Source: Romanomermis culicivorax
Lineage: Eukaryota > Nematoda > Enoplea > Mermithida > Mermithidae
Assembly: GCA_963922205.1 (NCBI GenBank)
Contig: CAWUHX010000168.1
Span: forward strand, 387,501-451,500
Length of the DNA stretch: 64,000 nt
Direction of reading: 5' to 3'
Shown here: positions 1 through 64,000 of the stretch, in pieces
How positions within the stretch are numbered: position 1 is the first letter of the stretch
Layout: every line of letters begins with the position of its first letter
Made by a program: the position numbers and the translations under genes
Notes under the pieces: model-generated
Seen by the model: only the letters and a program-made list of their open reading frames with translations
Database searches by the model: none
Told to the model about the DNA's origin: nothing

Positions 1-2190
1 AATTTAAATTTTTTGAGGAAAATTCAATTTAATTTTTTTTTTGAAAAAAAATTAAAATTTAAATTTTTTTCGAAAAATATTTCAATTTGAATTTTTTTTC
101 AAAAAAAAATTAAATTTCAAGTTTTTTTTCGATTTTTTGAAATATTTATTTTTTTAATTTAATTGCGATTCTAATTTGCGTAAATTTAATTTTTTATACC
201 GTCTTAATGAATTATATATATAAATGTATGGCGAATCTCGAAAAAGACGTGTAAAATATAAATTTTTTGAGTAAATTTAGAAATTTAATTTGAAAAGTAA
301 AAAATTCATAATTTTTTTGTGATTTTTTTCAGCTTTTCAAATGCGATTTTTCCGAAAAGTGTTGAAAAAGCATTATGCATATTGTACAAAAATCTAGCCA
401 TAAATTAGAATTTTCTGCTCAAAAAAACTTTTTTCCCTGAAATTTAGAAAATTTTTGACGGAATTTTAGCAAAAATTCGAATTTTTCTATCGAAAATAGG
501 AAATTTTTTTAAAAATTCAACCTTAACTTGAACTTTGTGCCGAGAAAAAGATTTTTTTACCAAATTTCTTAATCGAAATTCAGCCGAAAATTCGGATTTT
601 TCACTTAAAAAACATTTTTTTTTTTCAAAAATTTGGAGAATTTTCTGCAAGAAATAAAAAAATGATAAAAAATTCGCGTTTTTGCTAGAAAAAAACAATT
701 TTTGTACAGAAATTTGTAAAATTTTCAACAAAGAAATTCGAATTTTTCGCAAAAAAATATTTTTTTTACAGAATTTTCAAGAATTCAAAGAAAAAAATTG
801 AGACTTCCGCTAAAAAAAATATTTTTCAGCAAAATTTTTGACGAAATATGATTGAAAAATTCGCATTTTTTGCTAGAAAAAAAGCAACTGTTTACGGAAA
901 GTTGTGAAATTTGCGACAAAAAAGTCGAATTTTCAAATTTGAAAAAAAATTTTTTCAACAGAAATTTCAAGAATTTAAAAAAAAAATTATCATTTCTGCT
1001 GAAAAAATCTTTTTCAAACAAAATTTTGATGAAATATGATTAAAAATTTTCATTTTTTACTAGAAAAAAAGCAATTTTGTACAGAAATTTGTAAAATTTT
1101 CGACGATAAAAGACGAATTTTTTACTGAAAAAATTTTTTTCAACAAAATTTTCAACGAAATTTTGATGAAAAATTTGCATTTTTTCAAAGAAAAAGTCAA
1201 TTTTTTTTTGGAAAAAATTTCTAAAATTTCCAACAAAATTCGAATTTTGCACTCTTGAAAAAACAGTTTTCCTGAAAATTTCCGATAATTTGCTGCAAGA
1301 ATTTGAAGGAAAAATTGGATTTTCCGCTCATAAAAAATCTTTTATGGGAAAATTTTTGGCGAAATGCGACGGGAAATTTGCATTTTTTTGCCAGAAAAAA
1401 GGCAATTTTGTACGAAAATTTGCAAAAATTTCAGCAAAATCCAACCAAAAATTCGAATTTTTCAGTAAAAAAAACATTTTTTACAGAAATACCAAGAAAA
1501 AAAATTGAGACTTCCGCTAAAAAAAAATCTTTTTCAGCAAAATTTTCGACAAAATGTGAGTCGAAATCCGCATTTTTAGCCAGAAAAAAAGCACTTTTGC
1601 ACAAAAATTTACAAGGTTCAACGAAAAATCCGAATTTTCCACGCGAAAACGCATTTTTCTACGAAAATTCGGAATATTTTTCCAGAAGAATTCAAAGAAA
1701 AAAATTGAAATTTCTGTTGAAGAAACTTTTTTTCAGCAAAATTTTGGACGAAATGTGAGTGAAAATTCGCTTTTTTTGCTAGAAAAGAAGCAATTTTGTA
1801 CGAAAAATTGCAAGTTTCAACGAAAAATTCGAATTTTTCTACAAAAACTTGGACAATTTAAAGAGAAATTTTGAAATTTCTGCTCGAAAAAATTCTTTTT
1901 CAGGAAAATTTTCGATGAAATGTGACTGAAAATTTACATTTTTTAGCAAGAAAAAAAACCGATTTTGTACGAAAATTTGCAAAAGCTTTCAACAAAAAAT
2001 TCGAATTTTCCACTCAAAAAACATTTTTCCACAAAAATTTCAAGAATTTAGAGAAAAAATTTAGTTTTCTGCTGAAAAAACATTTTCCAGCAAAATTTTT
2101 GACGGAATATGGAGAAAAACCCCATTTTTTGCTGCAAAAAAAGCAATTTTTGTACGAAAATTTGTAAAATCTCCAACAAAATTCGAAAAA
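1..2190. repeat. Left copy of a segmental duplication (matches 16721-19330)
   Basis: The first bases align with 16721 onward, which lies 27 bp after the unc-119 stop codon. The match continues through a GC-richer landmark (GTCTTAATGA at 201 and at 16921) and then through the A/T-rich array to about 2190, opposite about 19330. The copies differ by substitutions and small indels, for example about 12 bases missing near 17108 relative to 388-400. They are therefore diverged copies or unmerged haplotypes, not the same reads. The right copy has extra array units at about 18780-19190. No gene is seen here apart from the 3' flank of a presumed off-window unc-119 copy. Confidence 0.8.
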
Positions 2191-4131
2191 ATTCGAATTT
2201 CGCGTTTAGAATATTTTTTCTGCGGAATTTTTAGGGAAAATTCCAATTTTCCGATCGAAGAATTTTTTCCGCAAAATTTTGCGAAAATTTTTGACAAAAT
2301 TATTCAACCAGAAATTCGAATTTTGCGGGAAATTTCGGTGGATTTTGGACGAAATTTAACCGAAAAATTCGAATTTTTCGTTTAAAATATCTTTTTCTGC
2401 ATAATTTTGAGCGAAAATTTCAATTTTTTCGGTCGGAGAACTTTTTTCCGCCAAAATTTTGGATAATTTTGACGAAGTTCAACCAGAAATTCAAATTTTG
2501 CAACAAATATTGACGAATTTTGGGCGAAATTTAACCGAAAAATTCGAATTTTTTGGTTTAAAATATCTTTTTCTGCATAATTTTGAGCGAAAATTTCAAT
2601 TTTTCGGTCCGAAGAAGCTTTTTTCCCCGCAAAATATTGCAGAATTTTTGACGAAATTCGAATTTTGCAGGGAATCGGAATATTGATGCATTTTGGATAA
2701 AATTACACCGGAAAAATTCGAATTTCGCGTTTAGAATATTTTTTTTCTGCGGAATTTTTAGGGAAAATTCCAATTTTCCGATCGAAGAATTTTTTCCGCA
2801 AAATTTTGGAAAATTTTTGACAAAATTATTCAACCAGAAATTCAAATTTTGCGGGAAATTTCGTTGGATTTTGGACGAAATTTAACCGAAAAATTCGAAT
2901 TTTTCGTTAAAATTTCTTTTTCTGCATAATTTTGATCGAAAATTCCAATTTTGCGGTCGGAGAACGTTTTTTTTTTCCGCAAAATTTTGGATGATTTTGA
3001 CGAAATTCAACCGAAAATTCGAATTTTTCGCTCAAAATTACTTTTTTTCTGTAGAATTTTTGACGAAATCTAGCGCCAAATATGAATTTTTCGCTCAAAA
3101 AAAGATTTTTTTGTGGGCCAAATTTATAAATTTCTTGACAAATTCCAACCCAAAAATTTGAATTTTTGACAATTTTCCGACCGAGGAAGCTTTTTCGCAA
3201 AATTTTGCACAATTTTTGATCAAATGTAACGCTAAATTCAAATTTTCCGCTCGATAAATGCTATTTTTCCGCAAAATTCCGCGGAATTCTTGACGAAATT
3301 CAACCGAAAAATTCGAATTTTTACGTTCAGAATATTTTTACTGCGGAATTTTTAGGAAAAAATCGAATTTACCACTTTAAAAATTTATTTTTGCTCAAAA
3401 ATTTTGGATAATTTTTTTAGTAAATTCAACCAAAAATTTGAATTTTGCGCTCTCCAAAATTTCCGAAATTTTGGACGAAATTCAAGCGAAAAATTCGAAT
3501 TCTTCATTCACATTATTTTTTTCTGCCCAATTTTTGGGGAAAATTCTATTTTTTCGCTTTAAACATGGTTTTTTTGCTCAAAAATTTTGCGGTTTTTGAA
3601 TAAATCTAACCAGAAATTCGAATTTTTACCTCTATAATGCTTTTTTCTGTTGAATTTTTGCGAAGATTTTCACGGAATTTGACTCAAGAATTGAATTTTT
3701 GGCTCAAAAAATGCCTTTTTTCCATGTAAAATTTTGGAAAAATTTCTGTTGAAATTCAACCGAAAATTCAAATTTTTCGCGCTCGAAACTTTTTTTTCTG
3801 CAGAATTTTCGGAAAATTTTCGACGTAATTCATCCAAAATATGTCAATTTTACGCTCAACAAAGCTTCTTTTGTGTAGAATTTCCGCAAAATTTCCACGA
3901 AAATTAACCAAAGGTTGAATTTTCCCCTCAGAAAATGTTTTTTTTTATACAGAATTTTGTATAATTTCCGACAAAATTCAAACCGAAAATTCGAATTTTT
4001 CGTCCAAAAAAAGCTTTTCATGTCGATTTTTGCAAAATTTTGGACGAAACTGAACTGAAAATTCAAGTTTTTCGCTCTAAAAATGCTTTTTTGTTTAAGA
4101 ATTTTTCGGAAATTTTAGACGAAATTCAACC
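492..4131. repeat. Copy 1 of a 3.6-kb near-identical duplication across gap 1
   Basis: This stretch (3640 bp) reads the same as 4317-7938 (3622 bp) over its whole length. The differences I see are mostly homopolymer-length changes. The left copy ends exactly at adapter sequence and the right copy starts exactly at adapter sequence. This is what two overlapping contig ends placed side by side would look like, so I regard it as an assembly duplicate rather than biology. Confidence 0.88.
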
Positions 4132-4173
4132 AGTACTCTGCGTTGATACCACTGCTTAATCTGATAGAGTGTG
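4132..4173 (-). other. Amplification adapter plus barcode (contaminant), left of gap 1
   Basis: The reverse complement ends in AAGCAGTGGTATCAACGCAG followed by AGTACT, the template-switch/PacBio ultra-low-input PCR adapter as I remember it. Next to the Ns is ATCTGATAGAGTGTG, which looks like the complement of a 16-base PacBio sample barcode (recalled, not looked up). It is not genomic. Confidence 0.93.
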
Positions 4174-4273
4174 NNNNNNNNNNNNNNNNNNNNNNNNNNN
4201 NNNNNNNNNNNNNNNNNNNNNNNNNNNNNNNNNNNNNNNNNNNNNNNNNNNNNNNNNNNNNNNNNNNNNNNNN
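4174..4273. other. Assembly gap 1 (100 N)
   Basis: Exactly 100 Ns lie between two inverted copies of the same adapter. Because the flanking 3.6-kb blocks duplicate each other, the gap probably represents a contig overlap and not missing sequence. Confidence 0.97.
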
Positions 4274-4316
4274 ACACACTCTATCAGATTAAGCAGTGGT
4301 ATCAACGCAGAGTACT
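4274..4316 (+). other. Amplification adapter plus barcode (contaminant), right of gap 1
   Basis: The barcode-like ACACACTCTATCAGAT and a T are followed by AAGCAGTGGTATCAACGCAG and AGTACT. Genomic sequence resumes at 4317 and matches position 492. Confidence 0.93.
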
Positions 4317-7300
4317 GAAAATAGGAAATTTTTTTAAAAATTCAACCTTAACTTGAACTTTGTGCCGAGAAAAAGATTTTTTTTACCAAATTCTTAATCG
4401 AAATTCAGCCGAAAATTCGGATTTTTCACTTAAAAAACATTTTTTTTTTAAATTTGGAGAATTTTCTGCAAGAAATAAAAAAATGATAAAAAATTCGCGT
4501 TTTTGCTAGAAAAAACAATTTTTGTACAGAAATTTGTAAAATTTTCAACAAAGAAATTCGAATTTTTCGCAAAAAAATATTTTTTACAGAATTTTCAAGA
4601 ATTCAAAGAAAAAAATTATCATTTCTGCTGAAAAAAATATTTTTCAGCAAAATTTTTGACGAAATATGATTGAAAATTCGCATTTTTTGCTAGAAAAAAA
4701 GCAACTGTTTACGGAAAGTTGTGAAATTTGCGACAAAAAAGTCGAATTTTCAAATTTGAAAAAAAATTTTTCAACAGAAATTTCAAGAATTTAAAGAAAA
4801 AAATTATCATTTCTGCTGAAAAAATCTTTTTCAAACAAAATTTTGATGAAATATGATTAAAAATTTTCATTTTTTACTAGAAAAAAAGCAATTTTGTACA
4901 GAAATTTGTAAAATTTTCGACGATAAAAGACGAATTTTTTACTGAAAAAATTTTTTTCAACAAAATTTTCAACGAAATTTTGATGAAAAATTTGCATTTT
5001 TTTCAAAGAAAAAGTCAATTTTTTTTGGAAAAAATTTCTAAAATTTCCAACAAAATTCGAATTTTGCACTCTTGAAAAAACAGTTTTCCTGAAAATTTCC
5101 GATAATTTGCTGCAAGAATTTGAAGGAAAAATTGGATTTTCCGCTCATAAAAAATCTTTTATGGGGAAAATTTTTGGCGAAATGCGACGGGAAATTTGCA
5201 TTTTTTGCCAGAAAAAGGCAATTTTGTACGAAAATTTGCAAAAATTTCAGCAAAATCCAACCAAAAATTCGAATTTTTCAGTAAAAAAACATTTTTTACA
5301 GAAATACCAAGAAAAAAAATTGAGACTTCCGCTAAAAAAAAATCTTTTTCAGCAAAATTTTCGACAAAATGTGAGTCGAAATCCGCATTTTTAGCCAGAA
5401 AAAAGCACTTTTGCACAAAAATTTACAAGGTTCAACGAAAAATCCGAATTTTCCACGCGAAAACGCATTTTTTCTACGAAAATTCGGAATATTTTCCAGA
5501 AGAATTCAAAGAAAAAAATTGAAATTTCTGTTGAAGAAACTTTTTTTCAGCAAAATTTTGGACGAAATGTGAGTGAAAATTCGCTTTTTTTTGCTAGAAA
5601 AGAAGCAATTTTGTACGAAAAATTGCAAGTTTCAACGAAAAATTCGAATTTTTCTACAAAAACTTGGACAATTTAAAGAGAAATTTTGAAATTTCTGCTC
5701 GAAAAAATTCTTTTTCAGGAAAATTTTCGATGAAATGTGACTGAAAATTTACATTTTTAGCAAGAAAAAAACCGATTTTGTACGAAAATTTGCAAAAGCT
5801 TTCAACAAAAAATTCGAATTTTCCACTCAAAAAAACATTTTTCCACAAAAATTTCAAGAATTTAGAGAAAAAATTTAGTTTTCTGCTGAAAAAAACATTT
5901 TCCAGCAAAATTTTTGACGGAATATGGAGAAAAACCCCATTTTTTGCTGCAAAAAAAGCAATTTTGTACGAAAATTTGTAAAATCTCCAACAAAATTCGA
6001 AAAATTCGAATTTCGCGTTTAGAATATTTTTTCTGCGGAATTTTTAGGGAAAATTCCAATTTTCCGATCGAAGAATTTTTTCCGCAAAATTTTGGAAAAT
6101 TTTTGACAAAATTATTCAACCAGAAATTCGAATTTTGCGGGAAATTTCGGTGGATTTTGGACGAAATTTAACCGAAAAATTCGAATTTTTCGTTTAAAAA
6201 TATCTTTTTCTGCATAATTTTGAGCGAAAATTTCAATTTTTCGGTCGGAGAACTTTTTTCCGCAAAATTTTGGATAATTTTGACGAAGTTCAACCAGAAA
6301 TTCAAATTTTGCAACAAATATTGACGAATTTTGGGCGAAATTTAACCGAAAAATTCGAATTTTTTGGTTTAAAATATCTTTTTCTGCATAATTTTGAGCG
6401 AAAATTTCAATTTTTCGGTCGAAGAAGCTTTTTTCCCGCAAAATATTGCAGAATTTTTGACGAAATTCGAATTTTGCAGGGAATCGGAATATTGATGCAT
6501 TTTGGATAAAATTACACCGAAAAATTCGAATTTCGCGTTTAGAATATTTTTTTTCTGCGGAATTTTTAGGGAAAATTCCAATTTTCCGATCGAAGAATTT
6601 TTTCCGCAAAATTTTGGAAAATTTTTGACAAAATTATTCAACCAGAAATTCAAATTTTGCGGGGAAATTTCGTTGGATTTTGGACGAAATTTAACCGAAA
6701 AATTCGAATTTTTCGTTTAAAATTTCTTTTTCTGCATAATTTTGATCGAAAATTCCAATTTTGCGGTCGGAGAACGTTTTTTTTTCCGCAAAATTTTGGA
6801 TGATTTTGACGAAATTCAACCGAAAATTCGAATTTTTCGCTCAAAATTACTTTTTTTCTGTAGAATTTTTGACGAAATCTAGCGCCAAATATGAATTTTT
6901 CGCTCAAAAAAAGATTTTTTGTGGGCCAAATTTATAAATTTCTTGACAAATTCCAACCAAAAATTTGAATTTTTGACAATTTTCCGACCGAGGAAGCTTT
7001 TTTCGCAAAATTTTGCACAATTTTTGATCAAATGTAACGCTAAATTCAAATTTTCCGCTCGATAAATGCTATTTTTCCGCAAAATTCCGCGGAATTCTTG
7101 ACGAAATTCAACCGAAAAATTCGAATTTTTACGTTCAGAATATTTTTACTGCGGAATTTTTAGGAAAAAATCGAATTTACCACTTTAAAAAATTTATTTT
7201 TGCTCAAAAATTTTGGATAATTTTTTTAGTAAATTCAACCAAAAATTTGAATTTTGCGCTCTCCAAAATTTCCGAAATTTTGGACGAAATTCAAGCGAAA

Positions 7301-7938
7301 AATTCGAATTCTTCATTCACATTATTTTTTTCTGCCCAATTTTTGGGGAAAATTCTATTTTTTCGCTTTAAACATGGTTTTTTTGCTCAAAAATTTTTGC
7401 GGTTTTTGAATAAATCTAACCAGAAATTCGAATTTTTACCTCTATAATGCTTTTTTCTGTTGAATTTTTGCGAAGATTTTCACGGAATTTGACTCAAGAA
7501 TTGAATTTTTGGCTCAAAAAATGCCTTTTTTCCATGTAAAATTTTGGAAAATTTCTGTTGAAATTCAACCGAAAATTCAAATTTTTCGCTCGAAACTTTT
7601 TTTTTCTGCAGAATTTTCGGAAAATTTTCGACGTAATTCATCCAAAATATGTCAATTTTACGCTCAACAAAGCTTCTTTTGTGTAGAATTTCCGCAAAAT
7701 TTCCACGAAAATTAACCAAAGGTTGAATTTTCCCCTCAGAAAATGTTTTTTTTTATACAGAATTTTGTATAATTTCCGACAAAATTCAACCGAAAATTCG
7801 AATTTTTCGTCCAAAAAAAGCTTTTCATGTCGATTTTTGCAAAATTTTGGACGAAACTGAACTGAAAATTCAAGTTTTTTCGCTCTAAAAATGCTTTTTT
7901 GTTTAAGAATTTTCGGAAATTTTAGACGAAATTCAACC
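4317..7938. repeat. Copy 2 of the 3.6-kb near-identical duplication across gap 1
   Basis: Matches 492-4131 with small homopolymer differences. From 7939 the sequence continues past the point where copy 1 is cut by adapter, so this copy is the one joined to the unc-119 locus. Confidence 0.88.
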
Positions 7939-8551
7939 CAAAATTCGAATTTTCCGCTCGAAAAATGATTTTATGGTCCAAAATTTTGCAGAATTTATGA
8001 CGAAATTCAACCGAAAAATTAGAATTTTTTGCTCGAAAAATTTTTTGTTTAGGATTTCGGAAAATTTTAACGAAATATAACTAAAAATTGTAATTTTAGC
8101 AAAAAAACGCATTTTTCTACGGAAATTTGAAAAATTTTATCGAAAATTTAAATTTTTCCCCCAAAAATTTTTTCCGCGGGAATTTGTGGAATTTACAACG
8201 AAATTTAAGCAAAATTTGGAATTTTTCGCCTTGGAGAAGCATTTTTCTGCGAAAATTCAGCAAATTTTGAACGAAATTCAACCAAAAATTAGAATTTCAC
8301 GCCGAAAAAATCATTTTTCTGCGAGAATTTGTGAAATTTTCGATAAAATTCCAGCAAAAATTCGAATTTTTTGCTTAAACGGATCATTTTTCGGCGAAAA
8401 TTTCTAAAATTGTCAACTAAATTTAACCAAAAATTTTAATTTTATGCTGGAAAAATTATGATTTTTAGAAAAACTGGAAAAATTAAAAATGATTTTTTTT
8501 GTCACTTTAAAATTTAATTTTCGAATTTTTTTTTAATTTTTTCCTTTTTTC

Positions 8552-8561
8552 AGCATTTTTT
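8552..8561 (+). promoter_or_regulatory. Splice acceptor and 8-nt leader before the unc-119 ATG
   Basis: A T-rich tract ends in TTTTTTCAG at 8553, and ATG follows after 8 nt (CATTTTTT). Such a short leader fits a spliced-leader trans-splice site. An ordinary intron after an upstream non-coding or coding exon is equally possible, because the leader has no in-frame stop. Confidence 0.55.
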
Positions 8562-8661
8562 ATGAGGCCTAAAAACGAAGGCGGGAAAACGCAAGAAATG
8601 GTTTTAAGTACGGATAACGTTTGCCCCGACGACGTTCTACGATTGACTAATATAACTAAAA
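8562..8661 (+). CDS. unc-119: unc-119 coding exon 1
   Basis: Encodes residues 1-33 plus one base of codon 34. It starts [13 protein letters not shown] and ends in NITK before the donor A|GTAAAA. The first ATG after the acceptor was chosen as the start; Met13 is an alternative. Confidence 0.85.
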
Positions 8662-11600
8662 GTAAAATTTTTAATTTGAAATTTTTTTAAAATTTTAAAA
8701 AATTATCAACTTTTTTCTCTAATTTTGTAAAATTTTAGACTTTTTAAATTTTAAAATTCGAATTTCAATATGAAATTCATCAAAAATTCTGTAGAAAAAT
8801 CAACTTTTTACCTCGAATTTTGCAAAATTTTAGACTATTTGAATTCGAAATTCGAATTTTGGATGGAATTTATTGAAAATTCCGCAGGAGAAATCAATTT
8901 TTTTTACTGGAATTATGCCAAATTTTGAACTTTTCGAATACAAAATTCGAATTTTTCAGGTGAAATTCATTGAAAATTTTGCAGGAAAATTAACTTTTCC
9001 TGTTAAATTTTGAAAAATTTCAGATTTTTTGAATTAAACATTCGAATTTTAAGGCAGGTTTTATTGAAAATTTGGCAAAAAATTCCATTTTTTCCAAATT
9101 TTGCAAAATTTTCGATTTTTTTCAAATTCGAATTTTCGGTCATTTCTTTAAAAATTTTGCAAAAAAACCATTTTTTTTCTCAACTTGTATATAGAATTTG
9201 GCAAAATTTTAAACTTTTTTTAACTTCGAATTTTAGGTGGAATTTATTAAAAATTATTCAAAAAATCAATACTTTTTCTCAAATTTTGCACAATTTTAGA
9301 CTTTTTGAATTCAAAACCGAATTTTAAGTTGAAATTCATTAAAAATTTTTCAAAAATTTAACTTTTTTCCCAAATTTTGTAAAAATTTAGACTTTTTTGA
9401 ATTCAAAATTCGAATTTTAGGGTGGAAATTATAAAAAATTATGGAAGAAATCAATTTTTTTGAAATTATGCAAAATTTTAGACTTTTCGAATTCAAAATT
9501 CGAATTTTAAGGTGAAATCCATTGAAATTTTTTTCAAAAAAATCAACTTTTTCTGCAAAATTTTAGACTTTTTGAGCACAAAATTTAGCTTATAGGTCAA
9601 ATTGCGTCCAAAATTTTTTTGAAAATTCGACGAGAAGTTTATTTTTTTTTGTATAATTTTTAATGAATTTCACCTTAAAAGTCGAATTTCGAATCCAAAT
9701 AGTCTAAAAAATGACCAAAAATTCGGTAAAAAAATTAATTTTTTTGCATTATTTTTGATGAATTTCGCGTTTAATTTAAATTTGGTGCTCAAAAAATTTT
9801 AAAATTTTTCAAAATTTAAGTCAAAAGATTATTTGAAAAATTTTAAAACGAATTTCACCAAAAATTCAAATTTTGAATCCAAAAAGTCTAAAATTTTGCA
9901 AAATTTACGACCAAATTCGCGTAAATTTCTACAGAAAAATATTTTTTCAAGGCGGAAAATTCGAATTTTTGGTTAAATTTCGTGGAAAATTTTGCAAAAT
10001 TTTGCAGAAAAAAGCGTTTTTTATGGAATAAAATTCCAAAATTTAATGAAAATGTGAAAAACTTTGGAAAATTAACAAATTTTTTTTTCTCATTTCTTTT
10101 ATTATTTTTATTTTTTATTTTTTTTTAATTTTTTTTCTAGCTTATCTTTGTCGGCCGGACGCCAACGTTTACGATATCGAATTTACAAGATTTAAAATTC
10201 GCGATTTAGACACCGGTGTTATTTTATTCGAAATTGCTAAACCTCCGTGCGGTAAATGAAAATTTAGACGAAAAAAAAATTTTAAATTTTTCCCGAAAAT
10301 TTTAAAAATTTCAAATTTTTTTTATTTTTTAAAATTTTTCGACTTTTTTGAATTTTTTAATTTTTTTTTAATTTTCAAATTTTTTTTTTAAATTTTTTTT
10401 ATATTTTCAAATTTTTTATTTTTTTGAATTTTTAAATTTTTAAATTTTTTTAGACGATGATCTCGACGATTACGAACAATCAATAGAAGAAGCGATCGAT
10501 CCGAATTGCGGTCGTTTCGTACGTTACCAATTTACGCCGCAATTTTTACGTCTAAAGCACGTCGGCGCCACGTAAATTTAATTGAAAAAAATTAAAATTT
10601 GAAAAAATTTAAAATTTCAAAATTTCCAAAAATTGAAAAATTTTTTAAAACTATAATTAAAAAGTTTGAAAAAAAGAAATAAGCGCAAAAAAATCATTTT
10701 TAGAACTTTTAAATTCAATTAATTTTATGAAAAAGTAATTATTTCGCAAAAAAAAGTTATATTTTATGCCGGAAATTCAAATTTTTAATTGCATTTTGTC
10801 GAAAATTTTTCTGAACAAAAACTTTTTTTCAAGCAGAAAACTCAACTTTTTGGCCAGAAATTTTGCAGAAAAAAAATTTTTTGAGCAAAAAATTCAATTT
10901 TTTTCGTTAAATTCCGCCAAAAGATTTTTGGAAAAAAGAGAATTTTTCAGCAGAAAATGCGAATTTTCGGTCCGATTCTATCGAAAATTCTGCAAAAATA
11001 CAGCATTTTTGAGCAGAAAATGCAATATTTTTGTTAAATTTCAGCAAAAGTTTTAAAAAGAAGAGCATTTTGAGCAGAAAATGTCAATTTTCGGCTGAAT
11101 TTCATTAAAAATTTCGCAATAAAAGAGCTTTTTCGAGCATAAAATTCAACTTTTTGGTTGAATTTCATCAGAAATTTTGTCAAACAAACTTTTTTGAGCT
11201 GAAATTTTAAATTTTTGGTTAAATTTCGTCAAAAATTTTAAAAAAATGCGTTTTTGAGTGGAAAATTCAAATTTTTTTATATTTCATCAAAATTTCGGCA
11301 AAAATGAGCTTTTTTGAACAAAAACTTGAATTTTTGGTTGAATTTCATGAAAATTCTGCTATAAAAGAGCATTTTTGAGCAAAAAAAATCAGATGTTTGG
11401 TTAAATTTCATGAAACGTTTTGCAAAAAAAAAGCTTTTTTCAGTAGAAAATCCAAATTTTTGGTTGAATTCCACCAAAAATTTTCCTGGAAAAAAGCTTT
11501 TTATAACGAAAAACTCAATTCTTCAAATGAATTTCATGAAAAATTTAAAAAAGAGCATTTCTCAGCAAAAATTTTACAAAACAACTTTTTCGAGCGGAAA

Positions 11601-14600
11601 ATTCAACTTTTTGGGTGAATTACATCGAAAAACTTTGCAAAAAAAGAGCTTTTTTGAGTAGAAAATTGGAAATTTTGGTCGAGTTACATCAAAATTTTGC
11701 AAAAAAAAGCAATTTTGAGTGGCAAACATACTTTTGATTAAATATCGTCAAAATTTTTTTCCAAAAAAAAAACAACTTTTTTGAGCAAAAAAATCAAATT
11801 TTGCATTATATTTCTGGACAATTTTGCTGAAAAAGAGCATTTTTGAGCAAGTAATTTAATATTTTGATCAAAATTTCATCAAAAATTAGTCAAAAATTTT
11901 CCAAGAAAAATCTTTTCCGAGCAGAAAATTCCAATTTGAGGCCCATATTTAATCAAAAATTTAGCAAAAGAAGCGTTTATGCCAAAAATTCAATTTTCTG
12001 ATTAAATTTCATCAAAAATAGTCGAAAATTTTGGAAAAAAGAGCATTTTTGAGTAAAAATTCAAATTCCAGGTTTAATTTCATTAAAATTTTCGAAAAAA
12101 TACAGCATTTTCGAGCCGAAATTACAAATTGTTGGTTAAATTTCACGAAAGATTTTGCAAAAAAAAGACCTTTTTTGAGCAGGAAGTTCAAATTTCAGTT
12201 TTAATTTTATCAAAATTTTTGGAGGAAAAACAGCATTTTTGGAGCAGAAATTTCTAATTTTTGGTGAAATTTTGTCGAAAATTCTACAAAGAAAGAGCTA
12301 TTTTGAAGTAATATTCAACTTTTTTAATTAAATTTCGCCAAAATTTTGCAGAAAAACGAATTTTTTGAGCAAAAAAATCTATTTTTCAATTGAATTTAAT
12401 CAAAATTAAAAAAATTTTTGTTTAAATTGAATTTTTGCTTAAATTTCATCAAAAATTTTGCAAAAAAGAGTTCTTTGGGTGGTAAAATCAAATTTTATCA
12501 AAATTATGCAAAAAAGTGCTTTTTTGAGTAGAAAATCCAAAGTTTTGATTAAATTTTATCAAAATTTTGTAAAATAAGAGCATTTTTTAAGACGGAATCA
12601 TCAAACATTTTACAAAAAAAACTTTTTTGAGCCAATTTTCGGATTAAATTTCATCAAAAATTTTTAAAAAAAGGGCATTTTTTGAGCCGAAAATTCTAAT
12701 TTTTGCTTAATATTAATCACATTTTGCAAAAAAAGTGCATTTTTAAGCAAAAAATTCAAATTTTTGGTTGAATTTCATCGTAAATTTTGCAGAAAAACTT
12801 TTTTTGTGAATAAAATTCAATTTTTCGGTTGAATTTCATCGTAAATTTTGCGAAAATAGTAAATTTTTGAGCAACAAAATCAATTTTTTGGTTGAATTTC
12901 ATCAATAATTTTGAAAAGAAGAGCATTTTCAGCAGAAAATTCAAAATATCGGTTGAATTTTTGAAAAAAAGACCATTTTTGATTAGAAATTTCAAATTTT
13001 TCTGATTTCATGCAAAATTTTGAAAAAAGAGCATTTTTGAGCAGAAATTACAAACTTTTACTTATATTTTATCCAAATTTTGCACAAAAGAGCACTTTTG
13101 AGCAAAATATTCATATTTTTGGGTAAATTTCATCGAAAATTTTGCAAAAAAAGAGCTTTTTGAGTGAAAAATTTAAATTTTTAACTAAATTTTATCAAAA
13201 AATAATTTATCAGAAAAATACCAAAAATAACTTTTTTTGAGCAAAAAATCAATTTTTTGGTTCGGTTCTATCGGAAATTCTGCAAAAAAAAGCTTTTTTG
13301 AACTAGAAATTCAATTTTTTGATTAAATTTCATCGGAAGTTTGTTAAAAAATATGCTTTTTCATCTAATTTTCAAAATTCAATTTTTTTTCAGAATTCAA
13401 AATTTTTTTCGTCTTATAAAAAAATTTTGCGAAAAAGGAGCTTTTTTTTGAGAAAAAATCCAAATTTTCGGTTGAATTTCATCCTAAATTTTTCAAAAAT
13501 AGCTTTTTGAGCGATAAATTCAACTTTTTCGTCAGATTTTGTCAAAATTTTGCGAAAAAAAACAACTTTTTTTGAGCAGAAAATTCGAGTTTTCGGTTAA
13601 ATTTAATTGAAATATTTGTGAGAAAAAAAAATTCTCAGCAAGAAATTCAATTTTATCATTGAATTTCATCAAAAATTTGGCAAAAAAATGATTTTTTGAG
13701 CGGAAAATTCAAATTTTTTTATATTTCATCAAAAATTTTGCAAAAAATGTTTTTTTGAGCAAAAAATTCGAATTTTTAGTTGAATTTTATTAAAATGGTT
13801 GTAAAATTTTACAAAAAAAAAACTTTTTTGAGCACACGATTCAACGTTTGGGTAAAATTTCGTGGAGAATTTTTCAAAAATTTTAATAAAAAACATTTTT
13901 TAAGTAAGAAATTTAATTTTTTGATTGAATTTTATCCGAAAATAGTCGGAAATTTTGCAAAAAAAAATGCTTTTTCCAGCGGAAAATTCAACTTTTTCCT
14001 TTAAATTTCATGGAAAATTATTAAGAAATTTGAAAAAAATTCAAATCGAATTTTTTCCAAAATTCGGATTATTAATAGAAAAAATTTGTTTTTTTTTTTA
14101 TTTTAGCGTTGAATTCACGGTGGGCGATCGACCGGTCAACAAATTTCGTATGATCGAACGTCATTTTTTCCGCGATAAGTTGTTGAAAAGTTTCGATTTC
14201 GAATTCGGTTTTTGTATACCAAATTCGAAAAATACTTGCGAACATATCTACGAATTTCCTCAATTGCCCGAAGATTTGAGTGAGTTTGTTTTTTTTCTGA
14301 CAAAATTTTGCCGAAAATTGAAATTTTCTGCTTTAAAAAAGCCAAAAAATTGCAAAATTTTGGAGGAAACTTGACCTAAAAGTTGACTTTTTTGCTCAAA
14401 AAATAGTTTTTTGAAAAATTTTTGATGAATTCTAGGCCAAAAATTTGTAATTTTCTGCTTAAAAAAACTTTTTCAGGAAATTTTTTGAGAAAATTCAACT
14501 GAAAGCTTGAATTTTTGTGCTGAAAAAAAATTTGTTTTGCGAAATTTTTCTTTAAAATTCTGCCGAAAATTGAAATTTTTTGCTTTAAAAAAGCAAAAAA

Positions 14601-16694
14601 TAGCAGGATATTTGATGGAATTTAGTCGAAAAAATGGAAGCTTTCTTCTCAAAAATGTTTTTTTTTTGAAAAAATTTGCAAAATTTTTGACGAAATTTTT
14701 TTTCTTGAAGAAAGCTTTTTTCGAAAAATTTGAAAATTTTTTGGTGAAATTTAACCGAAAACTTGAATTTTTGTGCTGAAAAAAATCTTTTTTTTTTGCA
14801 GAATTTTTCTTTAGAATTCAGCCGAAATTTGAAATTTTCTGCTTTAAAAATGTTTATTTCCAAAAAAAATTGCAGAATTTCCGGAAAAGTTTGACCTAAA
14901 AGTTGAATTTTGTGCACAAAAAAAATTTACAAAATTTTCTACGAAATTTGACCATAGTTGAATTTTTGCTCAAAAAAGCTTTTTTGAAAATTTTTTTATG
15001 AAATTTAGCCGAAAAGTTAAATTTTCTGCTCAAAAAAGTCTTTTTTTCAAAAACTTTGCTAAAAATTTTTACGAAATTTTACCTAAAAGTTGAAGTTATT
15101 GCTCGAAAAAATTTGTTTTTTTGTTGAATTTTTGATGAAATCTAAGCCGAAAATTGAAATTTTCTGCTCAAAAAAACAATTTTTTTGGAAAATTCGAAAA
15201 ATTTTTCACGAAATTCATCCGAAAATTGGGATTTTCTGTTTTACAAAAGTTGTTTTTTGTAAAAATTTTTCATGAGATTTAATCGGAAAATTGAATTTCT
15301 TGCTGAAAAAAAGTTGATTTTTTGATGAGATCCAGCCCAAAAATTGACTGAATTTTCGGCTTTAAAAAATTTTTTGTGTGAAAAATTCCGCAAATTTTTC
15401 ATTAAATTCAACCGAAAAATTAAAATTCTTGCTGGAAAAAAGTTGATTTTTTGCTAAATTTTTGATGAAATTCAGCCCAAAATTGACATATCCTGCTTTA
15501 AAAAAATTTTTTGGGAAAAATTCCGCAAATTTTCCATTAAATCCAATCGAAAATTTAATTTTCTTGCACGAAAAAATGTTTTTTTTCGTCAAATTTTTGA
15601 TGAAATTTGAGGCCAAAAATTGCAGTTTTCTGCTTAAAAAAAATTTTTGGAAAAAATTTGCAAAATTATTGATAAAATTTGGCCAAAAAAAATATGATTT
15701 TCTGGTCAAAAATTTTTTTTTCGAAAAGATGTTTTTAATTTTTTTTCATTTTTTTAAAAAATTCGACAATTTTTTATGAAATTTAAGCAGAAAATTGAAT
15801 TTCTTGCGGAAAAAAAGTTGATTTTTTGCTGAATTTTTGATGAAACTTAACCGAAAATTGAATTTTCTGTCTAAAATTTTTTTTTTTGAAAAAATTCCGC
15901 GAATTTTTCATGAAATTTAATCGGAAAATTGAATTTCTTGCTGAAAAAAAGTAGATTTTTTGATGAAATCCAGCCGAAAATTGACTGAATTTTCGGCTTT
16001 AAAAAATTTTTTTTGTGAAAAATTTCGCAAATTTTTTATGAAATTTAGCCGAAAAGTTTAATTTCTTGTTGAAAAAAAGTTGATTTTTTGCTAAATTTTG
16101 ATGAAATTTAGCCGAAAATTGACATTTTTTGCTGAAAAAATTTTTTGTTGGGAAAAAATTTCGCAAATTTTTTAATGAAATTTAACCGAAAAATTGAATT
16201 TCTTGTTGAAAAAAAGTTGATTTTTTGCTAATTTTTGATGAAATTTAGCCGAAAATTGACAATTTCTGCTGAAAAAATTTTTTGTTGGGAAAAAATTCCG
16301 CAAATTTTTAATGAAATTTAACCGAAAATTTGAATTTCTTGCAGGAAAAAAATGTTTTTTTCCGTCAAATTTTTGGTGAAATTTGAGCCAAAAATTGCAG
16401 TTTTCTGCTTTAAAAAAATTTTTTTTTTTTAAATTTTGCCAAAAAAATATGATTTTCTGGTCAAAAAATTTTTTTCTTCGAAAAAATGTTTTAATTTTTT
16501 TTCATTTTTTCAAAAAATTCGACAATTTTTTATGAAATTTAACCAAAAAAATGTAATTAGAATTTTTTTGTTTTTTAGTTCAACAAATGATTCGTAGCCC
16601 TTACGAAACTAAATCGGACAGTTTTTATTTCGTCGACGATCAATTAATTATGCATAATAAAGCCGATTACGCTTACAATGGCGGCGAAGCATAA
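8562..16694 (+). CDS. unc-119: UNC-119 homolog, lipid-binding trafficking chaperone (5 exons, 205 aa)
   Basis: Join 8562-8661, 10141-10251, 10454-10571, 14107-14279 and 16579-16694: 618 nt, all introns GT-AG, phases matching. The product follows the UNC119/PDE6-delta family from its start region ([12 protein letters not shown]) through [60 protein letters not shown] and [18 protein letters not shown] to [19 protein letters not shown]. Family members form a beta-sandwich that holds N-myristoylated cargo such as G-protein alpha subunits, which ARL-type GTPases release at cilia; in C. elegans the gene is needed for nervous-system organisation. The N-terminus before the conserved core is about 20 residues, shorter than in human or C. 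elegans, so an upstream coding exon may be missing. The exons are much GC-richer than the repeat-filled introns. The family assignment is secure. Confidence 0.95.
8662..10140. repeat. unc-119 intron 1: degenerate ~75-bp AT-rich repeats
   Basis: From about 8760 to 9960 a unit recurs, approximately GAATTTTAAGGTGAAATTCA, TTGAAAATTTTGCAAAAA, then CAACTTTTT...CAAATTTTGCAAAATTTTAGACTTTTT. No exon-like or conserved stretch was found. The intron ends in a poly-T tract and TTTTCTAG. Confidence 0.75.
10141..10251 (+). CDS. unc-119: unc-119 coding exon 2
   Basis: Acceptor TTTTTTCTAG, donor CG|GTAAAT. Encodes [15 protein letters not shown] and the [16 protein letters not shown] strand region, which is strongly conserved in the family. 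Confidence 0.95.
10252..10453. other. unc-119 intron 2 (short, A/T homopolymer-rich)
   Basis: About 200 bp of A/T runs with no repeat unit I can define, ending in TTTTTTTAG. It is the only short intron in this gene. Confidence 0.85.
10454..10571 (+). CDS. unc-119: unc-119 coding exon 3
   Basis: Starts with an acidic stretch ([16 protein letters not shown]) at the position of the variable loop in the family, then the conserved [10 protein letters not shown] and LRLKHVGA. Donor AC|GTAAAT. Confidence 0.95.
10572..14106 (-). repeat. unc-119 intron 3: 65-70 bp repeat array in inverted orientation
   Basis: From about 10680 to 14050 the unit reads on + as TTTTTGAGCAGAAAATTCAA, ATTTTTGGTTGAATTTCATC, then AAAAATTTTGCAAAAAAAG. 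Its reverse complement matches the unit of the 420-8460 and intron 4 arrays, with TGCAAAATTTTGATGAAATT and GAATTTTTTGCTCAAAAA in the same order. The array is therefore inverted relative to its neighbours. No coding stretch is seen. The acceptor is TTTTATTTTAG at 14106. Confidence 0.82.
14107..14279 (+). CDS. unc-119: unc-119 coding exon 4
   Basis: Encodes [20 protein letters not shown], then [20 protein letters not shown] and [14 protein letters not shown], the most conserved block of the family. Donor TTGA|GTGAGT. Intron arrays of opposite orientation lie on either side. Confidence 0.97.
14280..16578 (+). repeat. unc-119 intron 4: 65-80 bp repeat array in direct orientation
   Basis: The unit reads GATGAAATTTAGCCGAAAAT, TGAATTTCTTGCTGAAAAAA, then a TTTT-GAAAAATTCCGCAAATTTTT-like segment. 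It has the same orientation as the array left of the gene and is opposite to intron 3. Local higher-order copies of about 120-130 bp occur at 15900-16400. No exon-like sequence is seen. Confidence 0.82.
16579..16694 (+). CDS. unc-119: unc-119 coding exon 5 with stop
   Basis: Acceptor TTTTTTAG. Encodes [38 protein letters not shown] and TAA at 16692-16694. The family ends in the same HNKADY(S/A)Y motif. Confidence 0.96.
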
Positions 16695-16698
16695 TTTA

Positions 16699-16704
16699 AA
16701 TAAA
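16699..16704 (+). terminator. Possible poly(A) signal AATAAA after unc-119
   Basis: AATAAA starts 5 nt after the stop codon. It would give a very short 3' UTR, which is not rare in nematodes. Other A/T-rich signals nearby could be used instead. Confidence 0.35.
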
Positions 16705-16720
16705 AAATTAATTTAATTTT

Positions 16721-19330
16721 AATTTAAATTTTTTGAAAAAAATTCAATTTAATTTTTTTTTGGAAAAAAAGTTAAAATTTTAAATTTTTTTCGAAAAATA
16801 TTGAAATTTGAATTTTTTCCAAAAAAATTAAATTTTAAGTTTCTTTCGATTTTTTAAAATATTTATTTTTTTAAAATTTAATTGTGATTCTAATTTGCGT
16901 AAATTTGATTTTTTTATACCGTCTTAATGAACTATATTTATATAAATGCATGGCGAATCTCGAAAAAGACGTGTAAAATATAAATTTTTTGAGTAAATTT
17001 AGAAATTTAATTTGAAAAGTAAAAAATTCATGATTTTTTTGTGATTTTTTTCAGTTTTTCAAGTGCGATTTTTCCGAAAAGTGTTTAAAAAGCATTATGC
17101 ATATTGTCCATAAATTAGAATTTTCTGCTCAGAAAAAAGCTTTTTTCCCTGAAATTTAGAAAATTTTTGACGGAATTTTAGCAAAAATTCGAATTTTTCT
17201 ATCGAAAATGGGAAATTTTTTTAAAAATTCAACCTTAACTTGAACTTTGTGCCGAGAAAAAGATTTTTTTACCAAATTTCTTAATCGAAATTCAGCCGAA
17301 AATTCGGATTTTTCACTTAAAAAACGTTTTTTTTTAAATTTGGAGAATTTTCTGCAAGAAATAAAAAAATGATAAAAAATTCGCGTTTTTGCTAGAAAAA
17401 AACAATTTTTGTACAGAAATTTGTAAAATTTTCAACAAAGAAATTCGAATTTTTCGCTAAAAAAACATTTTTCAACAGAAATTTCAAGAATTAAAGAAAA
17501 AAATTATCATTTCTGCTGAAAAAAATATTTTTCAGCAAAATTTTTGACGAAATATGATTGAAAATTCGCATTTTTTGCTGGAAAAAAATTTTGTACAAAA
17601 ATTTTATCAAAAAAAATTAGAATTTTTCGCTAAAAAAACATTTTTCTTCAAAAATTTAAAGAAAAAAACTATTTCTGCTGAAAAAAATTTTTTTCAAACA
17701 AATTTTTGACGAAATATGATTAAAAATTTTCATTTTTTACCAGAAAAAAAGCAATTTTGTACAGAAATTTGTACAATTTTCGACGATAAAAGACGGATTT
17801 TTTACTGAAAAATTTTTTTTCAACAAAATTTTCAACGAAATCAACGATAAAATATTTGAACTTTTTCAAAGAAAAAGGCAATTTTTTTGGAAAAAATTTC
17901 TAAAATTTTTAACAAAATTCGAATTTTGCACTCTTGAAAAAACAGTTTTCCTGAAAATTTCGGATAATTTGCTGCAAGAATTTGAAGGAAAAATTGGATT
18001 TTCCGCCCATAAAAAATTTTTTATGGGAAAATTTTTGGCGAAATGCGACGGGAAATTTGCATTTTTTGCCAGAATGTATGCAGCTTTGTACGAAAATTAT
18101 TAAAAATTTCAGCAAAATTCAACCAAAAATTCGAATTTTTCAGTAAAAAAACATTTTTAACAGAAATACCAAGAAAAAGAATTGAGACTTCTGCTAAAAA
18201 AAATCTTTTTCAGCAAAATTTTCGACGAAATGTGAGTCAAAATCCGCATTTTTAGCCAGAAAAAAGTACTTTTGCACAAAAATTTACAAGTTTCAAGGAA
18301 AAATTCGAATTTTCCACGCAAAAAACGCATTTTTCTACGAAAATTTGGAATATTTTCCAGAAGAATTCAAAGAAAAAAATTGAAATTTCTGTTGAAAAAA
18401 CTTTTTTCAGCAAAATTTTGGACGGAATGTGAATGAAAATTCGCTTTTTTTTGCTAGAAAAGAAGCAATTTTGTACGAAAAATTGCAAGTTTCAACGAAA
18501 AATTCGAATTTTTTCACAAAAACTTGGAGAATTTAAAGACAAAATTTTGAAATTTCTGCTCGAAAAAATTCTTTTTCAGGAAAATTTTCGACGAAATGTG
18601 ACTGAAAATTTACATTTTTAGCAAGAAAAAAACCGATTTTGTACGAAAATTTGCAAAAGCTTCCACCAAAAAATTCGAATTTTCCACTCAAAAAAACATT
18701 TTTCCACAAAAATTTGCTGGAAAAAATCAATTTTGTACGAAAATTTTTAAAATTTCCAACAAAATTCGAATTTTTCACTCAGAAAAAGAAATTTTCCTAC
18801 AAAAATTTGGAGAATTTAAAGAAAAACATTATAATTTTTGGCGCAAGAAATCATTTTCAGCAAAGTTTTTGACGAAATGTTACTGAAAATTGACATTTTT
18901 GATAAGAAAAAAAGCAATTTTGTACGAAAATTTGCAAGTTTCAACGAAAAATTCGAATTTTTCACTCAAAGAGAAAAACATTTTTGTATAAAAATTTTGA
19001 GAATTTAAACAAAAAAATTGTAATTTTTGGTCAAAAAAATTTTTTTCGAGCAGAACTTTCGACAAAATGTGACTGAAAATTCACATTTTGAGCAGGAAAA
19101 AAATTTTTTACGAAAACTTGTAAAATTTTCAACAAAAAATTCGAATAATCCACTAAAAAAAAACATTTTTTCACAAAAATTTCAAGAATTTAAAGAAAAA
19201 AACTGAATTTTCTGCTAAAAAAAATATTTTCCAGCAAAATTTTTGACTGAATATGGATAAAAACCCCATTTTTTGCTGGAAAAAAAGCAATTTTGTACGA
19301 AAATTTGTAATTTCTCCAACAAAATTCGAA
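16721..19330. repeat. Right copy of the segmental duplication (unc-119 3' flank and array)
   Basis: Matches window positions 1-2190. Up to about 17100 it is non-array 3' flank. It includes ATGGCGAATCTCGAAAAAGA followed by CGTGTAA, kept in both copies. From about 17100 it is the array with units near 185 bp. Homology fades at about 19330. Confidence 0.8.
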
Positions 19331-19960
19331 TTTCTCACTCAAAAAAAAGAAATTTTCCACAAGAAATTAAACAAAAAATTGAAATTTATGCTCAAAAAGA
19401 CGTTTTTGATCAATATTTCCGTTGGAATGTGACTGGAAATTAATATTTTAATTCACTAAAAACGATTTTGTAGGAAAATTTGTAAAATTTTCAAGAAAAT
19501 TCAACGAAAAATTCGAAATCGTTACTAAAAAAAAATTTTTTTCCTACAAAAATTTTGAAAATTTAAGGAAAAAAATGAAATTTGTGCTAAAAAAATCTTT
19601 TCCAGCAAAATTTTTCACGGATTTTTTCGAATTTTCTGCTAGAAAAATGAACAATTTTGTAGAAAAAAAATTTTAAAATTTACATCAAAATTCCATTTTT
19701 TCACTCGAAAAAAAACATTATTCTACAAAAATTTCGAGAATTTAAAAGAAAAATTGAAATTTCTACTGAAAAAAAGTTTTTTCAGGATGATTTTTTAACG
19801 AAATGTGACTGGAAATTTACATTTTTAGCAAGAAAAAAAAACCAATTTTGAACGAGAATTTACAAAATTTTCAAAAAAATTCGAGAAAAATGTGCAAGGT
19901 CGAGCAAATTTTCTTTTAAATTTTAAACAAAAAAATCCATAAATTTACATAAACACTTAA
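17100..19960. repeat. Degenerate AT-rich array between unc-119 and RPRD1
   Basis: Repeats of about 145-185 bp contain TTCGACGAAATGTGACTGAA, AATTTGCATTTTT, GCAATTTTGTACGAAAATTT and AATTCGAATTTTTC segments. It continues beyond the duplicated part, increasingly degenerate, to the 3' end of RPRD1. The frames inside are low-complexity and I call no gene. Confidence 0.8.
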
Positions 19961-20014
19961 AAATGACAATTTACACTCAATTTTGTAAAATGTTACACTT
20001 TTTCAAAAAAAAAA

Positions 20015-20255
20015 TCATTTTAAAGTGAACAAATCGCCGGCGCTGGGCAAACGACTAAAGTCCGGTAATTTGGACATGTCGGGCAAAGATTCGACGTGCC
20101 TGTTTAGGTCCTCTCGTTCTTTAAACATTTGTTGTAATTTTTCCTTATATTCTTTCAAAGATTGTTCATCTTTTTCCAATAGACAACGTTGACCTCGTGT
20201 AAACGCTCGTAATTTGTCCAAAATGTTACTCCTGGTGGTCATTTCGTCGTCTAAT
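20015..20255 (-). CDS. RPRD1: RPRD1 exon 5 (C-terminus)
   Basis: Acceptor TTTATTCAG. The split codon AG|A gives Arg in IYNTRLDDEM, matching human EYNGRLAAEL. It ends LPSAGDLFTLK and TGA at 20017-20015. Confidence 0.94.
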
Positions 20256-23200
20256 CTGAATAAAAAAACAATAATTTAAACGAAAAAAGTTGAAAAAGAT
20301 TTAATTTTCAAATTTTTTTACAATTTTAAATTTTCAAAACTTTTTACAATTTTCAATTTTTAAATTTTTCTACAATTCTCAATTTTTAAAATTTTTTAGA
20401 ATTTTTAATTCTTTCCACAATTTTTTATTCTTAAATTTTTCTAGAATTTTTCATTTCAACATAGTAAAATTTTCAATTTTTTTAAAATTTTAAATCTACA
20501 AATTTTTTTACAATTTCTAATTTTTGAATTCTTCCAGAATTTTTATTTGTCAAATTTTTTTACATTTTTTAAATTTAGAAATTTCTTACAATTTTTAATT
20601 TTTTAAATTTTTCAATTTTTAATTCTTTCCAGAATTTTTTATTCTTAGATTTTTCTAGAATTTTTCATTTTTAAATTTTTTCAACATTGTAAAATTTTTA
20701 AATTTTTTTACAATTTTCAAATTTTCTTACAATTTCTAATTTTCAAATTTTTAAAAATTTAAAATTTTCAAATTTTTTAACAATTTATAATTTTTAAATT
20801 TTTCCAGCATTTTTCATTTTTAAATTCTTTTACAAATTTAATTTTTTTACAATTTCTAATTTTTAAATTCTTCCAGAATTTTTATTTGTCAAATTTTTTT
20901 ACATTTTTTAATTTTACAAATTTCTTACAATTTTCAATTTTTAAAACTTTTTAGAATTTTCAATTTTTAATTCCTTCCACAATTTTTTATTCTTAAATTT
21001 TTCTAGAATTTTTCAGTTTTAAATTTTTTCAACATTGTAAAATTTTTAAATTTTTTTACAATTTTCAAATTTTCTTACAATTTCTAATTTTCAAATTTTT
21101 TAAAATTTAAAATTTTCAAATTTTTCGACAATTTGTAATTTTTAAATTTTTCCAAGATTTTTCATTTTTAAATTCTTTTACAAATTTAATTTTTTTACAA
21201 TTTCTAATTTTTGAATTCTTCCAGAATTTTTACTTGTCAAATTTTTTTACATTTTTTAATTTTAGAAATTTCTTACAATTTTCAATTTTTAAAACTTTTT
21301 AGAATTTTCAATTTTTAATTCTTTCCAGAATTTTTTATTCTTAGATTTTTCTAGAATTTTTAATTTTTAAATTTTTTCAACATTGTAAAATTTTTAAATT
21401 TTTTTACAATTTTCAAATTTTCTTACAATTTCTAATTTTCAAATTTTTAAAAATTTAAAATTTTCAAATTTTTCGACAATTTATAATTTTTAAATTTTTC
21501 CAGCATTTTTCATTTTTAAATTCTTTTACAAATTTAATTTTTTTACAATTTCTAATTTTTAAATTCTTCCAGAATTTTTACTTGTTAAATTTTTTTACAT
21601 TTTCTAACTTTTGGGATTTTTTACAATTTTCAATTTTTAAAATTTTTTAGAATTTTCAATTTTTAATTACTTCCACAATTTTTTATTCTTAAATTTTTCT
21701 AGAATTTTTCAGTTTTAAATTTTTTCAACATTGTAAAATTGTAAAATTTTTTTACAATTTTTAATTTTCTTACAATTTCTAATTTTCAAATTTTTTTACA
21801 ATTTTTAATTTTCTTACAATTTCTAATTTTCAAATTTTTTTACAATTTCTAATTTTCAGATTTTTAAAAATTTTAAATTTTTAAATTTTTCCAAGATTTT
21901 TCATTTTTAAATTCTTTTACAAATTTAGTTTTTTTACAATTTCTAATTTTTAAATTCTTCCAGAATTTTTACTTGTTGAATTTTTTACATTTTCTAACTT
22001 TTGAGATTTTTTACAATTTTCAATTTTTAAAGTTTTTCAGAATTTTTAATTTTTAATTCTTCCCAGAATTTTTTATTCTTAGATTTTTCTAGAATTTTTT
22101 ATTTTTAAATTTTTTAAACATGATACAATTTTTAAATTTTTTACAATTTTTAATTTTCTTACAATTTCTAATTTTCAAATTTTTTTACAATTTATAATTT
22201 TTGAATTTTTCCAGCATTTTTCATTTTTAAATTTGTTTACAATTTCTAATTTTTTAATTTTTTCACAATTTTTGATTATTAAATTTTATTACAATTTCTA
22301 ATTTTCAAATTTTTTAAGAAAAAATTTTTACATAATTTTAAAATCTATCGATTAGCAAAAATTGCTATTTGTTCAAATTTAAAATTTTCGAAAATTTTCA
22401 ATTCCAAAAAACTATAAAAATGAACCAATTTCGATATTTAAAATTTATTAATTATAATTTTCAATAATTCCAAAATTTCAAAATTCAAAAAGTTCAAAAT
22501 TTCAATTTTTTTTAAAAAATTTCGAAAAAAAATTCAAAATTCGAGAAATTGAACAAATTCGTAATTTTAAAGCTTAAAAACTTTAAATTTTAAATTTGAA
22601 AAATCCAGATTGCGTCGTTCTAAACTTTATTATATATCAGCATTTTTAAATTTGAAGCTTTTAAAATTCTAAAATTTAGAGATTTTAAATTTAAAAAAGT
22701 TGAAAGTTAAAAGATTCAAAATTTTTAGGTTTTAAATTTCAAAATTCAGAGACATCAACATTCGGGATATCTAAATTCTGAATTTCAAAATTCTAAATTC
22801 AAAATTTCAAAACTAGAATGTTAAAAAATTTAAATATCAAAATTCTAAACTTAATCATTTCAATATTGAAAATTTCAAATTTCTCAAAATTTCAGAATTT
22901 TAAAATTTACAACTTTCAAAATTTTAAAATTTTAAAAACTCTCAATTTTGAAATTTTAATGTTCTGGATATTAAGATTTTATAATTTTAAACTCTAAAAT
23001 TGTAAATTTCCAAATTCTGAATTTCAAAATTACAAATTTCAATAATTGCGAAATTCTAAATCAAATTCTAAAATTTGGTGTGCGTAAAATAAAGCTACGC
23101 TTATGCAAATTCTAACTTTACACTAAATTCTGAAATTTGATATGTAAAACATGATGTCATAGTTATGAAAATGATTACTTTACACTGAATTCTAAAATGT

Positions 23201-26200
23201 GATGTGTGTAACACGAGGCGATAATTATGCAAATTAATTCCAACTTTACACCAAAGCCTCAAAATTTATTATGTGTAACATAGTGCCAAAATTATGTAAA
23301 TTTTAGCCTTAGCCTTACACTAAATGCTAAAATTTGATGGGTGTAACATGATGCCCTAGTTATGTAAATTCCAACTTTACACCAAATCCTCAAAATTTAC
23401 TATTTGTAACATAGTGGCATAATTATGCAAATTTTAACAACTTTACACCAAATTCTGAAATGTGATATTGTGTAACATGATGACATAATTATGCAAATTT
23501 TAACTTTACACCAAATTCTGAAATGTGATATGTATAACATGATGACATAATTATGCAAATTTTAACTTTACACCAAATTCTGAAATGTGATATGTGTAAC
23601 ATAGTGGCATAATTATGCAAATTTTAACAACTTTACACCAAATTCTGAAATGTGATATTGTGTAACATGATGACATAATTATGCAAATTTTAACTTTACA
23701 CCAAATTCTGAAATGTGATATGTGTAACATGATGACATAATTATGCAAATTTTAACTTTACACCAAATTCTGAAATGTGATATGTGTAACATGATGACAT
23801 AATTATGCAAATTTTAACTTTACATAAAATTCTCAGAATTAGATATGTGTAAAAAATGCCATAATTATGCAAAGTCTAACTTTACACCAAATTTTTGAAA
23901 TTTTTCATGTGTAAAATGAAAGCTAGTTACGGTAATTCCATTCTAACTTTACACAACATTTCAAAATTTAGCACGTGTAACATGACGTCATAGTTATGCA
24001 AATTTGAACTTTACACCAAATTCTAAAATTTGAGAAAAGTAACGGTGAAGCCCTAATTACGCAAATTCCAACTTTACACCAGTTTCTTAAAATTTGCTAC
24101 GTGTAACATGAACTTATGGAAATTTTAACTTTACACCAAAAGTTGACGTCAGCAAGATCCTATACCTGGTATTGTAAATTTTGAGTAGATGATCCGCTTC
24201 GCTGACGACTTGAGAAAAGCGTTCGGCTTGGAATTGCGTAGCCAAATTGGCCAATTTGGTGACGTCGGCGATATCGGCCGGAAATTGCGCGATTAGCTGC
24301 CTAAATTTGCATAAAAACTATGCAAAATTTTTTGTGTAAAGCGAATTTTACATCTTGATGACGTCAGAGAACCATAAAGTGTAAAGTGAACTTTTGAAAA
24401 AGTGTAAAGTGAACTTTTGAAAAAGTGTAAAGTGAACTTTTGGAAAAAGTGTAAAGTGAACTTTTGGAAAAAGTGTAAAGCGAGTTTTTGGAAAAAGTGT
24501 ATAGTGAACTTTTGAAAAAAGAAAGGTGAACTTTTGAAAAAATGTAAAGTGAACTTTTGAACTAGTGTAAACTGAGCCTTTGAAAAAGTGTAAAGTGATC
24601 TTTTGAAAAAGTGTAAAGTGAACTTTTGAAAAAGTGTAAAGTGAACTTTTGAAAAAAATGTAAAGTGAACTTTTGGAAAAAGTGTAAAGTGAACTTTTGG
24701 AAAAAGTGTAAAGTGAACTTTTCAAAAAAAGTGTATAGTGAACTTTTGAAAAAAGTGTAAAGTGAGCTTTTAGAAAAAGTGTAAAGTGAACTTTTGGAAA
24801 AAGTGTAAAGTTAACTTTAGGAAAAGTAAAAAATAAACTTTTCAAAAAATGTAAAGTGAACTTTTGGAAAAAGTGTAAAGTGAACTTTTCAAAAAAAGTG
24901 TATAGTGAACTTTTGAAAAAAGTGTAAAGTGAGCTTTTGGAAAAAGTGTAAAGTGAACTTTTGAAAAAGTGTAAAGTGAACTTTTGGAAAAAGTGTAAAG
25001 TTAACTTTAGGAAAAGTAAAAAATAAACTTTTCAAAAAATGTAGAGTGAACTTTAAAAAAGTGTAAAGTGAACTTTTGAAAAAGTTGTAAAGTGAACTAT
25101 TGGAAAAAGTGTAAAGTGAACTTTTGAAAAAGTGTAAAATGAACTTTTAGAAAAAGTGTAAAGTGAACTTTTGGAAAAAGTGCAAAGTGAACTTTTGAAA
25201 AAGTGTAAAGTGAACTTTTGGAAAAAGTGTAAAATGAACTTTTAGAAAAAGTAAAGTGAAATTTTGGAAAAAGTGCAAAGTGAACTTTTGAAAAAAGTGT
25301 AAAATGAACTTTTAGAAAAAGTGTAAAGTGAACTTTTGAAAAAGTGTAAAATGAACTTTTGCAAAAAATGTAAAGTGAACTTTTGGAAAAAGTGTATAGT
25401 GAACTTTTGAAAAAAGAAAGGTGAACTTTTGAAAAAGTGTAAAGTGAACTTTTGAACTAGTGTAAACTGAGCCTTTGAAAAAGTGTAAAGTGAACTTTTG
25501 AAAAAGTTGTAAAGTGAACTATTGGAAAAAGTGTAAAGTGAACTTTTGAAAAAGTGTAAAATGAACTTTTAGAAAAAGTGTAAAGTGAACTTTTGGAAAA
25601 AGTGCAAAGTGAACTTTTGGAAAAAGTGCAAAGTGAACTTTTGAAAAAAGTGTAAAATGAACTTTTAGAAAAAGTGATAAGTGAACTTTTGGAAAAAGTG
25701 TAAAGTGAACTTTTGAAAAAAGTGTAAAATGAACTTTTAGAAAAAGTGTAAAGTGAACTTTTGGAAAAAGTGTAAAGTGAACTTTTAGAAAAAGTGTAAA
25801 GTGAACTTTTCAAAAAAACTGTATAGTGAACTTTTGAAAAAAGTGTAAAGTGAGCTTTTGGAAAAAGTGTAAAGTGAACTTTTGGAAAAAGTGTAGAGTT
25901 AACTTTTGGAAAAGTAAAAAATAAACTTTTCAAAAAATGTAGAGTGAACTTTAAAAAAGTGTAAAGTCAACTTTTGAAATAGTGTAAAGTTCACTTTTGA
26001 AAAAAGTGTAAAGTGAATTTTTCAAAAAAGTGTATAGTGAACTTTTGGAAAAAGTGTAAAGTGAACTTTTGGAAAAAGTGTAAAGTGAACTTTTGGAAAA
26101 GTAAAAAATAAACTTTCCATAAATGTAGAGTGAACTTTAAAAAAAAGTGTAAAGTAATCTTTTGAAAAGTGTAAAGTGAACTATTCAAAAAATGTAAAGT

Positions 26201-29200
26201 GACTTTTTGGGAAAAGTGTACAGTGAACTTTTGGAAAAAAGTGCAATTTTAAAAAAGTGTAAAGTAAATCTTTCAAAAAGTGTAAAGTCAACTATTCAAA
26301 AAATGTAAAGTGACTGTTTGGAAAAAGTGTAAAGTAAATCTTTGAAAAGTGTAAAGTGAGCTTCTGAACAAGTGTAAACTGAGCCTCTGAAAAAGTGTAA
26401 AGTGAACTTTTGAAAAAATGTAGAGTGAACTTTTGGAAGAAGTGTAAGGTGAACTTTAAAAAAAATTGACACCCCAATTACATTAATTAATTAATACATT
26501 GATTAATAAAATTAAATCCATTAAAATGAGCACATTAATCAATTTATTATTAATAAAAACTATGCAATTAATTTCCCATGACGTCAAAACATTAGAAGTG
26601 TAAAGTGACTTTTTGACGTCAGCAACATACTAATTACAATTAAAACAAAGAAATCTAGATCATTATATAGATTTCAATGACGTCAGAGAAATGGAAAGTG
26701 CCAAGTGAAGTTTTAACTCCACTAATTAAATTGATTAATTAAAAAATTGAATGATTCAATTAAATTCAACACAGTAATTAAATTAATCGATTTATCATTA
26801 CTAAAAGTTATACAATTAATTCTCGATGACTAGAAAAAATTTTAAAGTGTAAAGTGAATTTTTGACGTCAGCAATACATTAATTAAAATTTAAAAATGCA
26901 AATTATGTTATTTTCTAGATCTTGATGACGTCAGAGAAATACAGAGTGTAAAGTGAACTTTTGAAAAAGTGTAAAGTGAGTTTTTGAAATAAGTGTAAAG
27001 TGAATTTTTGAAAAAATTGTAAAGTGAACTTTTGAAAAAGTGTATATGTAAGGTGAACTTTTAAACAAAATTGACAAACCAATTATAAATTAATTAAATA
27101 ATATATTAATTAATAAAATCAAATTCATTAAGATTAGCATATCAATCAATTTATTATTAATAAAAACAATGCAATTAATTTTTGACGTCAGAAATTCAAA
27201 AAGTGTAAAGTGGACTTTCAACTCTACTAACAGCACATTAATTAAATTAATTAATTTGCCATTAACAAAAATCATACAATTAATTTTTGATGACGTTAAA
27301 AACTTAAAAGTGCAAAGTGACTTTTTGACGTCTGCAACACCCTAATTACAATTAAAAAACGAAAATTATATCATTTTCTAGATTTTGATGACGTCAGAAA
27401 AATAAAAAGTGTAAAGTGAAACTTTAACTCCAGGAAAACATTACTTAAATTAATTAATGTGTCATTAATAAAAATCATTTTAATAATTCTCGATGACATC
27501 AAAAAATTAGAAGTGTAAAGTGAACTTTTGACTCCAGCAGAACACTGATTTGATATATTAATTATCACCTCAATTAAATACATTTAATTAATTAACACAT
27601 CAATTAATTAAAATTGACATACTACATAATTGATTACTTTCTTATTGATAAAAATCATATGATTATTTATCGACGACGTCAAAAAAATTACAAGTGACGT
27701 CAGCAAGATGCTAATTAATTTTCTAATTATAAAGTTGAAAAACCACGAAAATCTCATTAATTGAATTTGATCTTATTGATATGGAAAAATTGAAAAATTT
27801 TAAAGAAGCTGAAAAATATTTAATCAATTAATTATGGCCACTAATTAATTGGAAGATTCATGAAAAAACTAGAAATTTTAGAATCATACCAAAAGTACAT
27901 AAGTTCAAAAAAAGAAAACAACTAAAAAAATTAATATTTTAATTAAGTAAGTAATTAATCGACTAATTAATTAACTGATTATTAGTTAATTAGTCACTAA
28001 TTAATTAATTAATTTATTACCGAACTTCGACGTCGGCCGACGGCGGACGTTCCATATTTTTTAATAAACTAATTAAATCTTCAATTTTCGGAGCTTCGTT
28101 AATTATATCTTCCGGATCGCGTAAATTAATTAATTGTTCTTCGGTGGATAATTGGGTCGATAGTAGAGGCGTCGCCGCCGACGGGCTATAATCGTCGCCG
28201 TCGTCGGACAACGACGCCGCTGCGACGTTGATCGGCGGCGTCTAAAAATACCAATTAATTAATTATTAAATTAATTAATTAACTAATTAAAATTTATAAT
28301 TAGAAAATTCATAATTAAAGATTTTTATTTCTCAGCTAGGAAATTTAGAGAATTTGAAAAAAATCAAAATTTATACCCGAATTATAAAATTTTGATTTTT
28401 CCGCTAAAAAATTTAAAAAATATAAAAAAAATTTGAAACATTTAAAATTTATAATTAAAAAATTTTGATTTGTCAGTTCAGAAAGTAGAAAAAAAATAAA
28501 AATTTAAATTGTTACTTAAGAAATTAATAATAAAAAAATCGATTCTTCATTTTAGAATTTTAAAAATATTAAAAATTTAAAAAATTAAAAGTTATTATTT
28601 CAAAATATTGATTTTTCAGAAATTTGCCCACAAAATTAGGATATTTATGCAGAAAAATCGAATTTTAATGGAGAAAAATAGAATTTCGATGGAAGAAATT
28701 GAAATTTTGATTAAAAAAATTAAATTTTGATCGAAAAATTTTAATTTTCATCATTTTTATCAGAAAATTAGATTTTCAGAAAAAAACGGGAATTGTGATA
28801 AAAAAAACTAAATTTTTATCAAAAAACTCGAATTTTGACGCAAAAATTCGAATTTGAATAAAAAAATTGGAATTTTGATCAAAAAATTTGAATTTTTATC
28901 TAAAATTGAAATTTTGACGGAAAAATTCAAATTTCGAACAGAAAATTTTCATAGAAAGAGAGTTATTTAGAAGTTTGAATTTTTAAGTTTTAAATTGAAA
29001 TTTTTTCCAAGAAAAATCTTATTTTTGATGAAATTTTGATTTTTTTTTGTTGAAAATTCGAATTAAAAATGAGAATTATGCATCTTTTCCGAAAAATTGA
29101 AACTTTTTTGAAAGAACTTTCTAATCTTTTTTTTACAAAAATTTACTTTTTGACATCAAAATCAAATTTTTGGTAACAAAATTTGAATTTTCTCATCAGA

Positions 29201-32200
29201 ATTCTATTTTTCATCAGATAAGTTTTTTCCTATCAAAATTCTGATTTTTTTCACTGAAAAAAAATTTTTGCATTGAAATTCGAATTTTGTGATCAAAATT
29301 CAATTTTTTTGCGTCAAAATTCGAAGTAATTGGTCAACATTTAATTTGTCATCAATAATTCTAATTTTTTCACTAAAATTCGAATTTTTTGATTGAATTC
29401 AAATTGAATTCGAATTCGAATTCAATTTTTCGATAAATATTCATTTTTGATGAAAATTAAAACTGTTTTCATCAAAATTCTAATTTTTTCATCAAAATTC
29501 TGTTTTGTCCAATAAAATTCGAATTATTCTAATTAAAATTCGAATTTTTTCATCAGAATTCTAATTTTTTCAACAAAATTTTAATTTTTTTGAATTAAAA
29601 TTCGAATTTTTTCATCAGAATTCCAATTTTTCTCATCAAAACTTTAATTTTTTTGTTGTTAAAAAACGTGAATTTTCCACTAAAAAATTAAAACTTTAGA
29701 AAAATTCAAATTTCAATATTCCAAAATTAAAATTTCAGAATTTTAAAATTTAAATTCAAAAATTTAAATTTCAAAATTTTAAAATTGGAATTTCAAAATT
29801 TGAATTTTAAGTCGTTATCGCCGTTGTTGGACGACGAAATTTAAAATTTTAAATTTCAAAATATGATTTTTAATTAAATTTTTTCCATTAAAATTTCGAA
29901 TTTTTCCGTTAAAATTGTAATTTTTTCGCGTAAATTCAATTTTTTTGATAAAGATTAAAATTTGCGGATCAAAATTCGAATTTTTTAATGAAAAATCAAT
30001 TTTTTCATCAAGTTCTTGTAACCAAAATTCAAATTTTTTCCCGTCAGAATTCGAACTTCTGGATCAAAATTCAATTTTTTAATCAAAATTTCTACATCAA
30101 AACTCGGATTTTTTCTATTATTCGAATTTTTCCGTCAAAATTCACATTTTTTGACCAAAATTCTACTTTTTTCATGAAAATTCTACTTTTGTGATCAAAA
30201 TCCGAATTCTTCAATAAAAATTACAGTATCTTATCAAAATTGAACTTCTTCCGACCTAAATTCAAATTTTTTATCCAAGTTCGAATTTTTCCACAAAAAT
30301 TCTAAATTTTGAAACAAATTTCAAATTTTTTCCATAAAAATTCACATTTTTTCCATTGAAATTCGAATTTTTTTATTAAAATTTAATGTTTTTACCAAAT
30401 TCATACTTTTTGATCAAAATTATATTTTTTTTTTAAATTCCACTCAATTTTTTTCGATCAAAATTCGTATTTTTGGTCACAATTTGTATACATTCTGATA
30501 TATATTCAAATTTTTGAATGAAAATTAGAATTTTTTCGAAAGATTTCTAAATTCTCCATCCAAATTGGAATTTTTTGATAAAAATTGAAGTTTTTTTTAA
30601 TTTAAATTTTTCAATTAATATCCAAATTTTTTGACCACAATTTAAAAAAAAATCGAAAAATTAAATCATTTTTTCACTAAAAAATTTGAATTTTTCACAA
30701 AAAAGAACTCGGAAACATGCATTTTTTGATTTAAAAAATACTTAAATTTCGCATCAAAATTTAAATTTAAAAATTTCGAATTTCAAAATTTAAATTTTAA
30801 AATTTTCAAATTTTACGTCGTTATCGCCGTTGTTGTTGGACGACGAAATACTGGCGCCGCCGTCGTCCGTACGACGCCGCCGTTTGGCCGCCGCAGCCGC
30901 CGCCGACGGCGCATCGCCCGACGACGACGACGCGCGTAGAATTTTGGACGGCGGAGGCGGCGGCGGCGTCGTCGTCGAATCGCCGTTTTGATTGTTAAAA
31001 ACGTTCAACATTTCCGACGATAAATTGGACGTTACGGCGTAGACTAATTTGTCCAAAAACGCCGCCTAGAAAGGAAAAAAACGCGCTTTTTAAGGGAAAA
31101 AATGCGATTTTTGAGGAAAAATGAGAAAAAAATGAAAAAATTGGAATTTTCACGAGAAAAATTGAAATTTTCACCGGAAATATTAGAATTTTAATGTCAA
31201 AAAATCCTAATTTTTATCCAAAAAATTCGAAATTTAACCAAAAAATCCCGAGTTAAATCGCAAAAATTCGAATTTTGTCGAACAAAATAGAAGTTTTTAA
31301 AAATAAAATTGAATTTTGGTCGAAAAATTTGAATTTGATCGAAGAAAAACAAATTTTGATCTTGGATTTAAACTTTAATGCAAAAAATTCGAATTTTGAC
31401 GAAAAAATAGTAAAAAATAAAACTTTCATCAAAAAACTCGAATTTTCACCATAAAAATTTGTATTTTGACGAAAAATTTGAAATTTTGACAAAAAAAAAT
31501 TCGAAGTTTAATGCAAAAAGGTCAGAATTATGATCAAAAAAATTTTTTTTAATCAAAACAATCGATTTTCGCAAAGTAAACTCGAATTTCAAATCAAAAA
31601 TTGAATTTTGATAGAAAAAAACTATAATTTTGACGCCAAAAATTTGAATTTTGACAAAAAAATCGAATTTCGATTGATATTTTGACGCGAAAAATTTTAA
31701 ATTTTGATCCAAAAAATTGATTTTCAATCAAAGAAATAGAGATTAGACGAAAAAAATTCGGACATAAGATTAAATTTTGATCCAAAAAATCAAATTTTGA
31801 CAAAAAATTAGAATTTTGTTTTTAAAAAATTGTTCTTTCACCAAAAAATTTGAATTTCGACGAGAAAAATTTATGACTGTCCTGAAATTTTAATCAAAAA
31901 AGTCTAAATTTTCAATCGAATTTAAACATTTTTACGACAAAAAAGCAGCAAAATAAAAAAAAAATTGAGCAGAAAAAGTGCGAATTTTCGTCGAAAAATT
32001 TAAAAAATTGAATTATGCCGAAAAAAATAAGAAATTTCGTTGAAAGCTATGAATTTTAGTCAAAAAAAAACGATGAAAAATGCAAAAAAATGAAATTCTA
32101 ATAGAAAAATTCGAATTTCGATTTAAAAAAAAAAGAATTTAGCTCAAAAAATTGGAATTCATCTATAGAATTTAGTAATTTTCGCAGAAAAAATGAAAAA

Positions 32201-33353
32201 AGCTAAGGTTAAACCTAAGCCTAAGCTTAAGGGTAAGCCTAAGCTTAAGGGTTAGCCCATGGTTAAGCCTAAGCTCAAGCCAAAGCCTAAGTCTAAGCCT
32301 GAGCCTAAGCACAAGGCTGAGCGTAAGCCTAAGCCTAGGCCCAAGCCTAAGCCTATGGTCAAGCCTAAGCACAAGCCTAAGCCTAGGCTTAGGGTTAAGC
32401 CTAAGCTTGAGCCTACCTAAGCCTAAGGTTAAGCCTAAGCATAAGGCTAAGCTTTAGCCTAAGCCTAAGACTAAGGTTAAGCCTAAGCTTAAGGCTAAGC
32501 CTTAGCCTAAGCCTAAGCCTAAGACTGAGCCTAAGACTAAGCCTAAGCCTAAGCACAAGGCTAAGCCTAAGGTTTAGCCTAAGCCTAAGACTAAGCCTAA
32601 ACAAAAGGCTAAGCCTAAGCCTAAGCCCAAGTCTAAGCCTAAGGCTAAGACTAAGCCTAAGAAAAAGGCTAAGCGTAAGCCTAAGCCTTGGCCCAAGCCT
32701 AATCCTAGGCTCAAGCCTAGGCCCAGGCCGCACCTGTAAGACCTCCAACTAGTTGGGCGGGGGGGAATCCGAAATTTGGGGGGGGGGGGCGGAAAAAGTC
32801 GAAATTTTTCCCAAAAAATACACTTTTTTGCAAATTTCTTTAATTTTTTCCAAATTGCGGGGGGGGGGGGGGTTTGGGTGATCTTGGGTACATGGTTGGC
32901 CAAGTTGGGGGGGGGGTCACTCCCAAGTACAGGTATGGCCCAGGCCTAAGCCTAAAGGTAAGCCTTAGCTTCGGGTTTTTCTACTTCAAAAACTGTCCTT
33001 TGACGCCAAACGTCCAAAACCCGTCGCAACGAGCGTAAAGTCGCCGGGTCGGCGTAACGGGCCACGTGTTCGAAACTTTTGTCCAAAATTTCTCGAAATT
33101 GCGCCGAAAATTGCGGCCATTTTCGACGCGAATTTTGTACAACGTCGTTACATAAATGTACCAAATTTAAAAGACGTTTACAGGAACGTTCCTTTTTCAA
33201 TTCTTGATGCCAAATTTTGACGATAGATTGCGAATGTTTACGATGATGTAAAATCCACAACGACAAAGTTTGTATGCTAGGTAGGGTGTTGTTTAAATCG
33301 GCGAGTTTTTTTTGTAATGCTTGTTCGTTGAAACCGCCGCCGGCGCCGGCCAT
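20015..33353 (-). CDS. RPRD1: RPRD1/CREPT-type RNA polymerase II CTD-binding protein (5 exons, 404 aa)
   Basis: Join of complement 33353-32985, 31065-30817, 28241-28021, 24300-24166 and 20255-20015: 1215 nt, phases matching. Residues 5-120 form a CID domain (QTLSLWILHHRKHSQSIVKI, then the equivalents of LxLxNDVIQNSRRK and LRRVLDVWRQRTVF). The C-terminal third matches the RPRD coiled-coil dimerisation region (FPADIADVTKLANL, AERFSQVVSEADHLLKIYN, KEYKEKLQQM, ESLPDMSKLPDF, LPSAGDLFTLK). Family members bind the phosphorylated RNA polymerase II C-terminal repeats and help remove Ser5 phosphate through RPAP2; C. elegans has CIDS-1/CIDS-2. The protein is longer than human RPRD1B (326 aa). Residues ~124-280 form a low-complexity linker with poly-Pro, poly-Ala, a KRRRR basic cluster and Ser/Asp runs. 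Nuclear location is inferred. Confidence 0.93.
20256..22330. repeat. RPRD1 intron 4, part 1: T-rich ~17-20 bp repeats with ~340-bp higher order
   Basis: Short units such as TTTTTAAATTTTTCTAGAAT, TTTACAATTTTCAATTTTTA and CTTCCAGAATTTTTATTTGT recur. Larger blocks resembling each other repeat about every 340-350 bp (for example CTAGAATTTTTCA near 20650, 21000, 21345 and 21700). No conserved coding or RNA feature is seen. Confidence 0.7.
22331..23080. other. RPRD1 intron 4, part 2: A/T-rich, no clear unit
   Basis: Loose AAATTCTAAAATTTC-like strings without a stable period. I see no gene or RNA. Confidence 0.6.
23080..24150. repeat. RPRD1 intron 4, part 3: ~60-bp tandem repeat
   Basis: About 17 copies of a unit: TTTACACCAAATTCTGAAAT, GTGATATGTGTAACATGATG, ACATAATTATGCAAATTTTAAC. 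The copies at 23450-23820 are nearly identical and the outer ones degenerate. On the minus strand it carries GTGTAAAGTT, related to the GTGTAAAGTG core of the intron 3 array but in opposite orientation. Confidence 0.88.
24166..24300 (-). CDS. RPRD1: RPRD1 exon 4
   Basis: 135 nt, acceptor AATTTAG, donor CAG|GTATAG. Encodes QLIAQFPADIADVTKLANLA and AERFSQVVSEADHLLKIYNT, collinear with human IASLPQEVQDVSLLEKI and AAERLSKTVDEACLLLAEYN. No ATG-initiated reading frame marks it; it was found by frame and homology. Confidence 0.93.
24365..26470. repeat. RPRD1 intron 3: 23-24 bp minisatellite
   Basis: Roughly 85 tandem copies of GTGTAAAGTGAACTTTTGGA plus AAAA. Variants include TGTATAGTGAAC, GTGTAAAATGAACTTTTAG and units missing part of the core. 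Larger blocks repeat (24480-24590 resembles 25385-25490; 24790-25060 resembles 25870-25960), so the array grew partly by block duplication. The long SLYTFSK-type frames on the minus strand are the repeat translated, not genes. Confidence 0.93.
26471..28020. other. RPRD1 intron 3, remainder: TTAATTAA-rich with TGACGTCA sites
   Basis: A/T-rich sequence full of ATTAATTAATT. Scattered GTGTAAAGTGAA units recur (26595, 26850, 26940-27060, 27200, 27410, 27510). At least a dozen TGACGTCA or one-mismatch sites fall between 26578 and 27705, often as TTTTTGACGTCAGCAA or GATGACGTCAGAGAAA. No coding evidence. Confidence 0.7.
28021..28241 (-). CDS. RPRD1: RPRD1 exon 3
   Basis: Acceptor GTATTTTTAG, donor TTCG|GTAATA. 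Encodes TPPINVAAASLSDDGDDYSP, SAATPLLSTQLSTEEQLINL, PKIEDLISLLKNMERPPSAD and VEVR. The DDDY.SP...GPLLT arrangement of human RPRD1B is recognisable. The Arg codon is split with exon 4. Confidence 0.88.
28242..30816. repeat. RPRD1 intron 2: degenerate AATTCGAATTTTT-type repeats
   Basis: Units of about 20-40 bp with AAAATTCGAATTTTTTCATC, AAAATTCTAATTTTTTC and similar. The orientation appears to change near 29000: GAAAAATTGGAATTTTGATC before it, ATCAAAATTCGAATTTTTTC after it. It is related to the arrays in unc-119. No gene is seen. Confidence 0.65.
30817..31065 (-). CDS. RPRD1: RPRD1 exon 2 (low-complexity linker)
   Basis: 249 nt, phase 0 at both ends. Acceptor TTTCTAG, donor GAC|GTAAAA. Encodes AAFLDKLVYAVTSNLSSEML, then a six-proline run, SSSSGD, a six-alanine run, KRRRRTDDGG and SSSNNNGDND. 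The exon is strikingly GC-rich (GCC/GCG/GAC repeats) against its intron background. The linker is poorly conserved, so support comes from phase, splice sites and composition. Confidence 0.82.
31066..32195. repeat. RPRD1 intron 1, part 1: degenerate AT-rich repeats
   Basis: Loose 20-40 bp repeats such as AAAAATTCGAATTTTGACGA and ATTTTGATCAAAAAAT. Same family style as intron 2. No gene is seen. Confidence 0.65.
32200..32732 (-). repeat. Interstitial telomere-like array, degenerate (TTAGGC)n
   Basis: On + it reads CCTAAGCCTAAGCCTAAGCC with many point variants (CCCAAG, CTTAAG, ACTAAG), so the minus strand is (TTAGGC)n, the telomere unit of most chromadorean nematodes. It is about 530 bp long and mutated throughout, so it is old and not an active chromosome end. 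A further patch lies at 32936-32970. It lies inside RPRD1 intron 1, close to the exon 1 donor. Confidence 0.88.
32748..32935. repeat. G-homopolymer cluster between telomere-like patches
   Basis: At least four runs of 8-14 consecutive G (near 32757, 32778, 32859 and 32907) are separated by A/T-rich sequence with CACTTTTTTGCAAATTTC. The + strand could form G-quadruplexes. Run lengths may be unreliable. Confidence 0.75.
32936..32970. repeat. Second telomere-like patch abutting RPRD1 exon 1
   Basis: CAGGCCTAAGCCTAAAGGTA and AGCCTTAGCT, i.e. (TTAGGC)-like on the minus strand, starting about 15 bp inside the intron from the exon 1 donor. Confidence 0.7.
32985..33353 (-). CDS. RPRD1: RPRD1 exon 1 (CID domain)
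   Basis: 123 codons from ATG at 33353, starting MAGAGGGFNEQALQKKLADL. The frame stays open to 32952. Phase and homology call for a donor after GTTTTTGAA (GAA|GTAGAA at 32985); an alternative is ACA|GTTTTT nine bases earlier. The donor is weaker than the others in the gene. Confidence 0.88.
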
Positions 33354-33373
33354 TTTTTTGGACGGAAATTGCT
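33354..33373 (-). promoter_or_regulatory. Acceptor and 18-nt leader before the RPRD1 ATG
   Basis: On the minus strand, ACTTTTAG|CAATTTCCGTCC is followed by AAAAAAATGG. As for unc-119, an acceptor very close to the start codon suggests trans-splicing of a spliced leader or a small upstream exon. Confidence 0.45.
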
Positions 33374-33642
33374 AAAAGTTTCGAAAAATTACGGCTGAAC
33401 AGCAAAATTAAACGAAAAAATGTCGAAATTACGGAAAAAATTGAATATTTTTGAAGTTCCGAGGCAAAAAAAAAACGAATTTTCAACGTCGCGGCGCCAA
33501 ATTCGCATTTTCCCGGAATTCGATTTTCTACAGTAATCATCGTGCTATTGATATAAACTATAACACAAAGTTAAACGTGCTTGTTTTATTTAAGAATAAA
33601 CATCCCACTCGTCAAAATTTTTTTCAACTAATCGTTAATTTC
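33374..33642. other. RPRD1 upstream flank before the retrotransposon
   Basis: Roughly 270 bp of A/T-rich, non-repetitive sequence. It should hold the RPRD1 promoter, but I see no convincing core element. The retrotransposon begins 290 bp upstream of the start codon. Confidence 0.5.
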
Positions 33643-33724
33643 ATTATGTTCTAATGCTACGCAACCGAACATAAAACACTTATTTTGTAAATTCTAAGTC
33701 AAACGTGAATTTATTAGGAGGAGG
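33643..33724 (-). repeat. B2 split direct repeat (3' end of element)
   Basis: ATTATGTTCTAATGCTACGC ... GTGAATTTATTAGGAGGAGG, the same as 35315-35397. It contains AATAAA on the minus strand (33715-33710), so B probably carries the 3'-end signal. The GGA run continues to about 33737 here, longer than in B1. Confidence 0.92.
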
Positions 33725-33945
33725 AGGAGGAGGAGGCTTTAGGCTACAGTATGTCGCACTTTACAATCGTAATGTACATGAAACAATCTACAAAAACGCT
33801 CAAACCAATGATGTGAAAAAGGAAATGCAATAACAGACAAAACAAAATTCTTTGATAAGAAAAATGACGCCGCGTCCTGTTGAAATCTCTGTGTAATGTT
33901 GATGAACCAATTTAACGGGAAAAGAGAAAAACTGAATCGCAAAAC

Positions 33946-33951
33946 TTTATT
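33946..33951 (-). terminator. Possible poly(A) signal downstream of the recombinase ORF
   Basis: AATAAA on the minus strand, about 100 nt after the recombinase stop codon. Confidence 0.4.
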
Positions 33952-34053
33952 TTCAAGCGTGGGCGTACTGCTAGAAGAAACATAAATTTAGCCGGCTCAA
34001 ATCTAAAAGAGAAAGGGGGATATTTATACACAACCTCAGAGAAGAGAAATTGA

Positions 34054-35037
34054 TCAAAATATTTTAGACAAGCTGTCCATTTGAACGCCTTTTTTAATGT
34101 ACATGTTTCTACAAAATTCGGTCTTCCACCGCCCTTGTATCTGGATTACGTGATCTGGAACACCTGCAGCTGCTGCTGCTGTAGCACCTCCTGATCGCAA
34201 ACTGTGAGTGCCAAACTTGGTTGCATCCATCTGCAGCGTTTCCAAAGTATTCAGGAGCTGTTCCCTGAATCTACCATATGAAAGTGGCTGGGATGATTTC
34301 AACTGCTCATGATTGTGACTTTTGGAAATGGCTCGAAACAGTAGTTGTTCGGAATTAGGCAATATCTTTGCCGTGTGGAAATAATTGAGGAGTGCCGTAA
34401 AAGGGCAAGAAAGATGAGGTACTTTAGGAATTGTTATAGTAGATCCTGTCCGGTAGACATCTGTCTTGCTTTGACGAATTTTTACTGTAAATGAGGATGA
34501 TCCGAATAAGATATCGCTAGCTCGCAAATTTAGGATTTCTCTAATTCGAAGAAAACCAGCATAACCCAGAGTGACCATGGCTAAAAGGCGTAGATTGGCC
34601 AGGCTAGGATTGTCCGTACAAAAGACTGAAATTCTGTGGATTATGTCTGGAGTGAATGGTTCCTTCCTATTATGTTTGGCAGAGCAGTGACGACGTGCCG
34701 CTTCGATCACTGATTTGATGATGAAGCTGTCACTAAAAGCATGCAAGTTCGCGATTTTGTGGAACCAACACAAGGCGGCGTGTGCTTGGGCTAAACTGGA
34801 TGAGCTATGGAATTGTGTCTTATCTGTCAAAAAAGCTGCGAATTCAAGTGGATCTGCGGGAAAGACTGTAACATTGTTGGTGATCGCCCAATTTGACCAT
34901 TTTTTAAATTGAGATGTGTACACAGTAAGGGTCGATTGCGAACGTGATGCTAAAATGGCGGTGCGAATCGAATGTAAGCGAAGTGATGATAGGTTGGGAT
35001 TGCCGAGAAGTAGTTGCAAGCTTGTGTAATTAGTCAA
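34054..35037 (-). CDS. Tyrosine recombinase (integrase) of the PAT-type element
   Basis: 327 codons. The N-terminal half has a SAM-like core-binding region. The catalytic half carries the full set expected for tyrosine recombinases: Arg164 (GYAGFLRIREIL), Lys191 (QSKTD), His278-x-x-Arg281 (GTHSLRSGGATA), Trp304 (QGRW) and Tyr313 (NMYIKKG). The enzyme would cut and rejoin DNA through a 3'-phosphotyrosine to insert the circular cDNA. No ATG is available before residue 154; the frame opens at TTG and, just upstream, at a polypyrimidine tract followed by TTGTTTTAG (about 35051). The ORF is therefore probably reached by splicing. No inactivating change is seen. Confidence 0.95.
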   Translation of the reverse strand: MTNYTSLQLLLGNPNLSSLRLHSIRTAILASRSQSTLTVYTSQFKKWSNWAITNNVTVFPADPLEFAAFLTDKTQFHSSSSLAQAHAALCWFHKIANLHAFSDSFIIKSVIEAARRHCSAKHNRKEPFTPDIIHRISVFCTDNPSLANLRLLAMVTLGYAGFLRIREILNLRASDILFGSSSFTVKIRQSKTDVYRTGSTITIPKVPHLSCPFTALLNYFHTAKILPNSEQLLFRAISKSHNHEQLKSSQPLSYGRFREQLLNTLETLQMDATKFGTHSLRSGGATAAAAAGVPDHVIQIQGRWKTEFCRNMYIKKGVQMDSLSKIF

Positions 35038-35047
35038 ATCGAAGTAG

Positions 35048-35118
35048 TCTAAAACAAGGGATAAGTTAAGGAAGTTAAGGGAGAGAAGAGAGAAAGAGAT
35101 AGAGGGAGGGTGGGTGGG
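35048..35118 (-). promoter_or_regulatory. Polypyrimidine tract and acceptor before the recombinase ORF
   Basis: On the minus strand a run of C/T of about 50 nt (CCCTCCCTCTATCTCTTTCT and onward) ends in CCTTGTTTTAG. The recombinase frame is open immediately after it (AC TAC TTC GAT TTG). This is a textbook 3' splice site; the matching donor was not identified. Confidence 0.6.
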
Positions 35119-35319
35119 AATTGAGATGAGCTAAACCGAGCTGGGTAGCACTTGTGAGATATGAGGAGAAATGCAGAGCCAAGGAGCAAAAGCGACTATG
35201 CTGTAGCAAAAAGCACCCAAAGTGAAGCAGCGGAGAGAAACAGCTGACGCTGTTTCCTAAAGAACAGATGCTCAGGGAGCATCGTTTTCCTACAGTATAC
35301 CCAAAATAAGTATAATTAT
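35119..35319 (-). repeat. A2 split direct repeat (internal)
   Basis: 201 bp, reading the same as 38884-39084. It directly follows B1 on the minus strand, overlapping at the shared ATTAT core. Confidence 0.95.
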
Positions 35320-35397
35320 GTTCTAATGCTACGCAACCGAACATAAAACACTTATTTTGTAAATTCTAAGTCAAACGTGAATTTATTAGGAGGAGGT
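35315..35397 (-). repeat. B1 split direct repeat (internal)
   Basis: Matches B2 (33643-33724). It carries AATAAA on the minus strand (35387-35382), 30 nt after the RT/RNase H stop codon, a likely 3'-end signal for the gag-pol transcript. Confidence 0.93.
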
Positions 35398-35416
35398 AAA
35401 GTACATTTTTCTGAGC

Positions 35417-38095
35417 TCAAGACTGAAAACGTAGGGCCAGAAAACGAGATTTGAAAAGGGAAGGCTTAAAAATGCTCTTTTCCAGTGTTGCTGCAACAAG
35501 CGAGATGCTGGATTCTGGCAAAATTAAAATTTCTTGAATGAAATGGCTTTCTAAGAGGGTTGGAAAAAGGACTGGCCAGTAAGGTGCACTTTTCCATTCT
35601 GGAATTACTAGAGTACCTCGACATCTGCAAGATAGAGCGAAATTAACGGCTTTTATGACTAGATAAGGTGGTGGAACGAGCCAGTTGATGTCTTGAGTCC
35701 AAGAAGTTGTGAAGCAGTCTACAGCTTCTGTGCCAGGATTCCAAAAACGAGAGTTGAATCTATGAAGCTTTCTGTTGTAAAAAGTTGCAAATCTGTCAAC
35801 TGTATGAGGACCCCATTGTGCATCAATCCATTCAAAGACCTCGTTTGTTATTGACCAATCATCGTAGTCAACTATTCTGCTAAGAGCGTCTGCAAATTCA
35901 TTCATGCTCCTTGGTATCCAGTGTACCATTAACTCCAGGTTATATCTTTCACAGAGTTCGAAGATTTTTATAGACAGAATATTAATATGCTGTTTCATAC
36001 TTCCTTTTTTCAAGATGAAAGGTAAAGCCTGGTTATCCGTAAACCACAGAACTCGACAGTTCTTTAGTTTTCCCGCAAAGGAAACAATCCCATATTCAAT
36101 GGTTTTCAATTCTCGCCAAGTGGCGCCCATTTCCTTTGCTTCTCCTTGCCACTGTGTATGTGCGATCATTTTACTCACATCATTTGTTTTGTGGAAGTTT
36201 TTCTTCATTGCTTTATTCAAAATTTGAACTAGTTCGAAAATTTTTTCGTCATAATTTGAATCGTCAAAAAATTGGTTTTGAGAGGGGTAGAGATGAGAAT
36301 AGGAGTCTTTTTTCTGTTTATCATATAAAAATTTTTCTCCATATGCATCGCTGGGAAACAAACCGTCCCTGTCAGTTGGCATATCATTCCAAATGCGTTC
36401 TATAGACGCAGACAAAAGCCGTGCAATAGACGGACCACTGGCACAAAGACCATTCACATTTTTGCAGAGGTCATTTCCTCTTCTGCCACAACAACCGCTT
36501 TCAACAGGCGCTAGTAGAGGCCGTGCAAAAAAAGGACCATTGGCACAAAAGCCATTCAAATTGCCATCGTTACTCGAGAGGTGTCGCATTTCTTTTGTTT
36601 TCATTTTGTTGGGTTTCTCTATCTCCTCCAGAACTTGAGATGCGTGATGGTTTTTGCAGAGTATGGCTTTTGGATAAACAAAAGAGGCAGCAGATGTTTT
36701 GCTGGCATCAGAAAAAATAATAACGATGGGAATATGATCTTTTGTTTCTAATGTTTTTGGCTTTAGTTGAGTGAAAAACGTGACCCAAAATAACAAGTCT
36801 GTTTTGCAAAATTTTGATATGGGGAACACATGGTCCCATAGAGGATTATGTCCCTGACTGTGGGAAATGATATGATGAAAAAAGCTTTTTGTTCGAAGCA
36901 GAGATAACTTACCTAGAACAAGAGACGTTGAGATAATCAAGCCAGCACAAAAGGCTAGGGATCTAATTTTGCAACTACTTTGATTAGAAAGATTTTCTAA
37001 ATTCTTCAAGATATAAAGTCTTTTCTCCTCCGGTAGAGAGATTTGGAATAGCTTAAGATTAATGTGGAAACCAAGCCAAGTAAGGGACTGAGTGACCTTC
37101 CATATAGATTTTTCCGAGTTAAAAGAAAAGCCAGCTTTGAACAAGGTCTCTTTAACAAAGAAAGCATGTTTCTGTGCTACTGCTTTATCATTGGAAAAAC
37201 CAATGCCATCGTCTAGGTAAAGGACGAGCTTGATTCCCTCAGACCTGAGGAACGTAACTATGGGCTTAAGCAGCTTCGTGAAAAGATAAGGAGCTGTACT
37301 GAGGCCAAAAGGTAAAACGTTAAAAACGAAGGAATATGATTTAGGGCCGAAATTCCAAGAAAAACCCAGAAAAGTACGGGATTCTTCGGAAATTTTTATG
37401 TGGTAATAGCCTTTTTTCAAGTCAAATGAAAACATGAAACCGTCTCTAGACCAAAGTTGAGATGCAATTCTGTAGTCATCTAATTTGAAACTTACAGGAG
37501 TTAGGTGAGTATTTACATAACGAAGGTCTAGAATAAGGCGTTTCTTACCATTCCGCTGAGAGGAAACACTGAGAGGGCTGATTACTGCAGGTTTATGACT
37601 AACCAAGGAGATGCAGTCATTTTTCAACAGCTCTAAAATTGAATGGGAGACGAAATTTGAATTTTTGAGTGAACTTCGATTGTTCTTGAAATATCTGGAG
37701 GAAGGAATAGATGAGAAAGGTAATTTATAACCTTCAGACAATATGTTGATGTGATCCTGACTGGCTTGAATAGATCGCCAGAAAGGGACGGATTTCTTAA
37801 GATTTTGAACATTGAAATATTCCAATTTCCTCCACAAGCTTAGAAGATCTGAATTATCAGAAATTCCTGTTAGGATCCCACACAATCGAAAAATGCATAA
37901 TTCGTCTACAGTAAACTTACAATCGTGATCCTGCAATGCACGTTTAATTTCTTTGCCTTGAACTGAACGTTCCAGGCTCGTTTCGGTTGGGGCAATTTGA
38001 TCTCCAGTGACCGAACGATCCGCACTGGAAACAAGGCTTTGCTGTAGACGTCGAGGCTTGCTGACGGTTCGGGAGGAAGAAATTCGTGGCCCCAT
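35417..38095 (-). CDS. Reverse transcriptase-RNase H of the PAT-type element (ORF2)
   Basis: About 892 codons from the first ATG left of gap 2. RT motifs in order: KKRLILDLRYVN, FSFDLKKGYYHIKI, VLPFGLSTAPYLFTKLL and the active site LYLDDG (near 37208-37222). RNase H motifs: FSDASKTSAA, WRELKTIEYG, FTDNQALPF and HWIPRSMNEFADALSR, with the acidic residues present. After RNase H comes WGPHTVDRFATFYNRKLHRF, then FNSRFWNPGTEAVDCF and PPPYLVIKA, a conserved block of DIRS-type elements often called a methyltransferase-like domain (from memory). ORF2 overlaps the end of gag by about 150 nt in another frame. The frame is open further upstream into the gap, so the exact start is uncertain; frameshifting from gag is possible. 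Confidence 0.94.
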   Translation of the reverse strand: MGPRISSSRTVSKPRRLQQSLVSSADRSVTGDQIAPTETSLERSVQGKEIKRALQDHDCKFTVDELCIFRLCGILTGISDNSDLLSLWRKLEYFNVQNLKKSVPFWRSIQASQDHINILSEGYKLPFSSIPSSRYFKNNRSSLKNSNFVSHSILELLKNDCISLVSHKPAVISPLSVSSQRNGKKRLILDLRYVNTHLTPVSFKLDDYRIASQLWSRDGFMFSFDLKKGYYHIKISEESRTFLGFSWNFGPKSYSFVFNVLPFGLSTAPYLFTKLLKPIVTFLRSEGIKLVLYLDDGIGFSNDKAVAQKHAFFVKETLFKAGFSFNSEKSIWKVTQSLTWLGFHINLKLFQISLPEEKRLYILKNLENLSNQSSCKIRSLAFCAGLIISTSLVLGKLSLLRTKSFFHHIISHSQGHNPLWDHVFPISKFCKTDLLFWVTFFTQLKPKTLETKDHIPIVIIFSDASKTSAASFVYPKAILCKNHHASQVLEEIEKPNKMKTKEMRHLSSNDGNLNGFCANGPFFARPLLAPVESGCCGRRGNDLCKNVNGLCASGPSIARLLSASIERIWNDMPTDRDGLFPSDAYGEKFLYDKQKKDSYSHLYPSQNQFFDDSNYDEKIFELVQILNKAMKKNFHKTNDVSKMIAHTQWQGEAKEMGATWRELKTIEYGIVSFAGKLKNCRVLWFTDNQALPFILKKGSMKQHINILSIKIFELCERYNLELMVHWIPRSMNEFADALSRIVDYDDWSITNEVFEWIDAQWGPHTVDRFATFYNRKLHRFNSRFWNPGTEAVDCFTTSWTQDINWLVPPPYLVIKAVNFALSCRCRGTLVIPEWKSAPYWPVLFPTLLESHFIQEILILPESSISLVAATLEKSIFKPSLFKSRFLALRFQS

Positions 38096-38883
38096 TAGAG
38101 AAGTTTCGGCGCCAGCCAATCGGGACCGTTTTTTGACTGGCTGTAGAGGAAAAACGTAANNNNNNNNNNNNNNNNNNNNNNNNNNNNNNNNNNNNNNNNN
38201 NNNNNNNNNNNNNNNNNNNNNNNNNNNNNNNNNNNNNNNNNNNNNNNNNNNNNNNNNNNCACACTCTATCAGATTAAGCAGTGGTATCAACGCAGAGTAC
38301 TAGAGGAAAAACGTAACAACGATTTTTTCGATTTTAGGGCCCGGCTTTCTGCTGATCGAATCCGACGTTCGTCTTCGTCGTCCTCAGCTAACTCGTCGTG
38401 TTCGTATTCCAAGGCGGTCTTCCAACCACCTTCGCTACGATCTGCGATTCTAATCAATTTTTGACGATGTAAAATCGTATCGTCTATATCTTCCAGAATC
38501 TCGCGTGCCTTGGTCCCTGATGAGGACGAATCCCGATTCAAATAATATTTTAGGTCTTTCAAATCGTTCATAAGTTCCTCATTAAATTCGAACTGTCGAC
38601 GATTTCCTTGGCGTTTCCACGAAATTTCCGATGCTTTTTGAGCAAAACCAGAATTTTTTCGTCTTTTGTTGATTCTTTCGACGTCTGTAGGAGAGGATCG
38701 TTTCTTTGACAAATGTTTTTTGACACTATCGTCGATCAAAATTTTTAAACGATCATTGGCGCTATAATCGTCTGAGTCTGTAGAAGAAGAATGATGACGT
38801 CGACGGTGGGAGGCTGCTGGCCCGTTTTGACCGATATTGTTGTCCTGTAAAACGACGTCGTTTTGAGGAGGGCTCTCAGTCAT
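37944..38883 (-). CDS. Gag-like protein with CCHC zinc knuckle (ORF1, interrupted by gap 2)
   Basis: Starts at ATG 38883, one base after the A1 repeat. The first part (38883-38302) is charged and Ser-rich, with HRRRHHSSS, KKRSS and KRRKN basic clusters and an acidic DELAEDDEDERR stretch. The part left of the gap ends in CFQCGSFGHWRSNC, a perfect C-x2-C-x4-H-x4-C zinc knuckle, and stops at 37944. The two parts are one reading frame cut by adapter plus 100 N. A 15-base repeat (38145-38159 and 38302-38316) marks the true join, so no sequence appears to be missing. Gag proteins package the element RNA. Confidence 0.86.
38160..38259. other. Assembly gap 2 (100 N)
   Basis: 100 Ns with AGAGGAAAAACGTAA on both sides once the adapter is removed. 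The gap is a scaffolding placeholder inside gag, not absent sequence. Confidence 0.96.
38260..38301 (+). other. Amplification adapter plus barcode (contaminant), right of gap 2
   Basis: CACACTCTATCAGATT, then AAGCAGTGGTATCAACGCAG and AGTACT: the same adapter and barcode as at 4274. It creates a spurious protein end on the gag fragment. Confidence 0.94.
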
Positions 38884-39084
38884 AATTGAGATGAGCTAAA
38901 CCGAGCTGGGTAGCACTTGTGAGATATGAGGAGAAATGCAGAGCCAAGGAGCAAAAGCGACTATGCTGTAGCAAAAAGCACCCAAAGTGAAGCAGCGGAG
39001 AGAAACAGCTGACGCTGTTTCCTAAAGAACAGATGCTCAGGGAGCATCGTTTTCCTACAGTATACCCAAAATAAGTATAATTAT
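38884..39084 (-). repeat. A1 split direct repeat (5' end of element)
   Basis: 201 bp, identical as far as I can read to 35119-35319. It is the 5' end of the element and presumably contains its promoter; I see no clear TATA box. Confidence 0.95.
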
Positions 39085-39240
39085 CAAGTTTTAGCATTTT
39101 TTCTCATTTCGAATAGATTCTTTTATTACAGTAAGATCGGAACATGATATAGACAAAAAGTATATAACCTTGTGAATCATATCCAGGTTTTGACAAATCT
39201 GATACTTGGGTAAACTTCAAATTACATATTGAATCCAAGT
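39085..39240. other. Flank between retrotransposon and minisatellite
   Basis: About 155 bp of non-repetitive A/T-rich sequence (starting CAAGTTTTAGCATTTTTTCT). No feature is seen. Confidence 0.6.
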
Positions 39241-42200
39241 TTAAATTTTGAATTCAAATTCGAATTCTAAATCAGAAATGGTAATCTGAATTTGAATTTT
39301 GAATTTTAATTTTAAATTTGAATTTTGAATTTGAATTTTGAATTTGAATTTGAATTTGAATTTGAATTTGAATTCTGAATTTGAATTCTGAATTTGAATT
39401 CTGAATTTAAATTCTGAATTTGAATTTTGAGTTTGAATTCTGAATTTGAATTCTGAATTTGAATTCTGAATTTGAATTCTGAATTTGAATTCTGAATTTG
39501 AATTCTGAACCTGAGATCTGAAGCTGAATTCTGATGCTGAATTATGAACCTGAATTCTGAAGATCAATTTTGAAGCTAAATTTTGAAATTAAATTCTGAA
39601 CCTGAATTCTGAACCTGAATTCTGAACCTGAATTCTGAACCTGAATTCTGAACCTGAATTCTGAACCTGAATTCTGAACCTGAATTCTGAACCTGAATTC
39701 TGAACCTGAATTCTGAACCTGAATTCTGAACCTGAATTCTGAACCTGAATTCTAAACCTGAATTCTGAACCTGAATTCTGAACCTGAATTCTGAACCTGA
39801 ATTCTGAACCTGGATTCTGAACCTGAATTCTGAACCTGAATTTTGAACCTGAATTCTGAACTAAAATTCTGCAGCTGAATTCTTAGGCTGAATTATTAAA
39901 CTGAATTCTGAAGCTGAATTCTGAAGCTGAATTCTGAACCCGAATTCTGAACCTGAATTCTGAACCTGAATTCTGAACCTGAATTCTGAACCTGAATTCT
40001 GAACCTGAATTCTGAACCTGAATTCTGAACCTGAATTCTAAACCTGAATTCTGAACCTGAATTCTGAACCTGAATTCTGAACCTGAATTCTGAACCTGGA
40101 TTCTGAACCTGAATTCTGAACCTGAATTTTGAACCTGAATTCTGAACTAAAATTCTGCAGCTGAATTCTTAGGCTGAATTATTAAACTGAATTCTGAAGC
40201 TGAATTCTGAAGCTGAATTCTGAACCCGAATTCTGAACCTGAATTCTGAACCTGAATTCTGAACCTGAATTCTGAACCTGAATTCTGAACCTGAATTCTG
40301 AACCTGAATTCTGAACCTGAATTCTGAACCTGAATTCTGAACCTGAATTCTGAACATAAATTCTGAACGTGAATTTTGAACTAAAATTCTGCAGCTGAAT
40401 TCTTAAGCTGAATTATTAAACTGAATTCTGAAGCTGAATTCTGAACCTGAATTCTGAACCTGAATTTTGAACTAAAATTCTGCAGCTGAATTCTTAGGCT
40501 GAATTATTAAACTGAATTCTGAAGCTGAATTCTTAAACTGAATTCTGAACCTAAATTCTGAAGCTGAAATCTGAACCAGAATTCTGACGCTGAATTTTGA
40601 ACTATAATTCTGCAGCTGAATTCTGAAGCTGAATTCTTTAACTAAATTCTGAAACTGAATTCTGTAGATGAATTCTGAACCTGAATTCTGAACCTGAATT
40701 CTGAAAGTGAATTCTGAACCTGAATTCTGAACCTGAATTCTGAACCTGAATTCTGAACCTGAATTCTGAACCTGAATTCTGAACCTGAATTCTGAACCTG
40801 AATTCTGAACCTGAATTCTGAACCTGAATTCTGAACCTGAATTCTGAACCTGAATTCTGAACCTGAATTCTGAACCTGAATTCTGAACCTGAATTCTAAA
40901 CCTGAATTCTGAACCTGAATTCTGAACCTGAATTCTGAACCTGAATTCTGAACCTGGATTCTGAACCTGAATTCTGAACCTGAATTTTGAACCTGAATTC
41001 TGAACTAAAATTCTGCAGCTGAATTCTTAGGCTGAATTATTAAACTGAATTCTGAAGCTGAATTCTGAAGCTGAATTCTGAACCCGAATTCTGAACCTGA
41101 ATTCTGAACCTGAATTCTGAACCTGAATTCTGAACCTGAATTCTGAACCTGAATTCTGAACCTGAATTCTGAACCTGAATTCTGAACCTGAATTCTGAAC
41201 CTGAATTCTGAACCTGAATTTGAACCTGAATTCTGAACCTGAATTCTGAACCTGAATTCTGAACCTGAATTCTGAACCTGAATTCTGAACCTGAATTCTG
41301 AACCTGAATTCTGAACCTGAATTCTGAAAATGAATTTTGAACTAAAATTCTGCAGCTGAATTCTTAGGCTGAATTATTAAACTGAATTCTGAAGCTGAAT
41401 TCTGAACCTGAATTCTGAAGCCGAATTCTGAACCTGAATTCTGAACCTGAATTCTGAACCTGAATTCTGAACCTGAATTCTGAACCTGAATTCTGAACCT
41501 GAATTCTGAACCTGAATTCTGAACCTGAATTCTGAACCTGAATTCTGAACCTGAATTCTGAACCTGAATTCTGAACCTGAATTCTGAACCTGAATTCTGA
41601 AAATGAATTTTGAACTAAAATTCTGCAGCTGAATTCTTAGGCTGAATTATTAAACTGAATTCTGAAGCTGAATTCTGAACCTGAATTCTGAACCTGAATT
41701 CTGAACCTGAATTTTGAACTAAAATTCTGCAGCTAAATTGCTAGGCTGAATTATTAAACTGAATTCTGAAGCTGAATTCTTAAACTGAATTCTGAAACTG
41801 AATTTTGTAGCTGAATTCTGAACCTGAATTCTGAGCCTGAATTCTGAACCTAAATTCTGAAGCTGAAATCTGAACCAGAATTCTGACGCTGAATTTTGAA
41901 CCTAAATTCTGAAGCTGAATTCTGAACTGAATTATGAAACCTAAATTGTGAAACCTGAATTCTGAACCTCAGTTCTGCACCTGGATTCTGAACCTGAATT
42001 CTGAAGCTGAATTTTGAACTAAAATTCTGCAGCTGAATTCTTAGGCTGAATTATTAAACTGAATTCTGAAGCTGAATTCTTAAACTGAATTCTGAAACTG
42101 AATTTTGTAGCTGAATTTTGTAGCTGAATTCTGAACCTGAATTCTGAACCTAAATTCTGAAGCTGAAATCTGAACCAGAATTCTGACGCTGAATTTAGAA

Positions 42201-43200
42201 CTAAAATTCTGCAGCTGAATTCTGAAGCTGAATTCTTCAACTAAATTCTGAAACTGAATTCTGTAAATGAATTCTGAACCTGAATTCTGAACCTGAATTC
42301 TGAACCTGAATTCTGAACCTGAATTCTGAACCTGAATTATGAACCTGAATTCTGAACCTGAATTCTGAACCTGAATTCTGAACCTGAATTCTGAACCTGA
42401 ATTCTGAACCTGAATTCTGAACCTGAATTCTGAACCTGAATTCTGAACCTGAATTTTGAACTAAAATTCTGCAGCTAAATTGTTAGGCTGAATTATTAAA
42501 CTGAATTCTGAAGCTGAATTCTTAAACTGAATTCTGAACCTGAATTCTGAGCCTGAATTCTGAACCTAAATTCTGAAGCTGAATTCTGAACTGAATTATG
42601 AAACCTAAATTGTGAAACCTGAATTCTGAAGCTGAATTCTGCACCTGAATTCTGAACCTGAATTCTGAAGCTGAATTTTGAACTAAAACTCTGCACCTAA
42701 ATTCTTAAGCTTAATAATTAATTTGAATTATGAAACTGAATTCCGAAGTTGAATTTTGAAGCTGAATTATAAATCTGAATTCTGAATTCCGAATCTAGAT
42801 CTTTATTTCTGAAATTGAATATAAACTCTGAATTCGAATTTGAATCCTGAATCTGAATTCTGAATCTGAATTCTGAATTCCGAATCTAGGTCTTTATTTC
42901 TGAAATTTAATATATAAAGTCTGAATTCGAATTTGAATCCTGAATCTGAATCCTGAATTCTAAATCTGAATCGTAAATCTGAATTCTGAATCTGAATTCT
43001 AAATCTGAATTCTGAATTCCAAATCTAGGTCCTTATTTCTGAAATTGAATATAAACTCTGAATTCGAATTTGGATTCTGAATCTGAATATGAATCCTGAA
43101 TTCTAATACGGATTCTGAATATGAATTTTGAATTTGAATTTGGATTCTGAACCTGAATTCTAAATTCCGAATCTGAATTCATATTCCGGATCTGAAATCT
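39241..43200. repeat. 13-bp minisatellite (GAATTCTGAACCT)n with higher-order blocks
   Basis: Nearly 4 kb of 13-bp units. 39241-39530 is the GAATTTGAATTCT variant and 39590-42700 the GAATTCTGAACCT form. The far end (42780-43200) is degenerate, with CTAGATCTTTATTTCTGAAA blocks. A marker block (GAACTAAAATTCTGCAGCTG, then AATTCTTAGGCTGAATTATT) recurs at 39857, 40147, 40377, 40468, 40592, 41003, 41339, 41614, 41716, 42013, 42197 and 42458, showing block duplication. Minus-strand frames (RFRIQVQNSGSEF) are the repeat read every 39 nt, not a gene. Confidence 0.95.
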
Positions 43201-43291
43201 TACAGTAAGATCACGTGATACGATATGCATGTACAAGTGATGCATACCTTACAATATGATAATGTACAGGTACATTTCATGTACTGAAAAG

Positions 43292-43304
43292 TTCTAGAAG
43301 CTTC
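43292..43304 (+). promoter_or_regulatory. Perfect heat-shock element 1
   Basis: TTCTAGAAGCTTC fits TTCnnGAAnnTTC, the three-unit HSF binding site, with no mismatch. Confidence 0.75.
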
Positions 43305-43331
43305 CACAATATTCTTTTACATTCCACAATG

Positions 43332-43344
43332 TTCCAGAACATTC
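43332..43344 (+). promoter_or_regulatory. Perfect heat-shock element 2
   Basis: TTCCAGAACATTC fits TTCnnGAAnnTTC, 40 bp after the first element and 18 bp before a TATA box. Confidence 0.75.
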
Positions 43345-43362
43345 CGTGATTTTCCGTGATAG

Positions 43363-43370
43363 TATATAAG
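43363..43370 (+). promoter_or_regulatory. TATA box
   Basis: TATATAAG directly after the two heat-shock elements. Transcription would start near 43390-43400 and run rightward. Confidence 0.65.
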
Positions 43371-43639
43371 CCGTGTTGTTTTGTATATCCACTCATTTAA
43401 TCAATGGTGTGCTTTGATATTATATGTTGTGTTAGTTAGCCTTATTAAACTCAGCTATTTACCAGCTATTATTCCAGTTGGATATTTGCCAATTATCCCA
43501 AAGCTTTCAACTTAGTTTAACTCTCAGGCCTGGTATCTTGGACTTGCCCAACTTACCTCCTATGTGTCCAAGACCAACCCCTGGGTGGACCTCTACCCCA
43601 GCGCACTCACCCATGCATCGTCCCACTCACCTTATCTAA

Positions 43640-44055
43640 CAGACATGTCCAGGGTCCCAGGACCCCCTACCCCCCTACGTGGAGATAAGGGTGTCCAAGG
43701 TTTCAGGACCCCCTACCCCCTATGTGGAAATAGGGGTGTCCAGGGTCTCAGGACCGCCTACTCCCTATGTGGAGGTAGGGTGTCCAGGGTTTCAGAACCC
43801 CCCTACCTTCTATGTGGAAATAAGGGTGTCCAGGGTCCCAGGACCCCCTACCCCCCTATGTGGAAATAGGGGTGTCCAGGGTCTCAGGACCGCCTACTCC
43901 CTATGTGGAGGTAGGGTGTCCATGGTTTCAGAACCCCCCTACCTTCTATGTGGAAATAAGGGTGTCCAGGGACCCAGGACCCCCTACCCCCCTATGTGGA
44001 AATAGGGGTGTCCAGGGTCTCAGGACCGCCTACTCCCTATGTGAAGGTAGGGGGT
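43640..44055. repeat. 45-bp minisatellite with 135-bp higher-order unit
   Basis: Nine copies of a GC-rich unit such as GTGTCCAGGGTCTCAGGACC, GCCTACTCCCTATGTGGAGG, TAGG. The third-neighbour copies at 43737, 43872 and 44008 are most alike, so three-unit blocks of 135 bp were duplicated. Because 45 is a multiple of three, all forward frames stay open; the frames (GPPTPYVEIGVSRVS-like) are not good evidence of a gene. Confidence 0.9.
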
Positions 44056-44279
44056 CCTGATTGCACGTGCCTTTCTGCTAGTCAGCCAGCAGCTTTTCAA
44101 GAAATATTTATTGCCTTATAATGGGTTAGTGCTGCCCATTTCGTGATCCCGAAGCCGACATCCAAATAGGTGATGGACATTCAGCAGGTGCAGACAAATT
44201 TGCATAGCAATGGAGCGAACAAAGAACAAAGTACCTGGCAACCCCCCCCCCCCTCCTTGCATTAAATCTTGGCATTATT

Positions 44280-46040
44280 GCTGCACAGGGTACCTTTTGA
44301 GCATTTGAAATTTTGAGGTCTTCAAGAATTTAAGCATCCTTAAGGGTTTTCAAGGTTTTTAAAATTCTGGAGGCCTTTTGAGGGTTTTTAAGAGTTTTTA
44401 GGGAGTTTTTCAGGGTTTTTAAAGGTTTTAAGGGTCTTCAAGTTTTTTTACTGGATTTTTAAGGGTTTTTAAGGTTTTCAAGAGGTTTGAGGTTTTTAAG
44501 GGCTTTTAAAGGTTTTGAGGATTTTAATGGTTTTGACGCTCTAAGGGCATTAGGGGTTTTCAAGAGGTTGATGGCTCTTGAGGGGTTTCAAGCATTTCAA
44601 GGGCTTTAAGGGTTTAAGGGTTTTTAAGGTTTTCAAGAGGTTTAAGGTTTTTAAGGGCTTTTAAAGGTTTCGAGGATATTAAGAGTTTTGACGCTCTAAG
44701 GGCAATAGGGGTTTTCAAGAGGTTGATGGCTCTTGAGGGGTTTTGAGCATTTCAAGGGCTTTAAGGGTTTAAGGGTTTTTAAGGTTTTCAAGAGGTTTAA
44801 GGTTTTTAAGGGCTTTTAAAGGTTTTGAGGATTTTAATGGTTTTGACGCTCTAAGGGCACTAAGGGTTTTCAAGAGGTTGATGGCTCTTAAGGGGTTTTA
44901 AGCATTTCAAGGGCTTTAAGGGTTTGACGGATTTTAAGGTTTCCAAGAAATTCAGGATTTTTAAGGACTTTCAAGGGTTGTAAGGATTTTAAGGCTTTTG
45001 ACTGTTCAAGAGCATTAAGGGCTTTCAAGGGGTTTATGGCTTTTAAGGGGTTTTAAGCATTTTAAGGGTTTTTATGATGTTTATGGTTTTTAAAGGCTTT
45101 TAAAGGTTTCTAATTATTTTTTAAGAGTTTTTGAGTGATTGTAATGGTATTAAGGGTTTGATGGTCTAAAGGCATTAGCAGTTTTCAAGAGGTTTATGGG
45201 TTTTAAGGGGTTTTAAGCATTTTAAGGCTTTCTAAGGTTTTTGAGGGGGTTTAGGGTTTTTGAAAGCTTTTAAGGATTTTTGAGGATTTTTAAAGGTTTC
45301 TAAGTGTTTTAAGAGTTTTAGGGGATTTTAACAGTTTCAAGGGTTTTGACGGTCTAAGGGCATTAAGGGTTCCTAAAAGGTTTATGAGTTTGGAGAGGTT
45401 TTTAGCATTTTAAGGATTTTAAGAGTTGCAAGGTATTTTAAGGTTTCCAAGATATTTTAAGGGTTTTTAAGCATTTTGAGGGTTTTGAAGCTTTTTAAGG
45501 GTCTTAGAGACATTTCACGGGTTATAAGGTATTTTAAGGGTTTTTAAGGATTTTAAGGGTTTCAAGGTAGTTTAAGGGTCTTGAAGCTTTTAAAGGTTTT
45601 TAAGGGTTTTGACAGTCTAACAGTGTCAAGGATTTCTAAGAGATTTATGAGTTTTAAGATGCTTCTAGCGTTTTAAAGATTTTAAGGGTTGAAGGGTTTT
45701 TAAGTTCTTTAAGAAGTTTAGGGTTTTTAAGGAGGTTTTAAGGATTTCAAGGGTTCCAAGGTATTTTAAGGGTTTTTAAGGGTTTTAAGGATTTTAAGAG
45801 TTTCAAGATATCTTAAGGGTTTTAAAGCATTTTAAGGTTTTTCACGGTCTTTAAGAGTTTTCATGGGTTTTTAATGGTTTTAATATTCTAAGGGCATTAA
45901 GGGTGTTTAAGCGGTTTATGAGTTTTGAGGGGTTTGTAGCATTTTAAGGGTCTAAGGATTTTAAGGTTTTTGACAGATTTAGGGTTTTTAAGAGGTTTTA
46001 AGGATTTTAAGGGTATCTAAAAATTTTAAGATTTTTGAGG
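44280..46040 (+). repeat. TTTTAAGGG-type degenerate array, left arm
   Basis: Short units around AAGGGTTTTTAAGG and TTTTCAAGAGGTTT. A 155-bp higher-order unit (TTTTGACGCTCTAAGGGC at 44532, 44687 and 44842) becomes degenerate toward 45900. The G-rich strand is the + strand. The array at 48480-49905 is the same family in reverse orientation. It is not TTAGGC telomere repeat. Confidence 0.85.
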
Positions 46041-46864
46041 GTTTAGGAAGTTTAAGCCAATTCAGAAGTGCAGTTACTGTTTGTGGCTGATATCCTACGA
46101 TTTTTTCTTCTGAATAGGGCTTCAGGATTTTTAATAGCTTTAAAGGGTTTTAAAGGTTTTAAGGGCCTAAAAATTGGCAGATTAATTGTGATTATTGGTT
46201 TTGAAAGGCTTGCTGGGTGGAGAAAGTTCCAACTTTTCACTCTTCATTTGAAAACATGTGTTGCAGTGCGTTTCTGCTGATTTTAGGATCTTCGTAACAT
46301 TTTGTCCATTGTTCAACAATGCATGCAGGTTCAAAGTGGAGTGAGCCAGGCGGACCATCGAAGGGCGTCTTACTGTAGTTCAGTTTCGATACGCGTGTAG
46401 TGAGTGCTCTTGTGTTTATTATTATTGATATATTTTTCGTCTACTAGTGTGTGTCCCCGTGCCCTTCGTTGTATTTCCCAGCATGTGGGGCTTTTTCCTT
46501 ATATTCTCACCCATGTATTTGTTTTGTATCTAAGTGTGTTGTTTTACGTAGGTAAAAGTATTAGGAGAAGTCTCTCCTCTTTCCGATTAAGCTCATCGGG
46601 AATTCAAATTGGGAAACCGAAGGTTTTTTAATATGGGTTAAATTAGCGTGGGATTTAAGTACTTTAAAGAGTTTACTTTATCGGTTAAGCGTGAGTGTTG
46701 GAAACATGTGCATTAAGGACGATCCCTGGTCCCAACTCCTGCCTGCCGTCATCCAAAGCCCGGCCCATTTCTCAAATACAACACATGGGACCTTGAATTT
46801 TATAAAATTTTCGACCAATTCAATTTAGCTACATAATGCACGTGGGGGCAATGAAACCTCAGCA
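46041..46864. other. Intergenic region 3' of the GPCR gene
   Basis: Mostly non-repetitive and more balanced in base composition than the surroundings (for example GGAGTGAGCCAGGCGGACCA near 46336). Short open frames on both strands show no recognisable family. It may contain the 3' UTR of the GPCR gene. I cannot assign a gene here. Confidence 0.5.
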
Positions 46865-47753
46865 TTATATAACACTTTCCATTTTTTCACTATTCGTCTT
46901 ATCTGACGCGTTTAAAATCTTTGGAATGCTAGTGTCAAATATGGCGGCAGCGCTCGATGGCCCTGAACTCAACAATCTTGTCAATGATTGGCGTTTCAAG
47001 CTTTTAATCAAAGATACACTATTTGTCGAACCATTTCTACCATTGCCACTACATTTGCCCCTGTTCGATAAGACAATGGCACTCGCATGCTGCCCTGTTG
47101 GATCATGGATGGAACCTTTTGGACCAAGAAATTGCGCAATGGCGATGTTCCGAAATCGCGGACTACAAGCTGAATAGACAAAAAATGGCAACGCCCCGTT
47201 GACCATACTCAAAATGTTGGCCCAGGCAGTCAAAGCTTGATAGTTTTTCCAATAGGCCACGTCGGACGTTCGTACGGCAGCTCGTACGAAAACGACGATG
47301 TGCGGTGTTTCAAAAATTAAATGGCACAAAGTTGTCGCCAGGCTTAGCCTCGTAATACACAATTTTTGTTCCATCGACGCTCCGTTAGTGCCGCCACACG
47401 TCAATTTTTTCCTCGACCAAAATAAATGATAATTGATCGATAAAGTAGTCGATGCTAAAATCAACATCGGCATTATTATCGTCATCAACGAATATAAATA
47501 ATAATACGTATTTTCCAATTGTCGATATTTCCTAGGAACGGTGTAGGCATAGATTTTTATCGACTGGCTTTCGTTGTTTAGACATTCGGCGCTGAATAAT
47601 TGTCGAGCCAAAATTGTTGGGATTTGAAGGCAAATGGAACCAAGGAATGTTAGAATCATAGCCGTATATGTATTACGCATTGTACACCAATTTCGGGATC
47701 TGATTGGGAAAGCGACTAGTAAATAGCGTTCCAACGACATGATGACAGTTAAC
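46865..47753 (-). CDS. GPCR exon 2
   Basis: Acceptor ATTTTACAG. The split TG|G codon gives Trp120. Covers the end of TM3 through TM7 and the C-terminal tail; stop TAA at 46867-46865. Confidence 0.9.
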
Positions 47754-48181
47754 CTGTAAAATAATTTTTTTATATTTTTTTGTGTTTTTTTTATTTTTTT
47801 TTGTTTTTTTTTTAATTTTTACCATATAGCGAATGTAGCAAACGTATTCGTATTGAACATCGTATACGGCAACGAATTCCAATAAAACCAATTAATCGAC
47901 GGATTATTCGTCAATTGCGGAATGGATTTCAAATAATTGGGCAATACGCAATATAAACTCAGCGTGTTAGCGACGGCTTTCGCGGCCAAAGTTCGTATCG
48001 TAGTCGACGATCGCAAAAATTCATGTCGATAAACCGCCAAATTGGCCAAGTTACCCGCTGTGGACAATGTAATTAAAAGTGGGTATAAATTTAGCATCAA
48101 ATTTTTCTCCACTTGACCCATCAAATCCTCCGTAGCGGCACTTTTCGATTTACAAAATGGTAGAAAGTAAGTGAAATTCAT
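46865..48181 (-). CDS. Rhodopsin-family peptide GPCR, FMRFamide-receptor-like (2 exons, 415 aa)
   Basis: Join of complement 48181-47823 and 47753-46865: 1248 nt with a 69-bp intron. Seven hydrophobic segments: ~31-51, 62-84, 107-127, then after the Cys-containing loop two more, CITRLSLATTLCHLIFETPH (TM6) and LTAWANILSMVNGALPFFVY (TM7). After TM3 comes Glu128-Arg129-Tyr130, the DRY-type motif. The block FAIWLTVIMSLERYLLVAFP, IRSRNWCT resembles the Drosophila FMRFamide receptor and C. elegans FRPR family, which also lack the usual TM3 cysteine. An N-F-T glycosylation site is at residue 2. The ligand is unknown. TM7 ends LPFFVYSAC in place of NPxxY. The cytoplasmic tail of about 100 residues is Ser/Asn/Lys-rich. 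The frame is open upstream of the ATG to a splice acceptor, so the N-terminus could be longer. Confidence 0.88.
47754..47822 (-). other. GPCR intron (69 bp)
   Basis: Donor TATATG|GTAAAA, acceptor TTTTACAG, poly-A/T interior. The size is typical for a small nematode intron and contrasts with the kilobase introns of the other two genes. Confidence 0.88.
47823..48181 (-). CDS. GPCR exon 1
   Basis: Encodes residues 1-119 and two bases of Trp120: the extracellular N-terminus, TM1 (NLYPLLITLSTAGNLANLAV with the conserved GN), TM2 and most of TM3. The ATG at 48181 was chosen because it gives an N-terminus of normal length. Confidence 0.85.
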
Positions 48182-48235
48182 ATCAATGTGATTTAAAATT
48201 TGAAACTGTAAAGTTGATGTTTTAAATAACCTATA
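48182..48235 (-). promoter_or_regulatory. Acceptor and leader upstream of the GPCR ATG
   Basis: On the minus strand TCTTTTATAG|GTTATTT is about 50 nt before the ATG. The leader has no in-frame stop, so it may be 5' UTR after trans-splicing or the end of another coding exon. Confidence 0.45.
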
Positions 48236-48479
48236 AAAGAAGAGGAAAAGAAATATGAGATTATGGTAAGTGTTTTGATTATTTTGTTTTTATCATTTTT
48301 TAGTTTTACATATTTATTTATAGTTTTTTTATTGTTTTTTATTATTATGTAAGAAGTACACAGTATACACAAGGTCTGACATCATGTAGGTGCTTGGATG
48401 CACAAGATATGTGTGACTTTGTGACTCAACCACAAATTAATCTACTTTGTAGCAGCATGGTGCATTCTGCATTCTGAAA
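48236..48479. other. GPCR upstream flank
   Basis: About 240 bp of ordinary A/T-rich sequence likely to hold the promoter. No core motif is identified. Confidence 0.45.
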
Positions 48480-49905
48480 AATAAAGAGCCCTAAAACCTT
48501 TAAAATGCTTGAAAGCCCTTGAACCCTTATAATCCTTAAACCCTTAGAAACCTTAAACCCTTGCAACCCTTGAAAATCTTTAGAAGCCATCAAAAACCCT
48601 CAAAAGCCCTTGAACCCCTTTAAAAATTTTCAACCCTTAAAATCCTTAAAATCCTTGAAAGCCCTCAAAACCCTTAACAGCTTAAATAACTTAAAATGCC
48701 TAGAAATCCTTAAATCCTTAGAACCCTTAAAGAGCTTTGAAGCCATCAAAAACCCTTGGAACCCTTAACTTACTTAAAAACCCTCAAAATTCTTAAAAAC
48801 CCTAAAAGTCTTCAAAAATCCTCAAAACCTTCAAATGTTTCAACCCTTAAGATCCTTAAACCCCCTCGAAAGGCCTTAAAAACGTTCAAAACCCCTATCT
48901 CTTAATACTTAAAAACCCCTTAATCCATAACACCCTTAAAACCCTAAAGCCCTTAAGATGCTTGAAACACTTAAAGTCCTTAAACTCCTTCAAAAAACAT
49001 AAAACCCCTGAAAGCCATCAAAATCTTTAAAAATCCTTAAAACCCTTGAAAAACTTGAAACCCATAAAAAACTAAATTTAAAATTAAAATTCTTAAATCT
49101 CTTAAAAATCCTTAAACACCCTTAAAACCATTAAAAACCTTTAAAAATCCTTCAAAACCCTTGAAAAGCCTTAAAACCCTTAAAAAAATTTAAATTCCTT
49201 AGAAACTCTTAAAAGCCCTTAGGAACCCTCAGGCATACCCTAATAGCCATCAAAAACCCTTCGAACCCTCAAAAAGCTTTCAACCCTCAAAATCCTTGTA
49301 AACCCTTGAAAGCCATTAAAATCCTTTACAATCCCAATAATCCTTAAATCCCTTAAAAATTCCTAAAAACGTTAGAACCCTTGGAAGCTTTTAAAAACCA
49401 GCAAAACCCATAAAATCCTTAAATCCCTCAAAAATCCTTGAAACCCCTTAAATCCTATACACTCTTGAAAACTCTTAAAAACCCCTAAAAAGGCATAAAA
49501 ACCTTTAAGACCCTCAAAAAGCCTTCAGTCCTTAAAATCCTTAAAAACCTCTGAAAGCCTTTAAAAATCTTTAGAAGCATTAAAATCCTTAAATCTCTTA
49601 AAAATCCTTAAACATCCTTAAAACCATTAAAAACCTTTAATAATCCTTCAAAACCCTTAAAAAGCCTTAAAACCCTTAAAAAAGCTTAAAATCCTTTAGA
49701 AACTCTTAAAAGCCCTTAGGAACCCTCAGGCATACCCTAATAGCCATCAAAAACCCTTGGAATGCTGAAAAAGCTTTCAACCCATAAAATTCTTGTAAAC
49801 CCTTGAAAGCCATTAAAATCCTTTAAAATCCCAATAATCCTTAAATCCCTTGAAAATTCCTAAAAACCTTGGAACCCTTGAAAGAGAACCCCTTAGAACC
49901 CTTAT
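48480..49905 (-). repeat. CCCTTAAAA-type degenerate array, right arm (inverted)
   Basis: Units such as CCCTTAAAAACCCTTGAAAG and CCTTAAATCCCTTAAAAAT, the reverse complement of the 44280-46040 family. Internal blocks repeat about 475-480 bp apart (CTTAGGAACCCTCAGGCATA at 49218 and 49694). Confidence 0.85.
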
Positions 49906-50860
49906 AACCATTTTGCGTGTTTATTGTAATTTTTAAAAACTGAATTTTATGCATTTAGTGTGCTTTTTAAAAAATTTTATTTAACATATTTACTGTAGTT
50001 TTTTAAAAAATGAATTTTGTGTATTTAGCGTACTTTTTTTGAATGTCGCATTTCCCATATTTAGTCTAATTTTTTGAATTTCAAATTTCACATATTTTGT
50101 GTACTTTTTTAAAAACTGAATTTAATACATTTAGTGTACTTTTCTAAAAATTATATTCAACATATTTACTGTACTTTTTTATAAATTGAATTTAATGTAT
50201 TTAGCGTACTTTTTCAAATGTCACATTTTGCATATTTAGTCTACTTTTTTAAATGCCACATTTCACATGTTTATTGTAACTTTTAAACACTGAATTTTAT
50301 GTATTTAGTGTACATTTTTAAAAATTCTTTTTAACATATTTACTGCACTTTTTTATAAATTGAATTTCATGTATTTAGCGTACTTTTTTAAATGTCGCAT
50401 TTCCAATATTTAGTCTACTTTTTCAAATATCAAATTTTGCATGTTTATTGTTATTTTTAAAAACTGAATTTTATGCATTTAGTGTACTTTTTGAAAAATT
50501 CTATTTGACATATTTAGTGTACTTTTTCAAAAATTTAATTTAATGTATTTAGCGTACTTTTTTTAAATGTCGCATTTCTCATATTTAGTCCACTTTTTTA
50601 AATATCAAATTTTGCATGTTTATTTTAATTTTTAAAAACTGAATTTTATATATTTAGTGTGCTTTTTTAAAAAATTTTATTTAACATATTTACTGTACTT
50701 TTTTATAAATTGAATTTCATGTATTTAGCGTACTTTTTTCAAATGTCCCATTTCACACATCAACTTTACTTTTCTGGGTGCTTTATTTAACATATTTAGC
50801 ATATTTTTCAAATGTCCCATTTACATATTTACTGTACTTTTTTAGACACTCTATTGCACT
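49906..50860. repeat. TATTTAGTGTACTTTTT-type tandem array
   Basis: Units of about 55-60 bp (CATATTTACTGTACTTTTTT, AAATTGAATTTCATGTATTT, AGCGTACTTTTTTAAATGTC, GCATTTCCATATTTAGTCTA) in larger blocks of about 180-190 bp. About five blocks. No coding evidence. Confidence 0.82.
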
Positions 50861-51900
50861 ACCTTTTTAGATCTTACATTTTGTATACTTACTGTACTTT
50901 TTACACACCACGAAGCTTGCTTCTCACAGATGTGCCACTGCAAACACAATAACCCCAAATAATTGTAGCAGAGCCGTCTGGAAGCACATCTCCCTGCAGC
51001 TGTCCTGGATCCTGACTCCAAATTCCAAATGTGAATCAGGTGCCTCAACATGGCGTACATTCATGAGGAAAATATTTCGCTAAATTACTCAATCATTTCA
51101 TTACAGTATATTGCACTAAAATCAAATAATGGTACCTGCTGAGCATACAATCATTTAGTTTACTGCTGGGAAAGCATTGAATATTTTTCCCTGGACAAAA
51201 AGTACGCTACAGAAATAAATACAAAAACTGGTGGTTGTCGGAACAAATTCTGATATACGCTCTTAAATGGTAAAAATAAAGTGCATGATTAATATATATA
51301 GAGTGTTACAAACATAGCTCACAAATGGTTATGAATAAACAATGAAGCAAAAAGCTAATGTTTGGAATATTCCGCGAGTTTATTATACAGTGACATGTGG
51401 ATTCATATAACCTGTATACGTATAACATTGATGCCGAATGTAGCATACTTAATTACACTGAAAGCATGGAAAAAATATCTTACAAAAGCCTTATTAAACA
51501 AAAAAAACAATTTTTCATACTGTAGTGTTGGTAATTTTCAGATTTTTATCCTACAGTAAAAAAGTACATTTCGCAAAAATGTGAAATAAACACCGAAAGG
51601 TTATTAAAAATTTGTGCCGCCGCTTGCAGCAAGATTTACATTATAACTATGGCAACACCCCGCAATATACAAATGCGGCTTCCGCTCAATTAGAGCACTA
51701 TAAAGATTCACTCTTAATTAAAAATTGAAGGCTAGAGGCCAAGTGCCAAATGAAGCTGAAAAGTTTTTTGATTGTGCCGTAGGCTCTTGTACAGCAAGCC
51801 AAAAAGTTCAAAATTCACTAATCTGTATTAAGTAATTAAAAATACAGTATGACGTAGAAAGCGTTATTATATGTTTTCTCATATAAAATGAAGTTATATT
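50861..51900. other. Non-repetitive stretch without a recognised gene
   Basis: About 1 kb of mixed sequence between two repeat arrays. A minus-strand frame of 69 codons (50851-51060) and a plus-strand frame of 65 codons (51362-51559) show no family resemblance. I see no tRNA or other RNA gene. Confidence 0.5.
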
Positions 51901-54250
51901 TTTGAATAACAAGTGTCGCTTTTTTCTCACATTAGGCACATACCTCACTTCCTGGACTATGTTCCATTAGTAGAATAAAGTATATTTAATTCAAGAACAT
52001 GCATACAAATGAGTATGAAAATTATGATATGTATCAAAAAGCGACATTTTGCTAATTTCGGTATATGCAACTATATCATATGAGAGTGCCATTATTAAAA
52101 CCATTTAGAACATTTAGATATCAGTTTTCTTAATAAAACTCCAAACATTCCATGGTTATTACCATTTACCACTAATTAGTCAGCATTTCCCTTAAATAGC
52201 AAATGTCAAATCTGGCACAAATGTCACTTTTTGGCATTACAAATTTCCCTATCAGTAATATACCAGCTAAAAATTTTCAGCTGATTCTCATAGCCTATAT
52301 AGACATCTATTAATACATTGTTTAACACAAACAAATCTAATGAAATTATTCCTAAAAATATGTGTCGAAAAGCGACATTTTGCTAAATAGAGTAAATGAA
52401 CGCTATATTCAACAATATTTTATTAAATTGTCAATAGTCAAAAAAAACTTGAAATATATAGATCTCAGTTTTTTGAATATCTTTTTAGCTACACATATTC
52501 AACAATACATTGTTTTTATCCCCCATTATCTATCAGTTTCTCTTGATTTCCATTTGATAAAATTTGTCGAATCTGGCACAAATACTGCTTTTTGGAATTA
52601 TATTTTTCCAATTACTGTTATCCCAGCTAAAAATTTTCACTTGATTCTCATAGTACATATAGACATCTACCTATGCATAGTTTAAGACAAATAAATCTAA
52701 TGAAATTATTCCTAAAAATATGTGTCGAAAAGCGACATTTTGATAAATAGAGTAAATGAACGCTATATTCAACAATGTTTTATTAAATTGTCAATAGTCA
52801 AAAAAAACTTGAAAAATATAGATCTCAGTTTTTTGAATATCATTTTAGCTACACATATTCAACAATTGATTGTCTTTACCCCCATTATCTATCAGTTTCT
52901 CTCGATTTCCATTTGATATAATTTGTCGAATCTGGCACAAATACTGCTTTTCGGAATTATATTTTTCCAATTAGTTTTATCCCAGCTAAAAATTTTCACT
53001 TAATTCTCATAGCACATATGGACATCTAATTATACATTGTTTAAAACAAACAAATCTAATGAAATTCTCCCTGAAAATATGTGTCGAAAAGTGACATTTC
53101 ACTCAATTGAGTAAATCAATTCTATATTCAACAATGTTTTATTAAATTGTCAATAGTCAAAAAAAACTTGAAAAATATAGATCTCAGTTTTTTGAATATC
53201 ATTTTAGCTACACATATTCAACAATTGATTGTCTTTACCCCCATTATCTATCAATTTCTATTGATTTCCATTTGATATAATTTGTCGAATCTGGCACAAA
53301 TACTGCTTTTTGGAATTATATTTTTCCAATTACTGTTATCCCAGCTAAAAATTTTCACTTGATTCTCATAGTACATATAGACATCTACCTATGCATAGTT
53401 TAAGACAAATAAATCTAATGAAATTATTCCTAAAAATATGTGTCGAAAAGCGACATTTTGATAAATAGAGTAAATGAACGCTATATTCAACAATGTTTTA
53501 TTAAATTGTCAATAGTCAAAAAAAACTTGAAAAATATAGATCTCAGTTTTTTGAATATCATTTTAGCTACACATATTCAACAATTGATTGTCTTTACCCC
53601 CATTATCTATCAGTTTCTCTCGATTTCCATTTGATATAATTTGTCGAATCTGGCACAAATACTGCTTTTCGGAATTATATTTTTCCAATTAGTTTTATCC
53701 CAGCTAAAAATTTTCACTTAATTCTCATAGCACATATGGACATCTAATTATACATTGTTTAAAACAAACAAATCTAATGAAATTCTCCCTGAAAATATGT
53801 GTCGAAAAGTGACATTTCGCTCAATTGAGTAAATCAATTCTATATTCAACAATGTTTTATTAAATTGTCAATAGTCAAAAAAAACTTGAAAAATATAGAT
53901 CTCAGTTTTTTGAATATCATTTTAGCTACACATATTCAACAATTGATTGTCTTTACCCCCATTATCTATCAATTTCTATTGATTTCCATTTGATATAATT
54001 TGTCGAATCTGGCACAAATACTGCTTTTTGGAATTATATTTTTCGAATTAGTGTTATCCCAGCTAAAAATTTTCACTTGATTCTCATAGCACATATGGAC
54101 ATCTAATTATACATTGTTTAAAACAAACAAATCTTATGAAATTATTCCTGAAAATATGTGTTGAAAAGCGGCATTTCACTAAATTGTGTAAATGTAACAA
54201 TATTGTATAAAACTGTCAATAGTCAAAAAACTTGAAATATATTGATTTCA
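51900..54250. repeat. 359-bp satellite with 718-bp dimeric higher-order repeat
   Basis: The marker GTGTCGAAAAGCGACATTTT occurs at 52362, 52722, 53081, 53440, 53799 and, degenerate, at 54158: spacing 359-360 bp. Copies at 52722 and 53440 read as identical over a 64-codon stretch, while those at 53081 and 53799 share a different variant (AAGTGACATTTC). The recent unit of amplification is therefore a 718-bp dimer. Each copy ends with ATCTGGCACAAATACTGCTT, a degenerate inverse of the marker. An older degenerate copy starts near 52040. Confidence 0.92.
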
Positions 54251-55190
54251 GTTTTATTTGAATATTATTCTAAATATTTATATTCAGCAATGGATAATCT
54301 TTTCCATCATTTATTAATTTCTCTGAATTTCCATTTGATAGCATTTGTCAAATATGGCACAAATATCGCTTCTCAGAATTACATTTTTGCAATTAGTAGA
54401 ATAGCAGCTAAGAATTTTTAGTTGATTATTTTAGCACATTTAGACATAAACTTCAATTGAGTAATATATTTAATATAATTATTGCAAAAACTACAATATA
54501 TGTCAAAAAGCGACTTTTTCATAAATTCAGTAAATAAATGCCAAATTCAACAATATTCTATGAAACTGCCTCTAGCATTTGGAACATTTAGATCTCAATA
54601 TTCTCAATAACAATTCAAACATTAAATGGTCACTATCATTTCTACAAATTTTTTTGGATTTCCATTTTACAGCATTTTTTGAATATCACACAAATTTCAC
54701 TTTTTAGAATCCCATGTTTCCGAATAGTAGCATCCCAGCTAAAAATTTAAAACTGATTTTCATAGCACACATAAACATGAAGTGTATCTCAAGAATATGC
54801 ATTGTTTAAGAATCTAATGAATTTATTGTGAAAAGTGTAATATGCATCAAAAAGCGACAATTTGGTAAATTCCACAAAATGAATGCTATTTTTTTAATTA
54901 GATGAGATTGAATAACACAAGTCAAAACTCAAAACTTTTTATTGGGCATACAACTTTTGAAGCTTAGTCTCTTTTAAATTGCATGCACTGCTTTTCTCAC
55001 ATTTAAACTGAATTTGTTGAGAGTTATATATGAAAATTCTAATAAATTTCAGGAAGCGTCATTTTCCTAAATTTTCTAAAACATGTTTCTAATGCAGCAC
55101 TGCTAAAAATTTTCACTTGATTGCTATAGCAAATGTAGACATTGACTTCAATTCAATAATATGATCTGTGCTTAACACAGACAAATCTAA
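54251..55190. repeat. Degenerate satellite transition zone
   Basis: Copies with AAAAGCGAC at 54508 and 54854 and related flanks, too diverged for an exact period. They link the 359-bp and 525-bp families. Confidence 0.65.
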
Positions 55191-58100
55191 CAAAATATAG
55201 AAATCTAACCAAGTTATAATATGTGTCGAAAAGCGACATTTTGATTAATCTAAATAATGAAACCAAGCACGATACTAGTCCAAGTCAAAACTTTTCAGTC
55301 CACATAAGATGCTCAGGGTTCATTTTTGCTTCAATAACCTCCAAAATAAACTTTTTGGGAGTTTCTGTTTATGTTTATTAGATAGCATTTGTCGAACCAT
55401 GCACAAATGTCGCTTTTCCAGAATTAAGTTCAAATATTTATATATTTTCTACATTCAAAGTTTCAGCTAGAACTGTACATTAGGTTCACACAGCCCTATA
55501 TAAACCCTTGAATCAGTTGGCAAAGTGTTATTGTTTCAAAAAGTGTAATCAAGCAGATATTTTGCAAAAAAATATAAAATGTGTTGAAAAGCGACATTTG
55601 GCTAAATTTAGTAAATGAAACCTACTATAATAAACTGCAATTCAAAACTGTTCAGTTGACATAGAATGCTTAGGGTTCACTTTTCTCTCAATAACATCCA
55701 AAACAAACTTTTTGGGAGCTTTTCTGGTTATGCTTACTAGATAGCATTTGTCGAATTTCGAACAAATGTCGCCTTTTGGGAATTATGTTCAAATATTTAT
55801 ATATTCTCTACATTTAAAATTTCAATCATAAGTCTACAGTAAATTCACACAATCCAGAATAGACATATAAATCAGGTGAAAAATAGTTATTACTTTACAA
55901 AATATAATCTAGGAGATATTCTGCGAAAAATGTCAAAAAGTGACACTTTGCAGATTTTTCCTCACAAATCATGGCACTAATACTGAGCAGAATATGTGAT
56001 ATTTCAACTTTTCTAGTGAAGTAACTCATTTAGACTTAGCTGTTCAGTGTGTACAAGCACACTGAACCTTCTGAAAGCTCTGCAAAACTTGTAAAAAGTA
56101 TAAAAAGCGACATTTAGCTAAATCTAGTAAATGAAACCTAGCATCATAATGCTACAATTCAGAACTCTTCAGTTGGCATAGCATGCTTAGGATTCAGTTT
56201 TGCTTCAATAACCTCTAAAATAAACTTTTTGGGAGCTTTTCTGTTTATGTTTATTAGATAGCATTTGTCGAATTTAGAACAAATGTCGCCTTTCGGAAAT
56301 TAACTTCGTATATGTATATCTTTTTTTACATATTTAGAATCTCAACTGAGACTGTTTATCAGATTCAAACAAATAACTATAAATCAGTAAATTAGTTGAC
56401 AAATAGTTACTACTTCAGAAAACAAAGTCTATCAGATATTATGCGAAAAATATAATATGCATCAAAAAGCAACACTTTTCAGATTTTTACTTCCAAATCA
56501 TGGCACTAATACTCAGCAGAATATGTAAATTTTCAATTTTTCCAATGAAGTAAATCATTTAGACTTAACTGTTTAATGTGTACAAGCACACTGAACTTGG
56601 AGAAAGTTCTGCAAAACTTGTAATAAGTATAAAAAGTGACATTTGGCTAAATCTAGTAAATGAAACTTAGCATCATAATGCTACAATTCAGAACTCTTCA
56701 ATTGGCATAGGATGCTTAGTGTTCAGTTTTGCTTCAATAACCTCTGAAATAAACTTTTTGGGAGCTTTTCTGTTTATGTTTATTAGATGGTATTTGTGGA
56801 ATTTTGAACAAATGTCGCCTTTTGCGAATTGAATTCAAATATTTACACATTTTCTACATATAAAATTCCAACTGGAACTCTACAGTAGGTTTACAGAGTC
56901 AAATATAAGCTATGAATAGTTGACAAATAGTTACTATTTTATAAAATATAATCTCGGAGATATTCTGTGAAATGCATCAAAAAGCGTCACTTTTCAGATT
57001 TTCCTCCCAAATCATTACATCAATACTCAGCAGAATTAGGCCAAAATGTCCAAATTCTTGATTTTTCTGGTAACATGGCACATTTACACTTCACTGTTCA
57101 ACATGTAGAAGCTCATTGAACCTGGTAAAAGTTCTGCAAAACTTGTAAAAAGTATAAAAAGTGACATTTCGCTAAATTTTGTAAATGAAACTTAGTATCA
57201 TAATGCTACAATTCAGAACTCTTCAGTTGGCATAGCATGCTTAGGATTCAGTTTTGCTTCAATAACCTCTAAAATAAACTTTTTGGGAGCTTTTCTGTTT
57301 ATGTTTATTGGATGGTATTTGTGGAATTTTGAACAAATGTCGCCTTTTGCGAATTGAATTCAAATATTTACACATTTTCTACATATAAAATTCCAACTGG
57401 AACTCTACAGTAGGTTTACAGAGTCAAATATAAGCTATGAATAGTTGACAAATAGTTAGTATTTTATAAAATATAATCTAGGAGATATTCTGTGAAATGC
57501 ATCAAAAAGCGTCACTTTTCAGATTTTCCTCCCAAATCATCACATCAATACTCACCAGAATTAGGCCAAAAGGTCCAAATTCTTGATTTTTCTGGTAATA
57601 TGGCACATTTACACTTCACTGTTCAACATTTAGAAGCTCATTGAACCTGGTAAAAGTTCAGCAAAACTTGTAATAAGTATAAAAAAGTGACATTTTGCTA
57701 AATTTTGTAAATGAAACCTAGCATCATAATGCTACAATTCAGAACTCTTCAGTTGGCATAGGATGCTTAGGGTTCAGTTTTGCTTTAATAACCTCTAAAA
57801 AAAACTTTTTGGGAGCTTTTCTGTTTATGTTTATTAGAAGGTATTTGTGGAATTTCGAACAAATGTCGCCTTTTGCGAATTGAATTCAAATATTTACACA
57901 TTTTCTACATATAAAATTCCAACTGGAACTCTACAGTAGGTTTACAGAGTCAAATATAAGCTATGAATAGTTGACAAATAGTTACTATTTTATAAAATAT
58001 AATCTAGGAGATATTCTGTGAAATGCATCAAAAAGCGTCACTTTTCAGATTTTCCTCCCAAATCATTACATCAATACTCAGCAGAATTAGGCCAAAATGT

Positions 58101-59290
58101 CCAAATTCTTGATTTTTCTGGTAACATGGCACATTTACACTTCACTGTTCAACATGTAGAAGCTCATTGAACCTGGTAAAAGTTCTGCAAAACTTGTAAA
58201 AAGTATAAAAAGTGACATTTCGCTAAATTTTGTAAATGAAACTTAGTATCATAATGCTACAATTCAGAACTCTTCAGTTGGCATAGCATGCTTAGGATTC
58301 AGTTTTGCTTCAATAACCTCTAAAATAAACTTTTTGGGAGCTTTTCTGTTTATGTTTATTGGATGGTATTTGTGGAATTTTGAACAAATGTCGCCTTTTG
58401 CGAATTGAATTCAAATATTTACACATTTTCTACATATAAAATTCCAACTGGAACTCTACAGTAGGTTTACAGAGTCAAATATAAGCTATGAATAGTTGAC
58501 AAATAGTTACTATTTTATAAAATATAATCTAGGAGATATTCTGTGAAATGCATCAAAAAGCGTCACTTTTCAGATTTTCCTCCCAAATCATTACATCAAT
58601 ACTCAGCAGAATTAGGCCAAAATGTCCAAATTCTTGATTTTTCTGGTAACATGGCACATTTACACTTCAGTGTTCAACATGTAGAAGCTCATTGAACCTC
58701 GTAAAAGTTCTGCAAAACTTGTAATATCTATAAAAAAGTGACATTTCGCTAAATTTTGTAAATGAAACCTAGCATCATAATGCTACAATTCAGAACTCTT
58801 CAGTTGGCATATCATGCTTAGGGTTCAGTTTTGCTTCAATAACCTCCAAAATAAACTTTTTGGGAGCTTTTCTGTTTATGTTTATTAGATGGTATTTGTG
58901 GAATTTTGAACAAATGTTGCCTTTTGCGAATTGAATTCAAATATTTACACATTTTCTACATATAAAATTCCAACTGGAACTCTACAGTAGGTTTACAGAG
59001 TCAAATATAAGCTATGAATAGTTGACAAATAGTTACTATTTTATAAAATATAATCTAGGAGATATTCTGTGAAATGCATCAAAAAGCGTCACTTTTCAGA
59101 TTTTCCTCCCAAATCATTACATCAATACTCAGCAGAATTAGGCCAAAATGTCCAAATTCTTGATTTTTCAGGTAACATGGCACATTTACACTTCACTGTT
59201 CAACATGTAGAAGCTCATTGAACCTGGTAAAAGTTCTGCAAAACTTGTAAAATCTATAAAAAAGCGACATTTCGCTAAACTCCAACAAGC
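55190..59290. repeat. ~525-bp satellite with ~1050-bp dimeric higher-order repeat
   Basis: The marker AAGCGACATTT/AAGTGACATTTCGCTAAATT occurs at 55591, 56107, 56636, 57161, 57687, 58212, 58738 and 59263 (spacing 516-529 bp). The copies starting at 57161 and 58212 are almost identical while their neighbours differ, so 1050-bp dimers were amplified. Each unit also has the inverse motif ACAAATGTCGCCTTTTGCGA about 175 bp after the marker. Frames are broken and I call no gene. Confidence 0.93.
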
Positions 59291-60250
59291 TAATAAATTA
59301 ACAAAAATAATGAAAACTTGTCCAAAAGTCAACTTTTATCTTGTACAGAACCTTATCTAAAATGCTTCTTCCACTCAATATATCCTAGAAAAGAGAATGA
59401 AATAAATTTTTCCTCTCAAAACAAGCCATATTTCCAAAGCTCGATGAGTCAAATCCGAGGCCAAACATAAAATGTACAAATTACAATTCTCCAAATAAAT
59501 CTACACTAAAAATCAATCAATTCTGAGGCCAAGGCAAGCTTGTGAACTAATTTTTATCTAAAATGTCGCTCACAAGTTTCAAAAATCATAAATTTTTTAA
59601 TCAGTCCAGACTAGGCTATACCTTGCGTATAGAATTGGAAAAGCATTCCACATAAATAATAGATCATTAACTAGGATAGAAGATTTTATGGGCAAGAAGC
59701 AGACAAAAATCAACATATAAAAGATTTAACGGATGGCGCAGCAATTAGATTTTGGAACGAGGAGTCGTTAAAAAGTAAAGATTTTGAAAAAAAACAGCAA
59801 CTTTATGGGTCAGAGGGTTTTGGAGTATGGACTTTGTGAGGAAAGTGGAAGGGATTGTTTATGAAATGGACCTGCAGCATACTGTAACTTACACCAATCA
59901 TACTGTAGAATTATCAAATCTAATGCCACTTTTGAGCCAATGCATCAAAAATTCCAAAACATTGTATTGAATAGAAAAGTATTAAAAATGAAAAATAGGT
60001 ATCATATCCCAAAAACCAACTTTACGAGCATTACCATGGTTTTTGATTGCCTTTAATAATATGATCAGATTTCTCCGGATAGCGTACTTTCGAGCAAATC
60101 ACCGAATTGCTTTTGATGTTTCGGCATTGATAATTAATCAATTTGGTGCTGATAAATTCAATTAAACTTCAAAACTATGATCAATTTATTAAATTCAAAA
60201 GATTAAAATCTAGAAAATGAAAAAAAAATCACATGATTCAATACAGCGGA
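59291..60250. other. Unassigned region between satellites
   Basis: About 960 bp of non-repetitive A/T-rich sequence. The stretch 59725-59860 (GGATGGCGCAGCAATTAGAT, TTTGGAACGAGGAGTCGTTA) is richer in G, but no open frame or RNA fold I can support was found. Confidence 0.45.
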
Positions 60251-60329
60251 TGAACACAATTTTAATTGAAAAATATCATCATTTTTAAATAACTTGCGCA
60301 AAAACAACGCTATTTGAATTAAAATTATC

Positions 60330-63300
60330 ACATTTGTTATCGCATAAAATGTAAATTCACAAAAAAAGTACATGGTTTAATACAATTTAACTTGAAAAAT
60401 ATCATCATTTTGGAACTTTTTTCCAAAAAATGACGCAATTCGAACGTAAGATCATCCTTTTTGGACCTAAAAAACCAAAAAATTGGACATTTTACACTGT
60501 ATTTTACTACAAATTGTAAACTTTAGTATAGTTTACAATTACAATTTAACTTGAAAAATATCATCATTTTGATATTTTTTCCAAAAAAATGACGTCACTC
60601 GAACGTAAAATCGTCCTTTCCTAACCTAAAAAACCAAAAATTGGACATTTTGTACTGTAAATTACAACAAATTGTAAACTTTATTATAGTTTACAATTAC
60701 AATTTAACTTGAAAAATATCATCATTTTGAATTTTTTTCCAAAAAATGGCGTGATTTGAACGTAAAATTATCCCATTGGTACCTAAAAACCAAAAATAGG
60801 ACACTTTACACTGTATATTACTACAAATTGTAAAGTTTAGTATAGTTTACAATTTAAAAAATTAAAAAATTAACACTTTACACTGTATATTTTCTATATA
60901 TTGTAAACTTTAGTATAGTTTACAATTACAATTTAACTTGAAAAATATCATCATTGGGGATTTTTTTCCAAAAAAAAGACGCAATTCGAACGTAAAATCG
61001 TCCTTTTTGGACCTAAAAAACCAAAAAATTGACATTTTACACTGTATTTTACTACAAATTGTAAACCTTATTATAGTTTACAATTACAATTTAACTTGAA
61101 AAATATTATCCTTTTGGTATTTTTTTCTAAAAAATGACGTCATTCGAACGTAAAATCATCCTTTTTGGACCTAAAAATCCCCAAAAATTGGACACTTTAC
61201 ACTGTATATTACTACAAAATGTAAACCTTAGTATAGTTTACAACTACAATTTAACTTGAAAAATATCATCATTTTGGTATTTTTTTCCAAAAAATGACGT
61301 CATTCGAACGTAAAATCATCCTTTTTGGACCTAAAAATCAAAAAATAGGACATTTTACACTGTATATTAGAACAAATTGTAAACTTTAGTATAGTTTACA
61401 ATTACAATTTAACTTGAAAAATATCATCATTTTGAATTTTTTTCCAAAAAAATGACGTCATTCGAACGTAAAATCATCCTTTTTGGACCTAAAAAACCAA
61501 AAATTGGACATTTTACACTGTATTTTACTACAAATTGTAAACTTTATTATAGTTTACAATTACAATTTAACTTGAAAAATATCATCATTTTGAATTTTTT
61601 TCCAAAAAAAATGACGTCATTCGAACGTAAGATCATCCTTTTCGGACCCAAAAAACCAAAAAATTGGACATTTTACACTGTATATTACAACAAATTGTAA
61701 ACTTTATTATAGTTTACAATTACAATTTAACTTGAAAAATATCATCATTTTGAATTTTTTTCCAAAAAAATGACGTCATTCGAACGTAAGATCATCCTTT
61801 TTGGACCTAAAAAACCAAAAAATTGGACATTTTACACTGTATACAACTACAAATTGTAAACTTTATTATAGTTTACAATTACAATTTAACTTGAAAAATA
61901 TCATCATTTTGAATTTTTTCCAAAAAAATGACGTCATTCGAACGTAAGATCATCCTTTTTGGACCTAAAAAACCAAAAAATTGGACATTTTACACTGTAA
62001 ATTACTACAAATTGTAAACTTTATTATAGTTTACAATTACAATTTAACTTGAAAAATATCATCATTTTGGGTTTTTTTCCAAAAAATGACGTCTTTCGAA
62101 CGTAAAATCACCCTTTTGAGACCTAAAAATCAAAAAATTGGACATTTTACACTGTATTTTACTACAAATTGTAAACTTTAGTATAGTTTACAATTACAAA
62201 TTAACTTGAAAATAATCATCATTTTGGTATTTTTTCCAAAAAATGATGTGATTCGAACGTAAAATTATCCTTTTTGGACCTAAAAAACCAAAAAATTGGA
62301 CATTTTACACTGTAAATTATTACAAATTGTAAACTTTAGTATAGCTTACAATTACAATTTAACTTGAAAAATATCATCATTTTGGTATTTTTTTCCAAAA
62401 AAACACGCAATTCGAAGGTAAAATCATCCCTTTTTGGACCTAAAAATCAAAAAATTGGACATTTTACACTGTATTTTACTACAAATTGTAAACTTTAGTA
62501 TAGTTTACAATTACAATTTAACTTGAAAAATATCATCATTTTGGAATTTTTTTCCAAAAAATGACGCAATTCGAACGTAAAATCATCCTTTTCGAACCTA
62601 AAAAACCAAAAATTGGACATTTTACACTGTATATTACAACAAATTGTAAACTTTATTATAGTTTACAATTACAATTTAACTTGAAAAATATCATCATTTT
62701 GGTATTTTTTTCCAAAAAATGACGTCTTTCGAACGTAAAATCACCCTTTTGAGACCTAAAAAACCAAAAATATGACATTTTACACTGTAAATTATTACAA
62801 ATTGTAAACTTTAGTATAGTTTACAATTACAAATTAACTTGAAAATAATCATCATTTTGGTATTTTTTCCAAAAAATGATGTGATTCGAACGTAAAATTA
62901 TCCTTTTTGGACCTAAAAAACCAAAAAATTGGACATTTTACACTGTAAATTATTACAAATTGTAAACTTTAGTATAGCTTACAATTACAATTTAACTTGA
63001 AAAATATCATCATTTTGGTATTTTTTTCCCAAAAAAACACGCAATTCGAAGGTAAAATCATCCCTTTTTGGACCTAAAAATCAAAAAATTGGACATTTTA
63101 CACTGTATATTACTACAAATTGTAAAGTTTAGTATAGCTTACAATTACAATTTAACTTTAAAAATATCATCATTTTGGGTTTTTTTCCAAAAAAATGACG
63201 TCATTCGAACGTAAAATCACCCTTTCCTAACCTAAAAAACCAAAAATTGGACATTTTACACTGTAAATTACAACAAATTGTAAACTTTATTATAGTTTAC

Positions 63301-64000
63301 AATTACAATTTAACTTGAAAAATATCATCATTTTGAATTTTTTCCAAAAAAAATGACGTCATTCGAACGTAAGATCATCCTTTTTGGACCTAAAAAACCA
63401 AAAAATTGGACATTTTACACTGTATATTACAACAAATTGTAAACTTTATTATAGTTTACAATTACAATTTAACTTGAAAAATATCATCATTTTGGTATTT
63501 TTTCCAAAAAAATGACGCAATTCGAACGTAAAATCATCCTTTTTGGACCTAAAAAACCAAAAAATTGACATTTTACACTGTATATTACAACAAATTGTAA
63601 ACTTTAGTATAGCTTATAATTACAATTTAACTTGAAAAATATCATCATTTTGGATTTTTTTCCAAAAAATGACGTCATTCGAACGTAAAATCATCCTTTT
63701 TGGACCTAAAAAACCAAAAAATTGGACATTTTACTCTGTATATTACAATAAATTGTAAACTTTAGTATAGCTTACAACTACAATTTAACTTGAAAAATAT
63801 CATCATTTTGGTATTTTTTCCAAAAAATGACGTCATTCGAACGTAAAATTATCCTTTTTGGACCTGAAAAACCAAAAAATAGGACATTTTACACTGTATA
63901 TTACAACAAATTGTAAACTTTAGTATAGCCTACGAATACAGTTCAACTTGAAAAATATCATCATTTTGGGTTTTTTTACCCAAAAATTACGTGATTCGAA
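60330..64000. repeat. 159-bp satellite, about 23 copies, runs off the window
   Basis: The marker TGACGTCATTCGAACGTAA or variants occurs at 61135, 61295, 61453, 61612, 61771, 61929 and 62088, mean spacing about 159 bp. Each unit contains AATTTAACTTGAAAAATATC, a CRE-like TGACGTCA (or TGACGCAA/TGATGTGA), ATCATCCTTTTTGGACCTAA, TTGGACATTTTACACTGTA and an 11-bp inverted repeat AATTGTAAACT...AGTTTACAATT with a 7-base loop. The frame seen at 61452-61700 is a read-through of two units, not a gene. Confidence 0.95.

Follow-up and report, generated by a model that had tools for sequence, protein, structure and literature searches.

Introduction

The window, a 64,000-nucleotide stretch of Romanomermis culicivorax DNA, carries on its minus strand a retrotransposon with a tyrosine recombinase (YR), and the locus raises the questions of what kind of element this is, at which point it joins its target, and how a recombinase frame that lacks a start codon might be expressed. 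The first has a plain answer: the element is a nematode-form Pat1-like (PAT) retrotransposon of the order A1-gag-pol-B1A2-YR-B2, an assignment supported by its architecture and domains. We consider it highly probable that the fuller account given below also holds, namely that of a recently inserted element of this form whose proposed cycle would include a splice to YR, a palindromic B.A site and a TAN|W target. Across many copies and several PAT families of one genome, the letters themselves show the anatomy, a break point that stays the same, a preferred target, a sister site with an empty paralogue, a covarying palindrome and splice-like signals of matching phase. With these in hand, RNA reads and short oligonucleotides can directly test how YR retrotransposons integrate and are expressed.

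Anatomy of the Element

The element proper spans 33644 to 39080, with a flanking target base at 33643 and the target resuming at 39081; these limits follow from where copies in this genome break, at 23 outer A and 21 outer B ends, its own included. Its split direct repeats follow the order A1-B1-A2-B2. A1 (38884 to 39080), the 5' leader of gag, and A2 (35119 to 35315) are the same 197-bp sequence, and repeat comparison likewise pairs the 81-bp B1 (35316 to 35396, with AATAAA at 35387) with B2 (33644 to 33724, AATAAA at 33715). At the inner junction the A and B repeats share an ATTAT overlap, and ATTAT also stands at both outer ends; counted with shared letters, the A repeats (201 nt; 35119-35319 and 38884-39084) and the B repeats (82 nt; 33643-33724 and 35315-35396) are each 100% identical. 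The original prediction had named a PAT element with identical repeats, recently inserted. Type and architecture are borne out by repeats and domains, and the alignment it proposed gave differences at 0 of 278 positions, which supports a recent insertion while limiting divergence only to about 1%. The internal repeats lie between a stretch resembling a Dam-like (MT) domain, itself a weak match, and a YR of the same direction. Inverted terminal repeats and an internal complementary region, as in DIRS1-like elements, are absent, the repeats here being direct, and B1A2 precedes YR, so that the Ngaro-like placement of internal repeats after YR is not found.

The coding regions fit this layout. An open gag frame begins at an ATG (38883-38881) and runs to an assembly break (first part, 38302 to 38883); its second part (37944 to 38159) ends in a TAA at 37946-37944 and contains a zinc-knuckle pattern, CFQCGSFGHWRSNC (CX2CX4HX4C), read by eye, and a Pfam search with the two gag pieces gave no match. 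The pol frame (35417 to 38158) is +1 relative to gag and holds a reverse transcriptase at about 37525-37061 (Pfam RVT_1, 1.3e-18), a weak RNase H at about 36079-35876 (16.3 bits against a cut-off of 21.6) and the weak Dam-like match at about 35866-35657 (19 bits, under the cut-off of 28.1). The YR exon (34054 to 35048) matches Pfam Phage_integrase (1.8e-9) and, among PDB chains, Cre-type recombinases (1.6e-6 and weaker), and its Arg, Lys, HxxR, Trp and Tyr are all present, as had been predicted. The claim that every hallmark is in place thus stands for the reverse transcriptase, the recombinase and the gag zinc-knuckle pattern and was slightly strong for RNase H, which, like the Dam-like domain, falls below its Pfam cut-off. 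A single-sequence fold prediction of YR was set aside (mean pLDDT 38.9), and single-protein queries of IMG/VR and prokaryote genomes, which find close relatives only, gave no confirmed match. As regards the neighbourhood, the B2 edge does lie 290 bp from the ATG (33353) of an RPRD1-like reading frame, the distance originally given, and that frame carries a CID domain (2e-32).

Sister Copies and Rearranged Copies

The search for other full-length copies that the original prediction had proposed found five near-identical ones in the same genome, and the analysed stretches of that genome hold 17 B.A junctions as well as 23 outer A ends. The sister copies also explain the break in gag, where the frame is interrupted by 100 N (38160-38259) followed by 42 nt of adapter (38260-38301), and where 15 nt at 38145-38159 recur at 38302-38316. 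The spacing from A2 to A1 is 3607-3608 in all five sisters against 3765 here; since the sisters are 157-158 bp shorter at this place and lack the insertion, 38160 to 38301 is an assembly artefact where, by our reading, nothing real is inserted or missing, and lost gag sequence is ruled out as a reading of the N gap. There is a comparable gap at 4174-4273, and the contig ends on its two sides share a 3.65-kb overlap at 98.5%. The original prediction did not mention the interruption of gag.

Among the copies the break point is single, being the same at 23/23 outer A ends and 21/21 outer B ends, although two of the A ends match the element 7 nt further and two more 4 nt further, where another break point could be hidden. 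Rearranged copies add to this picture. Two have the form A-YR-B (C10 and C69), two continue from a B.A junction into gag (C16 and C117b), and one (C199) is integrated through an inverted B.A site with both ends at the exact break point. In sequence form, the junction copies seen fit circular molecules. Whether the recombinase made the first four is evenly balanced against ordinary homologous recombination between the repeats: at 197 and 81 bp these are long enough for it, the resulting structures would be the same either way, and nothing in the four copies speaks directly against it. From C199 it follows only that a B.A site served to integrate an odd form lacking YR. Two rearranged copies break at A96 (C199) and at A97 (C103), and this suggests that the RNA starts near A97, which would be position 38988 in A1 and 35223 in A2.

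The B.A Junction

The B.A junction (35302 to 35359) is an imperfect palindrome, able to form a hairpin, that is kept in other PAT families of the same genome whose YR is about 40% identical. The break separates 35316 from 35315 and sits at the inner stem's 3' foot. It is thus found at the base of one arm, some 15 nt away from the dyad centre in families F1, F3 and F4, a position that rules out crossover at the centre itself. Folding predicts two further hairpins beside it, with a 7-bp stem (35267 to 35283 in A2; 39032-39048 in A1) and an 8-bp stem (35237 to 35256 in A2; 39002-39021 in A1). Folded as DNA, the junction hairpin alone reaches z -5.9 and with the next two z -7.0; the B2 end alone gives z -2.8 (3/200 shuffles as good), and A1 alone, folded as RNA, does not stand out (z -1.78, 13/200). 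With RNA parameters, 54 of 3171 folding windows across the 64 kb equal or surpass the junction, and none of 254 inside the element.

The hairpin is present in 14 of the 24 YR-upstream segments scanned, with 10 distinct junction sequences, and was not found in the other 10 (F2 and nine other matches). Across an alignment whose junctions were picked by matching the inner stem and outer 3' arm to a pattern, there are four compensated pairs and 24 both-sided cells against 10.4 in shuffles (0/500 had as many); counted as pairs, those with changes on both sides (4) do not exceed the shuffled number (3.9), the changes being few and on deep branches. The covariation is between families, the junction being nearly invariant within the window's own, and it would equally fit a symmetric double-strand binding site.

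Conventional double-strand recombination, to which we give slightly less than an even chance, would take a circle's B.A junction for an ordinary core site, where two strands are swapped across a short overlap and the palindrome does no more than bind recombinase dimers. The covariation suits such a dimer site, and the two A ends that extend the element do so by exactly 7 nt, a usual overlap length. A double-stranded circle as substrate is also what the published model for DIRS-1 has. Random strand segregation, however, predicts about half of the copies at the other overlap edge, where none of the 21 B ends lies, and the off-centre break in three families also counts against it. The alternative that we propose, as a somewhat unlikely one, is that PAT recombinases may act on a folded B.A single strand in the cDNA, exchanging one strand in one arm, with the same RNA giving rise to Pol or YR through one conserved splice.

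Expression of the Recombinase

The YR exon has no start codon, and the first methionine after the acceptor comes at residue 157 here (F1) and at residue 130 in F3. A putative intron (35049 to 37920) opens with a GTAAGTTT donor, 23 nt past the gag stop, and closes with a TTTTAG acceptor. F1, F3 and F4 each have such a phase-1 donor close behind the gag stop and a phase-1 acceptor before YR, and since this pair recurs before a frame without a start codon, a splice probably joins the gag region to YR in place of pol. Of the remaining donor-like sites in F1 pol, two share this phase. A separate YR RNA starting in A2, translated from a non-AUG start or after SL trans-splicing at the acceptor, seems to us unlikely: A2 does lie before YR and is identical to A1, which leads gag, and in F4 an ATG follows the acceptor, but the late first methionines in F1 and F3 speak against it, as does a donor of matching phase placed 14-23 nt past the gag stop in all three families examined.

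Target Choice and a Proposed Cycle

Read in the coding sense, the target is mostly TAN|W, with A at -2 in 21/23 cases (P 7e-9) and T at -3 in 17/23 (P 5.5e-5). Paired ends of sister copies, together with one empty paralogue of a sister site (that of C28, not the element's own), which reads straight through as CAATAT|ACC, indicate insertion without target duplication, a trait of nematode-form Pat1-like elements. The 5-bp ATTAT core common to element and target that the original prediction proposed holds letter for letter at this copy, at both ends and the inner junction, but is refuted at the family level and merits almost no credence, for other copies vary at positions 2 to 5 yet break at the same point; the empty site without ATTAT tells against the core, not against the element.

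The cycle that we propose would begin with an RNA starting at A97 and ending in B. Unspliced, it would yield Gag and, by a +1 shift, Pol; the phase-1 splice from just past the gag stop to the YR exon would yield recombinase instead of Pol. Reverse transcription would restore the missing ends from the internal B1A2. YR would then recombine the joined B.A site, its conserved palindrome able to fold into a hairpin, with a TAN|W target, always at the same point and without target duplication. From sequence we infer the transcription start, the splicing, the frameshift, the circles and a palindrome that works as a folded single strand.

Comparison with Known Systems

In bacterial integrons, a tyrosine recombinase acts on attC, a folded hairpin site, the exchange taking place at a set position within one of its arms. 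The B.A junction likewise has a conserved hairpin that is broken in one arm. The likeness is one of working only and implies no kinship of the elements, and folding and single-strand exchange are hypothetical here.

DIRS1-like elements share the reverse transcriptase, YR and Dam-like domain, and reportedly pass through linear single-stranded cDNA intermediates. They differ in having inverted terminal repeats and an internal complementary region where this element has split direct repeats, and one paper calls the DIRS-1 replication mechanism proposed and not fully proven. Ngaro and VIPER have split direct repeats in common with the element but, as far as the available description goes, no MT domain, and place A1 at the 5' end and B1, A2 and B2 at the 3' end.

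The closest correspondence is with the nematode-form Pat1-like elements, described in the available part of PMC4157794 as having split direct repeats, a gag zinc knuckle, a reverse transcriptase, MT, a YR of the same direction and internal repeats between MT and YR; the element shares these apart from MT, for which it offers a weak match below the Pfam cut-off. The same part of that description, with the founding PAT paper outside the comparison, makes no mention of a B.A hairpin with an off-centre break or of a phase-1 YR splice. To a known kind of element we would add a junction palindrome with an off-centre break, signals for a putative splice to YR and a possible RNA start near A97.

Structure, Class and Copies of the Element

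The element lies on the minus strand at 33644-39080 and is ordered A1, gag, pol, B1, A2, YR (tyrosine recombinase), B2, where A1/A2 and B1/B2 are split direct repeats. As far as the available portion of PMC4157794 defines it, this is the nematode-form Pat1-like anatomy, which bears out the PAT assignment of the original prediction; the element itself is one more member of an already known class. A1 (197 bp) and B1 (81 bp) show no difference from A2 and B2, respectively, so the repeats are indeed identical, and the absence of differences over 278 repeat positions agrees with the recency proposed, though it bounds divergence only at about 1%. The claim that all hallmarks are present held in part: Pfam matches support the reverse transcriptase domain of pol (1.3e-18) and the recombinase domain of YR (1.8e-9), and gag carries a zinc-knuckle pattern by eye, but RNase H scored under the cut-off, as did a Dam-like MT. 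The best PDB match of YR is Tre, a Cre-type recombinase, with which its Arg, Lys, HxxR motif and Trp align. Such residues have catalytic roles in recombinases of this type. The Tyr is invariant among the three YRs compared.

The 359-Mb assembly containing the window (G000:C168) yielded at least 41 matches to the junction B1A2 (hereafter B.A) and at least 40 to B, along with at least 124 to the YR protein and at least 70 to the pol protein, the protein counts including some pieces of a single gene. A census of 20 fetched stretches plus the window answered the suggestion that other full-length copies be sought, with five near-identical full copies found beside the window's own. Two copies (C10 and C69, named by contig; stretches L043 and L044) consist of A-YR-B without gag and pol, their ends exact, while C16 and C117b have a B.A junction followed by gag, an arrangement as in a circle or tandem. 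C199 is rearranged, and the remaining copies have diverged or are truncated; some copies keep pol and YR both open. Among ten copies measured, A1/A2 mismatches number 0 in C168 (the window's copy), C305, C48 and C26, 2-3 in C120 and C278, 7 in C16, 10 in C28, 11 in C7 and, at the highest, 16 in C380.

The gag gene is broken by 100 N plus 42 nt of adapter, and the same 15 nt stand on either side. From A2 to A1 the spacing measures 3607-3608 in the sister copies C305, C48, C26, C120 and C278 vs. 3765 in the window, and since the 157-nt excess equals 100 + 42 + 15, we read this gap as probable unmerged contig ends. The window's second gap, 100 N at 4174-4273 with an identical adapter on both flanks (4133-4315 as a whole), is read likewise: 492-4131 matches 4317-7938 at 98.5% identity, with 6 mismatches and 45 gap openings, suggesting an unmerged overlap in which 3.6 kb is falsely duplicated.

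Immediately upstream of the element is a 3.9-kb array of 13-mers (TGAATTCTGAACC) at 39283-43202. A degenerate TTAGGC-type array, presumably nematode telomere-like, lies at 32210-32723, directly downstream of the first RPRD1-like exon, and holds 31 of the window's 36 GCCTAA. Elsewhere are a minus-strand Rhodopsin-type receptor reading frame (46865-47818; Srw and 7tm_1) and a 158-bp satellite (60855-64000; about 20 copies, 91%) reaching the window end. The TTAGGC-type array and the Srw-type receptor, together with the form of the element, point to a probable nematode host.

Break Point and Target

Complete A starts (40) and B ends (39) were tallied in L031-L067 and the window, truncated ends C342 and C49 being left out. 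Each repeat contributes 17 internal junctions; outer ends number 23 for A and 22 for B, the latter reduced to 21 by merging C86b and C86c, which have their flank in common. Outer A ends begin target|TTATAC, with a substitution in four (C125, C38, C315, C380), and outer B ends read ACATAA|target (ACATAC in C22). Read in the coding sense, target position -2 is A in 21/23 (exceptions C380 and C38) and position -3 is T in 17/23, the two together as TA in 16/23; on the B side, +1 is A or T in 19 of 21. Both flanks of the window's copy read ATTAT, as predicted. At the A end, the match to the element continues for another 7 nt in C305 as well as C158a and for another 4 nt in C168 as well as C48, letters that may already have stood in the target.

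Comparison among fetched loci found an empty paralogue for one of ten joined sites, that of C28. It reads TTTCAATAT|ACCTATG (L055:150-373) and is 83% identical over 225 nt, with a single gap far from the joint. The C28 insertion thus appears to have involved neither duplication nor loss of target, the paralogue being a repeat copy at a different locus.

A Hairpin at the Junction

Folded as DNA, the junction forms a hairpin with z -5.9 (59 nt), or -7.0 for the 137 nt that include the next two hairpins. We scanned 24 segments upstream of YR for the two-stem form: those of the window's family (F1) and three other PAT families of this genome (F2-F4), plus 20 chosen from the at least 124 YR matches. 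It occurs at the same position in 14 (10 distinct sequences) and is absent or represented by chance-like hits in the other 10. The 14 hairpins score 30-38, whereas 96 shuffles have a median of 19 and a maximum of 32, so that the two lowest (30, 31) fall within the range of the best shuffles. YR identity to that of F1 is 40% in F3 and 43% in F4 (last part only). In L070 (G000:C41:149300-155900), a family with a YR about 58% identical and a B end resembling that of F1, the scan upstream of YR gave no junction hairpin.

The alignment comprises 18 distinct junctions, nine of them from F1's 17, picked through a pattern of inner stem and outer 3' arm, a selection that favours these parts. RNAalifold recovered all 18 pairs unaided. 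Under this structure, paired cells amount to 96.6% vs. 88.1% when shuffled, and cells changed on both sides to 24 vs. 10.4 (0/500 shuffles as high in either case); pairs altered on both sides are no more numerous than expected by chance (331/500 shuffles). Sliding partners by 1-3 columns leaves 45-53% paired. The F1 break falls at the foot of the inner stem on its 3' side. For F4 the two ends place the break consistently, with an ambiguity of a base or two; in F3 the A end alone is visible, as the contig ends there.

Expression of the Recombinase

A candidate splice donor follows the gag stop by 23 nt in F1 (GTAAGTTT) and by 14 nt in F3 (GTAAGCAG) and F4 (GTGAGAAA), with acceptors TTTTAG, CTGCAG and TTTCAG, respectively. 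In all three families donor and acceptor have phase 1 relative to the frames of pol and YR, and pol is +1 relative to gag. Of 21 stretches, 14 carry the F1 donor and 16 the F1 acceptor, the rest being without that part or diverged. Further donor-like sites in pol number four in F1 (two sharing the phase), one in F3 and zero in F4. Downstream of the acceptor, YR has no Met before residue 157 in F1 or residue 130 in F3; the catalytic Arg is at 167 and 164, respectively. AATAAA is present in B.

Traces of Replication

The outer ends of C199 (L050, G000:C199:308900-316800) are rcB and rcA, which points to integration through an inverted B.A junction. Its internal join is at position 96 of A, and L050 has snap-back joins in A; C103 is joined at A97, preceded by a short duplicated piece. 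The sequence at these joins is TTCACTTT, which to our eye resembles an initiator motif. RNA may start at A97, and A1-96 would then be rebuilt from A2; annealing between repeats belongs to the published replication model.

Possible Recombination Mechanism and Comparison with Known Systems

The covered portions of PMC4157794, PMC3266345, PMC6681497, PMC9210276, PMC5633606, PMC3783388 and PMC2685390 mention neither the hairpin nor a YR splice. That the PAT recombinase acts on a folded B.A strand is a tentative and rather unlikely reading of the sequence, because a symmetric double-strand binding site at B.A explains the covariation as well. A break fixed on both sides fits one-strand exchange, whereas random segregation of an overlap would leave no fixed break. 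In a DIRS study, the cDNA was reportedly single-stranded. The PAT break, lying in one arm of a conserved hairpin, has a parallel in integron attC, where the break also lies in one arm of a hairpin.
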